Below are positions 1 through 64,000 of a stretch of DNA of 64,000 nucleotides, one piece after another. Source of the stretch: Sphaerochaeta associata (GTDB lineage Bacteria > Spirochaetota > Spirochaetia > Sphaerochaetales > Sphaerochaetaceae); the NCBI RefSeq assembly GCF_022869165.1, contig NZ_CP094929.1, positions 3,038,001 to 3,102,000 of the forward strand, written 5' to 3'. Made by a program: the position numbers and the translations under genes. The notes beneath the pieces were generated by a model, which saw only the letters and a program-made list of their open reading frames with translations, ran no database searches and was not told where the DNA came from. Position 1 is the stretch's first letter; every line of letters starts with the position of its first letter.

Positions 1-810
1 AAGGTAGGAGGCTTCATGAAAGTACAAGGCATGCAATACGAGCATCGGCAGAGCGAAGTCATAGACCGGATAGCCATTTCTCGCAAGCTTCTCCTGAATT
101 GAAAAGTGCTCGTGGATTTCTGGAAGAAGACCCACATCGTAGGCCCTAAGTACATCGGCACAACGCTTTAAAATCTCCCAAACCTTCGGCTCTACGAAGA
201 AGCAATCGGTATCCTTTACTTTTGTCGTATAGGCAAAAGCATCGAGGCGAACCATGGCAGCCCCATGCTCAGCCAAGAACCTTAAGTTATCGTCGAGAAA
301 GCGAAGCCCTTCCTCAGTCTCCAAGTTGAGGTCCACCTGATCATCACCAAAGGTGAACCAGATATTGCGCTTCGTCCCATCAAAGAAGGTAATTGAGCGG
401 ATGGGGGCCAGCGGCTTGCGTTTGTAAATCCTGCCGATCTGCTCCTCGGTGGGTGTGCTCCCCCAGAACTTGTCGAAATCGATGAACAGATTTTTGTACT
501 GTGAATCATCACCCTTATCAACGAAGTCTTGAAAATACTCGCTGCTCGTAGAGATGTGGTTGATCATATAGTCGAACATAAGATCATAATCGTCGGCAAG
601 CTTTTTCATATCCGCCCAATCACCAAAGGAGGAGTCGATCTGACGATAGGTCATGGGGGCGAAGCCCCGGTCACCCGAGGAAGGGAAGAACGGCAGAACG
701 TGAATGCCGGTTACGGCCTTTGAGAAATACTTGGAGACGACTTGTTCCAAATCGCTAAGATTGCGACCAAGAGAATCAGGATAGGTTATCAGCATTACAC
801 CGTTCTTCAT
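1..810 (-). CDS. Sucrose phosphorylase-like GH13 enzyme (3' end outside window)
   Basis: The 270 visible codons start at ATG 810 with MKNGVMLITYPDSLG and read through position 1 without a stop. The sequence follows the GH13 subfamily 18 pattern: an early YPDSLG...L segment, a VLPFFPSSGDRGFAP motif, FDYMINHIS for the first (beta/alpha)8 strands, MVRLDAFAY carrying the probable nucleophile Asp, and LLPEIHEH carrying the probable acid/base Glu. Members of this family phosphorolyse sucrose, sucrose-6-phosphate or glucosylglycerate to glucose-1-phosphate. No signal peptide is seen, so the protein is cytoplasmic. The substrate cannot be decided from this part. The C-terminal domain lies beyond the window edge. 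Confidence 0.85.
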   Translation of the reverse strand, partial: MKNGVMLITYPDSLGRNLSDLEQVVSKYFSKAVTGIHVLPFFPSSGDRGFAPMTYRQIDSSFGDWADMKKLADDYDLMFDYMINHISTSSEYFQDFVDKGDDSQYKNLFIDFDKFWGSTPTEEQIGRIYKRKPLAPIRSITFFDGTKRNIWFTFGDDQVDLNLETEEGLRFLDDNLRFLAEHGAAMVRLDAFAYTTKVKDTDCFFVEPKVWEILKRCADVLRAYDVGLLPEIHEHFSIQEKLARNGYPVYDFALPMLVLHALYFHEASYL

Positions 811-866
811 GTAATGCACTATAAGAGAACAACATTCAACAGTCAATTCTTCCTTGTATTTGCCCC

Positions 867-901
867 TTGCATCCTCTTCATATCCTACCTATACTGTAGG
901 A
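867..901 (+). promoter_or_regulatory. Promoter and overlapping inverted repeat of the rubrerythrin gene
   Basis: A -35 TTGCAT (867-872), a 17-bp spacer and a -10 TATACT (890-895) fit a sigma-70 promoter. The -10 box lies inside the inverted repeat TCCTAC-N7-GTAGGA (883-901), so a repressor bound there would block polymerase. The regulator is not identifiable from the site. Confidence 0.55.
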
Positions 902-916
902 AACGAGGAGGATGAA

Positions 917-1396
917 ATGGATCTATTTGACATCGCAATCAAGCTCGAGCAGGAAGGTGCTCAACTGTATAAGGAATTAGCAAAGAAGGCTCCGACAGAG
1001 GGCTTTGCCACCATCTTCAAGATGCTCGCCGACGATGAGAAGAAACATGAAAGCTATTTTAGGGCACTGCAAGGAAAGAGTGCCTTGGTAACGGTCAATT
1101 CCACGGTTCTCGAACAGGCAAAACAGGTATTCAAGGCCTTCGACCCCGAAAACTTTACTGTGACCGACGGCCAGATTCCTGCCTATGAGGAAGCTTTGGC
1201 AGTAGAGAAGAAAAGCATCGACTTCTATTCAGAGCAATTGTCTTCTCTAGAATTCGAAGCGGAAAAGAAAGCCCTTTCTCAGATTATCTCCGAAGAAAAG
1301 CGTCACTATGCAATTCTTGAAGAGATGCTCAAGCTCGTCACCCGCCCCCATCGCTGGGTTGAGGATGCCGAGTTCGGAGTACGGGAAGAGTATTAA
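917..1396 (+). CDS. Rubrerythrin/ferritin-like diiron protein
   Basis: This is a 159-residue cytoplasmic four-helix-bundle protein. The start at 917 is chosen because GAGGAGG lies at 906-912; an upstream in-frame codon at 854 would sit in the promoter. Two helix pairs carry the expected Glu-rich signatures: an early E-x6-Y pattern (IKLEQEGAQLYKEL), DDEKKHESYF, a second AVEKKSIDFYSEQ, and SEEKRHYAIL. These match the rubrerythrin diiron domain. No C-terminal rubredoxin Cys4 motif is present, so it is a 'rubrerythrin domain only' protein. Such proteins reduce peroxide or store iron in anaerobes; the exact role here is inferred. Confidence 0.85.
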   Translation: MDLFDIAIKLEQEGAQLYKELAKKAPTEGFATIFKMLADDEKKHESYFRALQGKSALVTVNSTVLEQAKQVFKAFDPENFTVTDGQIPAYEEALAVEKKSIDFYSEQLSSLEFEAEKKALSQIISEEKRHYAILEEMLKLVTRPHRWVEDAEFGVREEY

Positions 1397-1404
1397 GGCT
1401 AGAC

Positions 1405-1438
1405 GGGCATGCTGAAACGGCATGCCCATTCCATTTTT
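1405..1438 (+). terminator. Rho-independent terminator after rubrerythrin
   Basis: The arms GGGCATGC (1405-1412) and GCATGCCC (1420-1427) form a perfect 8-bp stem with a 7-nt loop. A T-rich stretch ending in TTTTT follows. Confidence 0.75.
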
Positions 1439-1490
1439 CATCAATTCTCGCGTTTCGCAGAGGAGAATCAGACTAGAGCGGCAGAGTTTT

Positions 1491-1652
1491 TCAGAAGGTT
1501 TTTATAGCACGACCAAGTTCTGATGTTATTGCCTGTAGGATATCCTCTGAACTGAATCGTCTCTGGTCACTCTCAGCTTCCTGTTCTGCAAAGAGAAGGC
1601 TTTCATATACCAAATCAGCAACATCACGTTCATACTCTGTGTCTTGGCTCAT
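1491..1652 (-). CDS. Small acidic hypothetical protein
   Basis: This is a 53-residue reading frame starting MSQDTEYERDVADL, or 65 residues if the upstream ATG at 1688 is used. It is acidic, predicted helical, and fills an otherwise empty stretch between rubrerythrin and the divergent abiE operon. I do not recognise a family and see no strong ribosome binding site. Its regular alternation of charged and hydrophobic residues looks protein-like, but a chance frame cannot be excluded. Confidence 0.35.
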   Translation of the reverse strand: MSQDTEYERDVADLVYESLLFAEQEAESDQRRFSSEDILQAITSELGRAIKTF

Positions 1653-1714
1653 GGATTTAGCATACCATAGTACCAAGACGACCATCACAAATTCCTTTCG
1701 CCATACTCATGTTC

Positions 1715-1750
1715 TTGTTTTGTTTCCAAAATGCACTATAATTAGTGCAT
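1715..1750 (+). promoter_or_regulatory. abiE promoter with palindromic operator
   Basis: The perfect inverted repeat ATGCACTA-taat-TAGTGCAT (1731-1750) encloses a consensus -10 TATAAT (1737-1742). A weak -35 TTGTTT sits at 1715-1720. The palindrome ends one base before the ATG at 1752. AbiEi antitoxins are known to repress their own promoter by binding inverted repeats, and this site is well placed for that. Confidence 0.65.
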
Positions 1751-1751
1751 C

Positions 1752-2384
1752 ATGGAAACAAATGAACGTGCTTCATATCTCACATTCCGGTCTATCTTCT
1801 CTGAAATGGGTTGTTTCTCGATGAACCAAATACGCTTTGGTGGAGGATACAAGGTAGGCAGGAACTCCATCTCCCGTTGGGTCAAGGAGGGCAAGCTGAT
1901 ACAACTCAGACAGGGTATGTATGCGTTTCCTGAAGCATTGCAGGACGGGGACGCCCCGTTCTACATTGCCAACAAGCTCTATGCCCCATCCTATGTCAGC
2001 ATTCATTCGGCACTTGCTTTCTATGGGATGATTCCTGAAGCAGTAGTCCAAATAACAAGTGTCAGCAGCAGGAAAACCAGCTTCTTTGAGAATGAGCTGG
2101 GACAGTTCAGCTACCATACAATCAAGAAAGAGGCCATGTTCGGCTACACCATCGAACAAAGTGCCTTCCATCCGACTTGGGGAATGCTCATCGCTGAACG
2201 GGAAAAAGCAATCCTTGACTTGTTGCACCTGTATCCACAGTACACGAGCAAACAGGACATGCTTGACCTGCGCCTGGACCTTGATGACATCGACTTTGCC
2301 AGACTCGATGCCTATACAGAGCAGTATGGAGTGAAAGCCCTCGAACGTCGTGTAACCACCTTGAAGGAGGCATATTTATTATGA
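1752..2384 (+). CDS. AbiEi-family antitoxin (type IV toxin-antitoxin)
   Basis: This 210-residue protein has an N-terminal winged-helix region (residues about 8-58: NQIRFGGGYKVGRNSISRW, then LRQGMYAFP) followed by the AbiEi C-terminal domain with the YVSIHSALAFYGMIP motif. It should repress its own operon and neutralise the downstream nucleotidyltransferase toxin. Its stop overlaps the toxin start by 4 nt (ATGA), so the two are translationally coupled. The ATG at 1752 lies only about 10 nt from the -10 box, so the transcript would be nearly leaderless. Later in-frame ATGs at 1806 and 1821 would cut into the winged helix and have no better ribosome binding site. Confidence 0.9.
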   Translation: METNERASYLTFRSIFSEMGCFSMNQIRFGGGYKVGRNSISRWVKEGKLIQLRQGMYAFPEALQDGDAPFYIANKLYAPSYVSIHSALAFYGMIPEAVVQITSVSSRKTSFFENELGQFSYHTIKKEAMFGYTIEQSAFHPTWGMLIAEREKAILDLLHLYPQYTSKQDMLDLRLDLDDIDFARLDAYTEQYGVKALERRVTTLKEAYLL

Positions 2385-3172
2385 TTGATCTACAGGCATT
2401 GCAACACTACTTTCCCGCCACGGTACAACGACGAACCGATTTGGCTGCTTACATGGTAAAAGAATACCTACAGTGCCAAATCTTGGAATACCTAAGCCAT
2501 ACTCCATATATGGAGAACCTCTCTTTCATTGGTGGAACCAACCTTCGATTGATCAAGCGTATCGATCGTTTCAGTGAAGATCTTGATTTCGATTGCAAGA
2601 ACCTCAGCTTTGAAGCATTTCAAGCGATGACCGACTTGGTAGTCAAGCATCTATTGGACCAAGGGTACAACGTTGAACCCAAACAACAGGAGCATGAGGG
2701 ACTGCATGCCTATCGAAGAAGCTTATACTTCCCCCAGCTTCTCTTCTCCTTGAACCTAAGCGGTTATAGAAATGCAAAATTCCTTATCAAGCTTGAGATG
2801 CAAGACCAAGGATGCGCCTATCCTGTTCAACGTGCCTTTATACAGAGCTGTGGCTTCCATTTTCCCGTCCCTGTTCCTCCTGACGACATTCTATGTGCCA
2901 TGAAAATCTCAGCTCTGCTTTCAAGGACAAAAGGAAGAGACCTATACGATGCTCAATTTCTTCTTGGGCAAACAAAGCCTAATTACGATTATCTGACTGC
3001 CAAACACGGGATTACTTCTGAATCCGAGCTCAAGCATGCAATCCTGGAACGCCTCAAACAAGTCGACCTGTCTCTGAAACAGCATGATTGTGAACATCTG
3101 CTCTTCGATAAACAGAAGAGCAGCACCATCCTCTACTTCCCTGACTTCATCCAGTCCTACCTCATTGATTGA
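2381..3172 (+). CDS. AbiEii nucleotidyltransferase toxin
   Basis: This 263-residue protein belongs to the AbiEii/AbiGii (DUF1814) family. The nucleotidyltransferase core is visible as FIGGTNLRL followed by RFSEDLDFD, which supplies the metal-binding Asp pair. A downstream KISALLSRTKGRDLYD contains the conserved K-x-R-KGRDxYD signature. In studied systems such toxins add nucleotides to tRNA acceptor ends or otherwise bind GTP, and cause abortive infection. All core residues appear intact, so toxin and antitoxin both look functional. The gene converges on the lipoprotein gene with a 16-nt overlap of the 3' ends. Confidence 0.9.
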   Translation: MIDLQALQHYFPATVQRRTDLAAYMVKEYLQCQILEYLSHTPYMENLSFIGGTNLRLIKRIDRFSEDLDFDCKNLSFEAFQAMTDLVVKHLLDQGYNVEPKQQEHEGLHAYRRSLYFPQLLFSLNLSGYRNAKFLIKLEMQDQGCAYPVQRAFIQSCGFHFPVPVPPDDILCAMKISALLSRTKGRDLYDAQFLLGQTKPNYDYLTAKHGITSESELKHAILERLKQVDLSLKQHDCEHLLFDKQKSSTILYFPDFIQSYLID

Positions 3173-3651
3173 GTGCTGACAGTCACTCCCTGTCCAGCAG
3201 AAAGGCTCATGCTCACTGTTCCACCGACATCGTAACCAACCGTCTTGATGTGGTACCTTCCTGCCTTGAGGTTATGTGTATGGCTAGCATAGCCAGAGCC
3301 TTGGATGAGTGTGACCACCTCCTGTCGAACTTCGTCGATCAGGACAAGCTTGTAATGCGTCGTATCCACCGAACTGGAGGTGGAGATCGTTACGGTTCCA
3401 CCTTGGTCGCTATCGAGGCGGTAGAGCGTCTCAATGCCATGGAAGCCCCGGAATGACAAGTTTGCACTACGGTTTGTGAGACTAATATCGCGATTGCGAT
3501 AAAAGAACGAGTCACCGGCCTGCAGCATTCTCTCCTTGTCATCGACCAGGTCCGGTGAGTATGAGCCGAGTGAAAGATTGCCCAAAAAGGTACACGAGGC
3601 AAGAACAAAGCAAAGACTGATAATGGCCACGAGACGAGTAGTTTGTTTCAT
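3157..3651 (-). CDS. Small lipoprotein of unknown function
   Basis: This 164-residue protein starts MKQTTRLVAIISLCF and has a lipobox LASC (Cys20), so it is exported and lipid-anchored. AGGAGA precedes the start. The mature part is rich in beta-strand residues (GGTVTISTSSSVDT, GRYHIKTVGYDVGG), suggesting a compact beta-sandwich. I recognise no specific family. It is a single gene, tail-to-tail with abiEii and divergent from the LuxR-type regulator. Confidence 0.75.
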   Translation of the reverse strand: MKQTTRLVAIISLCFVLASCTFLGNLSLGSYSPDLVDDKERMLQAGDSFFYRNRDISLTNRSANLSFRGFHGIETLYRLDSDQGGTVTISTSSSVDTTHYKLVLIDEVRQEVVTLIQGSGYASHTHNLKAGRYHIKTVGYDVGGTVSMSLSAGQGVTVSTQSMR

Positions 3652-3761
3652 AATATTCTCCTAATACAGCACAACCTTACGTTTGTTACAAAGAAAAAGC
3701 ACTCAGAAACTCTTCGTAGTTGCGCTTCACTACGAGCAAGTATTGCGTATCGGACAGTGCG

Positions 3762-4703
3762 ATGGTACGCTTTTTTCCTATGAAGCATTTCATCCTGTTG
3801 GCCTATATCCTGATCTTCTCCACCGGCTTTGCATCGCTGGCCGGCTTGGCTGTCCTTGCACTTCGACTCTCCCACCCGTTCATCAAACGGATGCTGCTGG
3901 TGCAGAGCCTGTTCATCGCCAACCTTGCCCTGGTTGCCGGCTACTATTATGCCAAGCAAGTGATGGATCTTGTGGGAACGACTTCTTCGGTTGACTTCAC
4001 CTTCGCTGTCATCGCTACGCTTCTCAACCTTGCTCTCTATGGATCGTTGGTCTACTTACTGTCACTTCACTCATTTCGCACTGCACACAAAGGGCTCTCT
4101 ACAACAGCGCTTGCCCTCTGTCTGACAACCATGGCCATCCAGCTGCACCTTGCTTCTGCATTGTTCGGCGCCCAAGCTTTGACATCATCAGGCCAGTGGT
4201 CGGTCATTACCTATCTAGTAGTCGGCTGTGCAATGCTCAGTCTGGGAATCCTGTTGCTCAAGAGCCGGAAGAATGACGACCATCCTTCCTTGAAAACATT
4301 GTATGGAGGAATCGGTCTGAGCTGCCTGCTCTTCGTCCCCTTGGGGGCGATGGAGTATGTGTTGGGAGCTTTCACCCAGTTTGCATACCAGCCCCTCAGC
4401 CTGGAGTACCTGATGTACCTGCTCATCAACACAACCATTTTGATCGCTGCAGCAAAGGTGCTTGCCAAGCAGCCGCAAAGCGGCTCTGCTTTCGGCGAGC
4501 TTACACCCGATACCGCCAAGCGTTTTCTGCTCACCGCCCGCGAACAGGAGATGGCATCCCTCATTGCACAGGGCCTGACGAACAAGGAAATCGCCTTTCG
4601 CCTTGGAATATCAGAGGCCACCGTGCGCACCCACATCTACAACCTGTTTCAGAAAGTCGGAGTGCAAAGCCGCATCGAACTGCTCAATGTCCTGCATCAA
4701 TAA
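3762..4703 (+). CDS. Membrane-anchored LuxR-family transcriptional regulator
   Basis: About 230 residues of multiple hydrophobic segments (roughly seven predicted membrane helices, for example HFILLAYILIFSTGF and VITYLVVGCAMLSLGILLL) are fused to a C-terminal LuxR helix-turn-helix. The latter shows LTAREQEMASLIAQGLTNKE, then IAFRLGISEATVRTHIYNLF. There is no receiver domain, so the membrane part presumably senses the signal and the tethered HTH acts directly. ATG 3762 is used; a TTG at 3720 and an ATG at 3780 are alternatives, and none has a strong ribosome binding site. The lipoprotein hydrolase gene just downstream is a plausible target. Confidence 0.85.
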   Translation: MVRFFPMKHFILLAYILIFSTGFASLAGLAVLALRLSHPFIKRMLLVQSLFIANLALVAGYYYAKQVMDLVGTTSSVDFTFAVIATLLNLALYGSLVYLLSLHSFRTAHKGLSTTALALCLTTMAIQLHLASALFGAQALTSSGQWSVITYLVVGCAMLSLGILLLKSRKNDDHPSLKTLYGGIGLSCLLFVPLGAMEYVLGAFTQFAYQPLSLEYLMYLLINTTILIAAAKVLAKQPQSGSAFGELTPDTAKRFLLTAREQEMASLIAQGLTNKEIAFRLGISEATVRTHIYNLFQKVGVQSRIELLNVLHQ

Positions 4704-4800
4704 GGTTCTACGACACAGTACGTAGGCTTCTCAACCATTCTTCCGATAGGTTTCTCTTCTTGAACTCCCTACACTTGGGTTCATCAAGGAGTCAACAACC

Positions 4801-5871
4801 ATGCATCACAAAACTATCGTAGTTAGCGTACTTTTACTCTGCTTGCTTCTTCTGGCAACCTCCTGCACTCACACTGCGAAGGTGTTCGATGAGAATGGGA
4901 ATGTCCTCACCCTGAAGCTTTCCGGCAAAGAGCGGGTATCGATCAACAACACCAAGCAGACCATTTATACTGCAGGAACAACCAAGGACAACCCAATACT
5001 TCTTTGGCTCGACGGAGGCCCCGGCGGCTCGGAGCTTGCCTGGGTAAGAAAGTACCTCGGTCCCCTGCACCAACACTTCACCATCGTCTGCTGGGACCAA
5101 CGGGGTGTTGCTGCAAGCTTTAGTGCAACTAAGAAAGGCAATGCCGTCGAAGACTATGTCCAGGACGTCGTCGCCCTCTCCGAGTACTTGATGGAAAAGC
5201 ATGGACAAGAAAAAATCTTCTTGCTCGGCCACTCCTGGGGCGGGTTCATCGGAGCCTTGGCCGCCCAGAGAAGACCTGAGCTCTACCATGCTTTTATTGC
5301 GGCTTCTCCGCATGTGAACTCCACCGAGAACGACACGATCGGCTACCAGATGATATTGGAGGGAGCAAAACAGCGGGGCGATACCAAAACAATCAAAAAA
5401 CTTGAAGCCATCGGCCTGCCACCCTACGAAAAGCTGGACAAAAAAGGGAACGTAGTCGGTGACGGGGATGCCTACTATGCAGTGCTCTCCCGTCTGTATT
5501 CCTACAGCCCAAACGCCCCTTCTGATGCCGGCTTTCGCTCGGAAATTCTATTTCTCGCCCCCGAGCACTCGCTCTTCGATCGAATCAATCTGATCAGAGG
5601 CTTGATGAAAGGAGTGAAAGAAGTCTACCCACAACTGAGGCATCGCAGCCTCGAGGACGAGGCAAATCAGTTCGAATGTCCGCTTATCGTAATCAATGCC
5701 GCATACGACTACAGCTGCGTAGCAGCCATCACCGAGCGATGGTTTTCCCACACTAGTGCTCCAAGCAAGCACCACCTCTGGCTTGAGAAATCAGGGCACA
5801 ATGGTGTGTATACCGAGCCATCGGTGTTCATCGACTTCATGTTCAATGAAGTGTTGCCGCTGAAAGATTAA
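4801..5871 (+). CDS. Alpha/beta-hydrolase lipoprotein (proline-iminopeptidase-like)
   Basis: This 356-residue protein has a signal peptide ending in the lipobox LATSC (Cys22). The fold signatures are LWLDGGPGGSE (oxyanion HGGPG-like loop), the nucleophile elbow GHSWGG, an acid in INAAYDYSC and the catalytic His in EKSGHNG. The set fits the S33 aminopeptidase/hydrolase family, but placement on the cell surface and a large cap domain leave the substrate open. AAGGAG precedes the start. The last 14 codons and the downstream DNA are repeated at 6606-6792. Confidence 0.85.
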   Translation: MHHKTIVVSVLLLCLLLLATSCTHTAKVFDENGNVLTLKLSGKERVSINNTKQTIYTAGTTKDNPILLWLDGGPGGSELAWVRKYLGPLHQHFTIVCWDQRGVAASFSATKKGNAVEDYVQDVVALSEYLMEKHGQEKIFLLGHSWGGFIGALAAQRRPELYHAFIAASPHVNSTENDTIGYQMILEGAKQRGDTKTIKKLEAIGLPPYEKLDKKGNVVGDGDAYYAVLSRLYSYSPNAPSDAGFRSEILFLAPEHSLFDRINLIRGLMKGVKEVYPQLRHRSLEDEANQFECPLIVINAAYDYSCVAAITERWFSHTSAPSKHHLWLEKSGHNGVYTEPSVFIDFMFNEVLPLKD

Positions 5872-5877
5872 GGAATA

Positions 5878-5929
5878 GTTTACAAGATTTTGTAAACTTT
5901 TTACCGAAAGCTTACAAATATTTGTAAAC
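5878..5929 (+). promoter_or_regulatory. Tandem palindromes GTTTACAA-N4-TTGTAAAC (copy A)
   Basis: The first site, 5878-5897, has perfect 8-bp arms around GATT. The second, 5910-5929, is GCTTACAA-ATAT-TTGTAAAC. Their centres are 32 bp apart, about three helical turns, as expected for two cooperating dimers. The equivalent sites in copy B (6655-6674 and 6687-6706) each carry changes in one arm. Confidence 0.5.
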
Positions 5930-5951
5930 ATCTTGCATGAAGCAGTTCACC

Positions 5952-5983
5952 CCTCCTCTTTCCTTATTATTGCAGGGAGGAGG
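5952..5983 (+). promoter_or_regulatory. Shine-Dalgarno hairpin, copy A
   Basis: CCTCCTC (5952-5958) can pair with GAGGAGG (5977-5983), which is the ribosome binding site for the ATG at 5985. The same pairing is kept in copy B although the loop sequence differs. Confidence 0.45.
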
Positions 5984-6109
5984 CATGTCGGGTAGGTTTG
6001 GGTGAAAAGAGAACAACGATTAGTCGTTATCCAACACCTTTCACTACCAGCTTATAAGTTAAATATAATATTATGCTTGATTTTTACTTATAACTTGCTT
6101 ATATTATTG

Positions 6110-6274
6110 ATGAAAATTGAATGGAAATTGAAAGCTATCAAACTGGCAAATCATCGATATGCTTATCGAATGAGAGTTGGAAGCTATCGAGTACTATTCA
6201 ATATACTCGAAACAGTTGAAATCATAAGCGTAGAAGAGGTAAGAAAACGTGATGAACGCACATACTCAGTATAG
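6110..6274 (+). pseudogene. Internally shortened RelE/ParE-like toxin
   Basis: From the ATG at 6110 the frame gives 54 residues: MKIEW, then LANHRYAYRMRVGSYRVLF and a VEEVRKRDERTY tail. This tail and the RMRVGxYRVLF strand are hallmarks of RelE/ParE-superfamily toxins, which are usually about 85-95 residues long. The two N-terminal helices that normally follow the first strand are missing, which looks like an in-frame deletion of roughly 30-35 codons. An upstream frame from 6002 adds only hydrophobic, unrelated residues. The gene overlaps the antitoxin by 23 nt. It is probably inactive; a minimal toxin is possible but less likely. Confidence 0.6.
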
Positions 6275-6593
6275 CAGAGTAGTTGGATCGGACGGTAAAA
6301 CACATTACTACCTCGTACCCGTAGAAGACTTTCAGAGATTGCTGGCCCATACAAAGCAGGATGAACAAATCACTATCCCCAATGCTGTGGTAAAACTCCA
6401 TCTGTTGGATGAGCTTTCTGTCATTGCAGCATGGCGAACATATCTGGGTTTAACCCAGGAGGAAGTAGCTCATCGGCTCAATATTTCTCAAGCTGCCTAC
6501 TGTCAGATGGAAAAGGCGAAACGTCCCAGGCAAGCATCAAGGAAACGGGTTGCCCAGGCGCTAGGTTTGGATGAACAACAGCTTTCTTTCTAA
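6252..6593 (+). CDS. XRE-family antitoxin
   Basis: This 113-residue protein has an N-terminal region (GKTHYYLVPVEDFQRLL) typical of antitoxins and a C-terminal Cro/C1 helix-turn-helix (WRTYLGLTQEEVAHRLNISQ, then YCQMEKAKRP). A GAGGTAAG motif lies 10-17 nt upstream; GTG 6249 is an alternative start. The gene follows and overlaps the shortened RelE-like toxin, the usual toxin-first order of HigBA/RelBE-like modules. It appears intact, so an antitoxin is kept although its toxin is damaged. Confidence 0.8.
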   Translation: MNAHTQYSRVVGSDGKTHYYLVPVEDFQRLLAHTKQDEQITIPNAVVKLHLLDELSVIAAWRTYLGLTQEEVAHRLNISQAAYCQMEKAKRPRQASRKRVAQALGLDEQQLSF

Positions 6594-6605
6594 ACCTCAA
6601 ACATC

Positions 6606-6792
6606 CATCGACTTCATGGTCACTGAAGTGTTGCCGCTGAAAGATTAAGGAATAGTTTGCATGATTTTGTAAACTTTTTATCGAAAGCTTACAAATTTTT
6701 GCAAACCTCTTGTCTGAAGCAGTTCACCCCTCCTCCCTCCTTTCATTGCAGGGAGGAGTCAAGTATGGTAGGCTTGAGCAGAAAAGGAACAA
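6606..6792 (+). repeat. Direct repeat copy B (leader of the AAA ATPase gene)
   Basis: This is the second copy of the 5829-6017 repeat. It begins with a non-coding duplicate of the last 13-14 hydrolase codons including its TAA, then the palindrome pair, the Shine-Dalgarno hairpin and the ATG used by the ATPase gene. Confidence 0.85.
6730..6758 (+). promoter_or_regulatory. Hairpin sequestering the ATPase ribosome binding site
   Basis: CTCCTCCC (6730-6737) is the exact reverse complement of GGGAGGAG (6751-6758), with a 13-nt loop. The second arm is the Shine-Dalgarno of the ATG at 6765. Folding would hide the ribosome binding site, giving low translation until something opens it. Confidence 0.5.
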
Positions 6793-7913
6793 GTGTGATG
6801 GCAAGATTGGAGAGACTATCAGTAAAAGGATTTACGTCAATACGAAGCCTTGAAGATTTTCCGCTTGCGGATAGTAATATTCTCATCGGGGCAAATGGCT
6901 CAGGCAAGAGTAATTTCCTGGAACTTTTCAAATTCATCCGGGCATTTGCCAAATTGCCATTGCCAAACCTCAACCATGCTGATGTGAAGAGTTATGTTTT
7001 GGATGCTGGAACAGCCACCGATCTTCTTTACAAAGGAAAAGACTCTGCTCAGCACATCGATATAACACTACACTTCGGAGAGTTTGGATATCGTTTCTCA
7101 TTAGTCCCAACACAGGATGATTTGTTGCGTATTGAGAGTGAACGTATACAAGATAGCAGTGACGGACCTTGGAGAAGCCTACACTCAGAAGATGGATTCA
7201 CGCCCGCCCTCCTGGAAGAAAAAGAGAAATCAAAAACACATTCTGAGGAGGCAATATTCGAATCCATTAAGAATTGGCAGATATATCATTTCCATGACAC
7301 CGGTAGGCTCTCTCCACCAAAACGAACTCAGGATGTATTTGACACGTCATATCTTCGTTTCGATGGATCGAATATTGCCAGTTATCTCCTTTTTCTTAGA
7401 AATCATCCCAACTTTGCATCATCATACCGGGACATAGTATCAGCAGTGCGGCTGGTTGCACCCTTCTTTGAGGATTTCATACTCAAGCCTTTTTCAGACG
7501 ATAAGGTTAGATTACTCTGGAAACAAAAAGGAACAGATTCCCCTATGAAGCCCCAAGCCCTATCTGCTGGAACGCTTAGGTTTGTCTGCCTGGCAACTGT
7601 ACTTCTACAGCCAAAACATCCTGATACCATTCTTATCGATGAACCTGAGTTGGGATTGCACCCATATGCTATTACCATTTTGGCTGAACTCATGAAAGCA
7701 AGAAGCAAAGACACTCAGCTTATTATTGCCACACAGTCAGCGGAGTTGATCAGTCAGTTTGAGCCTGAGGATGTAATTATTTGCGATAGAAAAGAGGGGC
7801 AGTCCACATTTAGTCGTCTACAAACAGAACCATTATCAACATGGTTGTCTTCTTATTCACTCGGGGACCTCTGGAAGAAGCAAGTTCTTTCTGGAGGTCC
7901 GGTTCATGAGTGA
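6765..7913 (+). CDS. AAA family ATPase of a two-gene defence-like module
   Basis: This is a 382-residue protein. After LERLSVKGFTSIRSLEDF it has the Walker A GANGSGKSN, an ABC/SMC-like signature region SAGTLRFVCLATVLL, Walker B TILIDEPELGLHP, and the switch LIIATQSAEL. This is the AAA_21 (SMC-like) layout seen in OLD, PARIS, AbiL and similar defence ATPases. The start at 6765 follows GGGAGGAG by 6 nt. The 3' end overlaps the DUF4276 gene by 8 nt, so the two form one operon. In such systems the ATPase usually holds a TOPRIM-like nuclease in check and releases it on infection. Confidence 0.85.
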   Translation: MVGLSRKGTSVMARLERLSVKGFTSIRSLEDFPLADSNILIGANGSGKSNFLELFKFIRAFAKLPLPNLNHADVKSYVLDAGTATDLLYKGKDSAQHIDITLHFGEFGYRFSLVPTQDDLLRIESERIQDSSDGPWRSLHSEDGFTPALLEEKEKSKTHSEEAIFESIKNWQIYHFHDTGRLSPPKRTQDVFDTSYLRFDGSNIASYLLFLRNHPNFASSYRDIVSAVRLVAPFFEDFILKPFSDDKVRLLWKQKGTDSPMKPQALSAGTLRFVCLATVLLQPKHPDTILIDEPELGLHPYAITILAELMKARSKDTQLIIATQSAELISQFEPEDVIICDRKEGQSTFSRLQTEPLSTWLSSYSLGDLWKKQVLSGGPVHE

Positions 7914-8577
7914 TGTTTACTGTATTGTTGAAGGCTACACAGAGCAGACATTTATGCGAGATACTCTTGCTCCTTACTTGGCAGAGAAAGCATGCTTTCT
8001 GCATGCAAGACTCATCGGCACACCTGGACACAAGGGAGGTGTCGTTACATTTGCCCGATTTGCAAACGATGCACGCATACTTCTCAAGCAAAGCTCATAT
8101 ACTATGCTCTCTTCTATGTTTGATTATTTTCGTCTGGATGCTTCCTGGCCGGGAATGAAAGATATCCAACTTGCTCACGCCAGCGGAAGAGAATTGTCAC
8201 CAGAGGAGATTGAGACAATTCTTTCCTAAGCTACAAAAAATGCACTTCATACGCTCTATCCGAACCTTGATGTACAGAGACGTTGCATTCCATACTTCTC
8301 AATGCATGAATTCTAGGCTCTCTTGTTCTCTGATGTGAGAATTCTGGGGGATATGCTGCCTCTGGATGGAAACAAATTATGTTCAATAATGGCTGAATAT
8401 GGAGGAAACCCGGAAAAGATCAACACAAACCGGGCACCTTCAATAATTCTTATCGATATGTACAATGCATACAAAAAGACCATCCATGGATGCACCATTG
8501 CAGATTCCATCGGAATACCACGAATCCGTGAGCAATGTTCATGTTTTGAAACGTGGATTGCTTCACTTCTAGAATGA
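7906..8577 (+). pseudogene. DUF4276 (TOPRIM-like) partner, two in-frame stops
   Basis: The frame runs from ATG 7906 (MSDVYCIVEGYTEQTF) to TGA 8575-8577 and would give about 223 residues, the normal length for DUF4276. It is interrupted by TAA at 8227-8229 and TAG at 8314-8316, with no frameshift. The second stop falls inside the family motif HEFEALLFSD, which here reads HEF-stop-ALLFSD, so a single GAG-to-TAG change explains it. Downstream residues (PEKINTNRAPSIILIDM) remain family-like. The N-terminal VEGYTE is the TOPRIM-type acidic motif. The likely nuclease half of the defence pair is therefore disabled, apparently recently. Confidence 0.8.
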
Positions 8578-8587
8578 GAAAAACCTT

Positions 8588-10475
<1,888 letters not shown>

Positions 10476-10539
10476 CTCATCCCTCCTATCAGTAGGTATA
10501 GTCTCTCCCCTTGCTGTCTCTGGGAACAGGTTGTTTACC

Positions 10540-10567
10540 TTGACATTGAGTATCTTTTTTTGACATT
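10540..10567 (+). promoter_or_regulatory. Tandem TTGACATT sites between GH4 and YesN genes
   Basis: TTGACATT occurs at 10540-10547 and again at 10560-10567, 20 bp apart on the same face of the helix. The same octamer pair recurs in the ABC-transporter promoter region near 16125-16153. Direct repeats with about 21-bp spacing are typical targets of AraC-type DNA-binding domains. Confidence 0.45.
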
Positions 10568-10579
10568 TCCTAGTAGAGT

Positions 10580-11323
10580 ATGCCTATGTATACGCTGGTT
10601 ATTGTAGACGATGAAAAGGAGCTCTTGGAAGGGCTCAGCAACTACTTCCCCTGGGAATCGATAGGGTTTCAAGTGGTCGGGGCCTTCGGCGACGGCCGAA
10701 GCGCACTCTCCTACTGCAGAGAGGAGCGTGTTGATGTCGTACTTACCGACATCCGCATGCCCTTCATGAGCGGCCTTGAGTTGATCGAGCAACTGAAGGC
10801 TCTTCCAAGCAGCCCTCTTTTTTGCATCATGAGCGCCTACAACGATTTCGAGTACGCCAAGAAGGCAATAGGCTACGGAGTACAGGAGTACTTGGTCAAA
10901 CCCGCAGCCTTCGAGGAGATTCGCGCAACCTTTGAAAAGATTCGTCACACCCTCGACGGCACCACCCCTACAGCACACACAGTCTCTCTTCAGGAAGCAG
11001 GCAATCCCCTGGTGTCTCAAACCTTCGCTATCGTAGAGAAACGCCTCAGTTCCTGCACCCTGCAAAACATTGCATCAGAGCTCGGTGTGACCACCAGCTA
11101 CCTCTCCCGGCTCTTCAAGGAGGAGACAGGGCAGAACTTCCAAGACTACCTGCTCTCGGTGAAGATGGAGACAGCCAGACGGATGCTGGAAAGCAAAATC
11201 GGGTATAAGAACAAGGAAATAGCCCGTGCTCTGGGGTATCAGGATACACAGAACTTCTGCCGCACCTTCCGAAAATTCTTTGGCAAGAGCCCGCAGAAAT
11301 TCAAGACGGAGATGGGACAATGA
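10580..11323 (+). CDS. YesN-type response regulator (receiver + AraC HTH)
   Basis: This 247-residue protein has a receiver domain (TLVIVDDEKELLEGL, phospho-acceptor Asp in VVLTDIRMP near residue 56, Lys in YLVKPA) and a C-terminal AraC double helix-turn-helix (LGVTTSYLSRLFKEETGQNF, then EIARALGYQDTQNFCRTF). The family activates genes for sugar use on phosphorylation. It overlaps the kinase gene by 4 nt. ATG 10586 is an alternative start. Confidence 0.93.
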   Translation: MPMYTLVIVDDEKELLEGLSNYFPWESIGFQVVGAFGDGRSALSYCREERVDVVLTDIRMPFMSGLELIEQLKALPSSPLFCIMSAYNDFEYAKKAIGYGVQEYLVKPAAFEEIRATFEKIRHTLDGTTPTAHTVSLQEAGNPLVSQTFAIVEKRLSSCTLQNIASELGVTTSYLSRLFKEETGQNFQDYLLSVKMETARRMLESKIGYKNKEIARALGYQDTQNFCRTFRKFFGKSPQKFKTEMGQ

Positions 11324-12993
11324 GTGCACGACCATATCGGATAGTCAGGATTTTCATGCGTCACAGCCTCCCGTTGGTCATCGTGGCCTTTCTGTTGGGA
11401 GGAGGGGCCATGCTGCTGTCACGCAACTTCATCCGCAGCAACTCGGTGCTCCAGGCGAACCAGAAACTCTCAGCCGTCCAAGCCTATTACGATGTAATCT
11501 TGGATGAGATGGACAGCCTGAGCCTGATGTTCAGCACCAACCCCGAGATGATGGCCCGCCTGATGCGGGTCCTTCAGGAAGGGGGGCTTGTCGATCTGGA
11601 CAACTACCGAGAGCTCCGTCTGATCCGCTCGTTCCTGTCCGCCCCGGCCAACGCCCGGCCGTACATCCACAACATCTACGTATACCTGCAAAACCCGCAG
11701 GGCCTGGTCCTCAGTGCAGACCTTGCCTTCATACCTCTCTCACACCTGGAGGACAGCTCCTGGTTCACAACCTACCAGAGTCTGCCTCCATCCAGTCAAA
11801 GCTATTCCGAACGCGTACAGCTGAAGGAGGGAACTCCTACCGAGCAGACGATCATCCGCATCATGCGCCCGATAACCAATCAATTGAATGCCCGCATCGG
11901 TGTGATCGTGCTGGACATCAAGGAGAACTCATTGGCCCAAGCCTACCAGTTCCAGGAAGGGGAAGTGCTGGAGGTCCGAAGCAGAAGCGGCGAGCTGCTG
12001 TTCTCCAATACACCCCTTCAGTACGCAAAAGAGGACATGCAGTACTTTGAAGCGACTTCCAGTAAATACGGATGGGAGTATACGCTTGGAATGTACAAGC
12101 CCCTGCTCTACCGACTCTCAACTACCCTGATGTACTACACCATCGCCCTTACATTCATAGCATTGTTGCTGGGCCTGTACCTTACCCATCGAACCAATCG
12201 ACAGGAGCGCAAATTCCTCTCCAATGTCATGCGCCAGCTCACCCAGGTCGCCGATGCCGACCTTACCGGCGAGGGACCCGAGCAGTACCGCAACATTTTC
12301 GACTACCTGAACCACCATGTGATCAAGACATTTTTGGAGCAGGACTATTTGAGGTGGCAGAAGGAGGCGATGGAGTATCGGGCTTTGCAGATGCAGATCA
12401 ACCCTCACTTCCTGTTCAATACCCTCGATACCATCAACTGGAAGGCGGTCAAACTGTCCGAAGGGGAGAACGACGTATCGCGCATGATCCTGCTGCTCTC
12501 CAAACTGCTGAAGTACTCGCTGCAGGTGGATGACTTTGCAGGAGTCCCCCTTTCCAAGGAGCTTGAACAGACCAGCTATTACGTAGAGTTGCAGAAAATC
12601 CGATTCCCCGGCCGGTTCACCTACACCGAACAGGTCGATCCGACCCTGCTCGAGGTGAGGGTTCCCAGCCTGCTTCTCCAACCGATCCTGGAGAATTCCT
12701 TCAACCACGGATTCGTCGAGAACAGGTTGCTCAACATTACCTTGACGGCTTACACGGCTGAACAGATGCTGAAAATCGTTGTCTCTGACGACGGTAAGGG
12801 CATCAATGAATCAGAGCTTGCCGGGCTGAACACCATGGACGGCGATGTGCTGAAGAAAAAGAAATCCCTTGGGCTGATGAACATCAACAAACGTCTGATG
12901 CTCTTCTCCCAAGGGAAGTCCCCCATTGTCGTTGCCAGCAGTCCTGAAGGCGGGGTGACCGTTACAATCGTCCTTCCACTGCGAAGAGAGTGA
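11320..12993 (+). CDS. YesM-type sensor histidine kinase
   Basis: This 557-residue membrane kinase has TM1 at about residues 13-33, an extracytoplasmic sensor region, TM2 near 268-288 (TIALTFIALLLGLYL), a HAMP-like linker, the phospho-accepting His in QMQINPHFLFN (about residue 363), and a HATPase domain with QPILENSFNHGF and VSDDGKG. It pairs with the upstream YesN regulator. Its stop abuts the stop of the convergent permease gene with no spacer. The likely ligand is the sugar handled by the neighbouring ABC transporter. Confidence 0.93.
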   Translation: MSARPYRIVRIFMRHSLPLVIVAFLLGGGAMLLSRNFIRSNSVLQANQKLSAVQAYYDVILDEMDSLSLMFSTNPEMMARLMRVLQEGGLVDLDNYRELRLIRSFLSAPANARPYIHNIYVYLQNPQGLVLSADLAFIPLSHLEDSSWFTTYQSLPPSSQSYSERVQLKEGTPTEQTIIRIMRPITNQLNARIGVIVLDIKENSLAQAYQFQEGEVLEVRSRSGELLFSNTPLQYAKEDMQYFEATSSKYGWEYTLGMYKPLLYRLSTTLMYYTIALTFIALLLGLYLTHRTNRQERKFLSNVMRQLTQVADADLTGEGPEQYRNIFDYLNHHVIKTFLEQDYLRWQKEAMEYRALQMQINPHFLFNTLDTINWKAVKLSEGENDVSRMILLLSKLLKYSLQVDDFAGVPLSKELEQTSYYVELQKIRFPGRFTYTEQVDPTLLEVRVPSLLLQPILENSFNHGFVENRLLNITLTAYTAEQMLKIVVSDDGKGINESELAGLNTMDGDVLKKKKSLGLMNINKRLMLFSQGKSPIVVASSPEGGVTVTIVLPLRRE

Positions 12994-13839
12994 TCAGTTC
13001 TTCATGCCGGTGGTGGCAATACCCTCGACAAAATACTTTTGGGCGGCGAAGAACAATACGATCGGAGGAGCGATCGAGATCAGGCTCATCGCCAGGATCT
13101 GGTTCCAGTCGAACTCGGTGGAGATGTCCATCGTCATTCTCAGGCCCAGTGCCACCGGGTACTTTGCCACACTGCTGATATAGATCAACACATTCAGAAA
13201 GTCGTTCCACGTCCAGACGAACTGGAAGACGATGACCGAGAAAATGGCTGACTTGCAGAGTGGAAGCAACAGGTCCCTGAGAATGATGAAGCTGTTGCAG
13301 CCATCCAGCTTGCCCGACTCATCCAATTCCAGCGGCAGGCCCCGGAAGAACTGGACCATCATGAAGTTGAAGAAGGGAAAGCAGCCCAGCATCGCAGGAA
13401 CAATGAACGGCAGGTAGGAGTCCAGCCACCCCAGGTTGCGGAAAAAGATGTAGCGGGGGATGAGGATGACGGTCGCCGGCAGCATCATCGTGGAGAGCAT
13501 GATGGTGAACAGCGTCTTCTTGAAGGGAAACTCAAAGCGTGCAAAGCCATAACCGATCAAGGTCGCGCTGATTGCGGTGAACAAGACGGTGGGGATGACC
13601 ATCAAAAAGGTGTTGTACAGGAAGGTGGAGAAGCCGTATTGGCCGGTTCCTTTCCATCCTGCGGCAAATGCACCGAACATCGGGTTCTTGGGCAACAAGC
13701 CGATGGTGCCGAAAATCTCCTCGTTGCTCTTGAAGGCCGCTCCGATCATCCACAAAAGCGGATAAGTCATGATGTAGGCGAGGGCGATCAAGAAGAAATA
13801 GGAGAGAAATCTTGATAGAGGGGTTTTTCTCTTGATCAT
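12994..13839 (-). CDS. Carbohydrate ABC transporter permease (MalG type)
   Basis: This 281-residue inner-membrane permease starts MIKRKTPLSRFLSYFF after GGAGAT. It has about six membrane segments and the EAA-loop region (ELDESGKLDGCNSFIILRDL, then LLPLCKSAIFSV). It is the last gene of the three-gene binding protein-MalF-MalG operon. No ATPase gene is present, so a shared MsmK-type ATPase elsewhere presumably powers it. Confidence 0.92.
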   Translation of the reverse strand: MIKRKTPLSRFLSYFFLIALAYIMTYPLLWMIGAAFKSNEEIFGTIGLLPKNPMFGAFAAGWKGTGQYGFSTFLYNTFLMVIPTVLFTAISATLIGYGFARFEFPFKKTLFTIMLSTMMLPATVILIPRYIFFRNLGWLDSYLPFIVPAMLGCFPFFNFMMVQFFRGLPLELDESGKLDGCNSFIILRDLLLPLCKSAIFSVIVFQFVWTWNDFLNVLIYISSVAKYPVALGLRMTMDISTEFDWNQILAMSLISIAPPIVLFFAAQKYFVEGIATTGMKN

Positions 13840-14720
13840 AGCGAATCTCCATAGTGGACCCAGGACTCGGAGGAGCGGAAGGTCAGGCTGGTGAAGAAGA
13901 GGATGATGGCGAACAGGATCCACGAGAGAGCAGAGGAGTAGCCCATCTTGAAGAACTTGAAGCCTTGGTCGTAGAGCATGAGGCCATAGAGGTAGGTCGA
14001 CTTGAGCGGACCTCCCTGGGTGATGACGAATGCACTGGTAAAGTCCTGGAAGGCGTTGATCATCTGCATGATGAGGTTGAACAGGATTATCGGAGAGAGC
14101 TCGGGTATGGTGATTTGCCAGAAGATGCGCATCCGCCCCGCCCCATCTATGCGTGCAGCCTCATACTGGCTGACGGGTATCTGTTTCAGTCCTGCCAGAA
14201 AGAGCAGCATGGAAGAGCCGAACTGCCAAACGGTGACCAGGCTGATGGTTCCCAGTGCATAGCGGGGATCGCCCAGCCAATCCACGGCCTTGATGCCGAA
14301 GATGCCTATAAGGTTGTTCACCACCCCTTGGTTCATAAACAGGTACTTCCACAGTACGCTGATGGCGACGCTGCCGCCGAGGATGGATGGTATGTAGTAG
14401 AGGGTACGAAACAGGTTGATACCCTTGATGTTCTGATTCAGGATGATCGCTATGACCAGGGCGAAGGAGATCTTGAGCGGGACGGCGATCAGGACATAGT
14501 ATGAGGTGACTTTCAGCGACTGCAGAAACGTCGGGTCGGCGGTAAAGATTTTCTTGTAGTTTTCCAGACCCAAAAACTTAGGGTCTCCCAAGAGTTGAAA
14601 ATTGGTGAAGGAGTACCAGAACGAGTTGATCAGGGGAACGAGCTGGAGAACCAGAAACCCAATGATCCAAGGCAGGATGTACAGGTATCCCGTGTAGTTG
14701 TAACGTTTGCGTATATGCAT
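13836..14720 (-). CDS. Carbohydrate ABC transporter permease (MalF type)
   Basis: This 294-residue permease starts MHIRKRYNYTGYLYILP and has six predicted membrane helices. The EAA loop reads QYEAARIDGAGRMRIFWQIT. It overlaps the MalG-type gene by 4 nt, so the two subunits are made together. The gene lies downstream of the binding-protein gene, separated by a hairpin at 14743-14765. Confidence 0.92.
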   Translation of the reverse strand: MHIRKRYNYTGYLYILPWIIGFLVLQLVPLINSFWYSFTNFQLLGDPKFLGLENYKKIFTADPTFLQSLKVTSYYVLIAVPLKISFALVIAIILNQNIKGINLFRTLYYIPSILGGSVAISVLWKYLFMNQGVVNNLIGIFGIKAVDWLGDPRYALGTISLVTVWQFGSSMLLFLAGLKQIPVSQYEAARIDGAGRMRIFWQITIPELSPIILFNLIMQMINAFQDFTSAFVITQGGPLKSTYLYGLMLYDQGFKFFKMGYSSALSWILFAIILFFTSLTFRSSESWVHYGDSL

Positions 14721-14742
14721 CTCAATTCCCTTTGCAAGAGGC

Positions 14743-14765
14743 CATCCGTCCGTGGTGGACGGATG
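14743..14765 (-). promoter_or_regulatory. Intercistronic hairpin after the binding-protein gene
   Basis: CATCCGTCC (14743-14751) and GGACGGATG (14757-14765) form a perfect 9-bp stem with a 5-nt loop. There is no T-run, so it more likely protects the upstream mRNA or attenuates than fully terminates. Confidence 0.6.
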
Positions 14766-14780
14766 ACCGACGATAACGAT

Positions 14781-16052
14781 TTACAGTGATGCGAGGGTGG
14801 CCTCAAGATTCTTGATCAGCTTTGCGGAAGCCTCGGCGGGTGTGAGCTTGCCGAATCCGAACTCATCAATGACGTCCTGCATGACCTGCATGACTTCGCT
14901 GTTCATCTGGTAGACGCTCTGAGGAAGGCCTGCCTGGGCGATGCCTTCATTGGTAGCATTCTCCGCCATGGTTGTGATCATGCCTTTCTGTGCAAGGACG
15001 CTTCTTCCGACCACGGTGGAAGGAATGCCGCGGGCAAGGCCGAGCAGCTCAAGCGCCTGGGCGTCGGTGAACAGGTAGTTCAGGACCTTGATGGCCTCTG
15101 CCTTGTTCTTGGAGTTGTTGTTGACAACGAAGATCTGGGACGGTCTCATCAGGACTCCGCTGTTCTTGGCTCCTGCCATCACGGGGAACTGACGGGTTTC
15201 CATCTTCCTGGCTCCGATGTCCTTGTCCATGGAGCTTACCCAAGTCCAGCTGGTGGCCATCTTGCCGTTGATCCAACTCGGGTTCTCCTGGAACTTCTGG
15301 TAGAAGAGGGATGTCTGGCTGAAGGGAGCTACAATGCCTTCGTCGAACCAACGCTTGAAATAGGTGAAAGCTTCGGTACCTTGAGCCTGGGTGAATGCAA
15401 CCTTCTTGTTGCTGTCTACAACTGCGCCGGCAAGCTGTGCAATGTAGATTTCAAACCAGTAGCGAAGGATGTCCGGAGTTGCTCCGCTGAAGTAGGCAGT
15501 CTTGTCCTGTGCGTTGATCTTCCTGCCCTCGGTGATGATATTGTCCCAAGTCCATACGGTATTGGGATCGATGCCGAACGAAGAGAGCATGGCCGGGTCG
15601 ACGATGAGGGTGTTGACGTTGGTTCCGGTGGGAAGACCGAGCAGCTTGCCTTCGTAGGTGCAGTAGTTCTTGAGGAAGTCTGCATCGAACTGGGAGAGGT
15701 CGACCATGGAGCTGTCGATGGTTGCAAATACGTCTCCCTTGGAGGCGAGCTCGGCAAGCCAGGGCTGGTCGATCTGGATGATGTCGGCAGCGGTGCCGCC
15801 GGCGATCTGGGTGACAATCTTCTGATAGTAGCCGTCCCATCCGCCGTACTCGCCTTCCAACCTCACGTTGGGGTTCTGTGCGGTATAGGCTTCCATGGCC
15901 TTGAGGGTCGGCGTGTGGCGGGAGTCTCCACCCCACCAGCTGAGTCTGAGGGTGACAGGTCCGGTTTGTGCTGCAGCTTCTTTCGATCCAGCTGCAAACA
16001 CAGTTCCCATTGCCAGAAGGGCGATGAGAAGCAGTACTAGGGTCTTTTTCAT
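14781..16052 (-). CDS. Carbohydrate ABC transporter solute-binding protein
   Basis: This 423-residue family-1 binding protein has the signal peptide MKKTLVLLLIALLAMGTVFA followed by the spirochaete-like GSKEAAAQT. The mature part begins TLRLSWWGGDSRHTPTLKAM and includes YYQKIVTQIAGGTAADIIQI, the usual family pattern. The start at 16052 follows GGAGGCTTGTT. It is first in the MalEFG-like operon and divergent from the amidohydrolase gene. With GH4 and the YesMN pair nearby, the ligand is probably an oligosaccharide. Confidence 0.92.
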   Translation of the reverse strand: MKKTLVLLLIALLAMGTVFAAGSKEAAAQTGPVTLRLSWWGGDSRHTPTLKAMEAYTAQNPNVRLEGEYGGWDGYYQKIVTQIAGGTAADIIQIDQPWLAELASKGDVFATIDSSMVDLSQFDADFLKNYCTYEGKLLGLPTGTNVNTLIVDPAMLSSFGIDPNTVWTWDNIITEGRKINAQDKTAYFSGATPDILRYWFEIYIAQLAGAVVDSNKKVAFTQAQGTEAFTYFKRWFDEGIVAPFSQTSLFYQKFQENPSWINGKMATSWTWVSSMDKDIGARKMETRQFPVMAGAKNSGVLMRPSQIFVVNNNSKNKAEAIKVLNYLFTDAQALELLGLARGIPSTVVGRSVLAQKGMITTMAENATNEGIAQAGLPQSVYQMNSEVMQVMQDVIDEFGFGKLTPAEASAKLIKNLEATLASL

Positions 16053-16124
16053 AACAAGCCTCCATTTGTGAACTAGGTAAGCGTAGTCTGCGGTGGTTTT
16101 GTCGCTCTTACCAGCAAGAGAGTT

Positions 16125-16153
16125 TTGACAAAGTAGTATCATTTCTTGACATT
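16125..16153 (-). promoter_or_regulatory. Tandem TTGACA sites upstream of the ABC operon
   Basis: TTGACAAA (16125-16132) and TTGACATT (16146-16153) are 21 bp apart and match the pair at 10540-10567. They lie between the divergent binding-protein and amidohydrolase genes, so a regulator bound there could act on both. Confidence 0.45.
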
Positions 16154-16224
16154 GGTGGAAACGAAACCTCCATTGACCGATGGCTCAAACACTAGTAGCG
16201 TACAGGAAACGAGGAGGCCTTGCC

Positions 16225-17124
16225 ATGACTTATATTGATGCCCATGCCCATATTTTTGAACAGCTGTGCGGCTTTGGAGCCGACGGGGAATTGAGGGCTC
16301 TGCCCAATGGAAAGGCTGTCTGGGCCACCGGGGAGGTAATCGACCTCATCCCCGCTTCCTATGGTGACACCACCTTCCCTGCCGAGCGACTTCTGGGAAT
16401 AATGGACGCCCACCATGTCGAGAAGGCTGTACTGCTGCAGGGTGGTTTTCTAGGCTTTGCCAACCACTATCTCCAAGAAATAACAATGAAATACCCCACC
16501 CGCTTCAGAGCTGCCGCCACCTTCGACCCTTGGTGCCGTAACGCACAGAAGATCATGGACAACCTGCACAAGAGCTTTTCCATCTTCAAGTTCGAGATGT
16601 CCACCGGCTGCGGCATCATGGGAAGCCACCCCGACTTCGCCTTGGACAACAGTCTGATGATGGGTTTCTACGAGCAGATTGCAGCGAAGAAAGGAGTCCT
16701 GGTCTTCGACCTTGGAAGCCCGGGCGACGGTTCCCACCAGCCCAAGGCCATCAGCAACATTGCAAAGCACTTTCCTGCTCTTGAAGTGGTCGTCTGCCAT
16801 CTGGCGAGCCCCAGAAGGCATCACAAGATAGAGCTTACTGAAGCCCTCCAAACCATGAAAGCAGAGAATATACACTTCGACCTGGCAGCCCTGCACCACA
16901 AGGTGCGCCCTGAAGACTATCCCTTCCCGACTGCACAGGCGTTCATCAACTTGGCAAAGAGCATAGCAGGCTCAGAACACCTGATGTGGGGAACCGACGC
17001 CCCTTCAACTTTGGTGCAGTACAGCTACCAACAGCTGCTCGATTACCAGTTGGCTCTCTTCAGTGAAAAAGAGCAGGGCATGGTGTTTTGGGGGAATGCC
17101 GAACGTATATATTTCTTACGATAA
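16225..17124 (+). CDS. Amidohydrolase-2 family TIM-barrel hydrolase
   Basis: This 299-residue enzyme starts MTYIDAHAHIFEQL, 7 nt after GAGGAGG. It has the metal motif HAH at the N-terminus, a central His in VVVCHLASPRRHH, and the C-terminal catalytic Asp in LMWGTDAPSTL. The family includes hydrolases, lactonases and decarboxylases of small carboxylates and sugar lactones; the substrate is unknown. Its last 489 bp before the final 12 codons are repeated at 31380-31868. The C-terminus (VFWGNAERIYFLR) differs from the repeat, so this gene may itself be a recombinant. Confidence 0.88.
   Translation: MTYIDAHAHIFEQLCGFGADGELRALPNGKAVWATGEVIDLIPASYGDTTFPAERLLGIMDAHHVEKAVLLQGGFLGFANHYLQEITMKYPTRFRAAATFDPWCRNAQKIMDNLHKSFSIFKFEMSTGCGIMGSHPDFALDNSLMMGFYEQIAAKKGVLVFDLGSPGDGSHQPKAISNIAKHFPALEVVVCHLASPRRHHKIELTEALQTMKAENIHFDLAALHHKVRPEDYPFPTAQAFINLAKSIAGSEHLMWGTDAPSTLVQYSYQQLLDYQLALFSEKEQGMVFWGNAERIYFLR
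16601..17089 (+). repeat. 489-bp direct repeat, left copy
   Basis: This stretch matches 31380-31868 base for base without gaps (offset 14779) except for about a dozen substitutions, most at third codon positions. Similarity stops abruptly on both sides. It lies inside the intact amidohydrolase gene. Confidence 0.9.
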
Positions 17125-17220
17125 TTGCATTGTCTCAATACACTAAACTGTACACGATCTCTTCTGACCTTACCCAGCAGCTGTATCTTGTATTTTCAAT
17201 TTGTACCCGGCCTAGGTCTA

Positions 17221-17249
17221 TGCTAAACTAACAATTACTATTGCTAAAC
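17221..17249 (+). promoter_or_regulatory. 21-bp-spaced TGCTAAAC repeats before the second YesN gene
   Basis: TGCTAAAC occurs at 17221-17228 and 17242-17249, exactly 21 bp apart, ending about 20 bp before the start codon at 17269. This is the geometry of an AraC-type dimer site and suggests autoregulation. Confidence 0.45.
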
Positions 17250-17268
17250 CTTGATGCTGGATGGATTC

Positions 17269-18855
17269 ATGAAATTAAAAGTTATCATAGCTGACGATGA
17301 ACATAGAATATGCCAAATGCTTGCGAGATTCATTGATTGTGAGGCGCTGAACCTTGAAATTGTAGATATGGCTTCTGATGGGGAAGAGTTGCTGAGCAAA
17401 ATCAGAACAGAAAATCCAGATATCGTAATAACCGATATTTGCATGCCAAAAGAAAGTGGGATGGAGGTAATTCGTCAAGCAGTTCAAATGGGACTAACTT
17501 GTAAATTCATCATAATCAGCGGCTTTCGCCAATTTGATTATGCGTATACTGCGCTTAAATATGATGTTTCTGATTATTTACTCAAACCAGTAGACAAAAA
17601 CGAATTAAACACTGCATTAGGGAAGATTGCATGGCAGTTACGACATAAAAATGAGAGTATTCCCAGCGGTAAAGAACAGGACATACATCATTATTTCATT
17701 CTCAAAGGCGCAAAAAAACTTCTTGCAAAACCAGTTGCTCTGGGAGAACTCAATACAACATACAGAACCAATTTTCAAAAAGGCCTTTTTCAAGTAATTC
17801 TCATTCGCATCGATAGTATCGGGAAACCCCGTTCTATTCCAGAAAATCCAGCATCCATTCATCGTGAAGTCCAGAACAAAATTATTGGACATTTGTCTCC
17901 GTATTGTCATGATATTATTGCAACAAGAGAGTGGGATGATATCATTGCAATCCTCAATTATCCTGAACGGAATACTGAATCGCTACAATCAGTATTGTAT
18001 GAGTTGTTTTCCGTCGTCAAACGTAACGTTGAAATGTTTGGTGGAGTTACAGCCACTCTGTGTATCGGTAGTGCTTATGCGGACATCAATAAAATTGACA
18101 CATCAAAAACTGAAGCAACAGATGCTGCTTGGAAACGGATGGCATCAAAACTGGGAACCATCATCACTGCTGAGGCTCATGGATCCGAACACCAACCATC
18201 CCTCGAGCCTACACTACATGCATTGGAACAGCGAATCCAGAAAGCATTCGAGACTTTGAATATCAAAGAGTATTCGACGTGTATTGAGGAACTCTTCTCC
18301 TTCCCGTCGCAAGTAATCAGTAGCAGTGAGGTCAAGCACTTTGTCAGAAGCATCCCAGAACTTTTCTTTGAACAACATGAAAGTACACTCGCCGAGATGT
18401 ATACCATAGAGCACATTGCAAAGGAAATTAGATATGAACTGCGAATGGTTACATCGTTTACCACATGCCGTAGTACACTTATTCGAGTGTTGTCTGGTTT
18501 GATGGACGAAGTCCGTGACCATATGTATCAAAGAAACACAAAGCCAATTCGATTAGCTATGGATTTCGTAAAAAGCAAGTATGCCAATCCAATCACCCTC
18601 GACGATGTAGCTTCTGAAGTAGGCTTAAGCTCGGTCTATTTCTCCTCCATCTTCAAGAAGGAAACCAGCCAGAATTTCACTGATTTCTTGATGGAGTATC
18701 GTATGACTATTGCTAAGAATTTATTGAAAAGCAGCAATCTGAGTATTAAGGAAATCGCTCATGAGGTAAGCTTTTTAGACCCTAGATATTTCAGCAAAGT
18801 GTTTAAAAAGATTGTGGGGATTAAGCCGACAGACTATAAGAAAATCTACAGTTAG
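17269..18855 (+). CDS. YesN-type response regulator with long middle domain
   Basis: This 528-residue regulator has a receiver domain (KVIIADDEHRICQML, phospho-Asp in VITDICMP near residue 55, Lys in DYLLKPVD), about 280 residues of uncharacterised linker, and a C-terminal AraC HTH (VGLSSVYFSSIFKKETSQNF, then EVSFLDPRYFSKVFKK). It is twice the length of the other two YesN proteins here because of the middle region. It is first in a five-gene run with the kinase (9 nt downstream), pseudo-ATPase, binding lipoprotein and permease. Codon use is clearly AT-richer than in genes before 17.1 kb. The ATG at 17269 is preferred over a TTG at 17251. Confidence 0.9.
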   Translation: MKLKVIIADDEHRICQMLARFIDCEALNLEIVDMASDGEELLSKIRTENPDIVITDICMPKESGMEVIRQAVQMGLTCKFIIISGFRQFDYAYTALKYDVSDYLLKPVDKNELNTALGKIAWQLRHKNESIPSGKEQDIHHYFILKGAKKLLAKPVALGELNTTYRTNFQKGLFQVILIRIDSIGKPRSIPENPASIHREVQNKIIGHLSPYCHDIIATREWDDIIAILNYPERNTESLQSVLYELFSVVKRNVEMFGGVTATLCIGSAYADINKIDTSKTEATDAAWKRMASKLGTIITAEAHGSEHQPSLEPTLHALEQRIQKAFETLNIKEYSTCIEELFSFPSQVISSSEVKHFVRSIPELFFEQHESTLAEMYTIEHIAKEIRYELRMVTSFTTCRSTLIRVLSGLMDEVRDHMYQRNTKPIRLAMDFVKSKYANPITLDDVASEVGLSSVYFSSIFKKETSQNFTDFLMEYRMTIAKNLLKSSNLSIKEIAHEVSFLDPRYFSKVFKKIVGIKPTDYKKIYS

Positions 18856-18864
18856 GATGTTCTC

Positions 18865-19647
18865 TTGAAAAAATACCATATTATCAGCGAAGAGAAGTTG
18901 CATCGAATGATCGATGAGCGAGTCGCAAACCAAATTCTGGAAGCCAACAACAATCACGAACGTGAGTTGCTGATGAAACAAGCGAATATCAGATCTCTAC
19001 AAGCTCAAATCAATCCCCATTTTCTGTACAACGCTCTTGAGTGCATCCGTGCACAGGCAATAATCGATGGAGCAGAAGAAATCGCTTCAATCACAAAAGC
19101 CCTTTCACTTTTCTTTCGATACAATATCAGCATGAAAGGGAACCTGATCACCTTGCAGGATGAATTTGAAAATGTTCAGAACTACATGACTATCCAACAA
19201 TATCGGTACAAGGACCGCATGTCACTGGAAATTCGGTGTGATCAGCATGACGCAGAACTCATGGATATGCTCTTGCCAAAGCTTGTACTCCAACCGCTTG
19301 TGGAGAACTCAATCGTCCATGGGTTCCGTGACATGACAAGCGGAGCATACATCATTATTAGTGCTGAGAAGATTGCGAATCATACCAGTATCAAGGTAAT
19401 TGACAATGGAAAAGGGATGAGCATTGAAGAATTGAACGCCTTGCGTGATAAATTGAGGAACCAGGAATCCATCCTGCATGATACTCAGGATCAAAATGAG
19501 AATGGGATTGCTTTATTGAATGTGAATAGGAGAATCCAACTATTCTACGGTCAAGATTACAGCATGAATATTACCAGTTGCAAAGGTGAAGGAACCCAGA
19601 TTGAGCTCTTTCTCCCCCGCAATGAAATTTCAAATGCCTATGAGTAA
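18865..19647 (+). CDS. Soluble LytS/YesM-type histidine kinase without sensor domain
   Basis: This 260-residue protein has no membrane helix or sensor domain. A short charged helical lead-in (residues 1-45, probably coiled coil) is followed by the His_kinase motif SLQAQINPHFLYNALE (His near residue 52). The ATPase domain shows QPLVENSIVHGF, VIDNGKGMS and GIALLNVNRRIQLF. All catalytic boxes are intact. It starts with TTG 18865 after AGGATG, and its 3' end overlaps the ABC-ATPase-like gene. Family members are normally membrane proteins, so this kinase must get its signal from a partner; the adjacent transporter-like genes are the obvious candidates. Confidence 0.88.
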   Translation: MKKYHIISEEKLHRMIDERVANQILEANNNHERELLMKQANIRSLQAQINPHFLYNALECIRAQAIIDGAEEIASITKALSLFFRYNISMKGNLITLQDEFENVQNYMTIQQYRYKDRMSLEIRCDQHDAELMDMLLPKLVLQPLVENSIVHGFRDMTSGAYIIISAEKIANHTSIKVIDNGKGMSIEELNALRDKLRNQESILHDTQDQNENGIALLNVNRRIQLFYGQDYSMNITSCKGEGTQIELFLPRNEISNAYE

Positions 19648-21115
19648 TGAACTTTTTCGTGCAGTTAACATTAGTGTCGAGAAGAATAACCAACGGAAAT
19701 TAAGTCAAGTAAATTTCTCCCTTCATTCCGAGAAAGTACTAGGAATTTTTGGCTTATATGATTCCGGAAAGCGGACGATCCTAGATGCTATTACCGGTAA
19801 GGTCGCACTTGATAATGGGTTCTTCTTCGTACGAGGAAAAACCTATCACAAAGGCATGAATGAGTTCAACGAGTTAAAGCTTCAGCGTGTTTCCAATACA
19901 TCCTCACTGATTCAAGGCCTTTCCATTTGGGAGAATCTAGTTGTCCTCAAAAACCATGGATACCGACAAGTATTTCTTCATAAGACATTTATAATCAAAG
20001 AAGTTGAAGAATGCCTGCAAGCCTTCCTGCTGCCATTCAATCCTATTCAGCTTGTAAGTACACTCACCCCATTGCAACAGTTTTTCATCGAATTGCTTCG
20101 CTCCTATTTTCTTGGAACCCATATCATTCTAATCGACGATCTTTCACTTGAGCTATCGCGAGAGGAATTGGAATTACTCTCCCAGTTTATCAATCGACTG
20201 AAGAAGAGGGGGCTTGCCATTCTTGTGACAAGCAGAAAAGTAACAATATTAAAAGCTATTTCAGATACCATCGTTTTTCTCTCAACTGGTAGCATTGTGC
20301 ATGCACTTGAGAATGTTTCGCTGGTTTCTGTAGAGCGAATTGATTCCATTCTTATGAACATTTTCCCTGATAAACATAGTTTGAAGCATGTACCAATACA
20401 AAGAGATGCCATCGTCATTAGGGCAGACGGGATGCCTTTCGGCAATGACACGAGTTCGTTTGTATTGTATGAAGGAGAAGTTGTTGCATGCATAGATCCT
20501 TTCAAGATGGTTAGTGATGTGTTGGAAAAAACCATTACGGCTAGCGCTAAAAACAATCAATTCAGAGTACGGGGAAAGTTACAAAAGCATCTTGGATGGA
20601 GGGATAGAGTTGTATTCGTAAATTTCTCAGTTGAAGGAAAAACATTCCATAGCATTCCTCAGTTGCACAATCTTTGCTTTCCCCTGCTATCCCGTTTGAC
20701 TCGGTGTGGATTCTACTCACACCGATATGAAGCATTCGTTGCGAAAGACTTCTCAAAATGGGCACAGCAGGATATGAGTCCACTTTTAGCATCCCGCGTA
20801 AAGGAACTTACTAAACGAGACATTATTTCCATTATCTTGTACCGCCTTCACCTTGCCAACCCGGAAGCAATCTTTTGTCAAGATCCATGGAATGACACCG
20901 ATTACCTCTCAGGGAGGGCTATTTATCGTGAGCTCGAAACACAAGCACATAAGAATAAAAAAGCCGTTTGCTTTATTATTTCCAATATTGAGAACCTCGA
21001 TGATTTTGCCGACAGATATTTAGTCATTTCAAGAGATGGGACCCTATACGAAACAGCATTTGATGACATTAGAAAAACTGTATTTAAGTATGACCAAGCA
21101 GTAGATACTCTCTAG
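19640..21115 (+). CDS. Degenerate double ABC ATPase (RbsA-like, probably signalling)
   Basis: This 491-residue protein has the two-NBD layout of sugar ATPases such as RbsA/MglA, but almost every nucleotide motif is altered. NBD1: Walker A-like GLYDSGKRT (38-46); LTPLQQFFIELL where LSGGQ is expected; IILIDDLS instead of LLLDEP; LVTSRK without the switch His. NBD2: EGEVVACIDPFKMVSD with no P-loop; ELTKRDIISIIL for the signature; IFCQDPWND for Walker B. The fold seems kept while hydrolysis is probably lost. It overlaps the kinase gene by 8 nt, or more if ATG 19622 or 19634 is used. Cotranscription with a sensorless kinase suggests it couples receptor state to the kinase. Confidence 0.75.
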   Translation: MSNELFRAVNISVEKNNQRKLSQVNFSLHSEKVLGIFGLYDSGKRTILDAITGKVALDNGFFFVRGKTYHKGMNEFNELKLQRVSNTSSLIQGLSIWENLVVLKNHGYRQVFLHKTFIIKEVEECLQAFLLPFNPIQLVSTLTPLQQFFIELLRSYFLGTHIILIDDLSLELSREELELLSQFINRLKKRGLAILVTSRKVTILKAISDTIVFLSTGSIVHALENVSLVSVERIDSILMNIFPDKHSLKHVPIQRDAIVIRADGMPFGNDTSSFVLYEGEVVACIDPFKMVSDVLEKTITASAKNNQFRVRGKLQKHLGWRDRVVFVNFSVEGKTFHSIPQLHNLCFPLLSRLTRCGFYSHRYEAFVAKDFSKWAQQDMSPLLASRVKELTKRDIISIILYRLHLANPEAIFCQDPWNDTDYLSGRAIYRELETQAHKNKKAVCFIISNIENLDDFADRYLVISRDGTLYETAFDDIRKTVFKYDQAVDTL

Positions 21116-21127
21116 GAGGCCGGATTC

Positions 21128-22330
21128 GTGCGTAAAAATACCTTGCTGTATATACTCTATTTGCTCATGATTCTCTTAAGTTTCGGGTGCAGCAACAAAA
21201 AAGATGTACAAAAACCACTTGCTGGCTTAAGTCTGCTTACCAGTTCAGATTCTTTTGCATCGGAGATTGCTCAAACTTTTGAGAAAACTATGAATGATTA
21301 TGGCTTCCGGACGCAAATCCTATTTTGTGACAATAGCATTGAAACCCAGCAACGGCAAATTGCAAATTTCATTGCCAATAACGCAAAACTGATTTTTATC
21401 CATTGTGCGGGCGACGGGAACGACTACTGTGAAGTCTTTACTCGGGCAAGAAATAATGGCACCAAAGTGGTGGTGATTGCTCGCGACCTCCTTGATTGTA
21501 CTGATGTACAATCCGTTGGTGATAGTTTATTAAAAGGTGTAGCTAAAGCTGAAATGGTGAGCCAATTCTTGGATACAGCGTTTCCCGACGCTGCAGATGG
21601 TAGTGTAAACGTATTGCTTTTGGAACGTTTGACAAAAACTGGATATATCATGACTTCAGCAGGCATGAAATTACTACAAGAGAAATTTATCAGGCATTTT
21701 GATTACAAGAGTTTAGATTTCCAGAAGTATGAGATAGAAGCTGCAATTACTTACATTGACAACACCGGAGAAGAGTATGAGGTCGATGAGCCTGCCGGCG
21801 GATTAATGCTTGATGAAACTGGTCATGCGGTTCTAAATCCGTATTATGACTCGAGAATAAGGCTCTATTCTGCTGGCAACAAAGACATCCAAACCGTGTT
21901 GGAAGGGCAGGAAGCGGTTGATGAGTTCATTGCAAGGCCGGAAGGCTCAACGCTGCATATAGTCATGGCCTTTAGCGGAGATGCCGCCATCGGGGCAAAC
22001 CAGAGAATGATGCGCTATGTACGTGATGGTAAGATCCAAAGTGGGATTACCCAATTGGCTGTATTTGGATCAGATGATACAGAAGCGAACAGAGCTCTTT
22101 TACTTGAAAGCGGCCTCAATGAAAGTGTGTTTCGAGGTTTTGTTGGATATCGCAGTATTGCATGGGAGGTAGAAACTATGCTGAGAATGGCGATTGAACA
22201 AGAAGGGAGGCAGGTTTTGGAACTGGAAGTAACAAAAACAAGGTATGATGCCCAGGAACAAGTAATCAAGCAAGAAATAGGCTCGTATGATTTTCTGAAA
22301 AAGTATCAGCTATTTCAGAATTGGATCTAA
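21128..22330 (+). CDS. Solute-binding lipoprotein (periplasmic-binding type 1 family)
   Basis: This 400-residue protein starts at GTG 21128, 6 nt after AGGAGG, with the signal peptide RKNTLLYILYLLMILLS and lipobox FGC (Cys near 21). The mature part follows the sugar-binding PBP1 fold: AGLSLLTSSDSFASEIAQTF, a KLIFIHCAGDGNDY strand, GTKVVVIARD, and a second lobe with QLAVFGSDDTEANRAL. In AI-2/ribose-type proteins the GSDD-like loop contacts ligand. It sits between the pseudo-ATPase and the permease, so it is the ligand receptor of this unit. The ligand is unknown. Confidence 0.85.
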   Translation: MRKNTLLYILYLLMILLSFGCSNKKDVQKPLAGLSLLTSSDSFASEIAQTFEKTMNDYGFRTQILFCDNSIETQQRQIANFIANNAKLIFIHCAGDGNDYCEVFTRARNNGTKVVVIARDLLDCTDVQSVGDSLLKGVAKAEMVSQFLDTAFPDAADGSVNVLLLERLTKTGYIMTSAGMKLLQEKFIRHFDYKSLDFQKYEIEAAITYIDNTGEEYEVDEPAGGLMLDETGHAVLNPYYDSRIRLYSAGNKDIQTVLEGQEAVDEFIARPEGSTLHIVMAFSGDAAIGANQRMMRYVRDGKIQSGITQLAVFGSDDTEANRALLLESGLNESVFRGFVGYRSIAWEVETMLRMAIEQEGRQVLELEVTKTRYDAQEQVIKQEIGSYDFLKKYQLFQNWI

Positions 22331-22345
22331 TATAAAGGACTTTGT

Positions 22346-23338
22346 ATGATGGAAAGATTCAGTATCAGGCACCGGCTCTTTTTCAAATTTCTTAACCAAT
22401 ATGTTGTTGCTCTATTCCTTGGATCCCTCATAATTGGTTTTTCAATCATATCACATTCATTTCTTAACGCTGAAAACCTGCTCTTTTTAATTACTCATAA
22501 CTCCCCATTGATTATTATGGCAGTGGGACTTTCATTCATCATGGTAGGAGGAGGCATCGACCTGTCATTGGGATACCAAATTTCATTGTGCTCTGTAGTC
22601 ATGGGATATCTTCTTGCGAATGATGCTCACCCACTGGTAGCTATGGCGATGGCTGTTCTCACTGGTGTTGCATGCGGAGCATTGAATGCTGCAGTCATTA
22701 TCTCCCTAAATATTCCTCCATTTGCTGCCACACTGGCAACACAGTTTATCTTTCGTGCAGTAGCTAATACCATCTCGTCCGGCCGAGCTTATACACGTTT
22801 GCCACAGATCGGAAACTGGAATGTACTGAAACCGTTGCTTGGAATAACAACTCATACATGGATTGCTTTACTCTGTTTGCTTCTCTATGGCCTGATATTT
22901 TCACTGACCCCTTTTGGAACATATGTGAAGGCCTTGGGCGAGAATGAATCTGCTGTAAAACGTATCGGAATCAGGGTAAATAGAGTCAAATTTGTTTCCT
23001 ATATTATCGGGAGTTTCTTTTTTGCCATCCAAGCAATCATACTCACATTCCTGAACGGGGTGGCCAGCCCCTCGACAGGAATCGGCATGGAAATCATTGC
23101 CATCACTGTAGTATTTCTCGGATGTAATTCATTGCTAAGAAATGAAAGTACAAACATTATAAGTCCTATGTTTCACTTGGGATTAGGAGTGATGATCTTA
23201 GCCGTTCTAGAAAATGGTATGCTCTTGGCCGGCTGGAGTGTCAATGCACAATTACTGGTACGAGGCTTTGTCTTAATTTTTGCAATTACACTCTACTATC
23301 GACGCAAAATCAATCTACCTCATGCTGAAGACTCCTAA
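22346..23338 (+). CDS. RbsC-like ABC permease
   Basis: This 330-residue membrane protein has about eight to ten helices. It keeps the branched-chain/ribose permease hallmark IMVGGGIDLSLGYQIS and the cytoplasmic coupling region YVKALGENESAVKRIGIRV. The usual glycine-rich segment near the C-terminus is replaced by VFLGCNSLLRNESTN, which is unusual. It is the last gene of the five-gene run. The preserved coupling loop suggests it still contacts the degenerate ATPase. Confidence 0.85.
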   Translation: MMERFSIRHRLFFKFLNQYVVALFLGSLIIGFSIISHSFLNAENLLFLITHNSPLIIMAVGLSFIMVGGGIDLSLGYQISLCSVVMGYLLANDAHPLVAMAMAVLTGVACGALNAAVIISLNIPPFAATLATQFIFRAVANTISSGRAYTRLPQIGNWNVLKPLLGITTHTWIALLCLLLYGLIFSLTPFGTYVKALGENESAVKRIGIRVNRVKFVSYIIGSFFFAIQAIILTFLNGVASPSTGIGMEIIAITVVFLGCNSLLRNESTNIISPMFHLGLGVMILAVLENGMLLAGWSVNAQLLVRGFVLIFAITLYYRRKINLPHAEDS

Positions 23339-23507
23339 AAGCAAGAACACCTACTCCCTCTCTACCTAGAACTCTAAAAGACACATTAAGAGATTGCACG
23401 TATTATTGAAACCGTTGGCTTTACGGCTCCTTTTTACTGCAGCTTAATATAGGTAAAGATTCGCTTTTTGCTTCTCTGAAGCTTAAGTGAAACAAGGAGG
23501 ATTGATT

Positions 23508-24350
23508 GTGTTAACTGATTTACACCCAATGGTTCAATTCAAGCCTAATACTTGGGAAATTGATGAATTCGATTGTGCAAGTATTTTTCTGCTTGAGGGG
23601 AAAGAGAAGGCAATGCTCATAGACTGCGGAATGGGTATAGGAGATCTGCGTAGCGTCGTTCGAAAGATTACGCGAAAACCATTGGTAGTTGTCATTACCC
23701 ATGGACATATCGACCATACAGGAAACGCCAGGCAATTTGAAGAAATTTGGATCCACCCCAAGGATGCAGGACATCCTATTCCTCAAGATATTGAGCGCCG
23801 ACGTGATGATACAAGGCTCATCGCAGCCCGTCAGAAGAATATGTATCCCTATGATTTGTATGTTGATATCCGGGAACCTGGGCCGGACGAACCAATGCCC
23901 ATCATTCATCATCTTTACGATGGCCAAAAATTCGATCTTGGCGGACGTGTTATTACTGCCTACGAATGTCCTGGACATTCGGTCGGACAAATGATGTTCC
24001 TTGACGAGCAATCTCGTTCACTCTTCTGCGGTGATGCCCTTAACTACAATCTTGGTATGCGGGCAACCAGTATTGAGGTAGCAGTACAATCATTGGAACG
24101 AATTAGGGATTTAGGATCATACTATGATGGGATCTATAATGGGCACCATGATTTTAGAGCATTGGGGAAGCCTCTAGGTGATGATTGTCTTCCTACTGCA
24201 ATCGAGATTTGTCATGACTTGTTAGAAGGCACGGCAACACCAATAATGGTCCCAAGTTTCTGGGGTCCTGAACGGCCTGGTAGATTGATGGTTCAGAAAG
24301 GCAAGAACTATATCGCATTCGATCCAGACAATATTCATGAGAAAAAGTGA
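23508..24350 (+). CDS. Metallo-beta-lactamase-fold hydrolase
   Basis: This 280-residue protein starts at GTG 23508 with GGAGG 7 nt upstream. It carries the Zn motif VVITHGHIDHTG (HxHxDH), a later His in YECPGHSVGQM, the Asp in SLFCGDALNY and a final His in IYNGHHDF. The family hydrolyses thioesters, lactones or phosphodiesters; nothing here fixes the substrate. It stands 169 bp after the transporter-like genes and ends at a strong terminator. Confidence 0.88.
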   Translation: MLTDLHPMVQFKPNTWEIDEFDCASIFLLEGKEKAMLIDCGMGIGDLRSVVRKITRKPLVVVITHGHIDHTGNARQFEEIWIHPKDAGHPIPQDIERRRDDTRLIAARQKNMYPYDLYVDIREPGPDEPMPIIHHLYDGQKFDLGGRVITAYECPGHSVGQMMFLDEQSRSLFCGDALNYNLGMRATSIEVAVQSLERIRDLGSYYDGIYNGHHDFRALGKPLGDDCLPTAIEICHDLLEGTATPIMVPSFWGPERPGRLMVQKGKNYIAFDPDNIHEKK

Positions 24351-24368
24351 TTTGTAGCATACTATTAT

Positions 24369-24412
24369 GAGCTGTCGCCTAAGCCTTTCACTTTTGCGGC
24401 AGCTCTTTTTTT
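24369..24412 (+). terminator. Rho-independent terminator after the MBL hydrolase
   Basis: GAGCTGTCGC (24369-24378) pairs with GCGGCAGCTC (24396-24405) with one G-T pair and a 17-nt loop, followed by seven T. It separates the hydrolase from the convergent MFS gene. Confidence 0.85.
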
Positions 24413-24444
24413 ATGTTATTGATGATAGTATTGCAAAGAGCATG

Positions 24445-25608
24445 TCATGCATGCTTTTTTCTTTTATTCACAAGCACATAATATAGAATAGTTGCAATGA
24501 TCACAGGAATCGTCATCCCTAGGAACATGTTTTTATATCCTGCATAGGCAACGAAAAATCCAGCAATATTACTACCGATGAATACACCAACATCCACACC
24601 GATATAACTGGTATTGCTTGCACTTCCCCTTTTCTCTGATGGAGCGGATTTAACACATTCCGCCATTAAAATCGGTTGTTCACCAGCAAGAGCCAAACCC
24701 ATGAGAATGGATGCTATGATAAAGTATAAAACCGATTGAGCACTTGAAATTACCAACATGGCGACAATGATGCAAAGCTCGCAAGGAATTAAAACCTTCA
24801 ACGTTCCAAAGCGATCAGACAACCAAGATACCAATGGCCTGAAAGCAAAAACTGTGATTGCCTGGATAGTGAAATAGATACCGATATTCTCAATTCCCAT
24901 ATCAAGAGCATAAATTACCAAGAATGCATTGATGGACCCTTTTGTTACAGAATTACAGAGAATGACAGAAGCGGGAAGAATCGCAGGAAAATATACAATA
25001 TCCTTGAGTTTGATTGAGTACTTCCTTTTTTGAGGCGGTGTATATTCAATCTTCAAGAAGAACGTGAGAAGTAGACAGATTGTCATCAAGGCTACATTTA
25101 CATAATACAGATTGTTGTATCCAAACCGGTTTGCAAAGGGAAAAGCAAACATCGGAGCAACAGTACGTGCCAAAGTCTGCCCTATCCCATAGATTCCAAT
25201 ACCGGTAGCCATATTGGTTGCAGAGAAACAAGAAGAAGCGAGTGTCATCATCAACGTAGAACCAACGCCCCAAGCGAATCCGTTCAAGCCCCTGAATACA
25301 AGCAGCATCCAGTATTTGTCGGAAACGGTTAGCCCAAATAGGGAGACCAAGATTACGGATAGGCAAACCCGCAGCATAACCAGTTTATTCTCGTTATCCA
25401 CTATCTGACCAGAGAAGGGTCGCATCAACAGTGCACACATCGCGAAAATTCCCGCCAAGAGGCCAACAGCTTGAGCACTTGCTCCCAATTCATTTGCATA
25501 TTTCGGCAATGTTATTGATAGCATTGTGCTAGAGTTGTAATTAAAGAATGCAATGACCATGATCACTACAAACATTCTATTGAAAATTGTTCGATCTTTA
25601 GTTACCAT
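24445..25608 (-). CDS. Major facilitator superfamily transporter
   Basis: This 387-residue protein has twelve predicted helices. The N-terminal half carries the MFS motif A region (RPFSGQIVDNENKLVML) and the second half the matching segment RPLVSWLSDRFGTLKVL, which indicates a sugar or drug transporter of the bacterial MFS_1 type. ATG 25608 is used; GTG codons at 25638 and 25647 would extend the N-terminus. It has no operon partner. It lies between the MBL hydrolase and the peptide transporter within the AT-rich segment. The substrate is unknown. Confidence 0.88.
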   Translation of the reverse strand: MVTKDRTIFNRMFVVIMVIAFFNYNSSTMLSITLPKYANELGASAQAVGLLAGIFAMCALLMRPFSGQIVDNENKLVMLRVCLSVILVSLFGLTVSDKYWMLLVFRGLNGFAWGVGSTLMMTLASSCFSATNMATGIGIYGIGQTLARTVAPMFAFPFANRFGYNNLYYVNVALMTICLLLTFFLKIEYTPPQKRKYSIKLKDIVYFPAILPASVILCNSVTKGSINAFLVIYALDMGIENIGIYFTIQAITVFAFRPLVSWLSDRFGTLKVLIPCELCIIVAMLVISSAQSVLYFIIASILMGLALAGEQPILMAECVKSAPSEKRGSASNTSYIGVDVGVFIGSNIAGFFVAYAGYKNMFLGMTIPVIIATILYYVLVNKRKKHA

Positions 25609-25722
25609 TTTTCCGACCGATTGCTCTCTTACTTTCACGTTTCCCACCTATATACACTGGATACAATGAGATGCCCATGTATGAATAAATCGAGAATATC
25701 TTAAATTTTTAACACGCGCCGA

Positions 25723-26679
25723 TTATAATCCATTCAGCTCCCGTGCTCTGCAACAAGCACAGAAGTGTTTTGGGAGCAATTCTTCCAGTTTCTGTGGTTG
25801 ATGACATGCATCAACAGCGAACTTGCAGCGTTTGGCAAATCTACAACCAGGCTTGGGATTGATTGGAGATGTCAACTCCCCTTCAATAATTTCAAGTTCT
25901 TTCTGGTTATCAATATCAGTTGAAGGAATTGCTGAGAGTAAAGCTTTTGTATATGGATGCAACGGTGTATCAAACAATTCATTCACAGGGCTTGTCTCAA
26001 CCATTTGTCCTAAATACATAACGCAAATATTATCCGAAACGTGCCGAACGACGGACATGTTGTGAGTGACAAACATATACGTCAAATCGAACTCATCCTG
26101 TAAATCTTGTAAGAGGTTCAATATCTGGGCTTGGATAGAAACATCAAGAGAAGAAACAGGTTCGTCACAGACGATGAAATCCGGCTTCAGTGAAAGTGCT
26201 CTTCCGATACCTACTCGCTGACGCCTTCCACCATCCAATTCATGTGGATATGCCATCCGCAGTCTATTTTCTATGCCGACCAATTCCATAATCCTGTCGG
26301 TTTCTTTCTGCATTTCTGCCTTGGTCATACGTTCATAAAGTTTGAGAGGTTCCATTATCGTTGCCTCAACTGTCATCCTTGGGTTTAGGGACGAATAAGG
26401 ATCTTGGAATATAATTTGCATCTGGTGACGTAATTGCCTCAATTCATTACCCCTGACATTGGTAATATTCCTACCTTTATAGAACACATCGCCGCTTGTA
26501 CTGTCTAAAAGATGAATAATTGTTCTTCCTAAGGTAGATTTTCCACATCCTGATTCACCTACAACGCCGGTAGTTTTCCCTGCGTCAATCGAGAATGTCA
26601 CCCCATCAACAGCATGCAACAATCCACGACGGGAATTAAAATATTTACAAAGATTTTTTACCTCAACAACTGGTGCCAT
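25723..26679 (-). CDS. Oligopeptide ABC transporter ATPase (OppF/DppF type)
   Basis: This 318-residue ATPase has Walker A GVVGESGCGKSTLGR, the Q-loop IIFQDPYSSLNP, signature ELDGGRRQRVGIGRAL, Walker B FIVCDEPVSSLD, and a C-terminal oligopeptide/dipeptide domain with Cys residues (GCRFAKRCKFAVDAC). The signature variant DGGRRQR is known in a subset of this family. It overlaps the OppD-type gene by 17 nt and is last in the five-gene operon. Confidence 0.93.
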   Translation of the reverse strand: MAPVVEVKNLCKYFNSRRGLLHAVDGVTFSIDAGKTTGVVGESGCGKSTLGRTIIHLLDSTSGDVFYKGRNITNVRGNELRQLRHQMQIIFQDPYSSLNPRMTVEATIMEPLKLYERMTKAEMQKETDRIMELVGIENRLRMAYPHELDGGRRQRVGIGRALSLKPDFIVCDEPVSSLDVSIQAQILNLLQDLQDEFDLTYMFVTHNMSVVRHVSDNICVMYLGQMVETSPVNELFDTPLHPYTKALLSAIPSTDIDNQKELEIIEGELTSPINPKPGCRFAKRCKFAVDACHQPQKLEELLPKHFCACCRARELNGL

Positions 26680-27673
26680 TTGTGTGCTCCTTTTTACTCA
26701 TTTTTCCGATATTGATACATCGGCAAAGATGGTTCCCCTGGATGGGTAGCAGTGAGATTGACTGCTCGCTGCACTCTGGAGTGGCATAAGAGCAGCGAGG
26801 ATGGAATTTACATCCATAAGGAAGGTTTGAGGGATCGGGTGGTAGCCCTTTGATATTTGCTAGCCTGGATACATCCTCATTCAGTTTTGGGATGGCACCG
26901 AATAGCCCAAGCGTATAGGGATGTGAAGGCTTTCTGAAAATCTCTTCCTTCGACCCATACTCAATAATCTCCCCGGCATATATCACGGCAACGTAATCGC
27001 AAACTTGTGCAACAACACCCAGATCATGAGTGATAAGAATCATGGATGTCTCTTTTTCATTTTTCAGTTTGTTGATCATTCGTAAAACTTGGGCTTGGAT
27101 GGTTACATCCAAAGCAGTAGTTGGTTCATCTGCCAAGAGGACATCTGGGTTACAGGCAAGGGCCATTGCAATCACGACACGTTGCTTCATTCCGCCTGAA
27201 AACTGATGGGGATACTCAATATGTCGTTCTGCTGGGATTCCTACAGTTTCCAACATTTTAATCGCGACTTGGAGCGCCTCCTCATAGGATACTTTACTGT
27301 GAAGGGAGACTACTTCTGCAATTTGATCACCAACTTTCATAACAGGATTCAATGCTGTCATTGGATCTTGGAAAACCATACTGATACGTTCTCCTCGTAT
27401 CTGCCTCATTTCCTCCTCATCCAATTCAAACAAGTTTGTTCCTTCCAACATGACCTTTCCTGATATGATTTTTGCAGAAATATCAGGGAGTATTCGCATA
27501 AGTGCTTTTGCAATAGTGGTTTTTCCCGCACCAGTCTCTCCAACCAATCCAAGCGTCTTTCCTCGATACAAATCGAATGAAACGTTGTTTACTGCGTGGA
27601 TGACAGCTCCATCGGAGGTATAGTCCACTATTAAATCACGAACAGACAGATAAGCCTTATCATGTGTTTGCAT
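26663..27673 (-). CDS. Oligopeptide ABC transporter ATPase (OppD/DppD type)
   Basis: This 336-residue ATPase starts [18 protein letters not shown]. It has Walker [17 protein letters not shown]-loop [12 protein letters not shown], signature [15 protein letters not shown], Walker [13 protein letters not shown] and a C-terminal Cys-containing domain ([15 protein letters not shown]). All catalytic motifs are intact. It works with the OppF-type subunit to drive uptake through the two DppB/C-type permeases. Confidence 0.93.
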
Positions 27674-27687
27674 CGTACTAATTCCTT

Positions 27688-28536
27688 CTAATTCTTAAGT
27701 TTCGGGTCACAAGCATCTCGAAGGCCATCTCCGAACATATTTAGGCCAAGAACTGTAATTGCAATGAACAGCCCTGGGAAAATCACCAGATGTGGGTAGT
27801 CGCGTATATAAGCCCTTCCTGCTGAAAGCATGGCTCCCCATTCAGGAGTCGGAGGTTGGACTCCAAGGCCAACGAAACTCAAGGAAGCTGCAATCAGCAT
27901 AGTATTTGCAATCCACATGGTTGCTGAAACAATCAAAGGGGCCATGGCATTGGGCAATACATGCACAAAGATTATCCGATATCGTTTTGCTCCGATTGCC
28001 TCGGCAGCCTCAAGATACTCCATTTTTCGGATATTCATGATTGCGGCTCGCAGAATTCTCGCAAATGAGGGAATTTGAGCTAAACCGATAGCAAGCACCG
28101 TCTTGTCAAATCCCGATCCAAACGCTGAAGAGATGGCTATTGTTAACAGGATACCTGGTACAGATTGAATTATATCCAATAGTCGCATAATAATATTATC
28201 GATTTTTCCTCCGAAATACCCGGCTATAGATCCTACAACCATACTGATGGACAACGCTACAACTACTGATGATATTCCAATACTCAGTGAGTATCTTCCC
28301 CCATACAGAATTCGACTTAAGACATCTCGTCCCAGGTCGTCGGTACCGAAGGGATGTTCCCATGAGGGTCCTTCCAACATAGCACTCGGATTCATCTCGA
28401 AGTACGAGTACTTCATAATGAATGGAGATACCAAGGATAGGAAAATTAAGATGACAAATAAAGCAAGTCCAAACATGGCGGCCTTATTCTTCATCAAGCG
28501 CTTGATGATTGCTTTTGAATTGCTATTTCTAGACAT
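27688..28536 (-). CDS. Peptide ABC transporter permease (DppC type)
   Basis: This 282-residue permease starts MSRNSNSKAIIKRLMKN after AAGGAGAAAG. It has the N-terminal OppC_N helix (AAMFGLALFVILIFLSLV), the HPFGTDDLGRDVLSRIL motif and the EAA loop YLEAAEAIGAKRYRIIF. It overlaps the DppB-type gene by 8 nt. Confidence 0.93.
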   Translation of the reverse strand: MSRNSNSKAIIKRLMKNKAAMFGLALFVILIFLSLVSPFIMKYSYFEMNPSAMLEGPSWEHPFGTDDLGRDVLSRILYGGRYSLSIGISSVVVALSISMVVGSIAGYFGGKIDNIIMRLLDIIQSVPGILLTIAISSAFGSGFDKTVLAIGLAQIPSFARILRAAIMNIRKMEYLEAAEAIGAKRYRIIFVHVLPNAMAPLIVSATMWIANTMLIAASLSFVGLGVQPPTPEWGAMLSAGRAYIRDYPHLVIFPGLFIAITVLGLNMFGDGLRDACDPKLKN

Positions 28537-29485
28537 GCTTCTTTCTCCTTGCAACACCCTCGTACTGAGCTTTGATTCTGGGGTCGATAAAAGCGTACAA
28601 AATATCAACGAGAAGGATTATGAAGCAGAAACTGACTGCCAGAAGAATAACGGACCCTTGGACTACCAAGTAATCGCGTTGATTGATAGCAGTTACCATA
28701 TAGGACCCTATTCCAGGCATAGAAAATACATTTTCGATAATTACGGTTCCACCGAGAGATCTACCAAAATTGCTTCCGGCAACTGTTACAATTGGTATTA
28801 ATGCATTAGGCAGCGCGTGCTTATAAATTACCTTGTTTTTGGTCTGTCCTTTAGCATGAGCTGTAACGATATAATCCGAGCGAATGACTTCAAGCATACT
28901 AGATCTGCTTTGTCTTGCAAGCATGGCCAATTGTCCTAGCGAGTTTGCAATTGCGGGAAGAATGAAATATTGAATTCCCCCAATTCCATAAGCCGGCAGC
29001 CAACCTAGTTTCAATGAGAATAGCAATACCAGCATCAAACCCAGCCAAAATGCAGGTATGGATACACCAGCAAGTGCAATCAGCATGCTGATTCTGTCAC
29101 CCCATTTGTTTTGATGTACCGCCGCATTCACACCAAGGGGAACACCACCAGCCACGGAAATAAGCATGCAAAGCACTGCAAGAGTAAAAGTATAAGGCAT
29201 ACGTCGAACCAATTCGGTGGTGATACTATTATGAGTTATATATGATTCACCAAAATCAAACCGCAAGAATACATTTGCAAGATATTCAACTAATCTAGTA
29301 AGAAATGGCTCATTGAATCCCAATTTCTCTCGTAATAGGTTTAATTCCAATTCGGTTGCATCAGAACCCAGGATGATAGCTGCAGGGTCTCCTGGGACGA
29401 AATACATAAGCGAGAAAATAAATATCGCGACACCCAGAATTACTGGAATCATCCAGAGTATTCGCTTGATAATATACCTAATCAT
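28529..29485 (-). CDS. Peptide ABC transporter permease (DppB type)
   Basis: This 318-residue permease starts MIRYIIKRILWMIPVIL after AGGAGAAAAAGG. It shows the family motif YFVPGDPA and the EAA-type loop DYIVTAHAKGQTKNKVIYKH. Six membrane segments are predicted. A 145-bp spacer with two hairpins separates it from the upstream binding-protein gene. Confidence 0.93.
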   Translation of the reverse strand: MIRYIIKRILWMIPVILGVAIFIFSLMYFVPGDPAAIILGSDATELELNLLREKLGFNEPFLTRLVEYLANVFLRFDFGESYITHNSITTELVRRMPYTFTLAVLCMLISVAGGVPLGVNAAVHQNKWGDRISMLIALAGVSIPAFWLGLMLVLLFSLKLGWLPAYGIGGIQYFILPAIANSLGQLAMLARQSRSSMLEVIRSDYIVTAHAKGQTKNKVIYKHALPNALIPIVTVAGSNFGRSLGGTVIIENVFSMPGIGSYMVTAINQRDYLVVQGSVILLAVSFCFIILLVDILYAFIDPRIKAQYEGVARRKKHV

Positions 29486-29520
29486 CCTTTTTCTCCTGAT
29501 TACACGTGCCTTCAAGAAAT

Positions 29521-29603
29521 GAGGATGTGGAGACAAGTATTGTACAGCTTTACCACATCCTCTTATTCGGGATGGGAGACAACCCAGAGTTATCATCCCA
29601 TCC
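29521..29603 (-). promoter_or_regulatory. Two intercistronic hairpins after the peptide-binding-protein gene
   Basis: The first stem pairs GAGGATGTGG (29521-29530) with CCACATCCTC (29553-29562), 10 bp. The second pairs GGATGGGA (29570-29577) with TCCCATCC (29596-29603). Both lie between the binding-protein and permease genes and could limit transcription of the permease part or stabilise the binding-protein mRNA. Confidence 0.6.
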
Positions 29604-29630
29604 ATACAAAGCTATTACGTAATGAGTCAA

Positions 29631-31220
29631 TCAATATTTGGCATTGAATTCTGTATTTGCAGGTGCTGGATAGCATTTTGCATCATAGGTGAGCGTCTCT
29701 ATCCCATCACGACCAACCATGAATGTTATATGAGAGAACAGGCCCATAGCATATGCTTGCTCTTTCATGTAATAATGAAGGTTGTCGACGTCAGTGGTTG
29801 AATGTCCATCGAGGGCGTTAGCACGGTCTACATACTTCTGCAACGTTTCATCTTTAACACCATTGGTCGTACCATTCGAATATTGGCGGGAATCAAACTT
29901 TGCGCGGTACATGGAGACCAGATAATCTGAAGCTCCTGTATTATCCAGCATGATATCCCATTCATATTTGTCTTTGGTATCAATCTTATAGTTGTTGAAT
30001 AATGCTTGGTCGTACTGAAGAATGGTTGCTTTGATGCCGGTTGCCATCAAATATCCTTGGATCATTTGAGCAACTTTATTCCTTATGGGAGTATTGTCAG
30101 TCATTATACGCAGAGTCAGCTCGTTCGGCTTATACCCAGCTTCAGCAAGCAGTGCTTTAGCCTTTACAGGATCATAGTCATTGTAGTCTTCATTCTCCCA
30201 TTTTGGGTTGAAATCCGGGAATTGATTACTACCAAAATCCTTCAAAGGCGCACCATATCCACTAACAGCTCCCTTTACCAGCCCCTGCTTATCGATCGAG
30301 CGAAGAACAGCCATTCTGAGAGGAAGGTTATTGTAGAATACAGAGTCGGTATCAAGGTTTAAATACATCTGATTGGTGATGTTTGATGCATTTTGGAATA
30401 CCGTATAAGCCTTATTATCCATGAATCGTTGGGCATCGATATTTGACATATTGACGGCCAAATCAATTGTTTTAGTCTCAAGAGCTATGGCCATCTGGGC
30501 GGATTCTTTGATGATCTTGTACTCAATCACATCAGGATTTGCTGCCTGCAACGTAGCCAGTTTTGAAGCATCTTTTTGCCAATGATTATTTGTTTTTCTA
30601 AATCTTACTACAGAACCAGGAACATACTTCTCCAATTCATAACCGGTAGTCCCGATTGGTGTGGTAGCCATTCCATCCTTGCTGGCTTCAAAAGCCTTCT
30701 TGGAAACAATTCTACAAGAGGCAATAACCTTATTCAGGCCGCCTACGAAGTTTGAATTAAGCTTCAGACGGATGGTGTAATCACTGACTTTTTCAAAGGA
30801 ATCGATGTAACGCATATTCCCGCTTCCACCCATTTCCTTCATTTTTGCGATGCTGAAAATTACATCGTCGGCATTAATATGATTACCGGCAGTATCATGT
30901 ACGTAGTCATAGATGGTTACTTCGTATACCAGAGGAGCGACCTCTTTATACTCTTTCATAATGTAACCTTCCAAAACACCTCCTACCTCAGAGAGCTCTC
31001 CCAAGTATTCGTATAATGTGTAGGAAATAGTTGCAAAACCAGAACCACTCTTCACAAAGGGAGCCAATGTTCCCGGATCTGCATCAATTCCAACTCTTAG
31101 CACAATCTCCTTGGGACCGGCATCCTGTGCGGTAGAGGGCGCTTCTGCATTTCCTCCTGCCCACACATTGGTCACGAGCAACAATGTTACCAAGATTGCT
31201 AAAATTCTCCTCATTTTCAT
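29631..31220 (-). CDS. Peptide/nickel ABC transporter solute-binding protein (DppA/OppA type)
   Basis: This 529-residue family-5 binding protein has the signal peptide MKMRRILAILVTLLLVTNVWA and a spirochaete-like GGNAEAPS start of the mature chain. It follows the family pattern EIVLRVGIDADPGTLAPF, then VYEVTIYDYVHDTAGNHINA. The start at 31220 follows AAGGAGTGTCT. It is first in the operon with two permeases and two ATPases. Peptides are the likely ligands, but family-5 proteins also bind oligosaccharides. Confidence 0.93.
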   Translation of the reverse strand: MKMRRILAILVTLLLVTNVWAGGNAEAPSTAQDAGPKEIVLRVGIDADPGTLAPFVKSGSGFATISYTLYEYLGELSEVGGVLEGYIMKEYKEVAPLVYEVTIYDYVHDTAGNHINADDVIFSIAKMKEMGGSGNMRYIDSFEKVSDYTIRLKLNSNFVGGLNKVIASCRIVSKKAFEASKDGMATTPIGTTGYELEKYVPGSVVRFRKTNNHWQKDASKLATLQAANPDVIEYKIIKESAQMAIALETKTIDLAVNMSNIDAQRFMDNKAYTVFQNASNITNQMYLNLDTDSVFYNNLPLRMAVLRSIDKQGLVKGAVSGYGAPLKDFGSNQFPDFNPKWENEDYNDYDPVKAKALLAEAGYKPNELTLRIMTDNTPIRNKVAQMIQGYLMATGIKATILQYDQALFNNYKIDTKDKYEWDIMLDNTGASDYLVSMYRAKFDSRQYSNGTTNGVKDETLQKYVDRANALDGHSTTDVDNLHYYMKEQAYAMGLFSHITFMVGRDGIETLTYDAKCYPAPANTEFNAKY

Positions 31221-31369
31221 AGACACTCCTTTTGAAAATTTCTTTTGTGTATTCAGCACTTCATCTAAACACTATGTGGTGCAGATATCGCCGTAAAGCA
31301 CATGAAATCAAGAAAAGGTGGAATATCTAAATACGCCTCTACGGGTTATAGGAACTTCTCAAAGGATAG

Positions 31370-31900
31370 TTTTTCGAAGCCACCGGCTGCGGCATTATGG
31401 GAAGCCACCCCGACTTTGCCTTGGACAACAGTCTGATGATGGGTTTCTACGAGCAGATTGCAGCAAAGAAGGGAGTCCTGGTCTTCGACCTGGGAAGCCC
31501 GGGCGACGGTTCCCACCAGCCCAAGGCCATCAGCAACATTGCAAAGCAATTTCCTGCTCTTGAAGTGGTCGTCTGCCATCTGGCGAGCCCCAGAAGGCAT
31601 CACAAGATAGAGCTTACTGAAGCCCTCCAAACCATGAAAGCAGAGAACATACACTTCGACCTGGCAGCCCTGCACCACAAGGTGCGCCCTGAAGACTATC
31701 CCTTCCCAACCGCACAGGCGTTCATCAACTTGGCAAAGAACATAGCAGGCTCAGAACACCTGATGTGGGGAACCGATGCCCCTTCAACTTTGGTGCAGTA
31801 CAGCTACCAACAGCTGCTCGATTACCAGTTGGCTCTCTTCAGTGAAAAAGAGCAGAAAATGGTGTTTCATGACAATGCACAGCGGCTGTATTTTTCATGA
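31370..31900 (+). pseudogene. 5'-truncated copy of the amidohydrolase gene
   Basis: The frame is open from 31370 to TGA 31898-31900 and matches residues about 126 to the end of the protein at 16225. The N-terminal HxH metal site is missing, and an in-frame TAG lies just before 31370, so the product would be inactive. The C-terminus here is VFHDNAQRLYFS, unlike VFWGNAERIYFLR in the left copy. Most differences are synonymous, so both copies were under selection before truncation, or the copies exchanged sequence. Confidence 0.85.
31380..31868 (+). repeat. 489-bp direct repeat, right copy
   Basis: This is the partner of 16601-17089. The two copies frame the AT-rich 17.1-31.4 kb segment in direct orientation, so homologous recombination between them would delete 14,779 bp as a circle and leave one gene copy. 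Confidence 0.9.
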
Positions 31901-31976
31901 TGGCAAGCCGCTGAATTGCCTTTCGGAATATGATGCAACAATTCAATTATACTGAGTTTTGTAGTACACTTTCTGC

Positions 31977-32276
31977 ATGAAGTACTTGGACGACTGGAAA
32001 AACCATTCCCACTTAAGAATATCTCCTGCGATACTATGGGAGTATAATCTTGCAAGATTCGATTGGGAGAAAATGTGTAAGACGGTAGTACTAAGGGTTA
32101 TCCAACATGGCACCAAGGATGATTGGTATGCAATGTTGAACCTGTACGGGGGAAAGAAACAGGTGGCGGATATCATGAGGCACATCAAACATATTCCTGC
32201 AAGGGATGCCTCTTATGCGGCAATTGTACTTGAGATAGATAAGAAGGAGCTTTCATGCTGCACACCGAGAGTGTAG
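31977..32276 (+). CDS. Small DUF6922-like protein of an AbiE-type module
   Basis: This 99-residue protein begins MKYLDDWKNHSHLRISPAIL and includes WEYNLARFDWEKMCKTVVLR, HGTKDDWYAMLNLYG and MRHIKHIPARDASYAAIVL. This is the pattern of small proteins encoded directly before AbiEii-type nucleotidyltransferases in many genomes, where they probably act as antitoxin or regulator. The toxin gene that overlaps its 3' end is cut to 20 codons. Family assignment is by memory of the pattern and moderate in confidence. Confidence 0.65.
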   Translation: MKYLDDWKNHSHLRISPAILWEYNLARFDWEKMCKTVVLRVIQHGTKDDWYAMLNLYGGKKQVADIMRHIKHIPARDASYAAIVLEIDKKELSCCTPRV

Positions 32277-32317
32277 ATTCCAGTACCTTTGAACTTTTAC
32301 AAATACCAATACCTTGA
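32255..32317 (+). pseudogene. N-terminal remnant of an AbiEii-type toxin gene
   Basis: ATG 32255, preceded by AAGGAGC, opens MLHTESVDSSTFELLQ and ends at TGA 32315-32317 after 20 codons. This is the typical N-terminus of AbiEii-like nucleotidyltransferases that follow DUF6922 genes. The rest is gone; unrelated sequence begins at about 32318. Confidence 0.6.
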
Positions 32318-32321
32318 TTAA

Positions 32322-32507
32322 ACAGGTCTCATCGAGACCATCCTCTTCTCGCTCTACCACTTCCGGGAACCCTTTGGGAACATCTTCAGGATTGCTGTCT
32401 TGCATCCTGCTGCATATGCAGCGTGGAAGCTGAAGAACATCTATGTTTCAATGGTCTGCCACTGTTTATGCAACATATTCTCAGTCATCATGTTCATCAT
32501 GGCTTGA
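32322..32507 (+). pseudogene. C-terminal remnant of a CPBP (CAAX-type) membrane protease gene
   Basis: The frame from 32322 to TGA 32505-32507 reads GLIETILFSLYHFREPFG, then AAWKLKNIYVSMVCHCLCN. This matches the last two motifs of CPBP intramembrane proteases (F-x3-H and W-x-L-K-x-I-x-V-S-x-x-x-H). No start codon or N-terminal E-E-x3-R motif is present, so it is a fragment. Confidence 0.6.
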
Positions 32508-32975
32508 ACAGACAATACCTTTATCCGAAAGGGTCTGCTCTACCAAGGGAACAAGGCTTGGGCTGAGTTGGTGCAGGTTTGCAAGCTGCCAAGCCAGCTC
32601 CTGCCTTTCATCCAAACCAAGCACCTTGACCAACTTCTTTCCGTAATACACAGGCCCCATGCTGTGGTCGGCCATGTGGGCGGTGGCAACCGCCTGCCCT
32701 ACACTGCGACAGAAGAGTTTGTAGGCTGGGTCTGTAATACCTTGAGCATGCTTGTGTACCACCCGGCTTGCCTTCATTGCTGCTCCGGTTCCGACTTTGC
32801 CCTCACTCCACTGCCTTCCAACCTGCATCGCTTCAATGAGAACAGGGTCGATGGGGACGGCAAGATACAAAGCAAGATGTTCAGCCATGGCGAGGGCCCA
32901 CTTCATCAACAAGCGATGATCGACATCAGAGAGCAAGCCACCCCGGTGTCGGGCAACAAAATTGGGATCACGCAT
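32481..32975 (-). CDS. Imm5-like immunity family protein
   Basis: This 164-residue, all-helical cytoplasmic protein contains ARHRGGLLSDVDHRLLMKWA, RQWSEGKVGTGAAMKA and AVATAHMADHSMGPVYYGKK. These are the hallmarks of the 'putative immunity protein' Imm5 family found in polymorphic-toxin loci. No toxin gene is visible nearby. It overlaps the DUF5655 gene by 8 nt and is downstream of it in the same operon. Confidence 0.75.
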   Translation of the reverse strand: MRDPNFVARHRGGLLSDVDHRLLMKWALAMAEHLALYLAVPIDPVLIEAMQVGRQWSEGKVGTGAAMKASRVVHKHAQGITDPAYKLFCRSVGQAVATAHMADHSMGPVYYGKKLVKVLGLDERQELAWQLANLHQLSPSLVPLVEQTLSDKGIVCSSHDEHDD

Positions 32976-33336
32976 GCTTGCTCCTCACTTCCTGATAGAT
33001 GTGTGCAAGCAAATCGATAAGCTTCTGGTCAAGATCTTCAGCCGTCCAAAGCTCTTTATGGTGCATATAGGCACTCTTTCGCACCTGATAGACTTCTTTC
33101 CACACTACTGTTTCATCCCTATAGGATAGAGGCAGGCTGAGCACCAAGGGAGCAGTATTTCCCTTTTGGTAGCGACCGGGTATCCACACATAGGCAAAGG
33201 GCTTGCCAGCAAGGAAGGCAATCTGGCTCTTGGTGATCTTCACACTATAAGGCCCAAGGGCGATAATTGCATTCTCCACTGAAGTGTAGAGATCGTGAGA
33301 GCGAGGGAAATTGGTGAAGAATTGCTCAGCTGTCAT
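32968..33336 (-). CDS. DUF5655-domain protein
   Basis: This 122-residue protein starts MTAEQFFTNFPRSHDLYTSV. It contains YSVKITKSQIAFLAGKPFAYVW and LPLSYRDETVVWKEVYQVR, the usual pattern of DUF5655 proteins, which are small, cytoplasmic and of unknown function. It is first in a two-gene operon with the Imm5-like gene and divergent from the DUF523 gene. Confidence 0.7.
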   Translation of the reverse strand: MTAEQFFTNFPRSHDLYTSVENAIIALGPYSVKITKSQIAFLAGKPFAYVWIPGRYQKGNTAPLVLSLPLSYRDETVVWKEVYQVRKSAYMHHKELWTAEDLDQKLIDLLAHIYQEVRSKHA

Positions 33337-33423
33337 AGCATGATAGTACTACACCCCCAATCAAATAAAAACATGTGCTTTCCTTTCTTCAATGCTACAA
33401 TACCAGTAAGAGAGGGCCTGTCT

Positions 33424-34398
33424 GTGCAGCAAAAACAAATTGTCATTACAGAAAAGCTTCCCATAGGCATCAGCTTGTGCGCCATGGGTGGACCGGTTCG
33501 GTACAACGGAAAGGGCATCGATGTTCTTACTGCCTTGGGCAGGGAGAAAAACGACTTCACCTTCTTCCCTGTCTGTCCTGAATGCCAGGCAGGACTTGGA
33601 GTCACCCGCGACCCGGTGCACCTTAGCGGTGGCAATGGGGAGCAGGTCTGGACCGGAGAGGCCGAAGTGAAGAACCGTTCGGGAAAGCTGGTGACCAGGG
33701 AGATGAAACAAGGTTGTCTGGAGTGTTTGGAAGTACTCAAGCGTTCTGGTGTCAACGCCTTCATCTACATGGATGGGAGCCCCTCCTGCGGGGTGTATCG
33801 AACTACCCTCAAGAGTACCAAGCGGGGCAATCCACCCGGTGTATTCGGCTCCCTATTGCTGGACGAGGGGTTCTTCCTCATTCCCTCGAGCGACCTGCAA
33901 AGCCCGCTGAAATGGTGGGACTGGAGAAGAAGACTGCTTGCCTTCCACTGGTTTGCCAACCACCCCCTGCACTCGATGCAGGAGCTCTATGAGACATGGT
34001 ATGTACTGAAGTTCCTCTGCCAAGAACTGGACAATACCTGGGCAAGGGAGATGGGACGAACCCTCGCAGGTCTTTCCAAAGGTGACTTCGCACAATTCGA
34101 GCCGACCTTCCGCGCCCAAGTGCTCGACCTGCTTCGCCGCCCTTCCACTACGGTGAAAATCACCAACAGCCTTTGGAAGCACTACTCCCACTACCGCAAA
34201 AAGAAGGGCAAGAAAGTCGAGGAGATCAACAGCCCGGACTTCAAGCGCAACGTAACGACCATCGCCAAGGAGCTGAGCAGGATGGAGCGCACCGCCTTGG
34301 AGGACGACTTCCTCTTCGGTGCAAGTCCCGTCATCTATCGGGACCAACACCGCATGAAGGCTCTTGAACAGCAGAAAGAGATGGAGCAAGAGGTGTAG
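33424..34398 (+). CDS. DUF523-DUF1722 (YbgA-like) fusion protein
   Basis: This 324-residue protein has an N-terminal DUF523 domain with conserved Cys motifs (GISLCAMGGPVRYNGKG, FFPVCPECQAGLGVTRDPV, YMDGSPSCGV) and a C-terminal DUF1722 domain (RRLLAFHWFANHPLHSM, KHYSHYRKKKGKK). The arrangement is a common bacterial fusion. The Cys set could hold metal, and links to DNA repair have been suggested for the family without firm proof. GTG 33424 is chosen because AGAGGG lies 7 nt upstream; ATG 33373 would add 17 residues. The 3' end overlaps the convergent YibE/F gene by 68 nt. Confidence 0.85.
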   Translation: MQQKQIVITEKLPIGISLCAMGGPVRYNGKGIDVLTALGREKNDFTFFPVCPECQAGLGVTRDPVHLSGGNGEQVWTGEAEVKNRSGKLVTREMKQGCLECLEVLKRSGVNAFIYMDGSPSCGVYRTTLKSTKRGNPPGVFGSLLLDEGFFLIPSSDLQSPLKWWDWRRRLLAFHWFANHPLHSMQELYETWYVLKFLCQELDNTWAREMGRTLAGLSKGDFAQFEPTFRAQVLDLLRRPSTTVKITNSLWKHYSHYRKKKGKKVEEINSPDFKRNVTTIAKELSRMERTALEDDFLFGASPVIYRDQHRMKALEQQKEMEQEV

Positions 34399-35521
34399 TC
34401 TGTTTCGTATAGACTGATGCACAGACCAGTGATGTGAGAGGGGCAACCAACACCAAGCCGATGCACCCGATGAGGGTGTGCAGAATTTCTGCGGCAACAC
34501 TTTGGGAGTTGAGAATGCTCATCAACGGGGTTCCCTGGGCCATGTATACCATCATGATGGTCAGGTAGCTGCCGATATAGGCAAGCAGCAAGGTGGTGGT
34601 TTGACTGCCTACCACCGATTGCCCGATGTGCATGCCGCTGGCAAACAACTCTTTGCGAGTTACTCCACGATTGTGCAGGTGCACCTCATCGAGGGCTGCA
34701 CTGATGTCGACGGCCAAATCAAGGATGGCCCCGCTGCAGGAGAGATAGATGGCGGCCTGTAACAGCTTGGTCAGATTCACCTGCTCGAACCCGGCATACA
34801 ACAATGATTCAGACCAGCTCATTACCGCACCATGGATGGAAAAGTATGAAGTTCCCACCGTGGCCAGCAGACATGTCACCAAGGAACAAAGCAACGAACT
34901 TGCGATGGCGCAATAGGCTTTTTTCGTCAATCCTGCTACCAACAAGAGGCAAGAGACGGTTAATGCCGCCCCTACCAACAGAGCGATGAGGATGGGCTCG
35001 TACCCTTTGAGGCAGAGGGGAATGAGGACCTTCCAGATCAACAGAAATGCCAACGTGAAGGAAAGCAGGGTACGAAGACCTTTCCTTCCTGAAACCAACA
35101 GCAGCAGGGTTGCAAACAACAGAAGCAACTGCAACTCCTTGGGAAATCGGTAAAGACTGACCATATTGGCAAAGATGATCTGCCCATCCTCACTTTGTTC
35201 CAACAACACCCATGCCAAGTCACCTTCCTGGTAGACGGTATCGAACTCAAGTTTACCGCCAAGCAGGTTCACAGCCTTCGTCTCCATCCCCTTGAAGGGG
35301 GAGCCGAGCAAGCGGACGGTGATCACCTGCTCGCCCATCCTTACCACGCCTTTATTCAAAAGGGTGGTATTGTCCACGGCAATGACACGGGCCTTGGTCC
35401 CAACGGCGTTACTGTAGATTTTCCGTTCGAAGCCGGTGGGAATACGAATCAGGACCAGGACAAGCGCGAGTAAACCTAAGACCAGAATCCGTTCACGAAC
35501 AACCATCTGTACTTTCATCAC
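34331..35521 (-). CDS. YibE/F-like membrane protein
   Basis: This 396-residue protein has an N-terminal helix, a periplasmic beta-rich domain (KARVIAVDNTTLLNKGVVRM) and about seven C-terminal membrane helices. It has the family segment AAIYLSCSGAILDLAVDIS, then MHIGQSVVGSQTTTLLLAYI. YibE/F proteins are widespread and unassigned, though a transport role has been proposed. It lies 63 nt downstream of the alkaline phosphatase gene and may be cotranscribed with it. Confidence 0.85.
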   Translation of the reverse strand: MMKVQMVVRERILVLGLLALVLVLIRIPTGFERKIYSNAVGTKARVIAVDNTTLLNKGVVRMGEQVITVRLLGSPFKGMETKAVNLLGGKLEFDTVYQEGDLAWVLLEQSEDGQIIFANMVSLYRFPKELQLLLLFATLLLLVSGRKGLRTLLSFTLAFLLIWKVLIPLCLKGYEPILIALLVGAALTVSCLLLVAGLTKKAYCAIASSLLCSLVTCLLATVGTSYFSIHGAVMSWSESLLYAGFEQVNLTKLLQAAIYLSCSGAILDLAVDISAALDEVHLHNRGVTRKELFASGMHIGQSVVGSQTTTLLLAYIGSYLTIMMVYMAQGTPLMSILNSQSVAAEILHTLIGCIGLVLVAPLTSLVCASVYTKQTTPLAPSLSAVQEPSCGVGPDR

Positions 35522-35584
35522 GTGTTCCTTTACAAGAATTCTCCCCCCGCAGGGAGGGAGAAGAAGAGAAGAAATTTAGTTTGG

Positions 35585-37069
35585 TTATACAATACCGGTC
35601 AGCTGCTTCAGTTTTGCATACACGTCGGTGTTGTCGTAGGAGCCGGCGAAGAGCTCGCTGCCGCTGCCGTATGCATACACACCCACCGGGGTTCCCGTGT
35701 GCGAGTAACTGGTCCAGCCGATGCCCGCCTTGTTGTTCAGGATGTGCGTCAGTGTAACGGAGAACGGATTGTAGCCGCCGTAGAGCAGATAGGCCTGGTC
35801 GCCGCCATCGCGCTGTTTTGAGGGAAGCATTGCCTGCTTGAAAGCGGCTTCCAGCTTTGAATACTCCAAGGCAGAGAGTACCAGAGCCTTGTTTGCAGCG
35901 GTTTCTCCAGGTGCAACCAGGCCAAAATCGGCCGCAACCATGGAAAGCGCCTGCTCGAAGCGCAGGTTTGGATTCTCCTTCTGCAGCTTGGTGAACTTCT
36001 CATCGAAAGCGATGTAGGAGAGCTTTTGGTTGTAAAGGATGTCGAAGGCCGTGTTATAGCCGGTACCGGCATAGCCGATGGTCATTCCGCCTGTTTCATG
36101 GTCGCCGGTGACCACGATCAAGGTCTCCTCGGGATGGATCTTGGCAAAATCGAGGGCGACAGCTATGGCCTGGTCGAAGGCGAGCAGGTCATAGATTTCC
36201 GCTGCAGCATCATTGGCGTGGCATGCCCAGTCGATCTTGCCTGACTCCACCATCATGAAGAATCCCTCTGGGTTGTCCAATACATCGATGCCCTTCTCTA
36301 CAAATTGGGCAAGACTTACGTCCATCTCGTTCATATCCATGGCATACGGCATGGATCCGCTGTCCTGGAGTCTCGGATTCTGCGCATACACCTTGCCGCT
36401 TGCAGAGGTGAGGTTGAGAATCTGTTGCTTGTTGTCAGTAACCAGATAACCGGCTCTCTCAAGCAGGGTGTAGATGCTCGTTCTCCCACCGTCTTCGGCC
36501 TTGCTGATCGCCCCGCCTCCGAAGTAGTCGAAGCCGCTTTCCACCATCTGGACACCGATGTCATAGTAGTTGTTTCGGGAAGGTACATGGGCGTAGTAGG
36601 CGGCCGGGGTGGCATGGTTGAGGGTGACTGTCGAAACCAAGCCGACTTTCCAACCCTTCTGCTCCTTAAGCTGTTCTGCAATGGTCTGTCCCACGACCTG
36701 CTTGTCGATACCAAGCCCGATGGTCCCGCTGTGGGTCTTATACCCGCTGGAGAGCGACGTGGCCGTCGATGCCGAGTCGGGGCAGAACGAAGTTGCATCG
36801 TAGGTTGTCTGCAAGCCGAGGGCGGGAAACTCGGTAAAGGTAAGCGGCTTGAGAGAGAGGTTTCCTTTCTCACTGCTGCCTTTCAGAATCTGGGCCGCGT
36901 TGATCTGCACATGGCTCATGCCGTCTCCGATGAACATAAAGACATACTTGGGTTTTGCCTGTGTCTGTACAGAGTCCACCCGATTCTGATTCTCTCCTAC
37001 AGCCTGTGCCGTAAGAGCTGTGAGTACCGCTGCAACAAGCAACAGCACCATCATCATGTGTTTTCTCAT
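35585..37069 (-). CDS. Secreted alkaline phosphatase
   Basis: This 494-residue enzyme has the signal peptide MRKHMMMVLLLVAAVLTALTAQA and starts after GGAGGAATTC. It has metal and catalytic motifs of the PhoA family: VFMFIGDGMSHVQINAAQ, the nucleophile Ser in CPDSASTATSLSSG, ESGKIDWACHANDA, and VVTGDHETGG. It releases phosphate from phosphomonoesters outside the cytoplasm. Phosphate control is plausible, but no clear Pho box was seen. Confidence 0.93.
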   Translation of the reverse strand: MRKHMMMVLLLVAAVLTALTAQAVGENQNRVDSVQTQAKPKYVFMFIGDGMSHVQINAAQILKGSSEKGNLSLKPLTFTEFPALGLQTTYDATSFCPDSASTATSLSSGYKTHSGTIGLGIDKQVVGQTIAEQLKEQKGWKVGLVSTVTLNHATPAAYYAHVPSRNNYYDIGVQMVESGFDYFGGGAISKAEDGGRTSIYTLLERAGYLVTDNKQQILNLTSASGKVYAQNPRLQDSGSMPYAMDMNEMDVSLAQFVEKGIDVLDNPEGFFMMVESGKIDWACHANDAAAEIYDLLAFDQAIAVALDFAKIHPEETLIVVTGDHETGGMTIGYAGTGYNTAFDILYNQKLSYIAFDEKFTKLQKENPNLRFEQALSMVAADFGLVAPGETAANKALVLSALEYSKLEAAFKQAMLPSKQRDGGDQAYLLYGGYNPFSVTLTHILNNKAGIGWTSYSHTGTPVGVYAYGSGSELFAGSYDNTDVYAKLKQLTGIV

Positions 37070-37211
37070 GAATTCCTCCACCATAAAAGTCTGGATGGCC
37101 ATACGATGAGCTTCAATTGCTAGGCTTTCGCGAGCGATTGGTGAGAAATTTTGCAAAAATGTGTGAATGTTGCCTCTTCCAACCAGGTCGTATGGCTGCT
37201 AGGATGGGCGT

Positions 37212-38087
37212 ATGCATGAGTTTCCCAAGCTGAACAAGCGAACACGAAAACGGGAGTTTTCCCTCTACACCGAACAAGAACGCTCGGCTGTGGTGTACTA
37301 TTGGCTCTTCAGCAGAAAGGGGTTTCGTGAACTCGATACGCTGTGCCTCGGGCTGGATGGCAGGGAAAGTCATGGCTGGCAGTCGATGGGAGTCGCCCAC
37401 TACCTGGGCCTCGATGAGACCCATCACGGGTTCTTCATCCAAGCCACACCTTCATATGCCTTGACCACCCTGCTCCTCCATAGGAAAGAAGATCCCGCCT
37501 TTAGCTTGATTTACTGCTACCTGCGCGACTGGTTTGTCCAGCATCCACAATCAGACGACCTTACGGAGGAATTGGCCAAGGAGAAGGACCCGGACTACCA
37601 TACCGACCGTGTGGAAGCATCGTACTGGATCAAGGAAACGCTTCTGTCCAAGGCGCCCCAACAGGAAATCGACAAGAAATTGTTGAATCTGCTCTCCATC
37701 GATGCTTCTGACCAGACGGTTAAATTGGGGTCCAAGCGGTACTATTACAGCAAGGGGGCACTCAAGCAAGCAGTCAAGTACCTTTACGACTTCCAGTGCC
37801 AGATCTGCGGTACCAGGATTTATCGGCCTGGATGGGTGAAGACCTTGAGTCGTGAGGAGCAATGGGAGTTCCTCAATGCCGATGCCCACCATATTCAGCC
37901 TCTCTCCCAAGAGGGTCCTGACTCACTGACAAATTTGCTCTGTCTCTGTCCTTCCTGCCATCGACGTTTCCATACCAAACAGTTCACGTTGCTCGAGCAC
38001 AACTGCAAAGTCGGCTGCGAGGACCAGGTCCTGCACCGAAGCTGGGAGGTACTGAAAAAGCATCCGATATTGTTGAGTCATTCATAG
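37212..38087 (+). CDS. HNH endonuclease-domain protein
   Basis: This 291-residue protein has about 190 uncharacterised N-terminal residues, then an HNH domain: CQICGTRIYR, NADAHHIQPLSQ, SLTNLLCLCPSCHRRFH. The catalytic His pair, Asn and the zinc-binding Cys pairs are present. The N-terminal part starts MHEFPKLNKRTRKREFSLY and has no motif I recognise. Stand-alone HNH proteins of this type are often restriction-like. It is divergent from the alkaline phosphatase gene and has no methyltransferase partner. Confidence 0.8.
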   Translation: MHEFPKLNKRTRKREFSLYTEQERSAVVYYWLFSRKGFRELDTLCLGLDGRESHGWQSMGVAHYLGLDETHHGFFIQATPSYALTTLLLHRKEDPAFSLIYCYLRDWFVQHPQSDDLTEELAKEKDPDYHTDRVEASYWIKETLLSKAPQQEIDKKLLNLLSIDASDQTVKLGSKRYYYSKGALKQAVKYLYDFQCQICGTRIYRPGWVKTLSREEQWEFLNADAHHIQPLSQEGPDSLTNLLCLCPSCHRRFHTKQFTLLEHNCKVGCEDQVLHRSWEVLKKHPILLSHS

Positions 38088-38136
38088 ATGCAATAAAGCA
38101 AGTTCAGTCTTTTACGACTATTTCAATTGATTTCCA

Positions 38137-38709
38137 CTAATCAGTGCAGACATCAACTTTAGAAAGGCTACCTTCAAAATATACCGGAATCTTCGGTAGG
38201 TTGGTTGAAAAATATACAGACAGTGCACAGGCCTCACGATAGTGGCTATGCTTAATTGCCAGATTGTTGCTTGCTTCCCACCATCTCTCATCAATTGGGG
38301 TTTGCAGGAGTTTTTGTATTACTTTATCTTTTGGCACCCAAACCGGAGCCAGTTTGAGAGCAATTTCTTCCTTAACCAATTGCAAGGGAAGATCTTGTGC
38401 CTTGACATCAACAACAAAGTACTCATTTCGAAACCACCCATTCCCATACTTCTCTTCTATCGAACAAAGCCAACGGTTTACTTCTACCACCATTCCCAAT
38501 TCTTCTAGGCACTCGCGAACGACACAGGCTTGTAATGATTCACCCAAATCGATTCTTCCTCCTGGCAACAAGTACTGGCTTCTTTTTGTTAGGCAAGAAA
38601 ACAGAATGCAATTATCCTGCTCAATGATTGCTCGACAACCAGCGCTGATTGCAGGAATGATTGTTTGATCTTGCTGAGAGACTTCGCTTCCTAGAAGTTG
38701 AATTTTCAT
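38137..38709 (-). CDS. NUDIX hydrolase
   Basis: This 190-residue protein has the full Nudix box GGRIDLGESLQACVVRECLE followed by ELGM, with all catalytic Glu residues. The substrate is a nucleoside diphosphate linked to another group, not further resolvable. Its start overlaps the stop of the serine hydrolase gene by 4 nt, so it ends the amino-sugar operon. Confidence 0.88.
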   Translation of the reverse strand: MKIQLLGSEVSQQDQTIIPAISAGCRAIIEQDNCILFSCLTKRSQYLLPGGRIDLGESLQACVVRECLEELGMVVEVNRWLCSIEEKYGNGWFRNEYFVVDVKAQDLPLQLVKEEIALKLAPVWVPKDKVIQKLLQTPIDERWWEASNNLAIKHSHYREACALSVYFSTNLPKIPVYFEGSLSKVDVCTD

Positions 38710-39794
38710 ACTCCCCTCTCTAACTTGGATGTTTCATCAAATGCAAATGCGAGTGAATGGAACTTCTCCCTCAAAGGAAGAAGCGTTGTATTGTGACGAG
38801 TAGGATGGACACGATTGGTCAATAGTATAGCAGCCATTTTTTTTGATTGTGATATCCACAATGATGTCCCGGTAAATCCGGTATGGCCATAATTTCCTAT
38901 TCCTGCATTCTCACTTGCAGGGGTAGCTCCACGACTCCCTAATAAAAATCCAATACCTCTTGCTGTTTCCAAATTATAGGTATAGTCCGTTGAGAATTCT
39001 CTAACCCGTTCATGAGATATAAAGTTCCCCCGTTGACCGCAACCATCACGCAACAGCATCTGACAAAACCGTACAGTATCGCCCAAGCTTGAAAATACGC
39101 CTGCATTTCCAGCCACTCCGCCTAGAAATCTTGCATTTTCATCATGTACAGTACCAACAATCACTTTTTGCAAAGTTTTATCAAATTCAGTTGCTACAAT
39201 AGTATTCTCACCATATCCTGCTTGCAATGGATTAAATACTGTGTGATCCATGCCAAGAGGAGCAAACACCAAATCTCTTGCTATACTATCCAAAGGAGCT
39301 CCAACTATACGCTCCAGAATTTTCCCTAATACAATAAAACCGAAACAACTATACTCGTACTTGGTGCCTGGAGAAGCGATAGGTTGTGTTCCAAGGATAT
39401 AATCCAACGTTTCATCTGGCTGGCCTACCACAGCGTCTAATCGTTGCTCGGCAACAAATCCTGCAGTATGCGTAAGCAACTGTCTAATCGTGGCGCATCT
39501 GTAATTTCCAGAACTTTCGAGATAATGCTGGAGGGGTGTATCGTATTTCAACTGCCCTGAATCACACAAAACACTGCTAATCATTGTAGTGGCCAGCACT
39601 TTCGTTAAGGATGCAACATCAAACAAAGCACTCTCCGTCATGAGAATTTGTTTAGGGATGCGCTGTTTCAAACCACCAATATACGTAAAAAGCACCTTAT
39701 CTTCAGAACAAACTGCTGCCGCAAGGCCTGGACAGACTCCATCATCCATGAGTTTGCCTAAAAACGCTTTTAGCTTATCCTCGTTCGATTCCAT
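38706..39794 (-). CDS. Serine hydrolase of the beta-lactamase/PBP4-like family
   Basis: This 362-residue protein has S-x-x-K in VASLTKVLAT, Y-S-C in YEYSCFGFIVLG and H-T-G in NYGHTGFTGTS, the three class-C-like catalytic motifs. No signal peptide is present from ATG 39794, and a longer frame from 39878 does not add one. A cytoplasmic member in a MurNAc operon resembles esterase/amidase-type relatives used in muropeptide breakdown. The substrate is inferred. Confidence 0.82.
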   Translation of the reverse strand: MESNEDKLKAFLGKLMDDGVCPGLAAAVCSEDKVLFTYIGGLKQRIPKQILMTESALFDVASLTKVLATTMISSVLCDSGQLKYDTPLQHYLESSGNYRCATIRQLLTHTAGFVAEQRLDAVVGQPDETLDYILGTQPIASPGTKYEYSCFGFIVLGKILERIVGAPLDSIARDLVFAPLGMDHTVFNPLQAGYGENTIVATEFDKTLQKVIVGTVHDENARFLGGVAGNAGVFSSLGDTVRFCQMLLRDGCGQRGNFISHERVREFSTDYTYNLETARGIGFLLGSRGATPASENAGIGNYGHTGFTGTSLWISQSKKMAAILLTNRVHPTRHNTTLLPLREKFHSLAFAFDETSKLERGV

Positions 39795-39825
39795 AGGGTT
39801 TTCTCGAGTGATCCTCAGAGTATCT

Positions 39826-40431
39826 TCAGATTCTATCAATGCCGCAGATTTTGAGTTGAGTAATAAGATTCCCAGCATGAGTATAGTGAAATGCTGTCAA
39901 CCCTTCTTCTTTAGCCGCGGCAATATTTTCCTCCATGTCATCAGTAAAAAAAACCTCGTCAGCAGAGACCTTCTCCTTTTCAAGGATATATCGATAGAAC
40001 GCACGATCAGGCTTTGCCAAATGCATCAGATGGGAAGCATAGACTCGATCGAATATGTCATATTGTTTCAATGTGTGGTGAATTCTAAAATGAGAATCTA
40101 TAACATTCGTGCCGCAGATTATCCTCATATTCTGCCGTTTCAGTCGTTTAATTACCTCCATGGTGGGGACATCCAATACGGGATGAAAGAACCTCCCAAG
40201 CAAGCTCTGTCCGTTTCTCTCAACATTGCTTGAAGTCTCCCTCTCATAAATTGTCCAAAACTTTTCTTCATCAATCAGTCCCATGCTGTGATCGTGCAGT
40301 GCATGCTTGATTGCTGATGGCATATCTGCAAATGCTAATTCCTTACGCCCAAGGAAAGGAAGTAATTCTGGGGCCATCTGAAAATCTCGTACAATTACCC
40401 CACCCATATCGAACATGCATACCTTAATCAT
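39826..40431 (-). CDS. HAD-superfamily phosphatase
   Basis: This 201-residue HAD-IA protein has motif I MFDMGGVIV, motif II CGTNV, motif III Lys in LAKPDRAFYRYIL and motif IV FFTDDMEENI. It resembles YihX-type sugar-phosphate phosphatases. It lies 11 nt after the MalG-type permease gene inside the amino-sugar operon and so probably acts on a phosphorylated sugar intermediate. Confidence 0.87.
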   Translation of the reverse strand: MIKVCMFDMGGVIVRDFQMAPELLPFLGRKELAFADMPSAIKHALHDHSMGLIDEEKFWTIYERETSSNVERNGQSLLGRFFHPVLDVPTMEVIKRLKRQNMRIICGTNVIDSHFRIHHTLKQYDIFDRVYASHLMHLAKPDRAFYRYILEKEKVSADEVFFTDDMEENIAAAKEEGLTAFHYTHAGNLITQLKICGIDRI

Positions 40432-40442
40432 AAGAAACCACC

Positions 40443-41297
40443 CTATTCTTTGCTTGATGAGAACATTACATTGCCACCTAGAAAATATTTTGAAAGCGAT
40501 AGAAACAAGACAATTATCGGTATACTTGCCATCATAGCAACAGCCATCATCGCCCCTTCATCCGCATATTTCTCTTCAGTGAACTTGACTAAATAGGCAG
40601 GAATAGTTTTCATTACCTCTTTCTGAGAAAGAAGTAGAGGCCATAGCAAATTATCCCATTGCCCTCGGAAACACAAAATCGCAGCTGTTGCAATTGCTGG
40701 TGTACTATTTCTGAAAACAAGATGCTTGAACAACCTAAACTCTCCCAAACCATCAATCCGGCCTGCATCCAGCATTTCATCAGGAAATGATAATAAGTAT
40801 TGTCTCATCTGGAAAACTCCGAATGTATTCAGCACAAAAGGGAGCACTAATCCAGTGTACGTATTTTGAAGATGCAGACTAATAGCAATCATATACATGG
40901 GAATCATAATTGCTTCGAAGGGAATCATCATTCTACCCATAATCATTAAGAAAACAATTTTCTGGCCTTTAAATGTAAACTTGCTCAAGCCATATCCAGC
41001 AAATGAGGATACGAGTACTGATAGAATAGTAGTGCTCAATGCCACTATCAAGGAATTCATCACCGTACGCAAAAAGGTATAGTTTTTTCCATAGTCAGTG
41101 ACTGCATTATAGTAGTTCTTCATGAAGAAATCTTTTGGAATCCAACGATACGGCATCCTAAAAATTTCAGACGATTTCATGAATGAAGCAGAGAACATGA
41201 ATACAATCGGCATCATCAATAATCCAATGAAAACAGCAAAAAGGATATTTATTAGAATGTTAGTAGCTTGATTTGAAACTGATTTATTTCGGAGCAT
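40443..41297 (-). CDS. ABC transporter permease (MalG type) of the amino-sugar cluster
   Basis: This 284-residue permease starts MLRNKSVSNQATNILIN after GAGGTAATAC. It has six predicted helices and an EAA-type loop (MLDAGRIDGLGEFRLFKHLV). It works with the upstream MalF-type permease and binding protein. No ATPase gene is in the cluster. Confidence 0.92.
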   Translation of the reverse strand: MLRNKSVSNQATNILINILFAVFIGLLMMPIVFMFSASFMKSSEIFRMPYRWIPKDFFMKNYYNAVTDYGKNYTFLRTVMNSLIVALSTTILSVLVSSFAGYGLSKFTFKGQKIVFLMIMGRMMIPFEAIMIPMYMIAISLHLQNTYTGLVLPFVLNTFGVFQMRQYLLSFPDEMLDAGRIDGLGEFRLFKHLVFRNSTPAIATAAILCFRGQWDNLLWPLLLSQKEVMKTIPAYLVKFTEEKYADEGAMMAVAMMASIPIIVLFLSLSKYFLGGNVMFSSSKE

Positions 41298-41306
41298 GTA
41301 TTACCT

Positions 41307-42203
41307 CTAGTCCTTTGATTCCGATGCTTTCATCCGGACAACGGTGAGAATCATCATGATAAAGAATAAGATGAAGCTCATTACACAAGCCCTACTTATA
41401 TACCTGTCCCTCATAGCAGTTTTATAAATATTTAGAGTAAGAACATTCAAAGGTGCATGAGGGGCTCCCCGTTGTGTGAACAAGTACTGCGTAGAGAAGC
41501 TTTTCATGCTATTGAGCATGGCAACAATTGAAACCATCAACGTTGTTGGTTTCAGCAAGGGCATGATAATTTTGCTGATTGTCTGTCTTGAAGTAGCACC
41601 ATCGATGGTTGCTGCTTCGATAACTGACGTGGGAACTTTGGCAATACCTGTAGCAATGATAATCGTAAAATAGCCAATGTATTTCCAAAAATATATCAAT
41701 GCAGTTGAGGTGTATAATTTTATTGGCTGTATCAGCCACATATGGTCCGTACCAGGAGTGTTCAACAAGAAGTTAACAAAACTATTTGCAATCCCTCTGG
41801 GGTCAAATAACAGCAACCAAATCAACGCAGCAACAACACTAGATAAAACGGCAGGAGAATAAATAAAAAGCTGTATCATCCGTTGCCCTCGGGTTCGCGT
41901 GGTTATAACCAAACCAAATACATGCGAAAAAATTGTAAGTGGAATAAAGGAACTGAGAGCAAAGATTGTAGTAGCCTTAATCGACGCCCAAAACTCTGGG
42001 GATGTCAGTATAAAAATGTAATTTTTCAACCCAACGAATTCTGGTTTTTTCAAAGATAAAAGTCGTACATTAAAGAAGGTGTTCCAGAATGCATTCAACA
42101 TTGGATACAAGGAAAACAAAAAGAAAAAGGCAATTGCGGGAGCTACAAAAAACCACCCCCATCGAGCCTTCTGTTCTTCAATACTGAATTTCCGATTTTT
42201 CAT
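41307..42203 (-). CDS. ABC transporter permease (MalF type) of the amino-sugar cluster
   Basis: This 298-residue permease starts MKNRKFSIEEQKARWGW after GAGGAACT. It has six helices and the coupling loop SVIEAATIDGATSRQTISKI. It sits 9 nt before the MalG-type gene and is separated from the binding-protein gene by the 42233-42253 hairpin. Confidence 0.92.
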   Translation of the reverse strand: MKNRKFSIEEQKARWGWFFVAPAIAFFFLFSLYPMLNAFWNTFFNVRLLSLKKPEFVGLKNYIFILTSPEFWASIKATTIFALSSFIPLTIFSHVFGLVITTRTRGQRMIQLFIYSPAVLSSVVAALIWLLLFDPRGIANSFVNFLLNTPGTDHMWLIQPIKLYTSTALIYFWKYIGYFTIIIATGIAKVPTSVIEAATIDGATSRQTISKIIMPLLKPTTLMVSIVAMLNSMKSFSTQYLFTQRGAPHAPLNVLTLNIYKTAMRDRYISRACVMSFILFFIMMILTVVRMKASESKD

Positions 42204-42232
42204 TCATAGTTCCTCATTGAATGTACAAAATA

Positions 42233-42253
42233 AGGGCGGTATAAAACCGCCCT
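42233..42253 (-). promoter_or_regulatory. Intercistronic hairpin after the binding-protein gene
   Basis: AGGGCGGT (42233-42240) and ACCGCCCT (42246-42253) form a perfect, GC-rich 8-bp stem with a 5-nt loop. On the transcribed strand it is followed by TATTTTG, so partial termination is possible. Confidence 0.65.
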
Positions 42254-42267
42254 CAACGATGGACCAA

Positions 42268-43575
42268 CTATTCCTCATCAATAATCAATTGGACTTGCCT
42301 TCTAAAGTTCTTTAGTACAGTCTCAGAATCCTGATTCTGCATCATTACCGCTTCAACAGCTTGTTTCATCTTCTCGATGATAGCACTACTATTTCCGGAA
42401 TAGAATGTAAGGGTTGCGTGATCGAGATCGGACTTGAATACGTCTGAATACGGCATAGCTTTGAACGTATCTGATTCAAACAACACATGTGTGGGTTGCA
42501 CCAGATTTACTCGTTTCAAGTAATCTTCAGAATGAGACAACATGAAATCGACCAAGCGCCAACTCCATACCTGTTTTGCCTCAGGAGTATTGCCATTGAC
42601 CATGTAATAGTGGCATGAGACATGGCAGGGCACCTTCTGCACTGCATCTTCCCACTGAGGATAAGGGATTACCATCCAATCATCGCTTTCATAGAATGAG
42701 GGATTCGAACTTCTCATTCTTGCTTGTTGGTAGAGGCCACTTTCACTCATAGCTACCTGCCCGTCATTCGAGTCGAACACCTTAGAAACTGAGACATACG
42801 TAGGTCCTCCAAGATTCTTCCCATACGGGCCCCACATTTTCATGTAATCAAAAAATTTCAACCATGCCGCATCATTAATTACTGCGGTCTTTCCGTCATC
42901 GCTCACAAGCTTACCACCCATCTGTTCAACCATCGGAAGCATTTCCATGAGATAATAGGTTGCATAACGGAAATCAAAACCACGACTTAAGATAATGTCA
43001 CCATTATATTTAACAAGCTTTGAGCTAATTTCCATCATGTCTTCCCAAGTCTTCGGGTAATCTTTATCAGGATCTAGGCCTGCTTCTCTAAAAAGCCTCT
43101 TATTCAGATATACAGCAAGATTGGTGTATTCTAGAGGCATGCCATGAATATTCCCGTCCAGGGTCACAGCATCAAGAGCTCCAGGCAGATAACGATTCTT
43201 CATCTCATCTATAGATTTCAAGCCTATCCAAGATGGATTCAATGCACTTACTTGGCCTTCAACTACAAACTGCCTGATCACAGACTGGCTTTGGTTGAAA
43301 ACATCCGGCCCTTCACCTGTGGAGAATGCCACAGTAAGCAATTCTGCCATTTTCCCTGAAGGATAAGTTTGATAATCAACACTTACATTAGGATTCAAAG
43401 CAACAAACTTTTCGATCAATTCCTTCTCCAACACACTTCTGTTTGGATCGTCATGGGTCCACAATACAAGCTTCACAGGAGATGAAAGATCTACTCCCTT
43501 TTCTACCTGCCCTTTTGCCGTGATACTCATCATTGCTAGTATTAAAACTAGCACAATGACCACTGATTTTTTCAT
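42268..43575 (-). CDS. Solute-binding protein of the amino-sugar ABC transporter
   Basis: This 435-residue family-1 binding protein has the signal peptide MKKSVVIVLVLILAMMSITA. The mature chain includes VKLVLWTHDDPNRSVLEKEL and AFSTGEGPDVFNQSQSVIR. It starts after AGGAGGAAGAA. Its place between the kinase/etherase genes and the permeases points to MurNAc, GlcNAc-MurNAc or a related amino sugar as ligand. Confidence 0.92.
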   Translation of the reverse strand: MKKSVVIVLVLILAMMSITAKGQVEKGVDLSSPVKLVLWTHDDPNRSVLEKELIEKFVALNPNVSVDYQTYPSGKMAELLTVAFSTGEGPDVFNQSQSVIRQFVVEGQVSALNPSWIGLKSIDEMKNRYLPGALDAVTLDGNIHGMPLEYTNLAVYLNKRLFREAGLDPDKDYPKTWEDMMEISSKLVKYNGDIILSRGFDFRYATYYLMEMLPMVEQMGGKLVSDDGKTAVINDAAWLKFFDYMKMWGPYGKNLGGPTYVSVSKVFDSNDGQVAMSESGLYQQARMRSSNPSFYESDDWMVIPYPQWEDAVQKVPCHVSCHYYMVNGNTPEAKQVWSWRLVDFMLSHSEDYLKRVNLVQPTHVLFESDTFKAMPYSDVFKSDLDHATLTFYSGNSSAIIEKMKQAVEAVMMQNQDSETVLKNFRRQVQLIIDEE

Positions 43576-43616
43576 TTCTTCCTCCTAATTCTAACCTCTC
43601 CAATTTAAACCAAGTA

Positions 43617-44561
43617 TTAAACTTGGGTTATTCTTTTCTTCATTGCATCCTTTGCCAGTAGCACTGCTCCATCCAAAGCATCCCCTTTGCCTTTGGTAAG
43701 AATCACATCGGGGTATACGTTCGAAAGTTGCTCTGAAAATTTCGGCATTACAACCTGGTCATGCTGCAATACTCCACCCGCATATACTAAACAAGCATCA
43801 CGCAACTTAGGCATTCTCCGAACCACGGAAACAACTAACGAGACCAACTCATTTGCTGCTGCATGAAGTATATCCAACGCCAACAAATCACCTTCTAATC
43901 CAGCACGGGTAACAAGAGGAGCAACAGCCGCTATGCTGGCTTTATCAAGCTTCGTTCCATTAAAAAGAGCTACAAAATCTTCAGGTTTTTCAAGCCGAAA
44001 ATAGGATAATAAGGGTTGGAGTAACGTAGTTTCCAAATCCCGCCCCTCTAGACTTCGAAGAGTCCTTTGTACGGCCTGTTGTGCTATCCACCAAGCTGAA
44101 CCTTCGTCCCCCAAACGCCATCCCAAGCCACCTGCACGGATTAACATTCCATCAGCAGCCCGTCCTAAAGCAATCGACCCCGTTCCAGCAATAATGCAGA
44201 GGCCTTGAACACCCCCCGCTCCTCCTGCTAGCAAGATTTCCGCATCATTGCAAAGAAGGATTGGCACATTCTTGCCAAGAAAGGATTCAAAATAATGTTT
44301 AAACTGCACTTTCTCATTCGGACGTGACAGCCCAGCATTTCCAAAGCAACCGCCGATAAGATTTGTAATTGAAACACCTGCTTGTAGACATGCATTTTGT
44401 ATGAGATCAGTGATGGTTTTCTGTATATCATTGTCGGAGGCATAAGCATTGGTGCTGCGTCCTTCAAGTTTATAGATTACTTCACCTGATAAAGTAGCCA
44501 ATGCAATTCGGCTGCGAGTTCCTCCTCCATCTATCCCAAAAATCAGTTCTGGTTTTGGCAT
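43617..44561 (-). CDS. BadF/BadG-family amino-sugar kinase (MurNAc/GlcNAc kinase-like)
   Basis: This 314-residue ASKHA kinase has the phosphate-1 motif FGIDGGGTRSRIAL, CIIAGTGSIALGR and LGWRLGDEGSAWWI, the pattern of N-acetylglucosamine kinases and clostridial MurK. It overlaps murQ by 19 nt and starts after AGGAGGGCTC. Since the sugar enters through an ABC transporter unphosphorylated, this kinase would supply MurNAc-6-phosphate for MurQ. That pairing is known for MurK/MurQ in Clostridium. Confidence 0.88.
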   Translation of the reverse strand: MPKPELIFGIDGGGTRSRIALATLSGEVIYKLEGRSTNAYASDNDIQKTITDLIQNACLQAGVSITNLIGGCFGNAGLSRPNEKVQFKHYFESFLGKNVPILLCNDAEILLAGGAGGVQGLCIIAGTGSIALGRAADGMLIRAGGLGWRLGDEGSAWWIAQQAVQRTLRSLEGRDLETTLLQPLLSYFRLEKPEDFVALFNGTKLDKASIAAVAPLVTRAGLEGDLLALDILHAAANELVSLVVSVVRRMPKLRDACLVYAGGVLQHDQVVMPKFSEQLSNVYPDVILTKGKGDALDGAVLLAKDAMKKRITQV

Positions 44562-45508
44562 GAGCCCTCCTGTGTGGAAAGACCCAAATGGGTAGTATCA
44601 ATCACTTTGTTAATGCTACCCCCATTCTTCTGAAGCAGATTTCTTGCAGAATCGGCTTGAATGTTCAGCAGGGCCATCAGTATTGCAGTCTTTGTTTCCT
44701 GCCCGGACCCTGCAAACAATTTTTCGGCCTCTTTCTCTGAACACCCGGAAACTTCACTAATCAACCGCTGGGCTCGTTTCACCAGTTTTGCATTTACCGG
44801 CATCAAGTTAACCATAAGGTTGTTGTATACTTTCCCGGTTCGGATCATTGCAGTCGTAGTGATCATATTTAAGGCAAGCTTTTGAGCAGTGCCTGCTTTC
44901 ATTCTAGTTGACCCAGTTACAATCTCCGGGCCTACGGGAATATAAACTCTGCGACCAGAGTCAATAAGTTCAAACACAGGAGTCTTTTGGTTGCAACTTA
45001 TTGCACCTACTTTGGCTCCAAGCTGCTTTGCATAGCGAATAGCTTCAACAACAAAAGGAGCTCCACCGGATGCGGTTATTCCTACAAGAACATCCCTTGA
45101 GGAAAAACCAACCCGTTGTAGAGCCTCTATACCCGCAGCTTCATCGTCCTCTGCATTCTCGATAGAACGGGTCAGTGCAGGAAGACCCCCAGCGATAATT
45201 CCTTGGACCTGTTCAGGGCTGACTCCAAATGTCGGAGGGCACTCTGATGCATCCAGAACGCCTAACCGACCCGACGTACCTGCACCAATATAAAAAAGCC
45301 TTCCACCAGAAATAAAGGACTCCACTACATCCTCAACAATGTTTCCAATCTGGGGTAAAGCTTTCTCAACAGCAAAGGGGACCTGCTTGTCTTCGGCATT
45401 GATAATACCTAAAATTTCCAATGTATCTTTTGCGTCAATCCTATAAGAAATAGGATTTCGCTGTTCTGTAGTTAATAGTTCATTCTGCATGTTTTTACTA
45501 TAAGCCAT
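44543..45508 (-). CDS. murQ: N-acetylmuramic acid 6-phosphate etherase
   Basis: This 321-residue SIS-fold enzyme has YIGAGTSGRLGVLDASECPP, TASGGAPFVVEA and GSTRMKAGTAQKLALNM, which are diagnostic of MurQ. It cleaves the D-lactyl ether of MurNAc-6-phosphate to GlcNAc-6-phosphate and D-lactate in the cytoplasm. It is first in the operon. ATG 45490 is an alternative start 18 nt inside. The divergent RpiR-type gene probably controls it, as MurR does in E. coli. Confidence 0.95.
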   Translation of the reverse strand: MAYSKNMQNELLTTEQRNPISYRIDAKDTLEILGIINAEDKQVPFAVEKALPQIGNIVEDVVESFISGGRLFYIGAGTSGRLGVLDASECPPTFGVSPEQVQGIIAGGLPALTRSIENAEDDEAAGIEALQRVGFSSRDVLVGITASGGAPFVVEAIRYAKQLGAKVGAISCNQKTPVFELIDSGRRVYIPVGPEIVTGSTRMKAGTAQKLALNMITTTAMIRTGKVYNNLMVNLMPVNAKLVKRAQRLISEVSGCSEKEAEKLFAGSGQETKTAILMALLNIQADSARNLLQKNGGSINKVIDTTHLGLSTQEGSCQNQN

Positions 45509-45606
45509 AGAAGCAACTCACTACAACAAATATTTTTAGATACTTTTTAACATATATGATAATTTTTTTCATTTACAAAACTAGGAAAGCCGGCTACCTT
45601 AGAAAT

Positions 45607-46458
45607 ATGAAACACTACTTATCCATAATCAAACAACTTTTCCCGCATCTAAATCCATCTGAAAAGAAAGTTGCAGACTATATTCTACAAAACTCGAATA
45701 CTGTAGTAGATGAGAATATCCAAGATTTAGCGGTACTTGCCAAAACTAGTACTGCAGCCATTACACGGTTTTGCAAACGAATCGGATGCGAGGGATTTAT
45801 GGAACTCCGACTTGCACTTGCACGCGAGATTTTCAGTACATCTCCAATCGAACAAAACACCTTGGTTAAACCTGAAGAAGCAACGAATATTGACGATCTT
45901 ACTGCTGCATTACTCGATACCATTGTAAGCAGTCTCTTTTCTCTAAAGCCACTTCTTTCCACCGATAAAATCGAGAAAGCAGTTGATATTATCAGCAATT
46001 CCCGACATATCCTCTTAATTGGCATAGGCGCTTCAGGGCTTGTAGCCTCGGATTTTCAGCAAAAACTCATTCGTATCGGGATACCAGCATTCTGCCCATC
46101 AGACCCCGACATTCAGATAGTTCAAGCATGTTCCCTAAACACATCAGATGTAGCAATCTTATTTTCGTATTCTGGAGAGACCAATCATACTCTCAGAACA
46201 GCAATTCAAGCCCATAAAGCTGGAGCGAAAGTAATTGCAGTAACAAGAATCAGACCAAATTCGCTTTCAAAAATTTCTGATATTGTTTTGCAAGTTCCTG
46301 ATACTGAAGCCCTATTCCGAGAAGGGGCAACACTATCCCGGATTAATCAGCTTGTAGTCGTCGATATTCTATATGCGGCTCTCATCAGCCGGAAAAAAGA
46401 TGCGGCCGAACATATTAGCAACACCTGGAAAGCTGTTTCACACATTGGAGCTACGTAG
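45607..46458 (+). CDS. MurR/RpiR-family transcriptional regulator
   Basis: This 283-residue protein has an N-terminal RpiR HTH (HLNPSEKKVADYILQNSN, then KTSTAAITRFCKRIGCEGFM) and a C-terminal SIS domain (ILLIGIGASGLVASDFQQKL, AILFSYSGETNHTL). SIS-domain regulators sense sugar phosphates, in MurR's case MurNAc-6-phosphate. It is divergent from murQ over a 98-bp, very AT-rich gap that must contain both promoters. The ATG at 45607 is used. Confidence 0.9.
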   Translation: MKHYLSIIKQLFPHLNPSEKKVADYILQNSNTVVDENIQDLAVLAKTSTAAITRFCKRIGCEGFMELRLALAREIFSTSPIEQNTLVKPEEATNIDDLTAALLDTIVSSLFSLKPLLSTDKIEKAVDIISNSRHILLIGIGASGLVASDFQQKLIRIGIPAFCPSDPDIQIVQACSLNTSDVAILFSYSGETNHTLRTAIQAHKAGAKVIAVTRIRPNSLSKISDIVLQVPDTEALFREGATLSRINQLVVVDILYAALISRKKDAAEHISNTWKAVSHIGAT

Positions 46459-46596
46459 GCAACCTCTATCATGTTTCTATCTCGTGCATAGGTACGGCCA
46501 AATAGTGGAACTATTCATAAGAAATCTGTTCGTGAAGCAAAGATTAATTATCTCTTAGCCTTCTTTATGGTATACTTACCCAAAGGAGACTCATGG

Positions 46597-47544
46597 ATGG
46601 CGACACTGTATGAACGGGCACTGGGATCACTGCTTGGCAGTTTTGTCGGTGATGCCTTCGGGGCCCAAACCGAGTTCAAGCGGGAAAAGGATATCCTGAA
46701 GCAATTCCCATCCGGTATCACTGAGATGGATGATGCTGAGCGCTCGGTGGGGAAAGTCGGGGAAATAACCGACGACAGTGAAATGGCCATCATGATGCTC
46801 CAGAGCATCCTATCCAATGGCTCTTACTCCCAAAGCCATGTAATAAAAGCCTATCAGAGGTGGCGCAATGCAGGACCGGAAGATATCGGCATCACCATAT
46901 GTGGAGCACTTGATGGAAGATTGAATCCCAACAGTCAAGCCAATGGTGCGCTGATGCGCATCACACCCTTGGGAATCCTGGGATGCAGGCTCTCCATCCC
47001 CGCCTTGATGCAGCTTTCCGACCTCGACTGCTCCATCACCCACACTCATCCCGTCAGCAGGGACTGTAATCGTCTCTTTGTCTTCGCCCTCAGCCTTGCC
47101 ATCTGCAAGGGCTGGAGCGCCGAGGAAGTATACGCCTACCTCCTCGAGGCAGCACCTTCTTATGTGTCTGAACGGGAAGTGCTGGAGGCATTGCATAAGG
47201 CAAAAGATGCACCACCCGAAGGGATTGATGGGAATCTCAAGGGTTGGGTCATCATTGCCTTTCAACTTGCCTTCTATACAGTGCTGCATGCCAGGAATTT
47301 CGAGGAAGGCATGATAGAACTTACCATGCGGGCCGGCGATGCCGATACGAATGCCGCCATTTATGGGGCTTTGGCCGGTGCTTTTGCCGGAGAGGCGGGC
47401 ATCCCTGCCCGTTGGAAGCAGGCACTGAAGCTGACTGCCTGCATCAAGCGGCTGTTCATCTGTGGTGAGGAGCCGCTTGAAGAGAAGGCTGGGGTGTGGA
47501 CGAAGGCGCTGCTGGATCTGCCGGTAGGAAACGTGTTCAAGTAA
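46597..47544 (+). CDS. ADP-ribosylglycohydrolase family protein
   Basis: This 315-residue protein starts MATLYERALGSLLGSFVGDA, 7 nt after AAAGGAG. It has the DraG/ARH metal motifs GDAFGAQTE, ITDDSEMAIMM and GDADTNAAIYGALAGA. These Mg2+ enzymes remove ADP-ribose from proteins or nucleic acids. The aldose epimerase gene begins 62 bp downstream. Confidence 0.9.
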   Translation: MATLYERALGSLLGSFVGDAFGAQTEFKREKDILKQFPSGITEMDDAERSVGKVGEITDDSEMAIMMLQSILSNGSYSQSHVIKAYQRWRNAGPEDIGITICGALDGRLNPNSQANGALMRITPLGILGCRLSIPALMQLSDLDCSITHTHPVSRDCNRLFVFALSLAICKGWSAEEVYAYLLEAAPSYVSEREVLEALHKAKDAPPEGIDGNLKGWVIIAFQLAFYTVLHARNFEEGMIELTMRAGDADTNAAIYGALAGAFAGEAGIPARWKQALKLTACIKRLFICGEEPLEEKAGVWTKALLDLPVGNVFK

Positions 47545-47606
47545 CTATTTCATTTCGCAGGTTTTTCCTCTTGCTTCTTCCCTTGGCAAAGGCCACACTT
47601 CGTCCC

Positions 47607-48587
47607 ATGAAATCCAACATTACCGAAGAGACCTGCAACGGCATCAGCGGGTATCGCTTGTTCTCAGGTGGATACAGTGCATTCATCTGTGCCCACATGG
47701 GGGCGAACTGCATCCAGCTGACCAAAGATGATGTGTCGCTGCTGCGCACTCCCCCCTCACGGGAGCAGTTCGCCGCCCAACCAAACCTGTACGGGATTCC
47801 CCTGCTTTTTCCTCCCAATCGGATCAAGGAAGGACGATATATGTTTGAAGGAAGGGAGTATCGTTTTCCAATCAACGAGCCTGAGCGTGGTCATCACATC
47901 CATGGGTTTTTGAGCAGCACGCCTTTCAAGCCAAGGGCTAGATGGTACAATGAGACCCAAGCTCATATCAGCTTTGTCTATGAGGCTGCTGCAGATGACC
48001 CCTATCTACAGTTTGGTCATACATTCAAGGTCGAGTCGGCATTCTCTCTTTCAGAGGCCGGGCTCGGACATGCGTTGACCATCACCAACACCTCAGAAAA
48101 TGAGATGCCGGTGGGTGTTGGATTCCATACTACGTTCAATGCTGACTTTCTGGGTACCGGAAAGGAAGAGGAGTACGTGCTTTGTTTGGACGCCGGACAG
48201 GAAATCCTTATCGACCGGCCGACATTCATCCCTACCGGTGAGTATGTTCAATCCAATGAGCTGCTGGAAACACTGCGACAGGGAACCTATCGTCCATACA
48301 CACAGGCTCTTTCCAACCACTTCACTACAAAGCGGGAACCGGTGCATGAACTATGGTATATGCACCAACCGAGCCGAACCAGCATCCACTATAGCACGAA
48401 GTCCCCCTTGGACTATTGGATGCTTTTCAACAAGGGAGGCTGTGAAGGGTTTGTCTGTGCGGAGCCGCAGACCTGGATCATCGATGCACCTAATTCGAAG
48501 CTGGCACCCGAGCAGAGTGGATTTCGTAGTCTTGGTCCACAGCAGAGTCTTACGCTTCGTTCACGTCTTTCAATGACTGCCGGGTAG
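47607..48587 (+). CDS. Aldose 1-epimerase family protein
   Basis: This 326-residue protein has the galactose-mutarotase pattern: IPLLFPPNRIKEGRYMFEG, the catalytic His in ERGHHIHGFLSS and VGVGFHTTFNAD. It starts at ATG 47607 without an obvious strong ribosome binding site. It converts alpha and beta anomers of hexoses. The 3' end overlaps the convergent SPFH gene by 38 nt. Confidence 0.85.
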   Translation: MKSNITEETCNGISGYRLFSGGYSAFICAHMGANCIQLTKDDVSLLRTPPSREQFAAQPNLYGIPLLFPPNRIKEGRYMFEGREYRFPINEPERGHHIHGFLSSTPFKPRARWYNETQAHISFVYEAAADDPYLQFGHTFKVESAFSLSEAGLGHALTITNTSENEMPVGVGFHTTFNADFLGTGKEEEYVLCLDAGQEILIDRPTFIPTGEYVQSNELLETLRQGTYRPYTQALSNHFTTKREPVHELWYMHQPSRTSIHYSTKSPLDYWMLFNKGGCEGFVCAEPQTWIIDAPNSKLAPEQSGFRSLGPQQSLTLRSRLSMTAG

Positions 48588-49569
48588 CCAGCAGTTCCTG
48601 GATACCCTTGATGGACCCGAACAGCCCGGCTGCCTCGGTGGGGAGGAATATCTTCTGGCTTGTCCCGTTGGCAAGGTCCTTGGCAATTTCATTCTGTGAA
48701 CGCAATATCTCCATCATAAGCAGGTTTTCCGACCCGCCTTGCTCGGAGTAGACCTTGCGCACCGCATCAAGACCTACCGCCTTTGCCTGTTGTACCAACT
48801 GGATCGATTCAGCCTCGCCTTGGGCGAGCAGGATTTTCTCCGCCTTGATCGCCTCAGCCTTCATAATACGCGATTCGCTCTCACCTTGGGCATTGAGGAT
48901 CAAGCTCTGCTTGATTCCTTCCGCCTCAAGGATGGCGGCCTGCTTCTTCCCTTCGGCGATGGTGACTTCCTGCCTTCGGGTACGCTCGGCGCGCATCTGC
49001 CGCTCCATGTCCTCCTTGAGATCTGCAGGGGGAACTATGTCTTGGATCTCGACGCGAAGGATTTTCACTCCCCATTTGTCGGTCGCCTCATCGAGGATGG
49101 TGCGCAGCCGTTGATTCACCGTATCGCGTGAGGAGAGGCTGGTATCGAGATCCATCTCTCCGAAGACGTTGCGCATGGTGGTTTTGGAGAGCTCGCGTAT
49201 GGCCATGATAAGGTCGCTGATCTCATACAGGGCACGATGGGGTTCCACAATCTGGTAGAAAATCAGGGTATCGACGGTCAGGCTGATGTTGTCACGTGTG
49301 ATCACCGCCTGCGAGGGGATGTCATAGACCTGCTCGCGAAGGTCGACGCAATAGGCGGAAAGCCCGTCGGGCTTGTAGTTCAGGTGCTTGACCACCCGCT
49401 TGCGGTCCAGAAAGGGGATGATGAAGTTGATGCCCGAATCCAGGGTGCGTACGTATTTTCCCAACCGCTCGATGATCATCGCCTGGCCCTGGGGCACTTG
49501 CTTGATTCCCTTAAGGACGATCAGAATGACAAAGAATGTAATCGCAAGAATAATATAAAGCTCTTCCAT
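48550..49569 (-). CDS. SPFH/Band-7 membrane protein (QmcA/paraslipin-like)
   Basis: This 339-residue protein has one N-terminal membrane helix (YIILAITFFVILIVL) and the Band-7 domain (VPQGQAMIIERLGKYVRTL). A long, Glu/Lys/Ala-rich coiled coil (EGKKQAAILEAEGIKQSLI) follows, with a C-terminal helical tail. Paraslipins assemble membrane microdomain scaffolds and are typically encoded with NfeD, as here (3-nt gap). Confidence 0.93.
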   Translation of the reverse strand: MEELYIILAITFFVILIVLKGIKQVPQGQAMIIERLGKYVRTLDSGINFIIPFLDRKRVVKHLNYKPDGLSAYCVDLREQVYDIPSQAVITRDNISLTVDTLIFYQIVEPHRALYEISDLIMAIRELSKTTMRNVFGEMDLDTSLSSRDTVNQRLRTILDEATDKWGVKILRVEIQDIVPPADLKEDMERQMRAERTRRQEVTIAEGKKQAAILEAEGIKQSLILNAQGESESRIMKAEAIKAEKILLAQGEAESIQLVQQAKAVGLDAVRKVYSEQGGSENLLMMEILRSQNEIAKDLANGTSQKIFLPTEAAGLFGSIKGIQELLATRQSLKDVNEA

Positions 49570-49572
49570 CCC

Positions 49573-50004
49573 CTACTCCTTTGCAACCAGCAGCTTCACA
49601 CCGTCAAGCGCCTTCACGGTGACTATCTGGTCGACGGCAAGTGTTTCTGTACCTTTTGCTGTAGCACTCCAGACTTCCTTGCGAACCCGCACCTTCCCCG
49701 TCGCCTTGAGTGGATCGATCGGCTCGATGACCACGGCCTGTTGGCCGATCAAGGAGGCTGCGTTTGTGTTGACCCCACGCTTGCTCGTAAGGCGATTGGT
49801 GAAGATCCTCCGTACAAACACGGTGAGAATGAGCAGGGTTACGGCAAAGGTAATCAATACCACGGACGTTGAGGCACCAAAATAGACAGGTATGGCTGCA
49901 ACTATGGTTGCAAGCCCGAACCACATGATGATGAACCCTGGTGTTATGACTTCCATGGCCATCAAGAGAATTCCAACTGTTACGAAAACCCACCACAGAT
50001 TCAT
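49573..50004 (-). CDS. NfeD-like membrane protein
   Basis: This 143-residue protein starts MNLWWVFVTVGILLMAMEVI after AAGGGGGAACTG. It has three to four membrane helices and a C-terminal OB-fold domain (LIGQQAVVIEPIDPLKATGK, then VRVRKEVWSATA). It is the short NfeD type without a protease domain and is the partner of the SPFH protein. Confidence 0.93.
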   Translation of the reverse strand: MNLWWVFVTVGILLMAMEVITPGFIIMWFGLATIVAAIPVYFGASTSVVLITFAVTLLILTVFVRRIFTNRLTSKRGVNTNAASLIGQQAVVIEPIDPLKATGKVRVRKEVWSATAKGTETLAVDQIVTVKALDGVKLLVAKE

Positions 50005-50091
50005 CAGTTCCCCCTTGTGTGCTTCGCACCTAGGCAAAACTGTAGACCCGGTGTTCCCACCTGTCAACCATGCCAATCGGAACACTGTATG

Positions 50092-51102
50092 TTATTGTGC
50101 ATCAATGAGCTGATTCCAGCGGTCCAGCAAGCGTTGCTTATTCCCCCCGACCCAGAGTGGGTCGTAGGGAATGTCCCCAAGCTTATTGTTGGGAACCATG
50201 TTCGCAGGCAACTGTATATCGGTACGTACGGTCCTGCGGTTGATGTCGCCCATCACTGTCTGAACTTCCTTGCTGAGGATGTAGTCCACAAACTTTCGGG
50301 CATTGCCAAGGTTCCTTGCTCCTTTGATAATGGCAATCGGGCTGGGGACCTTCGATGAACCTTCGACGGGATAGACAACCTTCAAATCGGCACCGGCTCT
50401 TGCAGACTTGAGGGCCGCCTCTTCGTAGGTGATTCCCACTGCATACCGGCCGTCGGCTACGCCCTCATAGACTGCAGAGGAGGATGTGAGGACTTTCCCG
50501 TCCAGGGCCTCTACAAAGCGCTTCATATACGTCCAACCGGTTTCGTTGTCACCCCCCATGCTGAGCAGCTGGATGACAAGCGCCATGAAAGCCGACCCTG
50601 ACCGCTCGGGATCTGCATGGGCAATGTTTCCTTTGAATGCAGGATTGAGCAAATCAGCCCAACCCTTGGGTGCGGATGCTTCCTCCACCAATGTTGGATT
50701 GTAAATAATCACCATCGGATCGATGGTGGTACCATGCCAGCGGTTGCCCGGGTCGCGGGTGACGTCAAGAACTTTGCTCATATGCTTGTGTGCATACGGT
50801 TGCAGCAAATTGATGATCGCCTGATAGGAGTCCGAACCTCCTCCCCAGAGAATATCGGCAACAGGAGCTTCCTTTTCTGAGTGGATTCGCTCGATCAAGT
50901 CGCCGGTGCCTCCGCTGACAAGCGTAACAGTGATACCTGTATGCTTCTCGAATTCCGAGATGATGGGCTCAGTCCAGTCTGTTGCATGGGAGGTGTAAAG
51001 CACCAGCTCCCCCGTTTCAGACTTAGCCTCGCTGGTACCGGTGGCAACGAGATCTGCCGTCATGTAGAGTATTGCTGTCAAGCACACGACTACTTTGTGC
51101 AT
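50092..51102 (-). CDS. Second Fbp/Afu-type solute-binding protein (PgtC-like sensory role possible)
   Basis: This 336-residue protein has a signal peptide of about 25 residues. It closely resembles the binding protein at 57294-58307: both contain GGGSDSYQ, TRDPGNRWHGTTIDPMVIIY, GYAVGITYEEAA-like segments and INRRTVRTDIQLP. It is encoded 82 nt after the response regulator rather than with the permease. In Salmonella, PgtC is a binding-protein homologue that signals phosphoglycerate to a two-component system. By analogy this paralogue may serve the adjacent kinase instead of transport. Confidence 0.85.
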   Translation of the reverse strand: MHKVVVCLTAILYMTADLVATGTSEAKSETGELVLYTSHATDWTEPIISEFEKHTGITVTLVSGGTGDLIERIHSEKEAPVADILWGGGSDSYQAIINLLQPYAHKHMSKVLDVTRDPGNRWHGTTIDPMVIIYNPTLVEEASAPKGWADLLNPAFKGNIAHADPERSGSAFMALVIQLLSMGGDNETGWTYMKRFVEALDGKVLTSSSAVYEGVADGRYAVGITYEEAALKSARAGADLKVVYPVEGSSKVPSPIAIIKGARNLGNARKFVDYILSKEVQTVMGDINRRTVRTDIQLPANMVPNNKLGDIPYDPLWVGGNKQRLLDRWNQLIDAQ

Positions 51103-51184
51103 ACAGACTCCTTGACGTTGATTGTAAGGCCGATTGGTGCTGCGAACAAGTCGGAATTTCAGGTGATTACATCATGCAGGACTC

Positions 51185-51985
51185 TCACAGTTCACCCTTC
51201 TTGAACTCGAGCGGGGTGACATTGAAACAGCTTTTAAAAATCTTGCAAAAATACCGATAGTCTTTATAGCCCACCAGAAGGGCGACTTCACCCACCTGTC
51301 GTTCCTTTTGCTGCAAAAGAGAAGTGGCTATTCGCATCCTGTATAACGTCAGGTACTCAAGAAAAGTATATCCTGTGCGATCCTTGAATAAATTCGAGAG
51401 TGTTCTCTCACTTAATCCCATATGCTCGGCGATATCGGCGACGTTCAGATGCTCCGCATAATGTTGTTCGATGACGGAAATGGCTTTTTGGATATATTGG
51501 TCACGATAATCCTTCGTGGTACTGACTTTGGTGGGCAGGAATCGCTCGGAAAGCTCTCTTAGCTGTTCCAGTTCGAGATCCTTCTCCCGTTCTTGCTTCC
51601 TGTTGTAAATCTCCTTAGCGGCCTTGGAAAGCACTACCATCAGCTCCTTAGGATCGATAGGCTTGAGAATATAGCCCTTGACTCCGTAACCGAGTGCCTT
51701 CTGGGCATAGGAGAACTGGGCATGCCCGCTGATAATAATGCACTCACAATCCGGCAATTGATCAGAAAGAATCCCGATAAGCTCAAGCCCATCCATACCG
51801 GGCATCGCTATATCGGTAACCAGGATGTCGGGTTCCAATTTGAGTGCAAGTTCTTGAGCATCAATACCATTATCAGCCTCGGCTATAACCACCATTCCCA
51901 AAGCCTTCCAATCGGTGGTGAGAATCAAGCCCTTTCTGAGAATGGTCTCATCTTCGGCAACCAACACCTTCAGCCTTTCTTCCAT
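51185..51985 (-). CDS. YesN-type response regulator
   Basis: This 266-residue regulator has a receiver domain (KVLVAEDETILRKGLIL, phospho-Asp in ILVTDIAMPGMDG, Lys in YILKPIDPKE) and a C-terminal AraC HTH (HMGLSERTLSNLFKDRTGYT, then EVALLVGYKDYRYFCKIF). It overlaps the kinase gene by 16 nt. It probably activates the transporter operon starting at 58.3 kb. Confidence 0.92.
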   Translation of the reverse strand: MEERLKVLVAEDETILRKGLILTTDWKALGMVVIAEADNGIDAQELALKLEPDILVTDIAMPGMDGLELIGILSDQLPDCECIIISGHAQFSYAQKALGYGVKGYILKPIDPKELMVVLSKAAKEIYNRKQEREKDLELEQLRELSERFLPTKVSTTKDYRDQYIQKAISVIEQHYAEHLNVADIAEHMGLSERTLSNLFKDRTGYTFLEYLTLYRMRIATSLLQQKERQVGEVALLVGYKDYRYFCKIFKSCFNVTPLEFKKGEL

Positions 51986-53703
51986 TGCAGCGCTCCTTGC
52001 TGTATACGAATCGTAATGGTAGTCCCCTTGCCTACTTCAGAGCTGATGGAGAATTCACAAGCACTGCCATAGTTGAGCGAAAGTCGTCTTTGGACATTCT
52101 GCAGGCCTGTACCCTCCTGCATGGCGTCGGCGATTTCCCGATAAGAAGCCATGGACTTCGCCTTCTGGCTCTCCATGCCGACCCCATCATCGGCAATACT
52201 GAAGAGTATGGAAGCATCCTCCCGCTTTGCGCTGATGGTCAAGCTCCCCTTTCCCCGTTTCTTCTCAAGTCCATGCATAAGGGCATTCTCCACGAGCGGC
52301 TGAAGCAGAAAGCGGGGGATTATGAGTGTATAAAGTTCCGGATCAATATCCCACTCAACTATCAAACGTTCTCCCATCCTACGTTGCTGTAAAGCCAGAT
52401 AGTGAGAGATAATTGCCAGTTCCTCCTCGAGGGTAATCACTCCCTCGGCCAAATCCAGCGTGCTGCGAAGAAGCAATCCAAGTTCAACAATTGTGGCGGA
52501 AGCTTCCTCGGACTGGTTGAGCATGATGTACCATTTAACCAACTCAAGACAGTTGAATATGAAGTGAGGCTTGGTTTGCGCCTGCAAAGCCTTGATTTGT
52601 GCCGTCCTGAGGCTCTGCTCCTTTTGTTGGTTGGTCAGCAGCAATCGCTCCATGTCCATTACCATCTGGTTCACCGATTCACCAAGCACACTAAACTCAT
52701 CATTGCCAGTGATGTGCGTGCGAGCAGAAAAATCACCCTCGCTGACACGCTTCAATAATGCAACAACTTCATCCAGCGGCTTGGAAGCTTTGCGACTGTA
52801 TCGATAGGCAAGATAAAAGCACAAGAGGGTCATCAGTGTGCCCAGTGAAATACTGATGGTAGCCATAATGGAAGTAATCTCATCGATTTGGGCCAGTGGA
52901 TAGAGAGAAGCTAGCGAGACCGCAAGCTCACGGTCGGTCTGAACAGAGAGAAGAAAGCGTTGGCCGTTGATGGTGGATACCGGGTTATGCATGCTTTGCC
53001 TGTTCTGTCGGATAAAATCAAGCTCTTGCTCGCTGAATATGCCATTGAGCATTCGACTGCTTGTCATATGCTCATCGAGTATTGCCACATACGGAAAGTG
53101 TGCAGATACGTACGTTTCCAACACCTCAGCAAGTTGATCAAATTGAACATCGAGAATAATGAAGCCTTCAAAGGAGGCTTGCTTGACATAGCGGGCGAGT
53201 GTAAGTATTCGCCCAAGTCCGTCCTGAGCGGCATGGAGGTACAACACGTCCGCTCCATTCGCAAGGAATGCTTTTCGAAGAACACCCCAGCTACGATAGG
53301 GTTGTTGCGTGTACTCCAGAGGAGTCTCAACGGAGTTCAATCGAACCTGGCCATCAAGTGATACTACATGCACCGAGGGTTTGAGATGGCGGGCGGTGAG
53401 CAGAAGAAACAGTGCATTATAGAGATTGGTTTGTTGTTCCTGAGAAATCTGTGGTGCATACAGAGGAAGAAAGGCTTGGTCGGTGGCAATCGCATCCAAC
53501 ACAGTCAGGGTGTCACCAACCAAGCTCTGAAGCTGAAGAAAGAGGCGTTCATTGACTTCTATTGTTGTTGTGCGTACTCGATCCAACAGAACATTACGCA
53601 CCAGAGAATAAGCCAGGGGACCGATAATCACCAACGGCAACACGCCGATAAGGAGATACGAGATCAGTAGCTGTGAGAAGAACTTTCTGAATCGTCGTTG
53701 CAC
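51970..53703 (-). CDS. YesM-type sensor histidine kinase
   Basis: This 577-residue kinase has TM1 (LLISYLLIGVLPLVIIGPLA), an extracytoplasmic Cache-like domain and TM2 (ATISISLGTLMTLLCFYLA). A HAMP domain (SKPLDEVVALLKRVSEGDFS), the His motif QAQTKPHFIFNCLE (near residue 379) and a HATPase domain (QPLVENALMHGL, IADDGVGM) follow. GTG 53703 is chosen because GGGAGAG lies 5 nt upstream. ATG 53745 would extend it, and either choice overlaps the 3' end of the phosphatase gene. Confidence 0.9.
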   Translation of the reverse strand: MQRRFRKFFSQLLISYLLIGVLPLVIIGPLAYSLVRNVLLDRVRTTTIEVNERLFLQLQSLVGDTLTVLDAIATDQAFLPLYAPQISQEQQTNLYNALFLLLTARHLKPSVHVVSLDGQVRLNSVETPLEYTQQPYRSWGVLRKAFLANGADVLYLHAAQDGLGRILTLARYVKQASFEGFIILDVQFDQLAEVLETYVSAHFPYVAILDEHMTSSRMLNGIFSEQELDFIRQNRQSMHNPVSTINGQRFLLSVQTDRELAVSLASLYPLAQIDEITSIMATISISLGTLMTLLCFYLAYRYSRKASKPLDEVVALLKRVSEGDFSARTHITGNDEFSVLGESVNQMVMDMERLLLTNQQKEQSLRTAQIKALQAQTKPHFIFNCLELVKWYIMLNQSEEASATIVELGLLLRSTLDLAEGVITLEEELAIISHYLALQQRRMGERLIVEWDIDPELYTLIIPRFLLQPLVENALMHGLEKKRGKGSLTISAKREDASILFSIADDGVGMESQKAKSMASYREIADAMQEGTGLQNVQRRLSLNYGSACEFSISSEVGKGTTITIRIQQGALQWKKG

Positions 53704-54503
53704 GCCGGCTCTCCCAATAGAGTTCGAATGGAATGAGTATACCATGGGAAAAGAGCTTTGTTTGTGGCAAGAATATCCTGATAGGGCATGTGGTCAACAC
53801 TGTGCAAGGAAGAGAAACAACCTCCTGCCTCTTCAACCAATACCTTCCCGGCAGCATAGTCATGGTACTTGAGCCGGAACTCTGCAAAAGCCTCTACACG
53901 CCCCATGGCCACATAGCATAAATGAAGCGCCGCCGACCCAAAGTCACGTATATCACCACCCTCTCTGCAAAGAAGCTCATAGATTTTCAAATGTGCAGGG
54001 ATGAGCAAGGGTACTCGTAAGGGAGGAGGCGCAATACTTACTGCATCATCAATGGACTCAACAGAAGAAATCCGAATTTCCTTGCCATTCAAGAAAGCGC
54101 CTGAACCCTGTGCAGCATGAAAGAGTTCATTGGTTTGAGGAGAGAACACAACTCCTAGAACTGGATTTGCGGCAGTCACCTCGTAGGCAATACTGATGGT
54201 ATAACCGGGGATGCCATGGACCAGATTGTTTGTGCCGTCTATGGGATCGACTATCCAGGTTCCTCCATCACCATACTCAACCAGACCCTCCTCCTCACCA
54301 AGGAAGTTGTCCGATGGAAACGACTGATGAATCAAATCACGAATCAGGCGCTCGCTGGCGGTGTCCAAATGGGTGACAACATCACTTTTTCCTTTTGCTT
54401 GGAACGCAATATTCGTCATATTAGCGGACAGGATCATTTCACCGGCCTTTCTGGCCGCACTGCAAGCGACTTTCAAACGGTCGGTGAAAAGGGTCCTTGT
54501 CAT
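53664..54503 (-). CDS. Inositol-monophosphatase-family phosphatase
   Basis: This 279-residue Mg2+-dependent phosphatase has NFLGEEEGLVEYG, the metal motif WIVDPIDGTNNLVHGIPGY and the C-terminal DYAAGKVLVEEAGG. All metal ligands are present. It lies between the permease gene (4-nt overlap) and the kinase gene. A cytoplasmic phosphatase in a binding-protein-dependent operon suggests that the imported molecule is phosphorylated, for example an inositol or sugar phosphate. Confidence 0.92.
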   Translation of the reverse strand: MTRTLFTDRLKVACSAARKAGEMILSANMTNIAFQAKGKSDVVTHLDTASERLIRDLIHQSFPSDNFLGEEEGLVEYGDGGTWIVDPIDGTNNLVHGIPGYTISIAYEVTAANPVLGVVFSPQTNELFHAAQGSGAFLNGKEIRISSVESIDDAVSIAPPPLRVPLLIPAHLKIYELLCREGGDIRDFGSAALHLCYVAMGRVEAFAEFRLKYHDYAAGKVLVEEAGGCFSSLHSVDHMPYQDILATNKALFPWYTHSIRTLLGEPACNDDSESSSHSY

Positions 54504-56170
54504 ACAACACTCCCTTTACCCTTGGTCAGGGTATTGAAAACAAGCAGGCTGATAATGGTTGCAAACGTTAGGATTGAGGCAAGTGCGGCGGCCGTTCCAT
54601 ACCCGTCTTTCATAATCTCGGTGTAGATGGCCACAGAGATGGTTCCGGTCCTTCCCGAGTAGAGAATGAGGGTGGAACTCAATTCATTGATGGTGGAAAT
54701 CCAGCTGAGAATGGCTCCCGAAAGAACTCCTGGAAGCATAAGAATTGCTGTAATTTTGAAGAACGTCTTCATCGGGGAAACTCCGAGATTTATCGAAGCC
54801 TCTTCACTGCTGAGATCCAGCTGATAGAGAATGCCGGTGCTTGATCGGATGATGTAGGGAATCTTTCGGATCGTGTAGCTGATGATCATGATCGCCGCTG
54901 TCCCGGTCAGTACAACGGGAGGCTTGTTGAAGGCCATAACCAAAATGATACCTAATACCGATCCTGGAATAACGTAGGGAGACATGAGAACGAAGTCCAG
55001 AATATTGGTGATGCTCGATTTCCGCCTGACAATTACATAGGAAGTGAACATGCCGATGAGAATCATGAACATCATGGCAATGGTGGAGTACAGAAAGGTT
55101 CTAGCGATGTTCGCCGAGAGCTTGAACCACACCGAGCGATAACTTTCCAAGCTGAATCCCGGGACAAACAAGGGTCCTCGCGTTTTAATAAAGGATGTGA
55201 CCATCGTTGTTATCTGAGGAGCCAAGGCGCATAATGCGATGAAGTAACAAAGAATGGTCAACACCACAAACGGCAGCTTTCCAAGTTTCTTCACAGCCGG
55301 TGGACGCAGGCCGGACATGGAGTATGAACGCTTTCCGATGGAGATTTTCTGCAACAACAGAACAGACAGGGAACACAGGATGATGATGACACTCAACGTG
55401 CTTGCCATCGTGGCGTTACCCCCGATTTCGCTCATGTACTCCTCATAGACAAGAACAGGGAGAACCTTGTAGCCCTCTCCGATGAGCATCGGGGTTCCCA
55501 AATCAGCCAGACTCGTCATGAACACGACTACCGCCCCGGCGGTGATTGTGGGCATGATCAAGGGGAATGTAACAGTGAGCAGCTTCTTTAGTCCATGAAC
55601 ACCCAGATTCTCAGCAGCTTCCTCGAGAGAGCTGTCGAATGTCTGAAGCGCCCCTTGGACATACATATAGATAAAGGGGAAGAGTTTAAGGGTAAAAACA
55701 AGGATCAAGCCACGAAATCCATAGATGGTAGGAATTTCAATACCGATGTGCCTTACCAGGTTGGTGATGAATCCATTGCGGCCTAAAAGCATGATCCAAG
55801 AGTAGGCTCCGATGAAAGGAGGTGAGAGCAAGCTTATAACCACCATGGCATTGAGCAGTTTCTTGCCCGGAATATTGAAACGTGCTACCACATAACCCAT
55901 CGGAACTCCCAAAAGGATTGCAAAGACGGTAGTCGTGATCGAGACTGCAAAACTATGTTTAAGGGTGTTGAAATAGTATGGCAATCGGAAGAAGTCAACA
56001 TAATTTATTAATGAGAATCCACCACCCTCGTTGGGAAGGAAGCTGCGCGAAAGCATGCCGATCAGAGGATAGACCAAGAAAAATAGAGCTAAGGCAAACG
56101 CGGCGAGAACAACAAAGCCCCAGAATCCGAATCTGTTCAAGCCTTTCTGCAACCAGGTGGGCTCTTTCAT
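54500..56170 (-). CDS. Fused double-domain ABC permease (FbpB/AfuB type)
   Basis: This 556-residue permease contains two six-helix BPD_transp_1 halves, each with its own coupling loop (SLEEAAENLGVHGLKKLL and SEEASINLGVSPMKTFFKI). This layout is typical of ferric-iron (FbpB) and hexose-phosphate (AfuB) transporters. It overlaps the ATPase and phosphatase genes by 4 nt each. The substrate is decided by the binding protein. Confidence 0.93.
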   Translation of the reverse strand: MKEPTWLQKGLNRFGFWGFVVLAAFALALFFLVYPLIGMLSRSFLPNEGGGFSLINYVDFFRLPYYFNTLKHSFAVSITTTVFAILLGVPMGYVVARFNIPGKKLLNAMVVISLLSPPFIGAYSWIMLLGRNGFITNLVRHIGIEIPTIYGFRGLILVFTLKLFPFIYMYVQGALQTFDSSLEEAAENLGVHGLKKLLTVTFPLIMPTITAGAVVVFMTSLADLGTPMLIGEGYKVLPVLVYEEYMSEIGGNATMASTLSVIIILCSLSVLLLQKISIGKRSYSMSGLRPPAVKKLGKLPFVVLTILCYFIALCALAPQITTMVTSFIKTRGPLFVPGFSLESYRSVWFKLSANIARTFLYSTIAMMFMILIGMFTSYVIVRRKSSITNILDFVLMSPYVIPGSVLGIILVMAFNKPPVVLTGTAAIMIISYTIRKIPYIIRSSTGILYQLDLSSEEASINLGVSPMKTFFKITAILMLPGVLSGAILSWISTINELSSTLILYSGRTGTISVAIYTEIMKDGYGTAAALASILTFATIISLLVFNTLTKGKGSVV

Positions 56171-57231
56171 ACGAGGCTCTCCTTTCCATCGGCGGTAAAA
56201 AGATTGACGCTCTTCCGATCAAAGGTCACCCAGACTTTGTCTCCGGTCTTCTTGATGGGCAAACCCTCCTTCAGGTATTCATTGACTTGCAATACACAAT
56301 CGCCACCCAGTTCGATTTCATAGTTTATGAAGTCCCCAAGGAAGGTGGCAAATTGCACTCTACCTGCAACACCTCCATTTTCGATGGTTTTCAGTGTTGC
56401 CTCTTCAGGACGAACCGCCAGCACTGCGTTGCCGGTATATGCTCTTGCCAGCTTCATATCGAAGGCATGGCCAAGCAACGACACTGTATTGCCAGCAACA
56501 GAGCAGGACAAAAAACTTGAAATGCCGATAAAGTTCGATACGAATGAGTTCTGCGGACGGGTATAGATTTGCAAGGGAGTTCCTATTTGTTGCACGGTTC
56601 CCAGATTCATTACGGCAATCCGGTCGCTCATCGCCAAAGCTTCCTCCTGGTCGTGGGTGACATAGACGGTGGTGATATTCAAGTTCTGTTGAATTTTCTT
56701 GATGACCGATCGCATCTCGATGCGGAGTTTTGCATCGAGGTTGGAGAGCGGCTCATCCATCAACAGCACATCAGGCTTGATGACGATGGCACGGGCGAGG
56801 GCGATGCGTTGCTGCTGCCCGCCGGATAGTTGCGACGGCTGCCGATCCTTGTACTCGCTCATCTTCACCAGGCCCAGAACTTCTTCTACATCCTTTTCAA
56901 TTTCCGCTTTTGAATAGCCCCGAGCTTTCAGGCCGTAAGCTACGTTGTCGTATACGGAGAGGTGGGGGAAAATCGCATAATTCTGAAAAACCATGCCTGC
57001 ATTTCGTTTATAGGCAGGTATCGAATTGATTACCGTTTGTCCGAAGCGGATGGTGCCAGCCTCTATGCTGTTGAAGCCCGCGATCATTCTCAGCAGGGTT
57101 GTCTTGCCGCACCCCGAGGGTCCCAGCAATGTGAAGAACTCCCCTTTATCTATTGAAATGGAAACTCTGTCTATGGCAGTAAAGTCCCCATAACGCTTGG
57201 TGACTTCCTCAATGAATAATGGCTGACTCAT
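56167..57231 (-). CDS. ABC transporter ATPase (FbpC/PotA type)
   Basis: This 354-residue ATPase has Walker A LLGPSGCGKTTLLRM, Q-loop MVFQNYAIFPH, signature LSGGQQQRIALARA, Walker B VLLMDEPLSNLD, switch VTHDQEEAL, and a C-terminal TOBE domain (VLAVRPEEATLKT). All catalytic residues are present. It is second in the operon, after the binding-protein gene and a hairpin. Confidence 0.94.
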   Translation of the reverse strand: MSQPLFIEEVTKRYGDFTAIDRVSISIDKGEFFTLLGPSGCGKTTLLRMIAGFNSIEAGTIRFGQTVINSIPAYKRNAGMVFQNYAIFPHLSVYDNVAYGLKARGYSKAEIEKDVEEVLGLVKMSEYKDRQPSQLSGGQQQRIALARAIVIKPDVLLMDEPLSNLDAKLRIEMRSVIKKIQQNLNITTVYVTHDQEEALAMSDRIAVMNLGTVQQIGTPLQIYTRPQNSFVSNFIGISSFLSCSVAGNTVSLLGHAFDMKLARAYTGNAVLAVRPEEATLKTIENGGVAGRVQFATFLGDFINYEIELGGDCVLQVNEYLKEGLPIKKTGDKVWVTFDRKSVNLFTADGKESLV

Positions 57232-57257
57232 GCTCTCAGGCTCCTTTGGAAGAGATG

Positions 57258-57280
57258 CCAGGCTTCACGTGGAAGCCTGG
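57258..57280 (-). promoter_or_regulatory. Intercistronic hairpin after the binding-protein gene
   Basis: CCAGGCTTC (57258-57266) and GAAGCCTGG (57272-57280) form a perfect 9-bp stem with a 5-nt loop, 14 nt after the binding-protein stop. No T-run follows on the transcribed strand. Confidence 0.65.
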
Positions 57281-57293
57281 ACTACAACACGTT

Positions 57294-58307
57294 TTAGCGA
57301 CCTACGATAAGATTCTTCCACTGGTTCATGATACGGTCCTTGTTCTGACCAACCCAGACCGTGTCGTACGGAATATCGCCGAGCTTGTCGTTGGGAATCA
57401 TGATGGAGGGCAGCTGTATGTCGGTGCGCACCGTACGTCGATTGAGGTCACCCATCAGTGCCTGTACATCCTTGCTGAGAATGAAATCGACGAACTTTTT
57501 GGCGTTCTCCATGTTCTTGGCACCCTTCACGATGGCGATGGGGCTGGGAACTTTGGACGAGCCTTCGATGGGATAGACAACTTTCAGATTGGCACCGGCT
57601 CTCTCATACTTCAAGGCGGCTTCCTCGTACGTGATACCCACGGCATACTCACCGTCGGCTACGCCCTTGAAAGTACCCGAAGACGACCCAAGAAGCTTGC
57701 TGTCCAGATTGACAACAAAGTTCTTCATGTATGCCCAACCGGTTTCATTGTCACCTCCCATGGAGAGCAACTGAATGATGAGGGCCATGAAGGCAGAACC
57801 CGAACGGGCCGGGTCGGCATGAGCGATTCTTCCCTTGAATTTTGGATTTACAAGGTCTGCCCAACCCTTGGGAGCGTCTGCTGCTGCTACCAACTTGGGA
57901 TTATAGATGATGACCATCGGGTCGATGGTGGTTCCATGCCAGCGATTGCCCGGGTCGCGGGTTACCGGCAGGACAGAGGACATGTGTGCATGTTCGTAGG
58001 GCTCGAGCAGGTCGACAATTACCTGGTAGGAGTCGGAACCGCCTCCCCAGAGTACATCCGAGAGAGGATTGTCTTTTTCAGCCCGAATTCTGGACACCAG
58101 TTCTCCGGTTCCTGCACCTACAAGATTGACTTTAATGCCGGTACGGTCTTGAAACTCCTTGATGATCGGATCAGTCCAGTCAGCAGCATGAGAGTAATAC
58201 AGCGTCAGTTCATTGGAGACGGGTTTAGCCTCAGGCTGTGCAGCAGAGAAGAGACTGATTGATGCAACCAGCAGCATTGCAGTGAGTAACACCATTGCTT
58301 TCTTCAT
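57294..58307 (-). CDS. Fbp/Afu-type solute-binding protein, first gene of the transporter operon
   Basis: This 337-residue binding protein has the signal peptide MKKAMVLLTAMLLVASISLF and starts after AAGGAGAACAAAT. The mature chain has LTLYYSHAADWTDPIIKEF and GGGSDSYQVIVDLLEPY. No Tyr pair typical of ferric-binding FbpA was seen in the C-terminal region, which supports a small organic ligand. It is a close paralogue of the 50092-51102 protein. Confidence 0.9.
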   Translation of the reverse strand: MKKAMVLLTAMLLVASISLFSAAQPEAKPVSNELTLYYSHAADWTDPIIKEFQDRTGIKVNLVGAGTGELVSRIRAEKDNPLSDVLWGGGSDSYQVIVDLLEPYEHAHMSSVLPVTRDPGNRWHGTTIDPMVIIYNPKLVAAADAPKGWADLVNPKFKGRIAHADPARSGSAFMALIIQLLSMGGDNETGWAYMKNFVVNLDSKLLGSSSGTFKGVADGEYAVGITYEEAALKYERAGANLKVVYPIEGSSKVPSPIAIVKGAKNMENAKKFVDFILSKDVQALMGDLNRRTVRTDIQLPSIMIPNDKLGDIPYDTVWVGQNKDRIMNQWKNLIVGR

Positions 58308-58538
58308 ATTTGTTCTCCTTTTTTGGATCATACGCGATGACCTAATGGTAGTGTAAAACCGGTCTTTTCCACCCACAAGGCGAGAAAACAGCAATGATGT
58401 CGACAGATTCGTAAAATCAACCTATCAAGACAGCCGTAATTGGAGTCATCAGGCAATCTTTGGATTATCATTCCTGATTACGTTTCAGATTCCGGGAATC
58501 TCAGTCCCTCGAAAGTGCATGTGTAAGGAGAAGCGGAC

Positions 58539-60929
58539 TCAGAATGCAATCTGCTGATTGTTGGCGATGATCTCCTCAACCTTCAAAGGCTTGGAGAAAT
58601 AGAAACCCTGTACCTTGTCACAGCCATGTAGAGAGAGAAATTGCAGTTGTTCTTCTGTCTCGACACCTTCTGCCAAGACTTCCATTCCCAGGTTCTTCGC
58701 TGTCTGGATGATGCTCTTGATCAAGGCCTTGTCCTTATCCGAACCTGTGGTGATTCCTTGCACGAATTCAATGTCGATCTTCAGTTGGTCGATCGGATAG
58801 GTTTTCAATCTGCTGAAGGAGGAGTGGCCGGTTCCAAAGTCATCGACGGCCAGGCTGAGGCCGAGCTGCTTCAACTCAAATATTCGCTCTAGGAGAATCG
58901 GCTCGTCCAGGAAAGTCGCACTCTCGGTTATTTCAATTTGAAGTGCATGAACATCAACCCCGGTTTTCTTCAGAATCTTCTTCATATTCTCGACAATGCG
59001 TGCGTCCTTGAGCTGCACCACCGAGCGGTTGACCGACATGGTCAACCGCTCTTGGCATGTCTGCTGGAAGGCAATCAATTGCCTGCAGGCTTGCTCGAAT
59101 ACAAACATACCTATAGGACGAATGAGACCCGTCTGCTCAGCCAAAGGAATGAAAAACAGAGGCTGGACCAATCCATATTCAGGATTGTTCCACCGCACAA
59201 GCGCTTCAAAGCCACAAACCTTTTGCGTTTCAGTACACATCTGCGGTTGATACATGACAAACAGTTCATTCCGATCAAGAGCACGATAAAGACCGTTGGT
59301 AAGGCGCAGCCGCCTAGTTGTCTGTGCCTTCACTTCTTCGTTGCAGAACACCACCTGGTTCTTGCCCTTTGCTTTTGCGCTGTACATGGCGATGTCTGCA
59401 TTCATGATCAAGGTATGGGCATCTCGTCCATCGGCGGGATGGATGGAGACACCTATGCTTGCAGGCAGGAAGTACTCTTCTTGCTCGAGTACGATGGGGT
59501 TCTTGAGCGCCTGCATGATGGCGTTGGTCACCAATAGTAAGTCTTCCTCTTTCGGCCTTCTCACCTCGACAAGGAACTCATCGCCTCCGAAACGTGCAAT
59601 TACATCCTCCTTATCCAAGACAGAAACAAGCACCTGGGCGATTTTACTCAATACCAGATCGCCTGTTGCATGTCCCGCTGTGTCGTTGATCGACTTGAAG
59701 GAATCGAAATCGAGAAACAGGATGGCAAGCTTCTGCCTGCCATCAGACAGCGTAGTAATTGTTTGGTCGACATGGTTGATGAAATAATCACGGTTGGGCA
59801 GCTTGGTCAACGAGTCATAGAATGCCAGGCTATAGAGTCTGTCCTGTGACTTCTCTAGCTCACTACGCTGTGAATCGATGTGAGATATGTACCATTCAGA
59901 GCGTTGTTCAAACACCCTTATGAGATAAATCAACAGCATCACTGCAATATACGAGATGATGCCCGGGATTGGATCCGGCGAGTTGGTCCTGATCAAGTAC
60001 AGCACCGAGGAAACAAGGTTCGCACCATTGATCAGCAAGGCGGCGATGACTCCGGTCTTCTTCTGCCGCATGACAAGGTAGATGGATATGAACATCTGAA
60101 GCTGTGTTATGATGCCTCGAAAGGTCGATTCATTCAGATTCAAGGCCATTAAAATACTTGAGGAAGCCGTCAAGCGAACCTGCAGGACTGAAATGAGCAC
60201 ATAGAGGGCGACACCGACAAATATGTACGTATACCGCGGGGCAGCATCAATACCTGTTACAACGGGATTCCTGCTTCGCAAGGCTTGTGCTATGAGCACA
60301 ATGGGCACGACCAGGATGATCGGGGCCAGCTGAGGAAGCTGTACACCAAATGAAGGTAGGTAAATATCGGATGCGCTGCCGACAAGAAAGGCAACAGAGA
60401 GGGAGAGCAATATCTGCTTCTTCTGGTGCTTCTCCGTTTCGGTCTTCCAAGCGATCAAAAGGAATAGGCTCAGCAGTGTGTATCCGGTAAAATAGACATA
60501 GAACACATAATCCCAAAAGGTATTGGTAGAGGTGAAAAGCCAGCCGAAAGGGGAAAATTCCAAGTTGTATGCATAGAGATTCAGAGGAAGGCCATAGACG
60601 ACCATCAACAATATCGGGGGAATGAAGAGAGCATAGTGATTGCCTCGCTCTTTACGACCTGTCAGGCGTAGAACGAATACAAGCAGAATCGCATAGAGGT
60701 TCGCCCAACCATAGCTGGATACCATTTGTCCCCAAACAGCAATTGTGATGCTGGAAGTGACAGTAGATACGGTCAAACCAAGTGTCCAGATGATCAGGGA
60801 GACGACAAGGGCAAAATAGGCGTGATTGGTTTTCGAACTTCGGTCGTTCTGCAGAACCAGAATTCCGGTAACCAACGATACAGTGCATACCGTGATGTAG
60901 AGCATGGCGAACAGCGATGTACTGAGCAA
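58539..60929 (-). CDS. Membrane GGDEF-EAL protein (cyclic-di-GMP turnover)
   Basis: This 796-residue protein has about ten N-terminal membrane helices in a 7TM-histidine-kinase-like sensor arrangement. A GGDEF domain (SLAFYDSLTKLPNRDYFINH, active site ARFGGDEFLVEV) and an EAL domain (CGFEALVRWNNPEYG, EITESATFL, VDDFGTGHSS) follow. Both active sites look intact, so it could make or break c-di-GMP. It is a single gene. If the host is a non-motile Sphaerochaeta, its target would be surface or metabolic functions rather than flagella. Confidence 0.92.
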   Translation of the reverse strand: MLSTSLFAMLYITVCTVSLVTGILVLQNDRSSKTNHAYFALVVSLIIWTLGLTVSTVTSSITIAVWGQMVSSYGWANLYAILLVFVLRLTGRKERGNHYALFIPPILLMVVYGLPLNLYAYNLEFSPFGWLFTSTNTFWDYVFYVYFTGYTLLSLFLLIAWKTETEKHQKKQILLSLSVAFLVGSASDIYLPSFGVQLPQLAPIILVVPIVLIAQALRSRNPVVTGIDAAPRYTYIFVGVALYVLISVLQVRLTASSSILMALNLNESTFRGIITQLQMFISIYLVMRQKKTGVIAALLINGANLVSSVLYLIRTNSPDPIPGIISYIAVMLLIYLIRVFEQRSEWYISHIDSQRSELEKSQDRLYSLAFYDSLTKLPNRDYFINHVDQTITTLSDGRQKLAILFLDFDSFKSINDTAGHATGDLVLSKIAQVLVSVLDKEDVIARFGGDEFLVEVRRPKEEDLLLVTNAIMQALKNPIVLEQEEYFLPASIGVSIHPADGRDAHTLIMNADIAMYSAKAKGKNQVVFCNEEVKAQTTRRLRLTNGLYRALDRNELFVMYQPQMCTETQKVCGFEALVRWNNPEYGLVQPLFFIPLAEQTGLIRPIGMFVFEQACRQLIAFQQTCQERLTMSVNRSVVQLKDARIVENMKKILKKTGVDVHALQIEITESATFLDEPILLERIFELKQLGLSLAVDDFGTGHSSFSRLKTYPIDQLKIDIEFVQGITTGSDKDKALIKSIIQTAKNLGMEVLAEGVETEEQLQFLSLHGCDKVQGFYFSKPLKVEEIIANNQQIAF

Positions 60930-61041
60930 TGGTTTCTCCCCCTTGGGCGAAGCGCAACTTCTTAATAGTATGCTACCTTTGGAACTGTTGCAATGGGAGA
61001 TTATTTGTATCTTTTTTGAGAATAAACATATAACTAAATAT

Positions 61042-61626
61042 TCAAGCCCATATTTTCTTTCTCAGAAGCACATTCAACCACCGCTCATCGGCTCTGCCTT
61101 CCCTAACATCCTGTGAGTGAGAGACCTGTACCAGCTCAAAGAAAGAAAGCTCAGAGAGGAATGCCTGAAACCCTTGTTCGGTGAAGCAGGTGAATGAGCG
61201 TCCATCAGTACTAAAGTCCTCCTCCCTGTCCTTGAAGGAGCAGTAGAGCAGCCCTTGAGGTTTCAATGCCCGATGAAGAAGGCCGAACACTGCAGGTAAT
61301 TCTGTTCTTGGTACATGCAAGAGCGATGCACAGGCCCAGATTCCGTCGAAGGCTGAGTCATAGTCCAATTCCATAAAGGAGAGCTTTCGGACTGCAAGGC
61401 CTGTGAGAGCTCTTGCATGCTCGACCATTGCAACACTGATGTCAAAGGCCTCCACCTTGTAGCCATGCTCAAGAAAATAGAGGCTGTCTCTTCCGCTTCC
61501 ACAGCCTGCATCCAGGATGGAGCCGCCTTGTGGAAGAAAGGGAAGAAACAACGAGTACTGGACACTCATATCGAGCGAGACGGTAGTGGAGATGTAGCTG
61601 TCTGCATGCTTGTCATAGTAGTTCAT
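61042..61626 (-). CDS. Class I SAM-dependent methyltransferase
   Basis: This 194-residue protein starts MNYYDKHADSYISTTVSLDM. It has motif I GSILDAGCGSGRDSLYFL, motif II acid in KVEAFDISVAMVEHA and motif IV FDGIWACASLLHVPR. This resembles small-molecule or TehB-like methyltransferases. The substrate is unknown, and no operon partner is seen. Confidence 0.87.
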   Translation of the reverse strand: MNYYDKHADSYISTTVSLDMSVQYSLFLPFLPQGGSILDAGCGSGRDSLYFLEHGYKVEAFDISVAMVEHARALTGLAVRKLSFMELDYDSAFDGIWACASLLHVPRTELPAVFGLLHRALKPQGLLYCSFKDREEDFSTDGRSFTCFTEQGFQAFLSELSFFELVQVSHSQDVREGRADERWLNVLLRKKIWA

Positions 61627-61765
61627 CAGGGAGGCCTCCGAGGTTTTGATAGTACTGTACGTGTTACCATGCAAGCAAGTTTGCTAGGCTTTACACGCAA
61701 TATTCATTCTCAATGAGATCATAATTATAGAAATGTACGCAAATTTTGTTATTTTTGAAATATAT

Positions 61766-61823
61766 TTGACAGATTAGGAAAGTGGTCCTATAGTTGAATC
61801 AGAAATGAGAACGTTCTCATTTC
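61766..61823 (+). promoter_or_regulatory. Promoter and perfect LacI-type operator
   Basis: A consensus -35 TTGACA (61766-61771), a 17-bp spacer and -10 TATAGT (61789-61794) are followed by a perfect 22-bp palindrome centred on AACGTT (61802-61823, half-site GAAATGAGAAC). The palindrome overlaps the expected transcription start, so repression by the downstream LacI-type protein is likely. Confidence 0.8.
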
Positions 61824-61836
61824 AAGGGATGCATGG

Positions 61837-62832
61837 ATGAGTACGACTATCTTTGATGTTGCAAGAGTATGCGGCTATTCCAAAACCACAATCTCACGAG
61901 CCTTTGCTTCACCAGAAATGGTGTCGGTGGAGACAAGAAACATCATCTATGCGGCTGCAAAACAAGTAAATTATACTCCTGATGCGATTGCCAGAGCCAT
62001 GGTGCGCAAGAAGACAAACAACCTTGGATTCATCGTCAGCGACCAGCAATACCCTGTAGTGCTAAACCCCTTCTACTCTCCTGTTTTTGAAGGAGTACTC
62101 CAAGTAGGAAGAGAGCGAGGCTACTCCGTTTTCATCGCTTCTGAGAAGGACATCCAACTGCCCACCGGTCAAGTCTATGTCAAAAAGCAAATGGATGGTG
62201 TCATTATTTGCGGCCAAACCGAGCAGAGCATTATTGAAAGCTTCAGATCACAAAATATACCGGTTGTGTTATTGAATAATGTATTCGACATGGAAGATTT
62301 GATTTGCATCACCCTCGATCACTACGGGGGAACCGTCAAAGCTATAGAACACTTGCTTGAACAGGGTAAGCGAGATATCGCAATTATTTCGGGTCATTTC
62401 TCGCCGTATGTATATAACGAACGATTCAGAGGATATACCGACACCCTGAAGAACCATGGGATTCCCATCAATGAAGCGTTTATCAAGACGGTAGAACCGA
62501 CTATGGCGGAGGCTATGCATACCGCTCAGCAACTCCTCTCGCTCAAACATCGACCGGATGCCATCTTTGCAACGAATGATCTCATCGCAATTGGTGCTGT
62601 AAAAATTGCCTTACGCGCACATATTGCCATTCCCAAGGATATCGCCATTGTCGGATTTGATGATAGCAACTTCAGTGAAATCATTGAACCGGAACTTACA
62701 ACCGTACGCATCGACAAGGAAGAGATGGGGAAACTGGCGGCAGGCAAGCTGATAGATATTCTTGAGAAAAACTCTACCGGGAAGCAAGTACATGTATGTG
62801 GTACGCAACTGATTATTCGAGGAACAGCTTAA
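61837..62832 (+). CDS. LacI-family transcriptional regulator
   Basis: This 331-residue protein has an N-terminal HTH (TIFDVARVCGYSKTTISRAF) with the hinge helix, and a PBP1-type ligand domain (LGFIVSDQQYPVVLNPFYSP, RPDAIFATNDLIAIGAVKIA, AIVGFDDSNFSEIIEPELTT). It likely represses itself through the palindrome 14 bp upstream and may control the MBL and TctC-type genes that follow in the same direction. The effector is unknown, probably a sugar. Confidence 0.93.
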   Translation: MSTTIFDVARVCGYSKTTISRAFASPEMVSVETRNIIYAAAKQVNYTPDAIARAMVRKKTNNLGFIVSDQQYPVVLNPFYSPVFEGVLQVGRERGYSVFIASEKDIQLPTGQVYVKKQMDGVIICGQTEQSIIESFRSQNIPVVLLNNVFDMEDLICITLDHYGGTVKAIEHLLEQGKRDIAIISGHFSPYVYNERFRGYTDTLKNHGIPINEAFIKTVEPTMAEAMHTAQQLLSLKHRPDAIFATNDLIAIGAVKIALRAHIAIPKDIAIVGFDDSNFSEIIEPELTTVRIDKEEMGKLAAGKLIDILEKNSTGKQVHVCGTQLIIRGTA

Positions 62833-62836
62833 ACTT

Positions 62837-63796
62837 ATGATGGAAGTAATATTTATCAACGTGGGATATGGCGATGCAATCCTCGTAAAACTTGGCTTAC
62901 AATACGGCCTCATAGATGGAGGCAGCAGCCTTCCTCAGGAGTTTGTGGGGAATAGGGTGTCCCTGCAGGAATTCCTAAGAAAAGAACAGGTTTCTACGCT
63001 TGAGTTTGTACTCATCACGCACATTCATGAGGACCATGTATGCGGTATAGTTGAAATACTTCACCAGGTGCATATCAAGCGTTTCTTCCTCCCCTATCTC
63101 CCGCATATTTCTGACAGCAAAGATGTTGTTATCGGGTCAGACGTCCCATTTAATCTGTTTGCATATGTTAAGGCATTCAATGCATACAAAACCATACTGT
63201 CTTATGCAAAAGACAATACCATTCCCTGTATCGATGTTATGCAATTCCAAAGCTTCCATCCTGTGGGTTCTGCCTTGGAAGTCAGAGTTTTGGAGCCAAC
63301 TGACAACAAAACACAAGCATACACAAAGGCTCTTGAGGTATTGGTTGATGAGAAGGATCAACTGAAAAAACTACAACAGGTAAAGAGGTTGGATGCTATT
63401 TCCAATGACCACAGTTTGGTCCTCGCTTTACGATACGAAGGATTTACATTTATTTTACCAGCCGATAATTGTCCGAAGAATTGGCGGGAAAAAACTTTTT
63501 CTTTGCTCAAAAATGGGAACGTTCTCAAATTGCCGCATCACGGTCAAAAAGACTCAATAGAAAGCAAACTACTAGAAAACTTGAGAATCCAATATGTGAT
63601 TACCAGTTCATCAAGCGACAGAAGAAACAACAGTTCCAATGCAGATGTCTACAATCAATTGCAGCAGGTAAACCCAGCGATACAGTTTCTTTTTACCGAT
63701 GAAACCGAGTATTCACCCTATTTTTCAAGGCCTCACAAAGCCTCAGATGCCATTAGATTCATCGTTGCCGAATATAAATTGGATGTAAAAATGTGA
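62837..63796 (+). CDS. ComEC-like metallo-beta-lactamase-fold protein
   Basis: This 319-residue protein starts MMEVIFINVGYGDAILVKLG, the typical ComEC/Rec2 MBL opening. It carries the metal motif LITHIHEDHVCGI, FILPADNC and LKLPHHGQKDSIES. It lacks the membrane channel of ComEC, so it is a stand-alone MBL enzyme, possibly a nuclease or phosphodiesterase. It begins 4 nt after the LacI-type gene. Confidence 0.85.
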   Translation: MMEVIFINVGYGDAILVKLGLQYGLIDGGSSLPQEFVGNRVSLQEFLRKEQVSTLEFVLITHIHEDHVCGIVEILHQVHIKRFFLPYLPHISDSKDVVIGSDVPFNLFAYVKAFNAYKTILSYAKDNTIPCIDVMQFQSFHPVGSALEVRVLEPTDNKTQAYTKALEVLVDEKDQLKKLQQVKRLDAISNDHSLVLALRYEGFTFILPADNCPKNWREKTFSLLKNGNVLKLPHHGQKDSIESKLLENLRIQYVITSSSSDRRNNSSNADVYNQLQQVNPAIQFLFTDETEYSPYFSRPHKASDAIRFIVAEYKLDVKM

Positions 63797-63809
63797 CAGT
63801 TTGTCACAT
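63791..63809 (+). promoter_or_regulatory. Small palindrome before the TctC-type gene
   Basis: ATGTGACA-gtt-TGTCACAT is a perfect inverted repeat that overlaps the end of the MBL gene and lies 24 bp before the next start. It may be an operator or a short hairpin. Confidence 0.4.
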
Positions 63810-63832
63810 GAAAATACAAAAGGAGAAAGAAA

Positions 63833-64000
63833 ATGAGAAAATGGTTACTGGTTCTACTCTCGTTGGTGCTGATTGTCGGTACTCTCTTTGCCCAAGGAGC
63901 AAAAGAAGAGGTGAAATTCCCGAACAAAAAAGTGACTATTATCATGCCCTGGGGACTTGGAGGAGGTCCTGACACCATTGCACGTAAAGTCGCTTCCTAC
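63833..64000 (+). CDS. TctC/Bug-type tripartite tricarboxylate transporter binding protein (3' end outside window)
   Basis: The 56 visible codons encode the signal peptide MRKWLLVLLSLVLIVGTLFA, then a QGAKEE linker and FPNKKVTIIMPWGLGGGPDT. The last is the conserved start of Bug/TctC extracytoplasmic binding proteins (V-x-x-I-x-P-x-x-x-G-G-x-x-D). AGGAGAAAGAAA precedes the start. The rest lies beyond the window. Confidence 0.85.
   Translation, partial: MRKWLLVLLSLVLIVGTLFAQGAKEEVKFPNKKVTIIMPWGLGGGPDTIARKVASY

Follow-up and report, generated by a model that had tools for sequence, protein, structure and literature searches.

A catalytically degenerate ABC ATPase family paired with LytS/YesM-type histidine kinases, and its divergent, horizontally acquired copy in Sphaerochaeta associata

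How a histidine kinase with neither a membrane segment nor a sensor domain could receive its signal is the question raised by a five-gene locus of Sphaerochaeta associata. The locus lies in the window, i.e. the whole stretch of 64,000 nucleotides that was analysed, and all positions for this species refer to it. The adjacency of five same-strand genes described in the first-pass annotation was confirmed, as all five reading frames are open, on the plus strand and tightly packed (Table 1). The regulator and kinase genes are 9 nt apart, the kinase and ABC genes overlap by 8 nt, and the gaps between the ABC and binding protein genes and between the binding protein and permease genes are 12 and 15 nt, respectively. 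The start codon of the regulator is likely the ATG at 17269; a TTG is present upstream at 17251. The dead ABC protein coded beside the kinase gene is designated here as pABC.

Table 1 Features of the S. associata locus and their positions in the window.
Feature	Position	Strand	Basis and remarks
Acquired island, ~14.3 kb	17088..31379		Low GC, flanking duplication, absence in sister genomes
Direct repeat TGCTAAAC, two exact copies (8-bp), 21 bp apart	17221..17249	+	20-48 bp before the regulator start
YesN-type response regulator, 528 aa	17269..18855	+	Pfam Response_reg and AraC HTH; weak GGDEF-like middle
LytS/YesM-type histidine kinase, 260 aa	18865..19647	+	Pfam His_kinase and HATPase_c; no TM helix, no sensor domain
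pABC, twin-cassette ABC protein, catalytic motifs lost, 491 aa	19640..21115	+	Pfam ABC_tran, motif table
Solute-binding lipoprotein, 400 aa	21128..22330	+	Peripla_BP_4; remote ChvE/4ys6 similarity in the first lobe
RbsC-like permease, 8 predicted TM helices	22346..23338	+	BPD_transp_2

The third gene had been read as a double ABC ATPase with most of its catalytic motifs lost, and the motif table bore this out. In the first nucleotide-binding domain (NBD1), Walker A reads GLYDSGKRT (Ser to Arg), Walker B reads IDD (Glu to Asp), the H-loop His is changed to Arg, the signature is LTPLQ, and the Q-loop Gln is lost. In NBD2, Walker A and the signature are unrecognisable and Walker B reads QD. Readable ABC paralogues in the same genome retain GENGAGK[ST], and one paralogous ATPase is sister in the tree to an ATPase from a record named Spirochaeta, in agreement with the phylum Spirochaetota. 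CUT2 importer ATPases (RbsA/MglA) by definition have catalytic motifs in the first cassette if not in both, and these are lacking here; the Pfam ABC_tran match is weak and confined to the first half, and NCBIfam models of CUT2 ATPases gave about 75 bits or less versus cut-offs of 586-850. The AlphaFold model (pLDDT 76.5) keeps the twin ABC cassette fold, and its fine details are unreliable because the underlying alignment held only intact ATPases.

The kinase is also as first described, with zero predicted TM segments and no sensor domain, while its His, N and G boxes are present. Its AlphaFold model (mean pLDDT 80) consists of one long N-terminal helix joined directly to the His domain, followed by the catalytic domain. 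It is distinct from the intramembrane-sensing kinases, which have two TM helices and hardly any extracellular part. A LytS/YesM-type kinase of 289 aa without TM helices was also observed in another genome of the family (L132, 6895-7764, minus strand), followed by a 454-aa protein, with the further context cut off by the end of the contig.

Relatives of the locus were found by searching with the kinase and with a pABC profile. Among 139 genomes of the family, the kinase search returned 13 other genomes with frames of ~330-380 aa and 40-46% identity, clearly above the rest. The order of their operons is regulator, kinase, pABC, intact MglA-type ATPase, permease and binding protein, and their kinases have two TM helices and no sensor domain, although a few contigs end early. 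Of 393 genomes of the phylum, 8 matched the pABC profile at E <=1e-120 (next best ~1e-62), adding 3 genomes from two further families within the class; of 398 genomes of the phylum of Lachnospiraceae, 6 matched at E <=1e-142 (next best 9e-66). These additional genomes also have the six-gene operon. In total, pABC operons are present in 22 other genomes of Spirochaetota and Bacillota (13 of the family, 3 of other families in the same class, and 6 of Bacillota) in a partial sampling of 1996 counted genomes, some of which were searched more than once. The operon ATPase of genome G881 was assigned as intact by HMM score. In one otherwise typical six-gene operon (genome G081), a reverse-strand frame of 434 aa (L119, 4680-5984, minus strand) lies between the regulator and kinase genes (~2 kb). 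No pABC reached the threshold in 121 genomes of Chloroflexota, the phylum of an Anaerolineaceae record, and plasmids gave only matches of ~25% identity or less, the annotated ones being sugar-importer ATPases. Two sets of ~340 and 180 Bacillota genomes, searched for kinases of the S. associata type, contained only six-gene-operon kinases and ordinary YesM-type kinases. The exact five-gene order of S. associata occurred in no other genome searched, so the idea that this order is a conserved unit was not upheld; it is a single instance.

What is conserved is the pairing of a dead ABC protein with the kinase. An orthologous kinase adjoins pABC in every locus read, and a CUT2 permease and binding protein lie 3' of pABC in every complete operon read. 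All 18 aligned pABCs lack the first-cassette Walker B Asp, the H-loop His, both signatures and the second Walker A, and the Walker A Lys and Ser are kept in only 4/18 and 1/18, respectively. The intact ATPases of the six-gene operons retain the catalytic motifs that the pABCs lost. New residues are fixed in their place: the Glu of the NBD2 Walker B is replaced by Gln in 17 of the 18 sequences and by Asn in the other, HH is found in the H-loop region of all 18, and the pABCs share 81% and 88% identity in the former H-loop regions, which match the intact consensus by only 26% and 1%. To judge from these sequences, pABC would not hydrolyse ATP. The family forms one clade in the tree (support 99), and dN/dS in three close pairs is 0.06, 0.22 and 0.05, which shows purifying selection and is comparable to the values for the kinase and regulator. 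The kinase-pABC junction is a 4-nt overlap in 8/14 operons, whereas 61-279 nt lie between pABC and the intact ATPase gene in 13/14. Mean identities divide the operon into fast genes (pABC 38%, kinase 48%, regulator 35%) and slow genes (ATPase 69%, permease 76%, binding protein 70%). The distances of kinase and pABC are correlated at 0.92, and the partial correlation after removal of the transporter genes is 0.75; shared ancestry accounts for part of this correlation. The motif loss, the conserved new motifs, the low dN/dS, the gene overlap and the co-variation together indicate that pABC is most likely a signalling subunit and not a decayed pump part. The check suggested in the first-pass annotation, on conserved motif loss and kinase linkage, therefore came out positive for a monophyletic family, and since its members are linked to the kinase in every locus read, the ATPase is plausibly a signalling part.

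The S. associata protein is a divergent relative of this family. Its gene directly follows those for an orthologous LytS/YesM-type kinase and a YesN-type regulator, and the protein is closer in sequence to the pABCs than to intact ATPases: with HMMs built without the S. associata sequence, it scored 134 bits with the pABC model versus 67 bits with the intact-ATPase model. It groups with the pABCs in the tree (support 97) on a very long branch (6.1), a length at which clustering with other divergent sequences might be artefactual. Its identity to other pABCs is only 15-19%, and the replacement motifs of the family (HH in the H-loop, QPF at Walker B2, and SxSD) are absent, reading TSRKVTI, QDPW and IISNIEN; it is for this reason not a typical member. 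The S. associata kinase is sister to all pABC-operon kinases (SH-aLRT 96). An AU test gave p 0.045 against a kinase clade defined without L140, itself an operon kinase (genome G486), and the clade including L140 is present in the tree with support of 96. The best 20 non-self matches of the regulator, all from the loci fetched, are full-length pABC-operon regulators (E 1e-78 to 1e-48), and the best other regulator follows behind all 20 at 5e-44. Because the kinase, regulator and ABC protein each match the pABC-operon family, the locus is related to it in its first three genes.

We propose, with a probability of roughly 0.5, that pABC is the pseudo-ATPase of a two-component system and conveys the state of the permease and binding protein to the kinase. 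The protein would be derived from a CUT2 (RbsA/MglA-type) importer ATPase, having kept the twin-cassette fold and given up ATP hydrolysis. From its ancestry, fold and gene linkage, pABC would most likely dock on the permease as an importer ATPase does. It would then pass the state of the binding protein and permease to the kinase, with both the kinase contact and the direction of the signal being presumptive, and the kinase would phosphorylate the YesN-type regulator. In the relatives, pABC may serve as a sensing branch beside a working importer that has its own intact ATPase. It is rather unlikely that pABC is instead a cytoplasmic kinase regulator acting off the permease, with the S. associata lipoprotein and permease forming an importer that merely shares the operon. 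The strongest links of pABC are indeed to the kinase gene and not to the transporter genes, and the relatives' kinases, with their own membrane helices, might sense the permease without an intermediary, in the manner of BceS (PMC10314905). Against this, a CUT2 permease and binding protein accompany pABC in the complete operons, and the permease-facing segment of the cassette is slightly better conserved than the majority of segments (identity of 0.33 with the intact consensus), although a few others reach similar scores.

In S. associata, the kinase helices, a dedicated ATPase in the operon and a close relative of the binding protein in the phylum are all missing. A search of 393 genomes of the phylum gave no homologue of this binding protein at E<=1e-12, and there were no relatives among plasmids; both the binding protein and the permease nevertheless look intact. 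The loss of the kinase helices and the missing dedicated ATPase make a receptor the simplest reading of the complex, with a single sequence as the basis. The binding protein, permease and pABC would most likely act as the receptor themselves, and the soluble kinase may be held at the membrane through pABC. We suggest this only tentatively: the lipoprotein, permease and dead ATPase may constitute a non-importing receptor that signals to a soluble kinase without a membrane segment. The first-pass proposal of a transporter-shaped receptor without transport is thus possible for the S. associata copy, one sequence, and does not extend to the relatives, which have a two-TM kinase and an intact ATPase wherever the contigs are long enough. 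The S. associata permease keeps the coupling-loop consensus ALGxNxxAxxxxGI, as do other RbsC-type permeases, so that an ATPase borrowed from elsewhere might still drive it. In that case the complex would be an ordinary importer driven by an intact ATPase coded elsewhere, and pABC would only tune it. At least 15 other CUT2-type ATPases in the genome are in line with this, as is the ATPase sharing known for some CUT1 importers. We regard such borrowing as quite improbable, as the CUT2 ATPases lie beside their own permeases in the 20 regions inspected; no orphan intact ATPase stood out in these regions, in a few of which the ATPase was hidden by the choice of reading frame.

The receptor reading had been set apart from known transporter-coupled kinases on the grounds that these use membrane kinases and active transporters. 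This contrast was incomplete, since the Pst-PhoU-PhoR system is a precedent with a dedicated adaptor and a complex of BceS and BceAB is known. PstSCAB-PhoU-PhoR is similar to the pABC operons in that a binding-protein-dependent importer signals to a kinase via a dedicated cytoplasmic protein. The adaptor PhoU is unrelated to ATPases, unlike pABC; PhoR has its own membrane and PAS domains, and PstB is active. PhoU links the Pst importer to PhoR (PMC4423584). In the Bce-type modules (BceAB-BceRS), as proposed here, an ABC transporter does the sensing for a kinase that has no sensor domain itself, and BceS forms a complex with BceAB in which the cytoplasmic part of BceS moves with BceA (PMC10314905). 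The two precedents show that coupling of a transporter to a kinase is possible. The Bce-type modules differ in that their ATPase is active and its cycling is the signal, that BceS has membrane helices, that the transporter and kinase belong to other families, and that no binding protein gene is included. They are characterised by a BceB-type permease with a large extracellular loop and an active ATPase, whereas the S. associata locus has a BPD_transp_2 permease and an ATPase with lost motifs. XylFII-LytS-YesN and CuaDSR likewise combine a sugar-type binding lipoprotein with a LytS/YesM-type kinase and a YesN-type regulator. In these systems the binding protein makes contact with an extracellular domain of the kinase (PMC10384115), which is absent from the kinases described here; that of S. 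associata starts with a helix and lacks TM segments. The CUT2 importers (RbsABC, MglBAC) share the ancestry of pABC, permease and binding protein, but pABC is without catalytic motifs and travels with regulatory genes.

The pABC operons are probably a variant of transporter-coupled two-component systems, and no description of them was found in the open-access literature. Known couplings of ABC transporters to kinases mostly depend on active pumps. In a dead ATPase family paired with a kinase in two phyla, sensing and pumping would lie on separate paralogues, which makes the kinase readout of transporter state directly testable. Going by the names of the best family models, pABCs would be labelled sugar ABC transporter ATP-binding proteins and hence be hidden.

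The S. associata copy is a horizontally acquired, stripped-down version of the pABC system. The GC content of the island is 0.39-0.44 (near 0.42) versus about 0.53 outside. On its two sides lies the 3' portion of an Amidohydro_2 gene as a direct duplication (16601-17087 and 31380-31900, 98% over 300 nt). The sister genome G091 has matches on both sides of the island and lacks the island itself; in the sister genome G101, the amidohydrolase gene continues unbroken into the post-island sequence, and the contig ends soon after. The island location, the long branch of the ABC protein, its loss of the family motifs and the single instance of the gene order would all suit a locus in decay, i.e. a remnant of a six-gene operon whose kinase helices and ATPase were lost after transfer. 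This is improbable given five full-length open frames with tight junctions and the intact kinase His, N and G boxes, receiver and permease helices. The S. associata binding protein and permease are also not closest to those of the six-gene operons, which argues against a simple deletion. Besides the five genes, the island codes for an MBL-fold hydrolase, an MFS protein and a five-gene Opp/Dpp importer (23487-31259), which are possible targets of the island regulator. The direct repeat upstream of the regulator gene may, weakly, be a candidate operator to judge from its sequence: a spacing-matched 7-mer repeat occurred in 1% of shuffles of this upstream region, and the operons of the relatives have no counterpart of the repeat. 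A second low-GC stretch of the window (38137-46458, GC 0.38-0.46) codes for a predicted secreted protein and membrane proteins and is perhaps another acquired segment.
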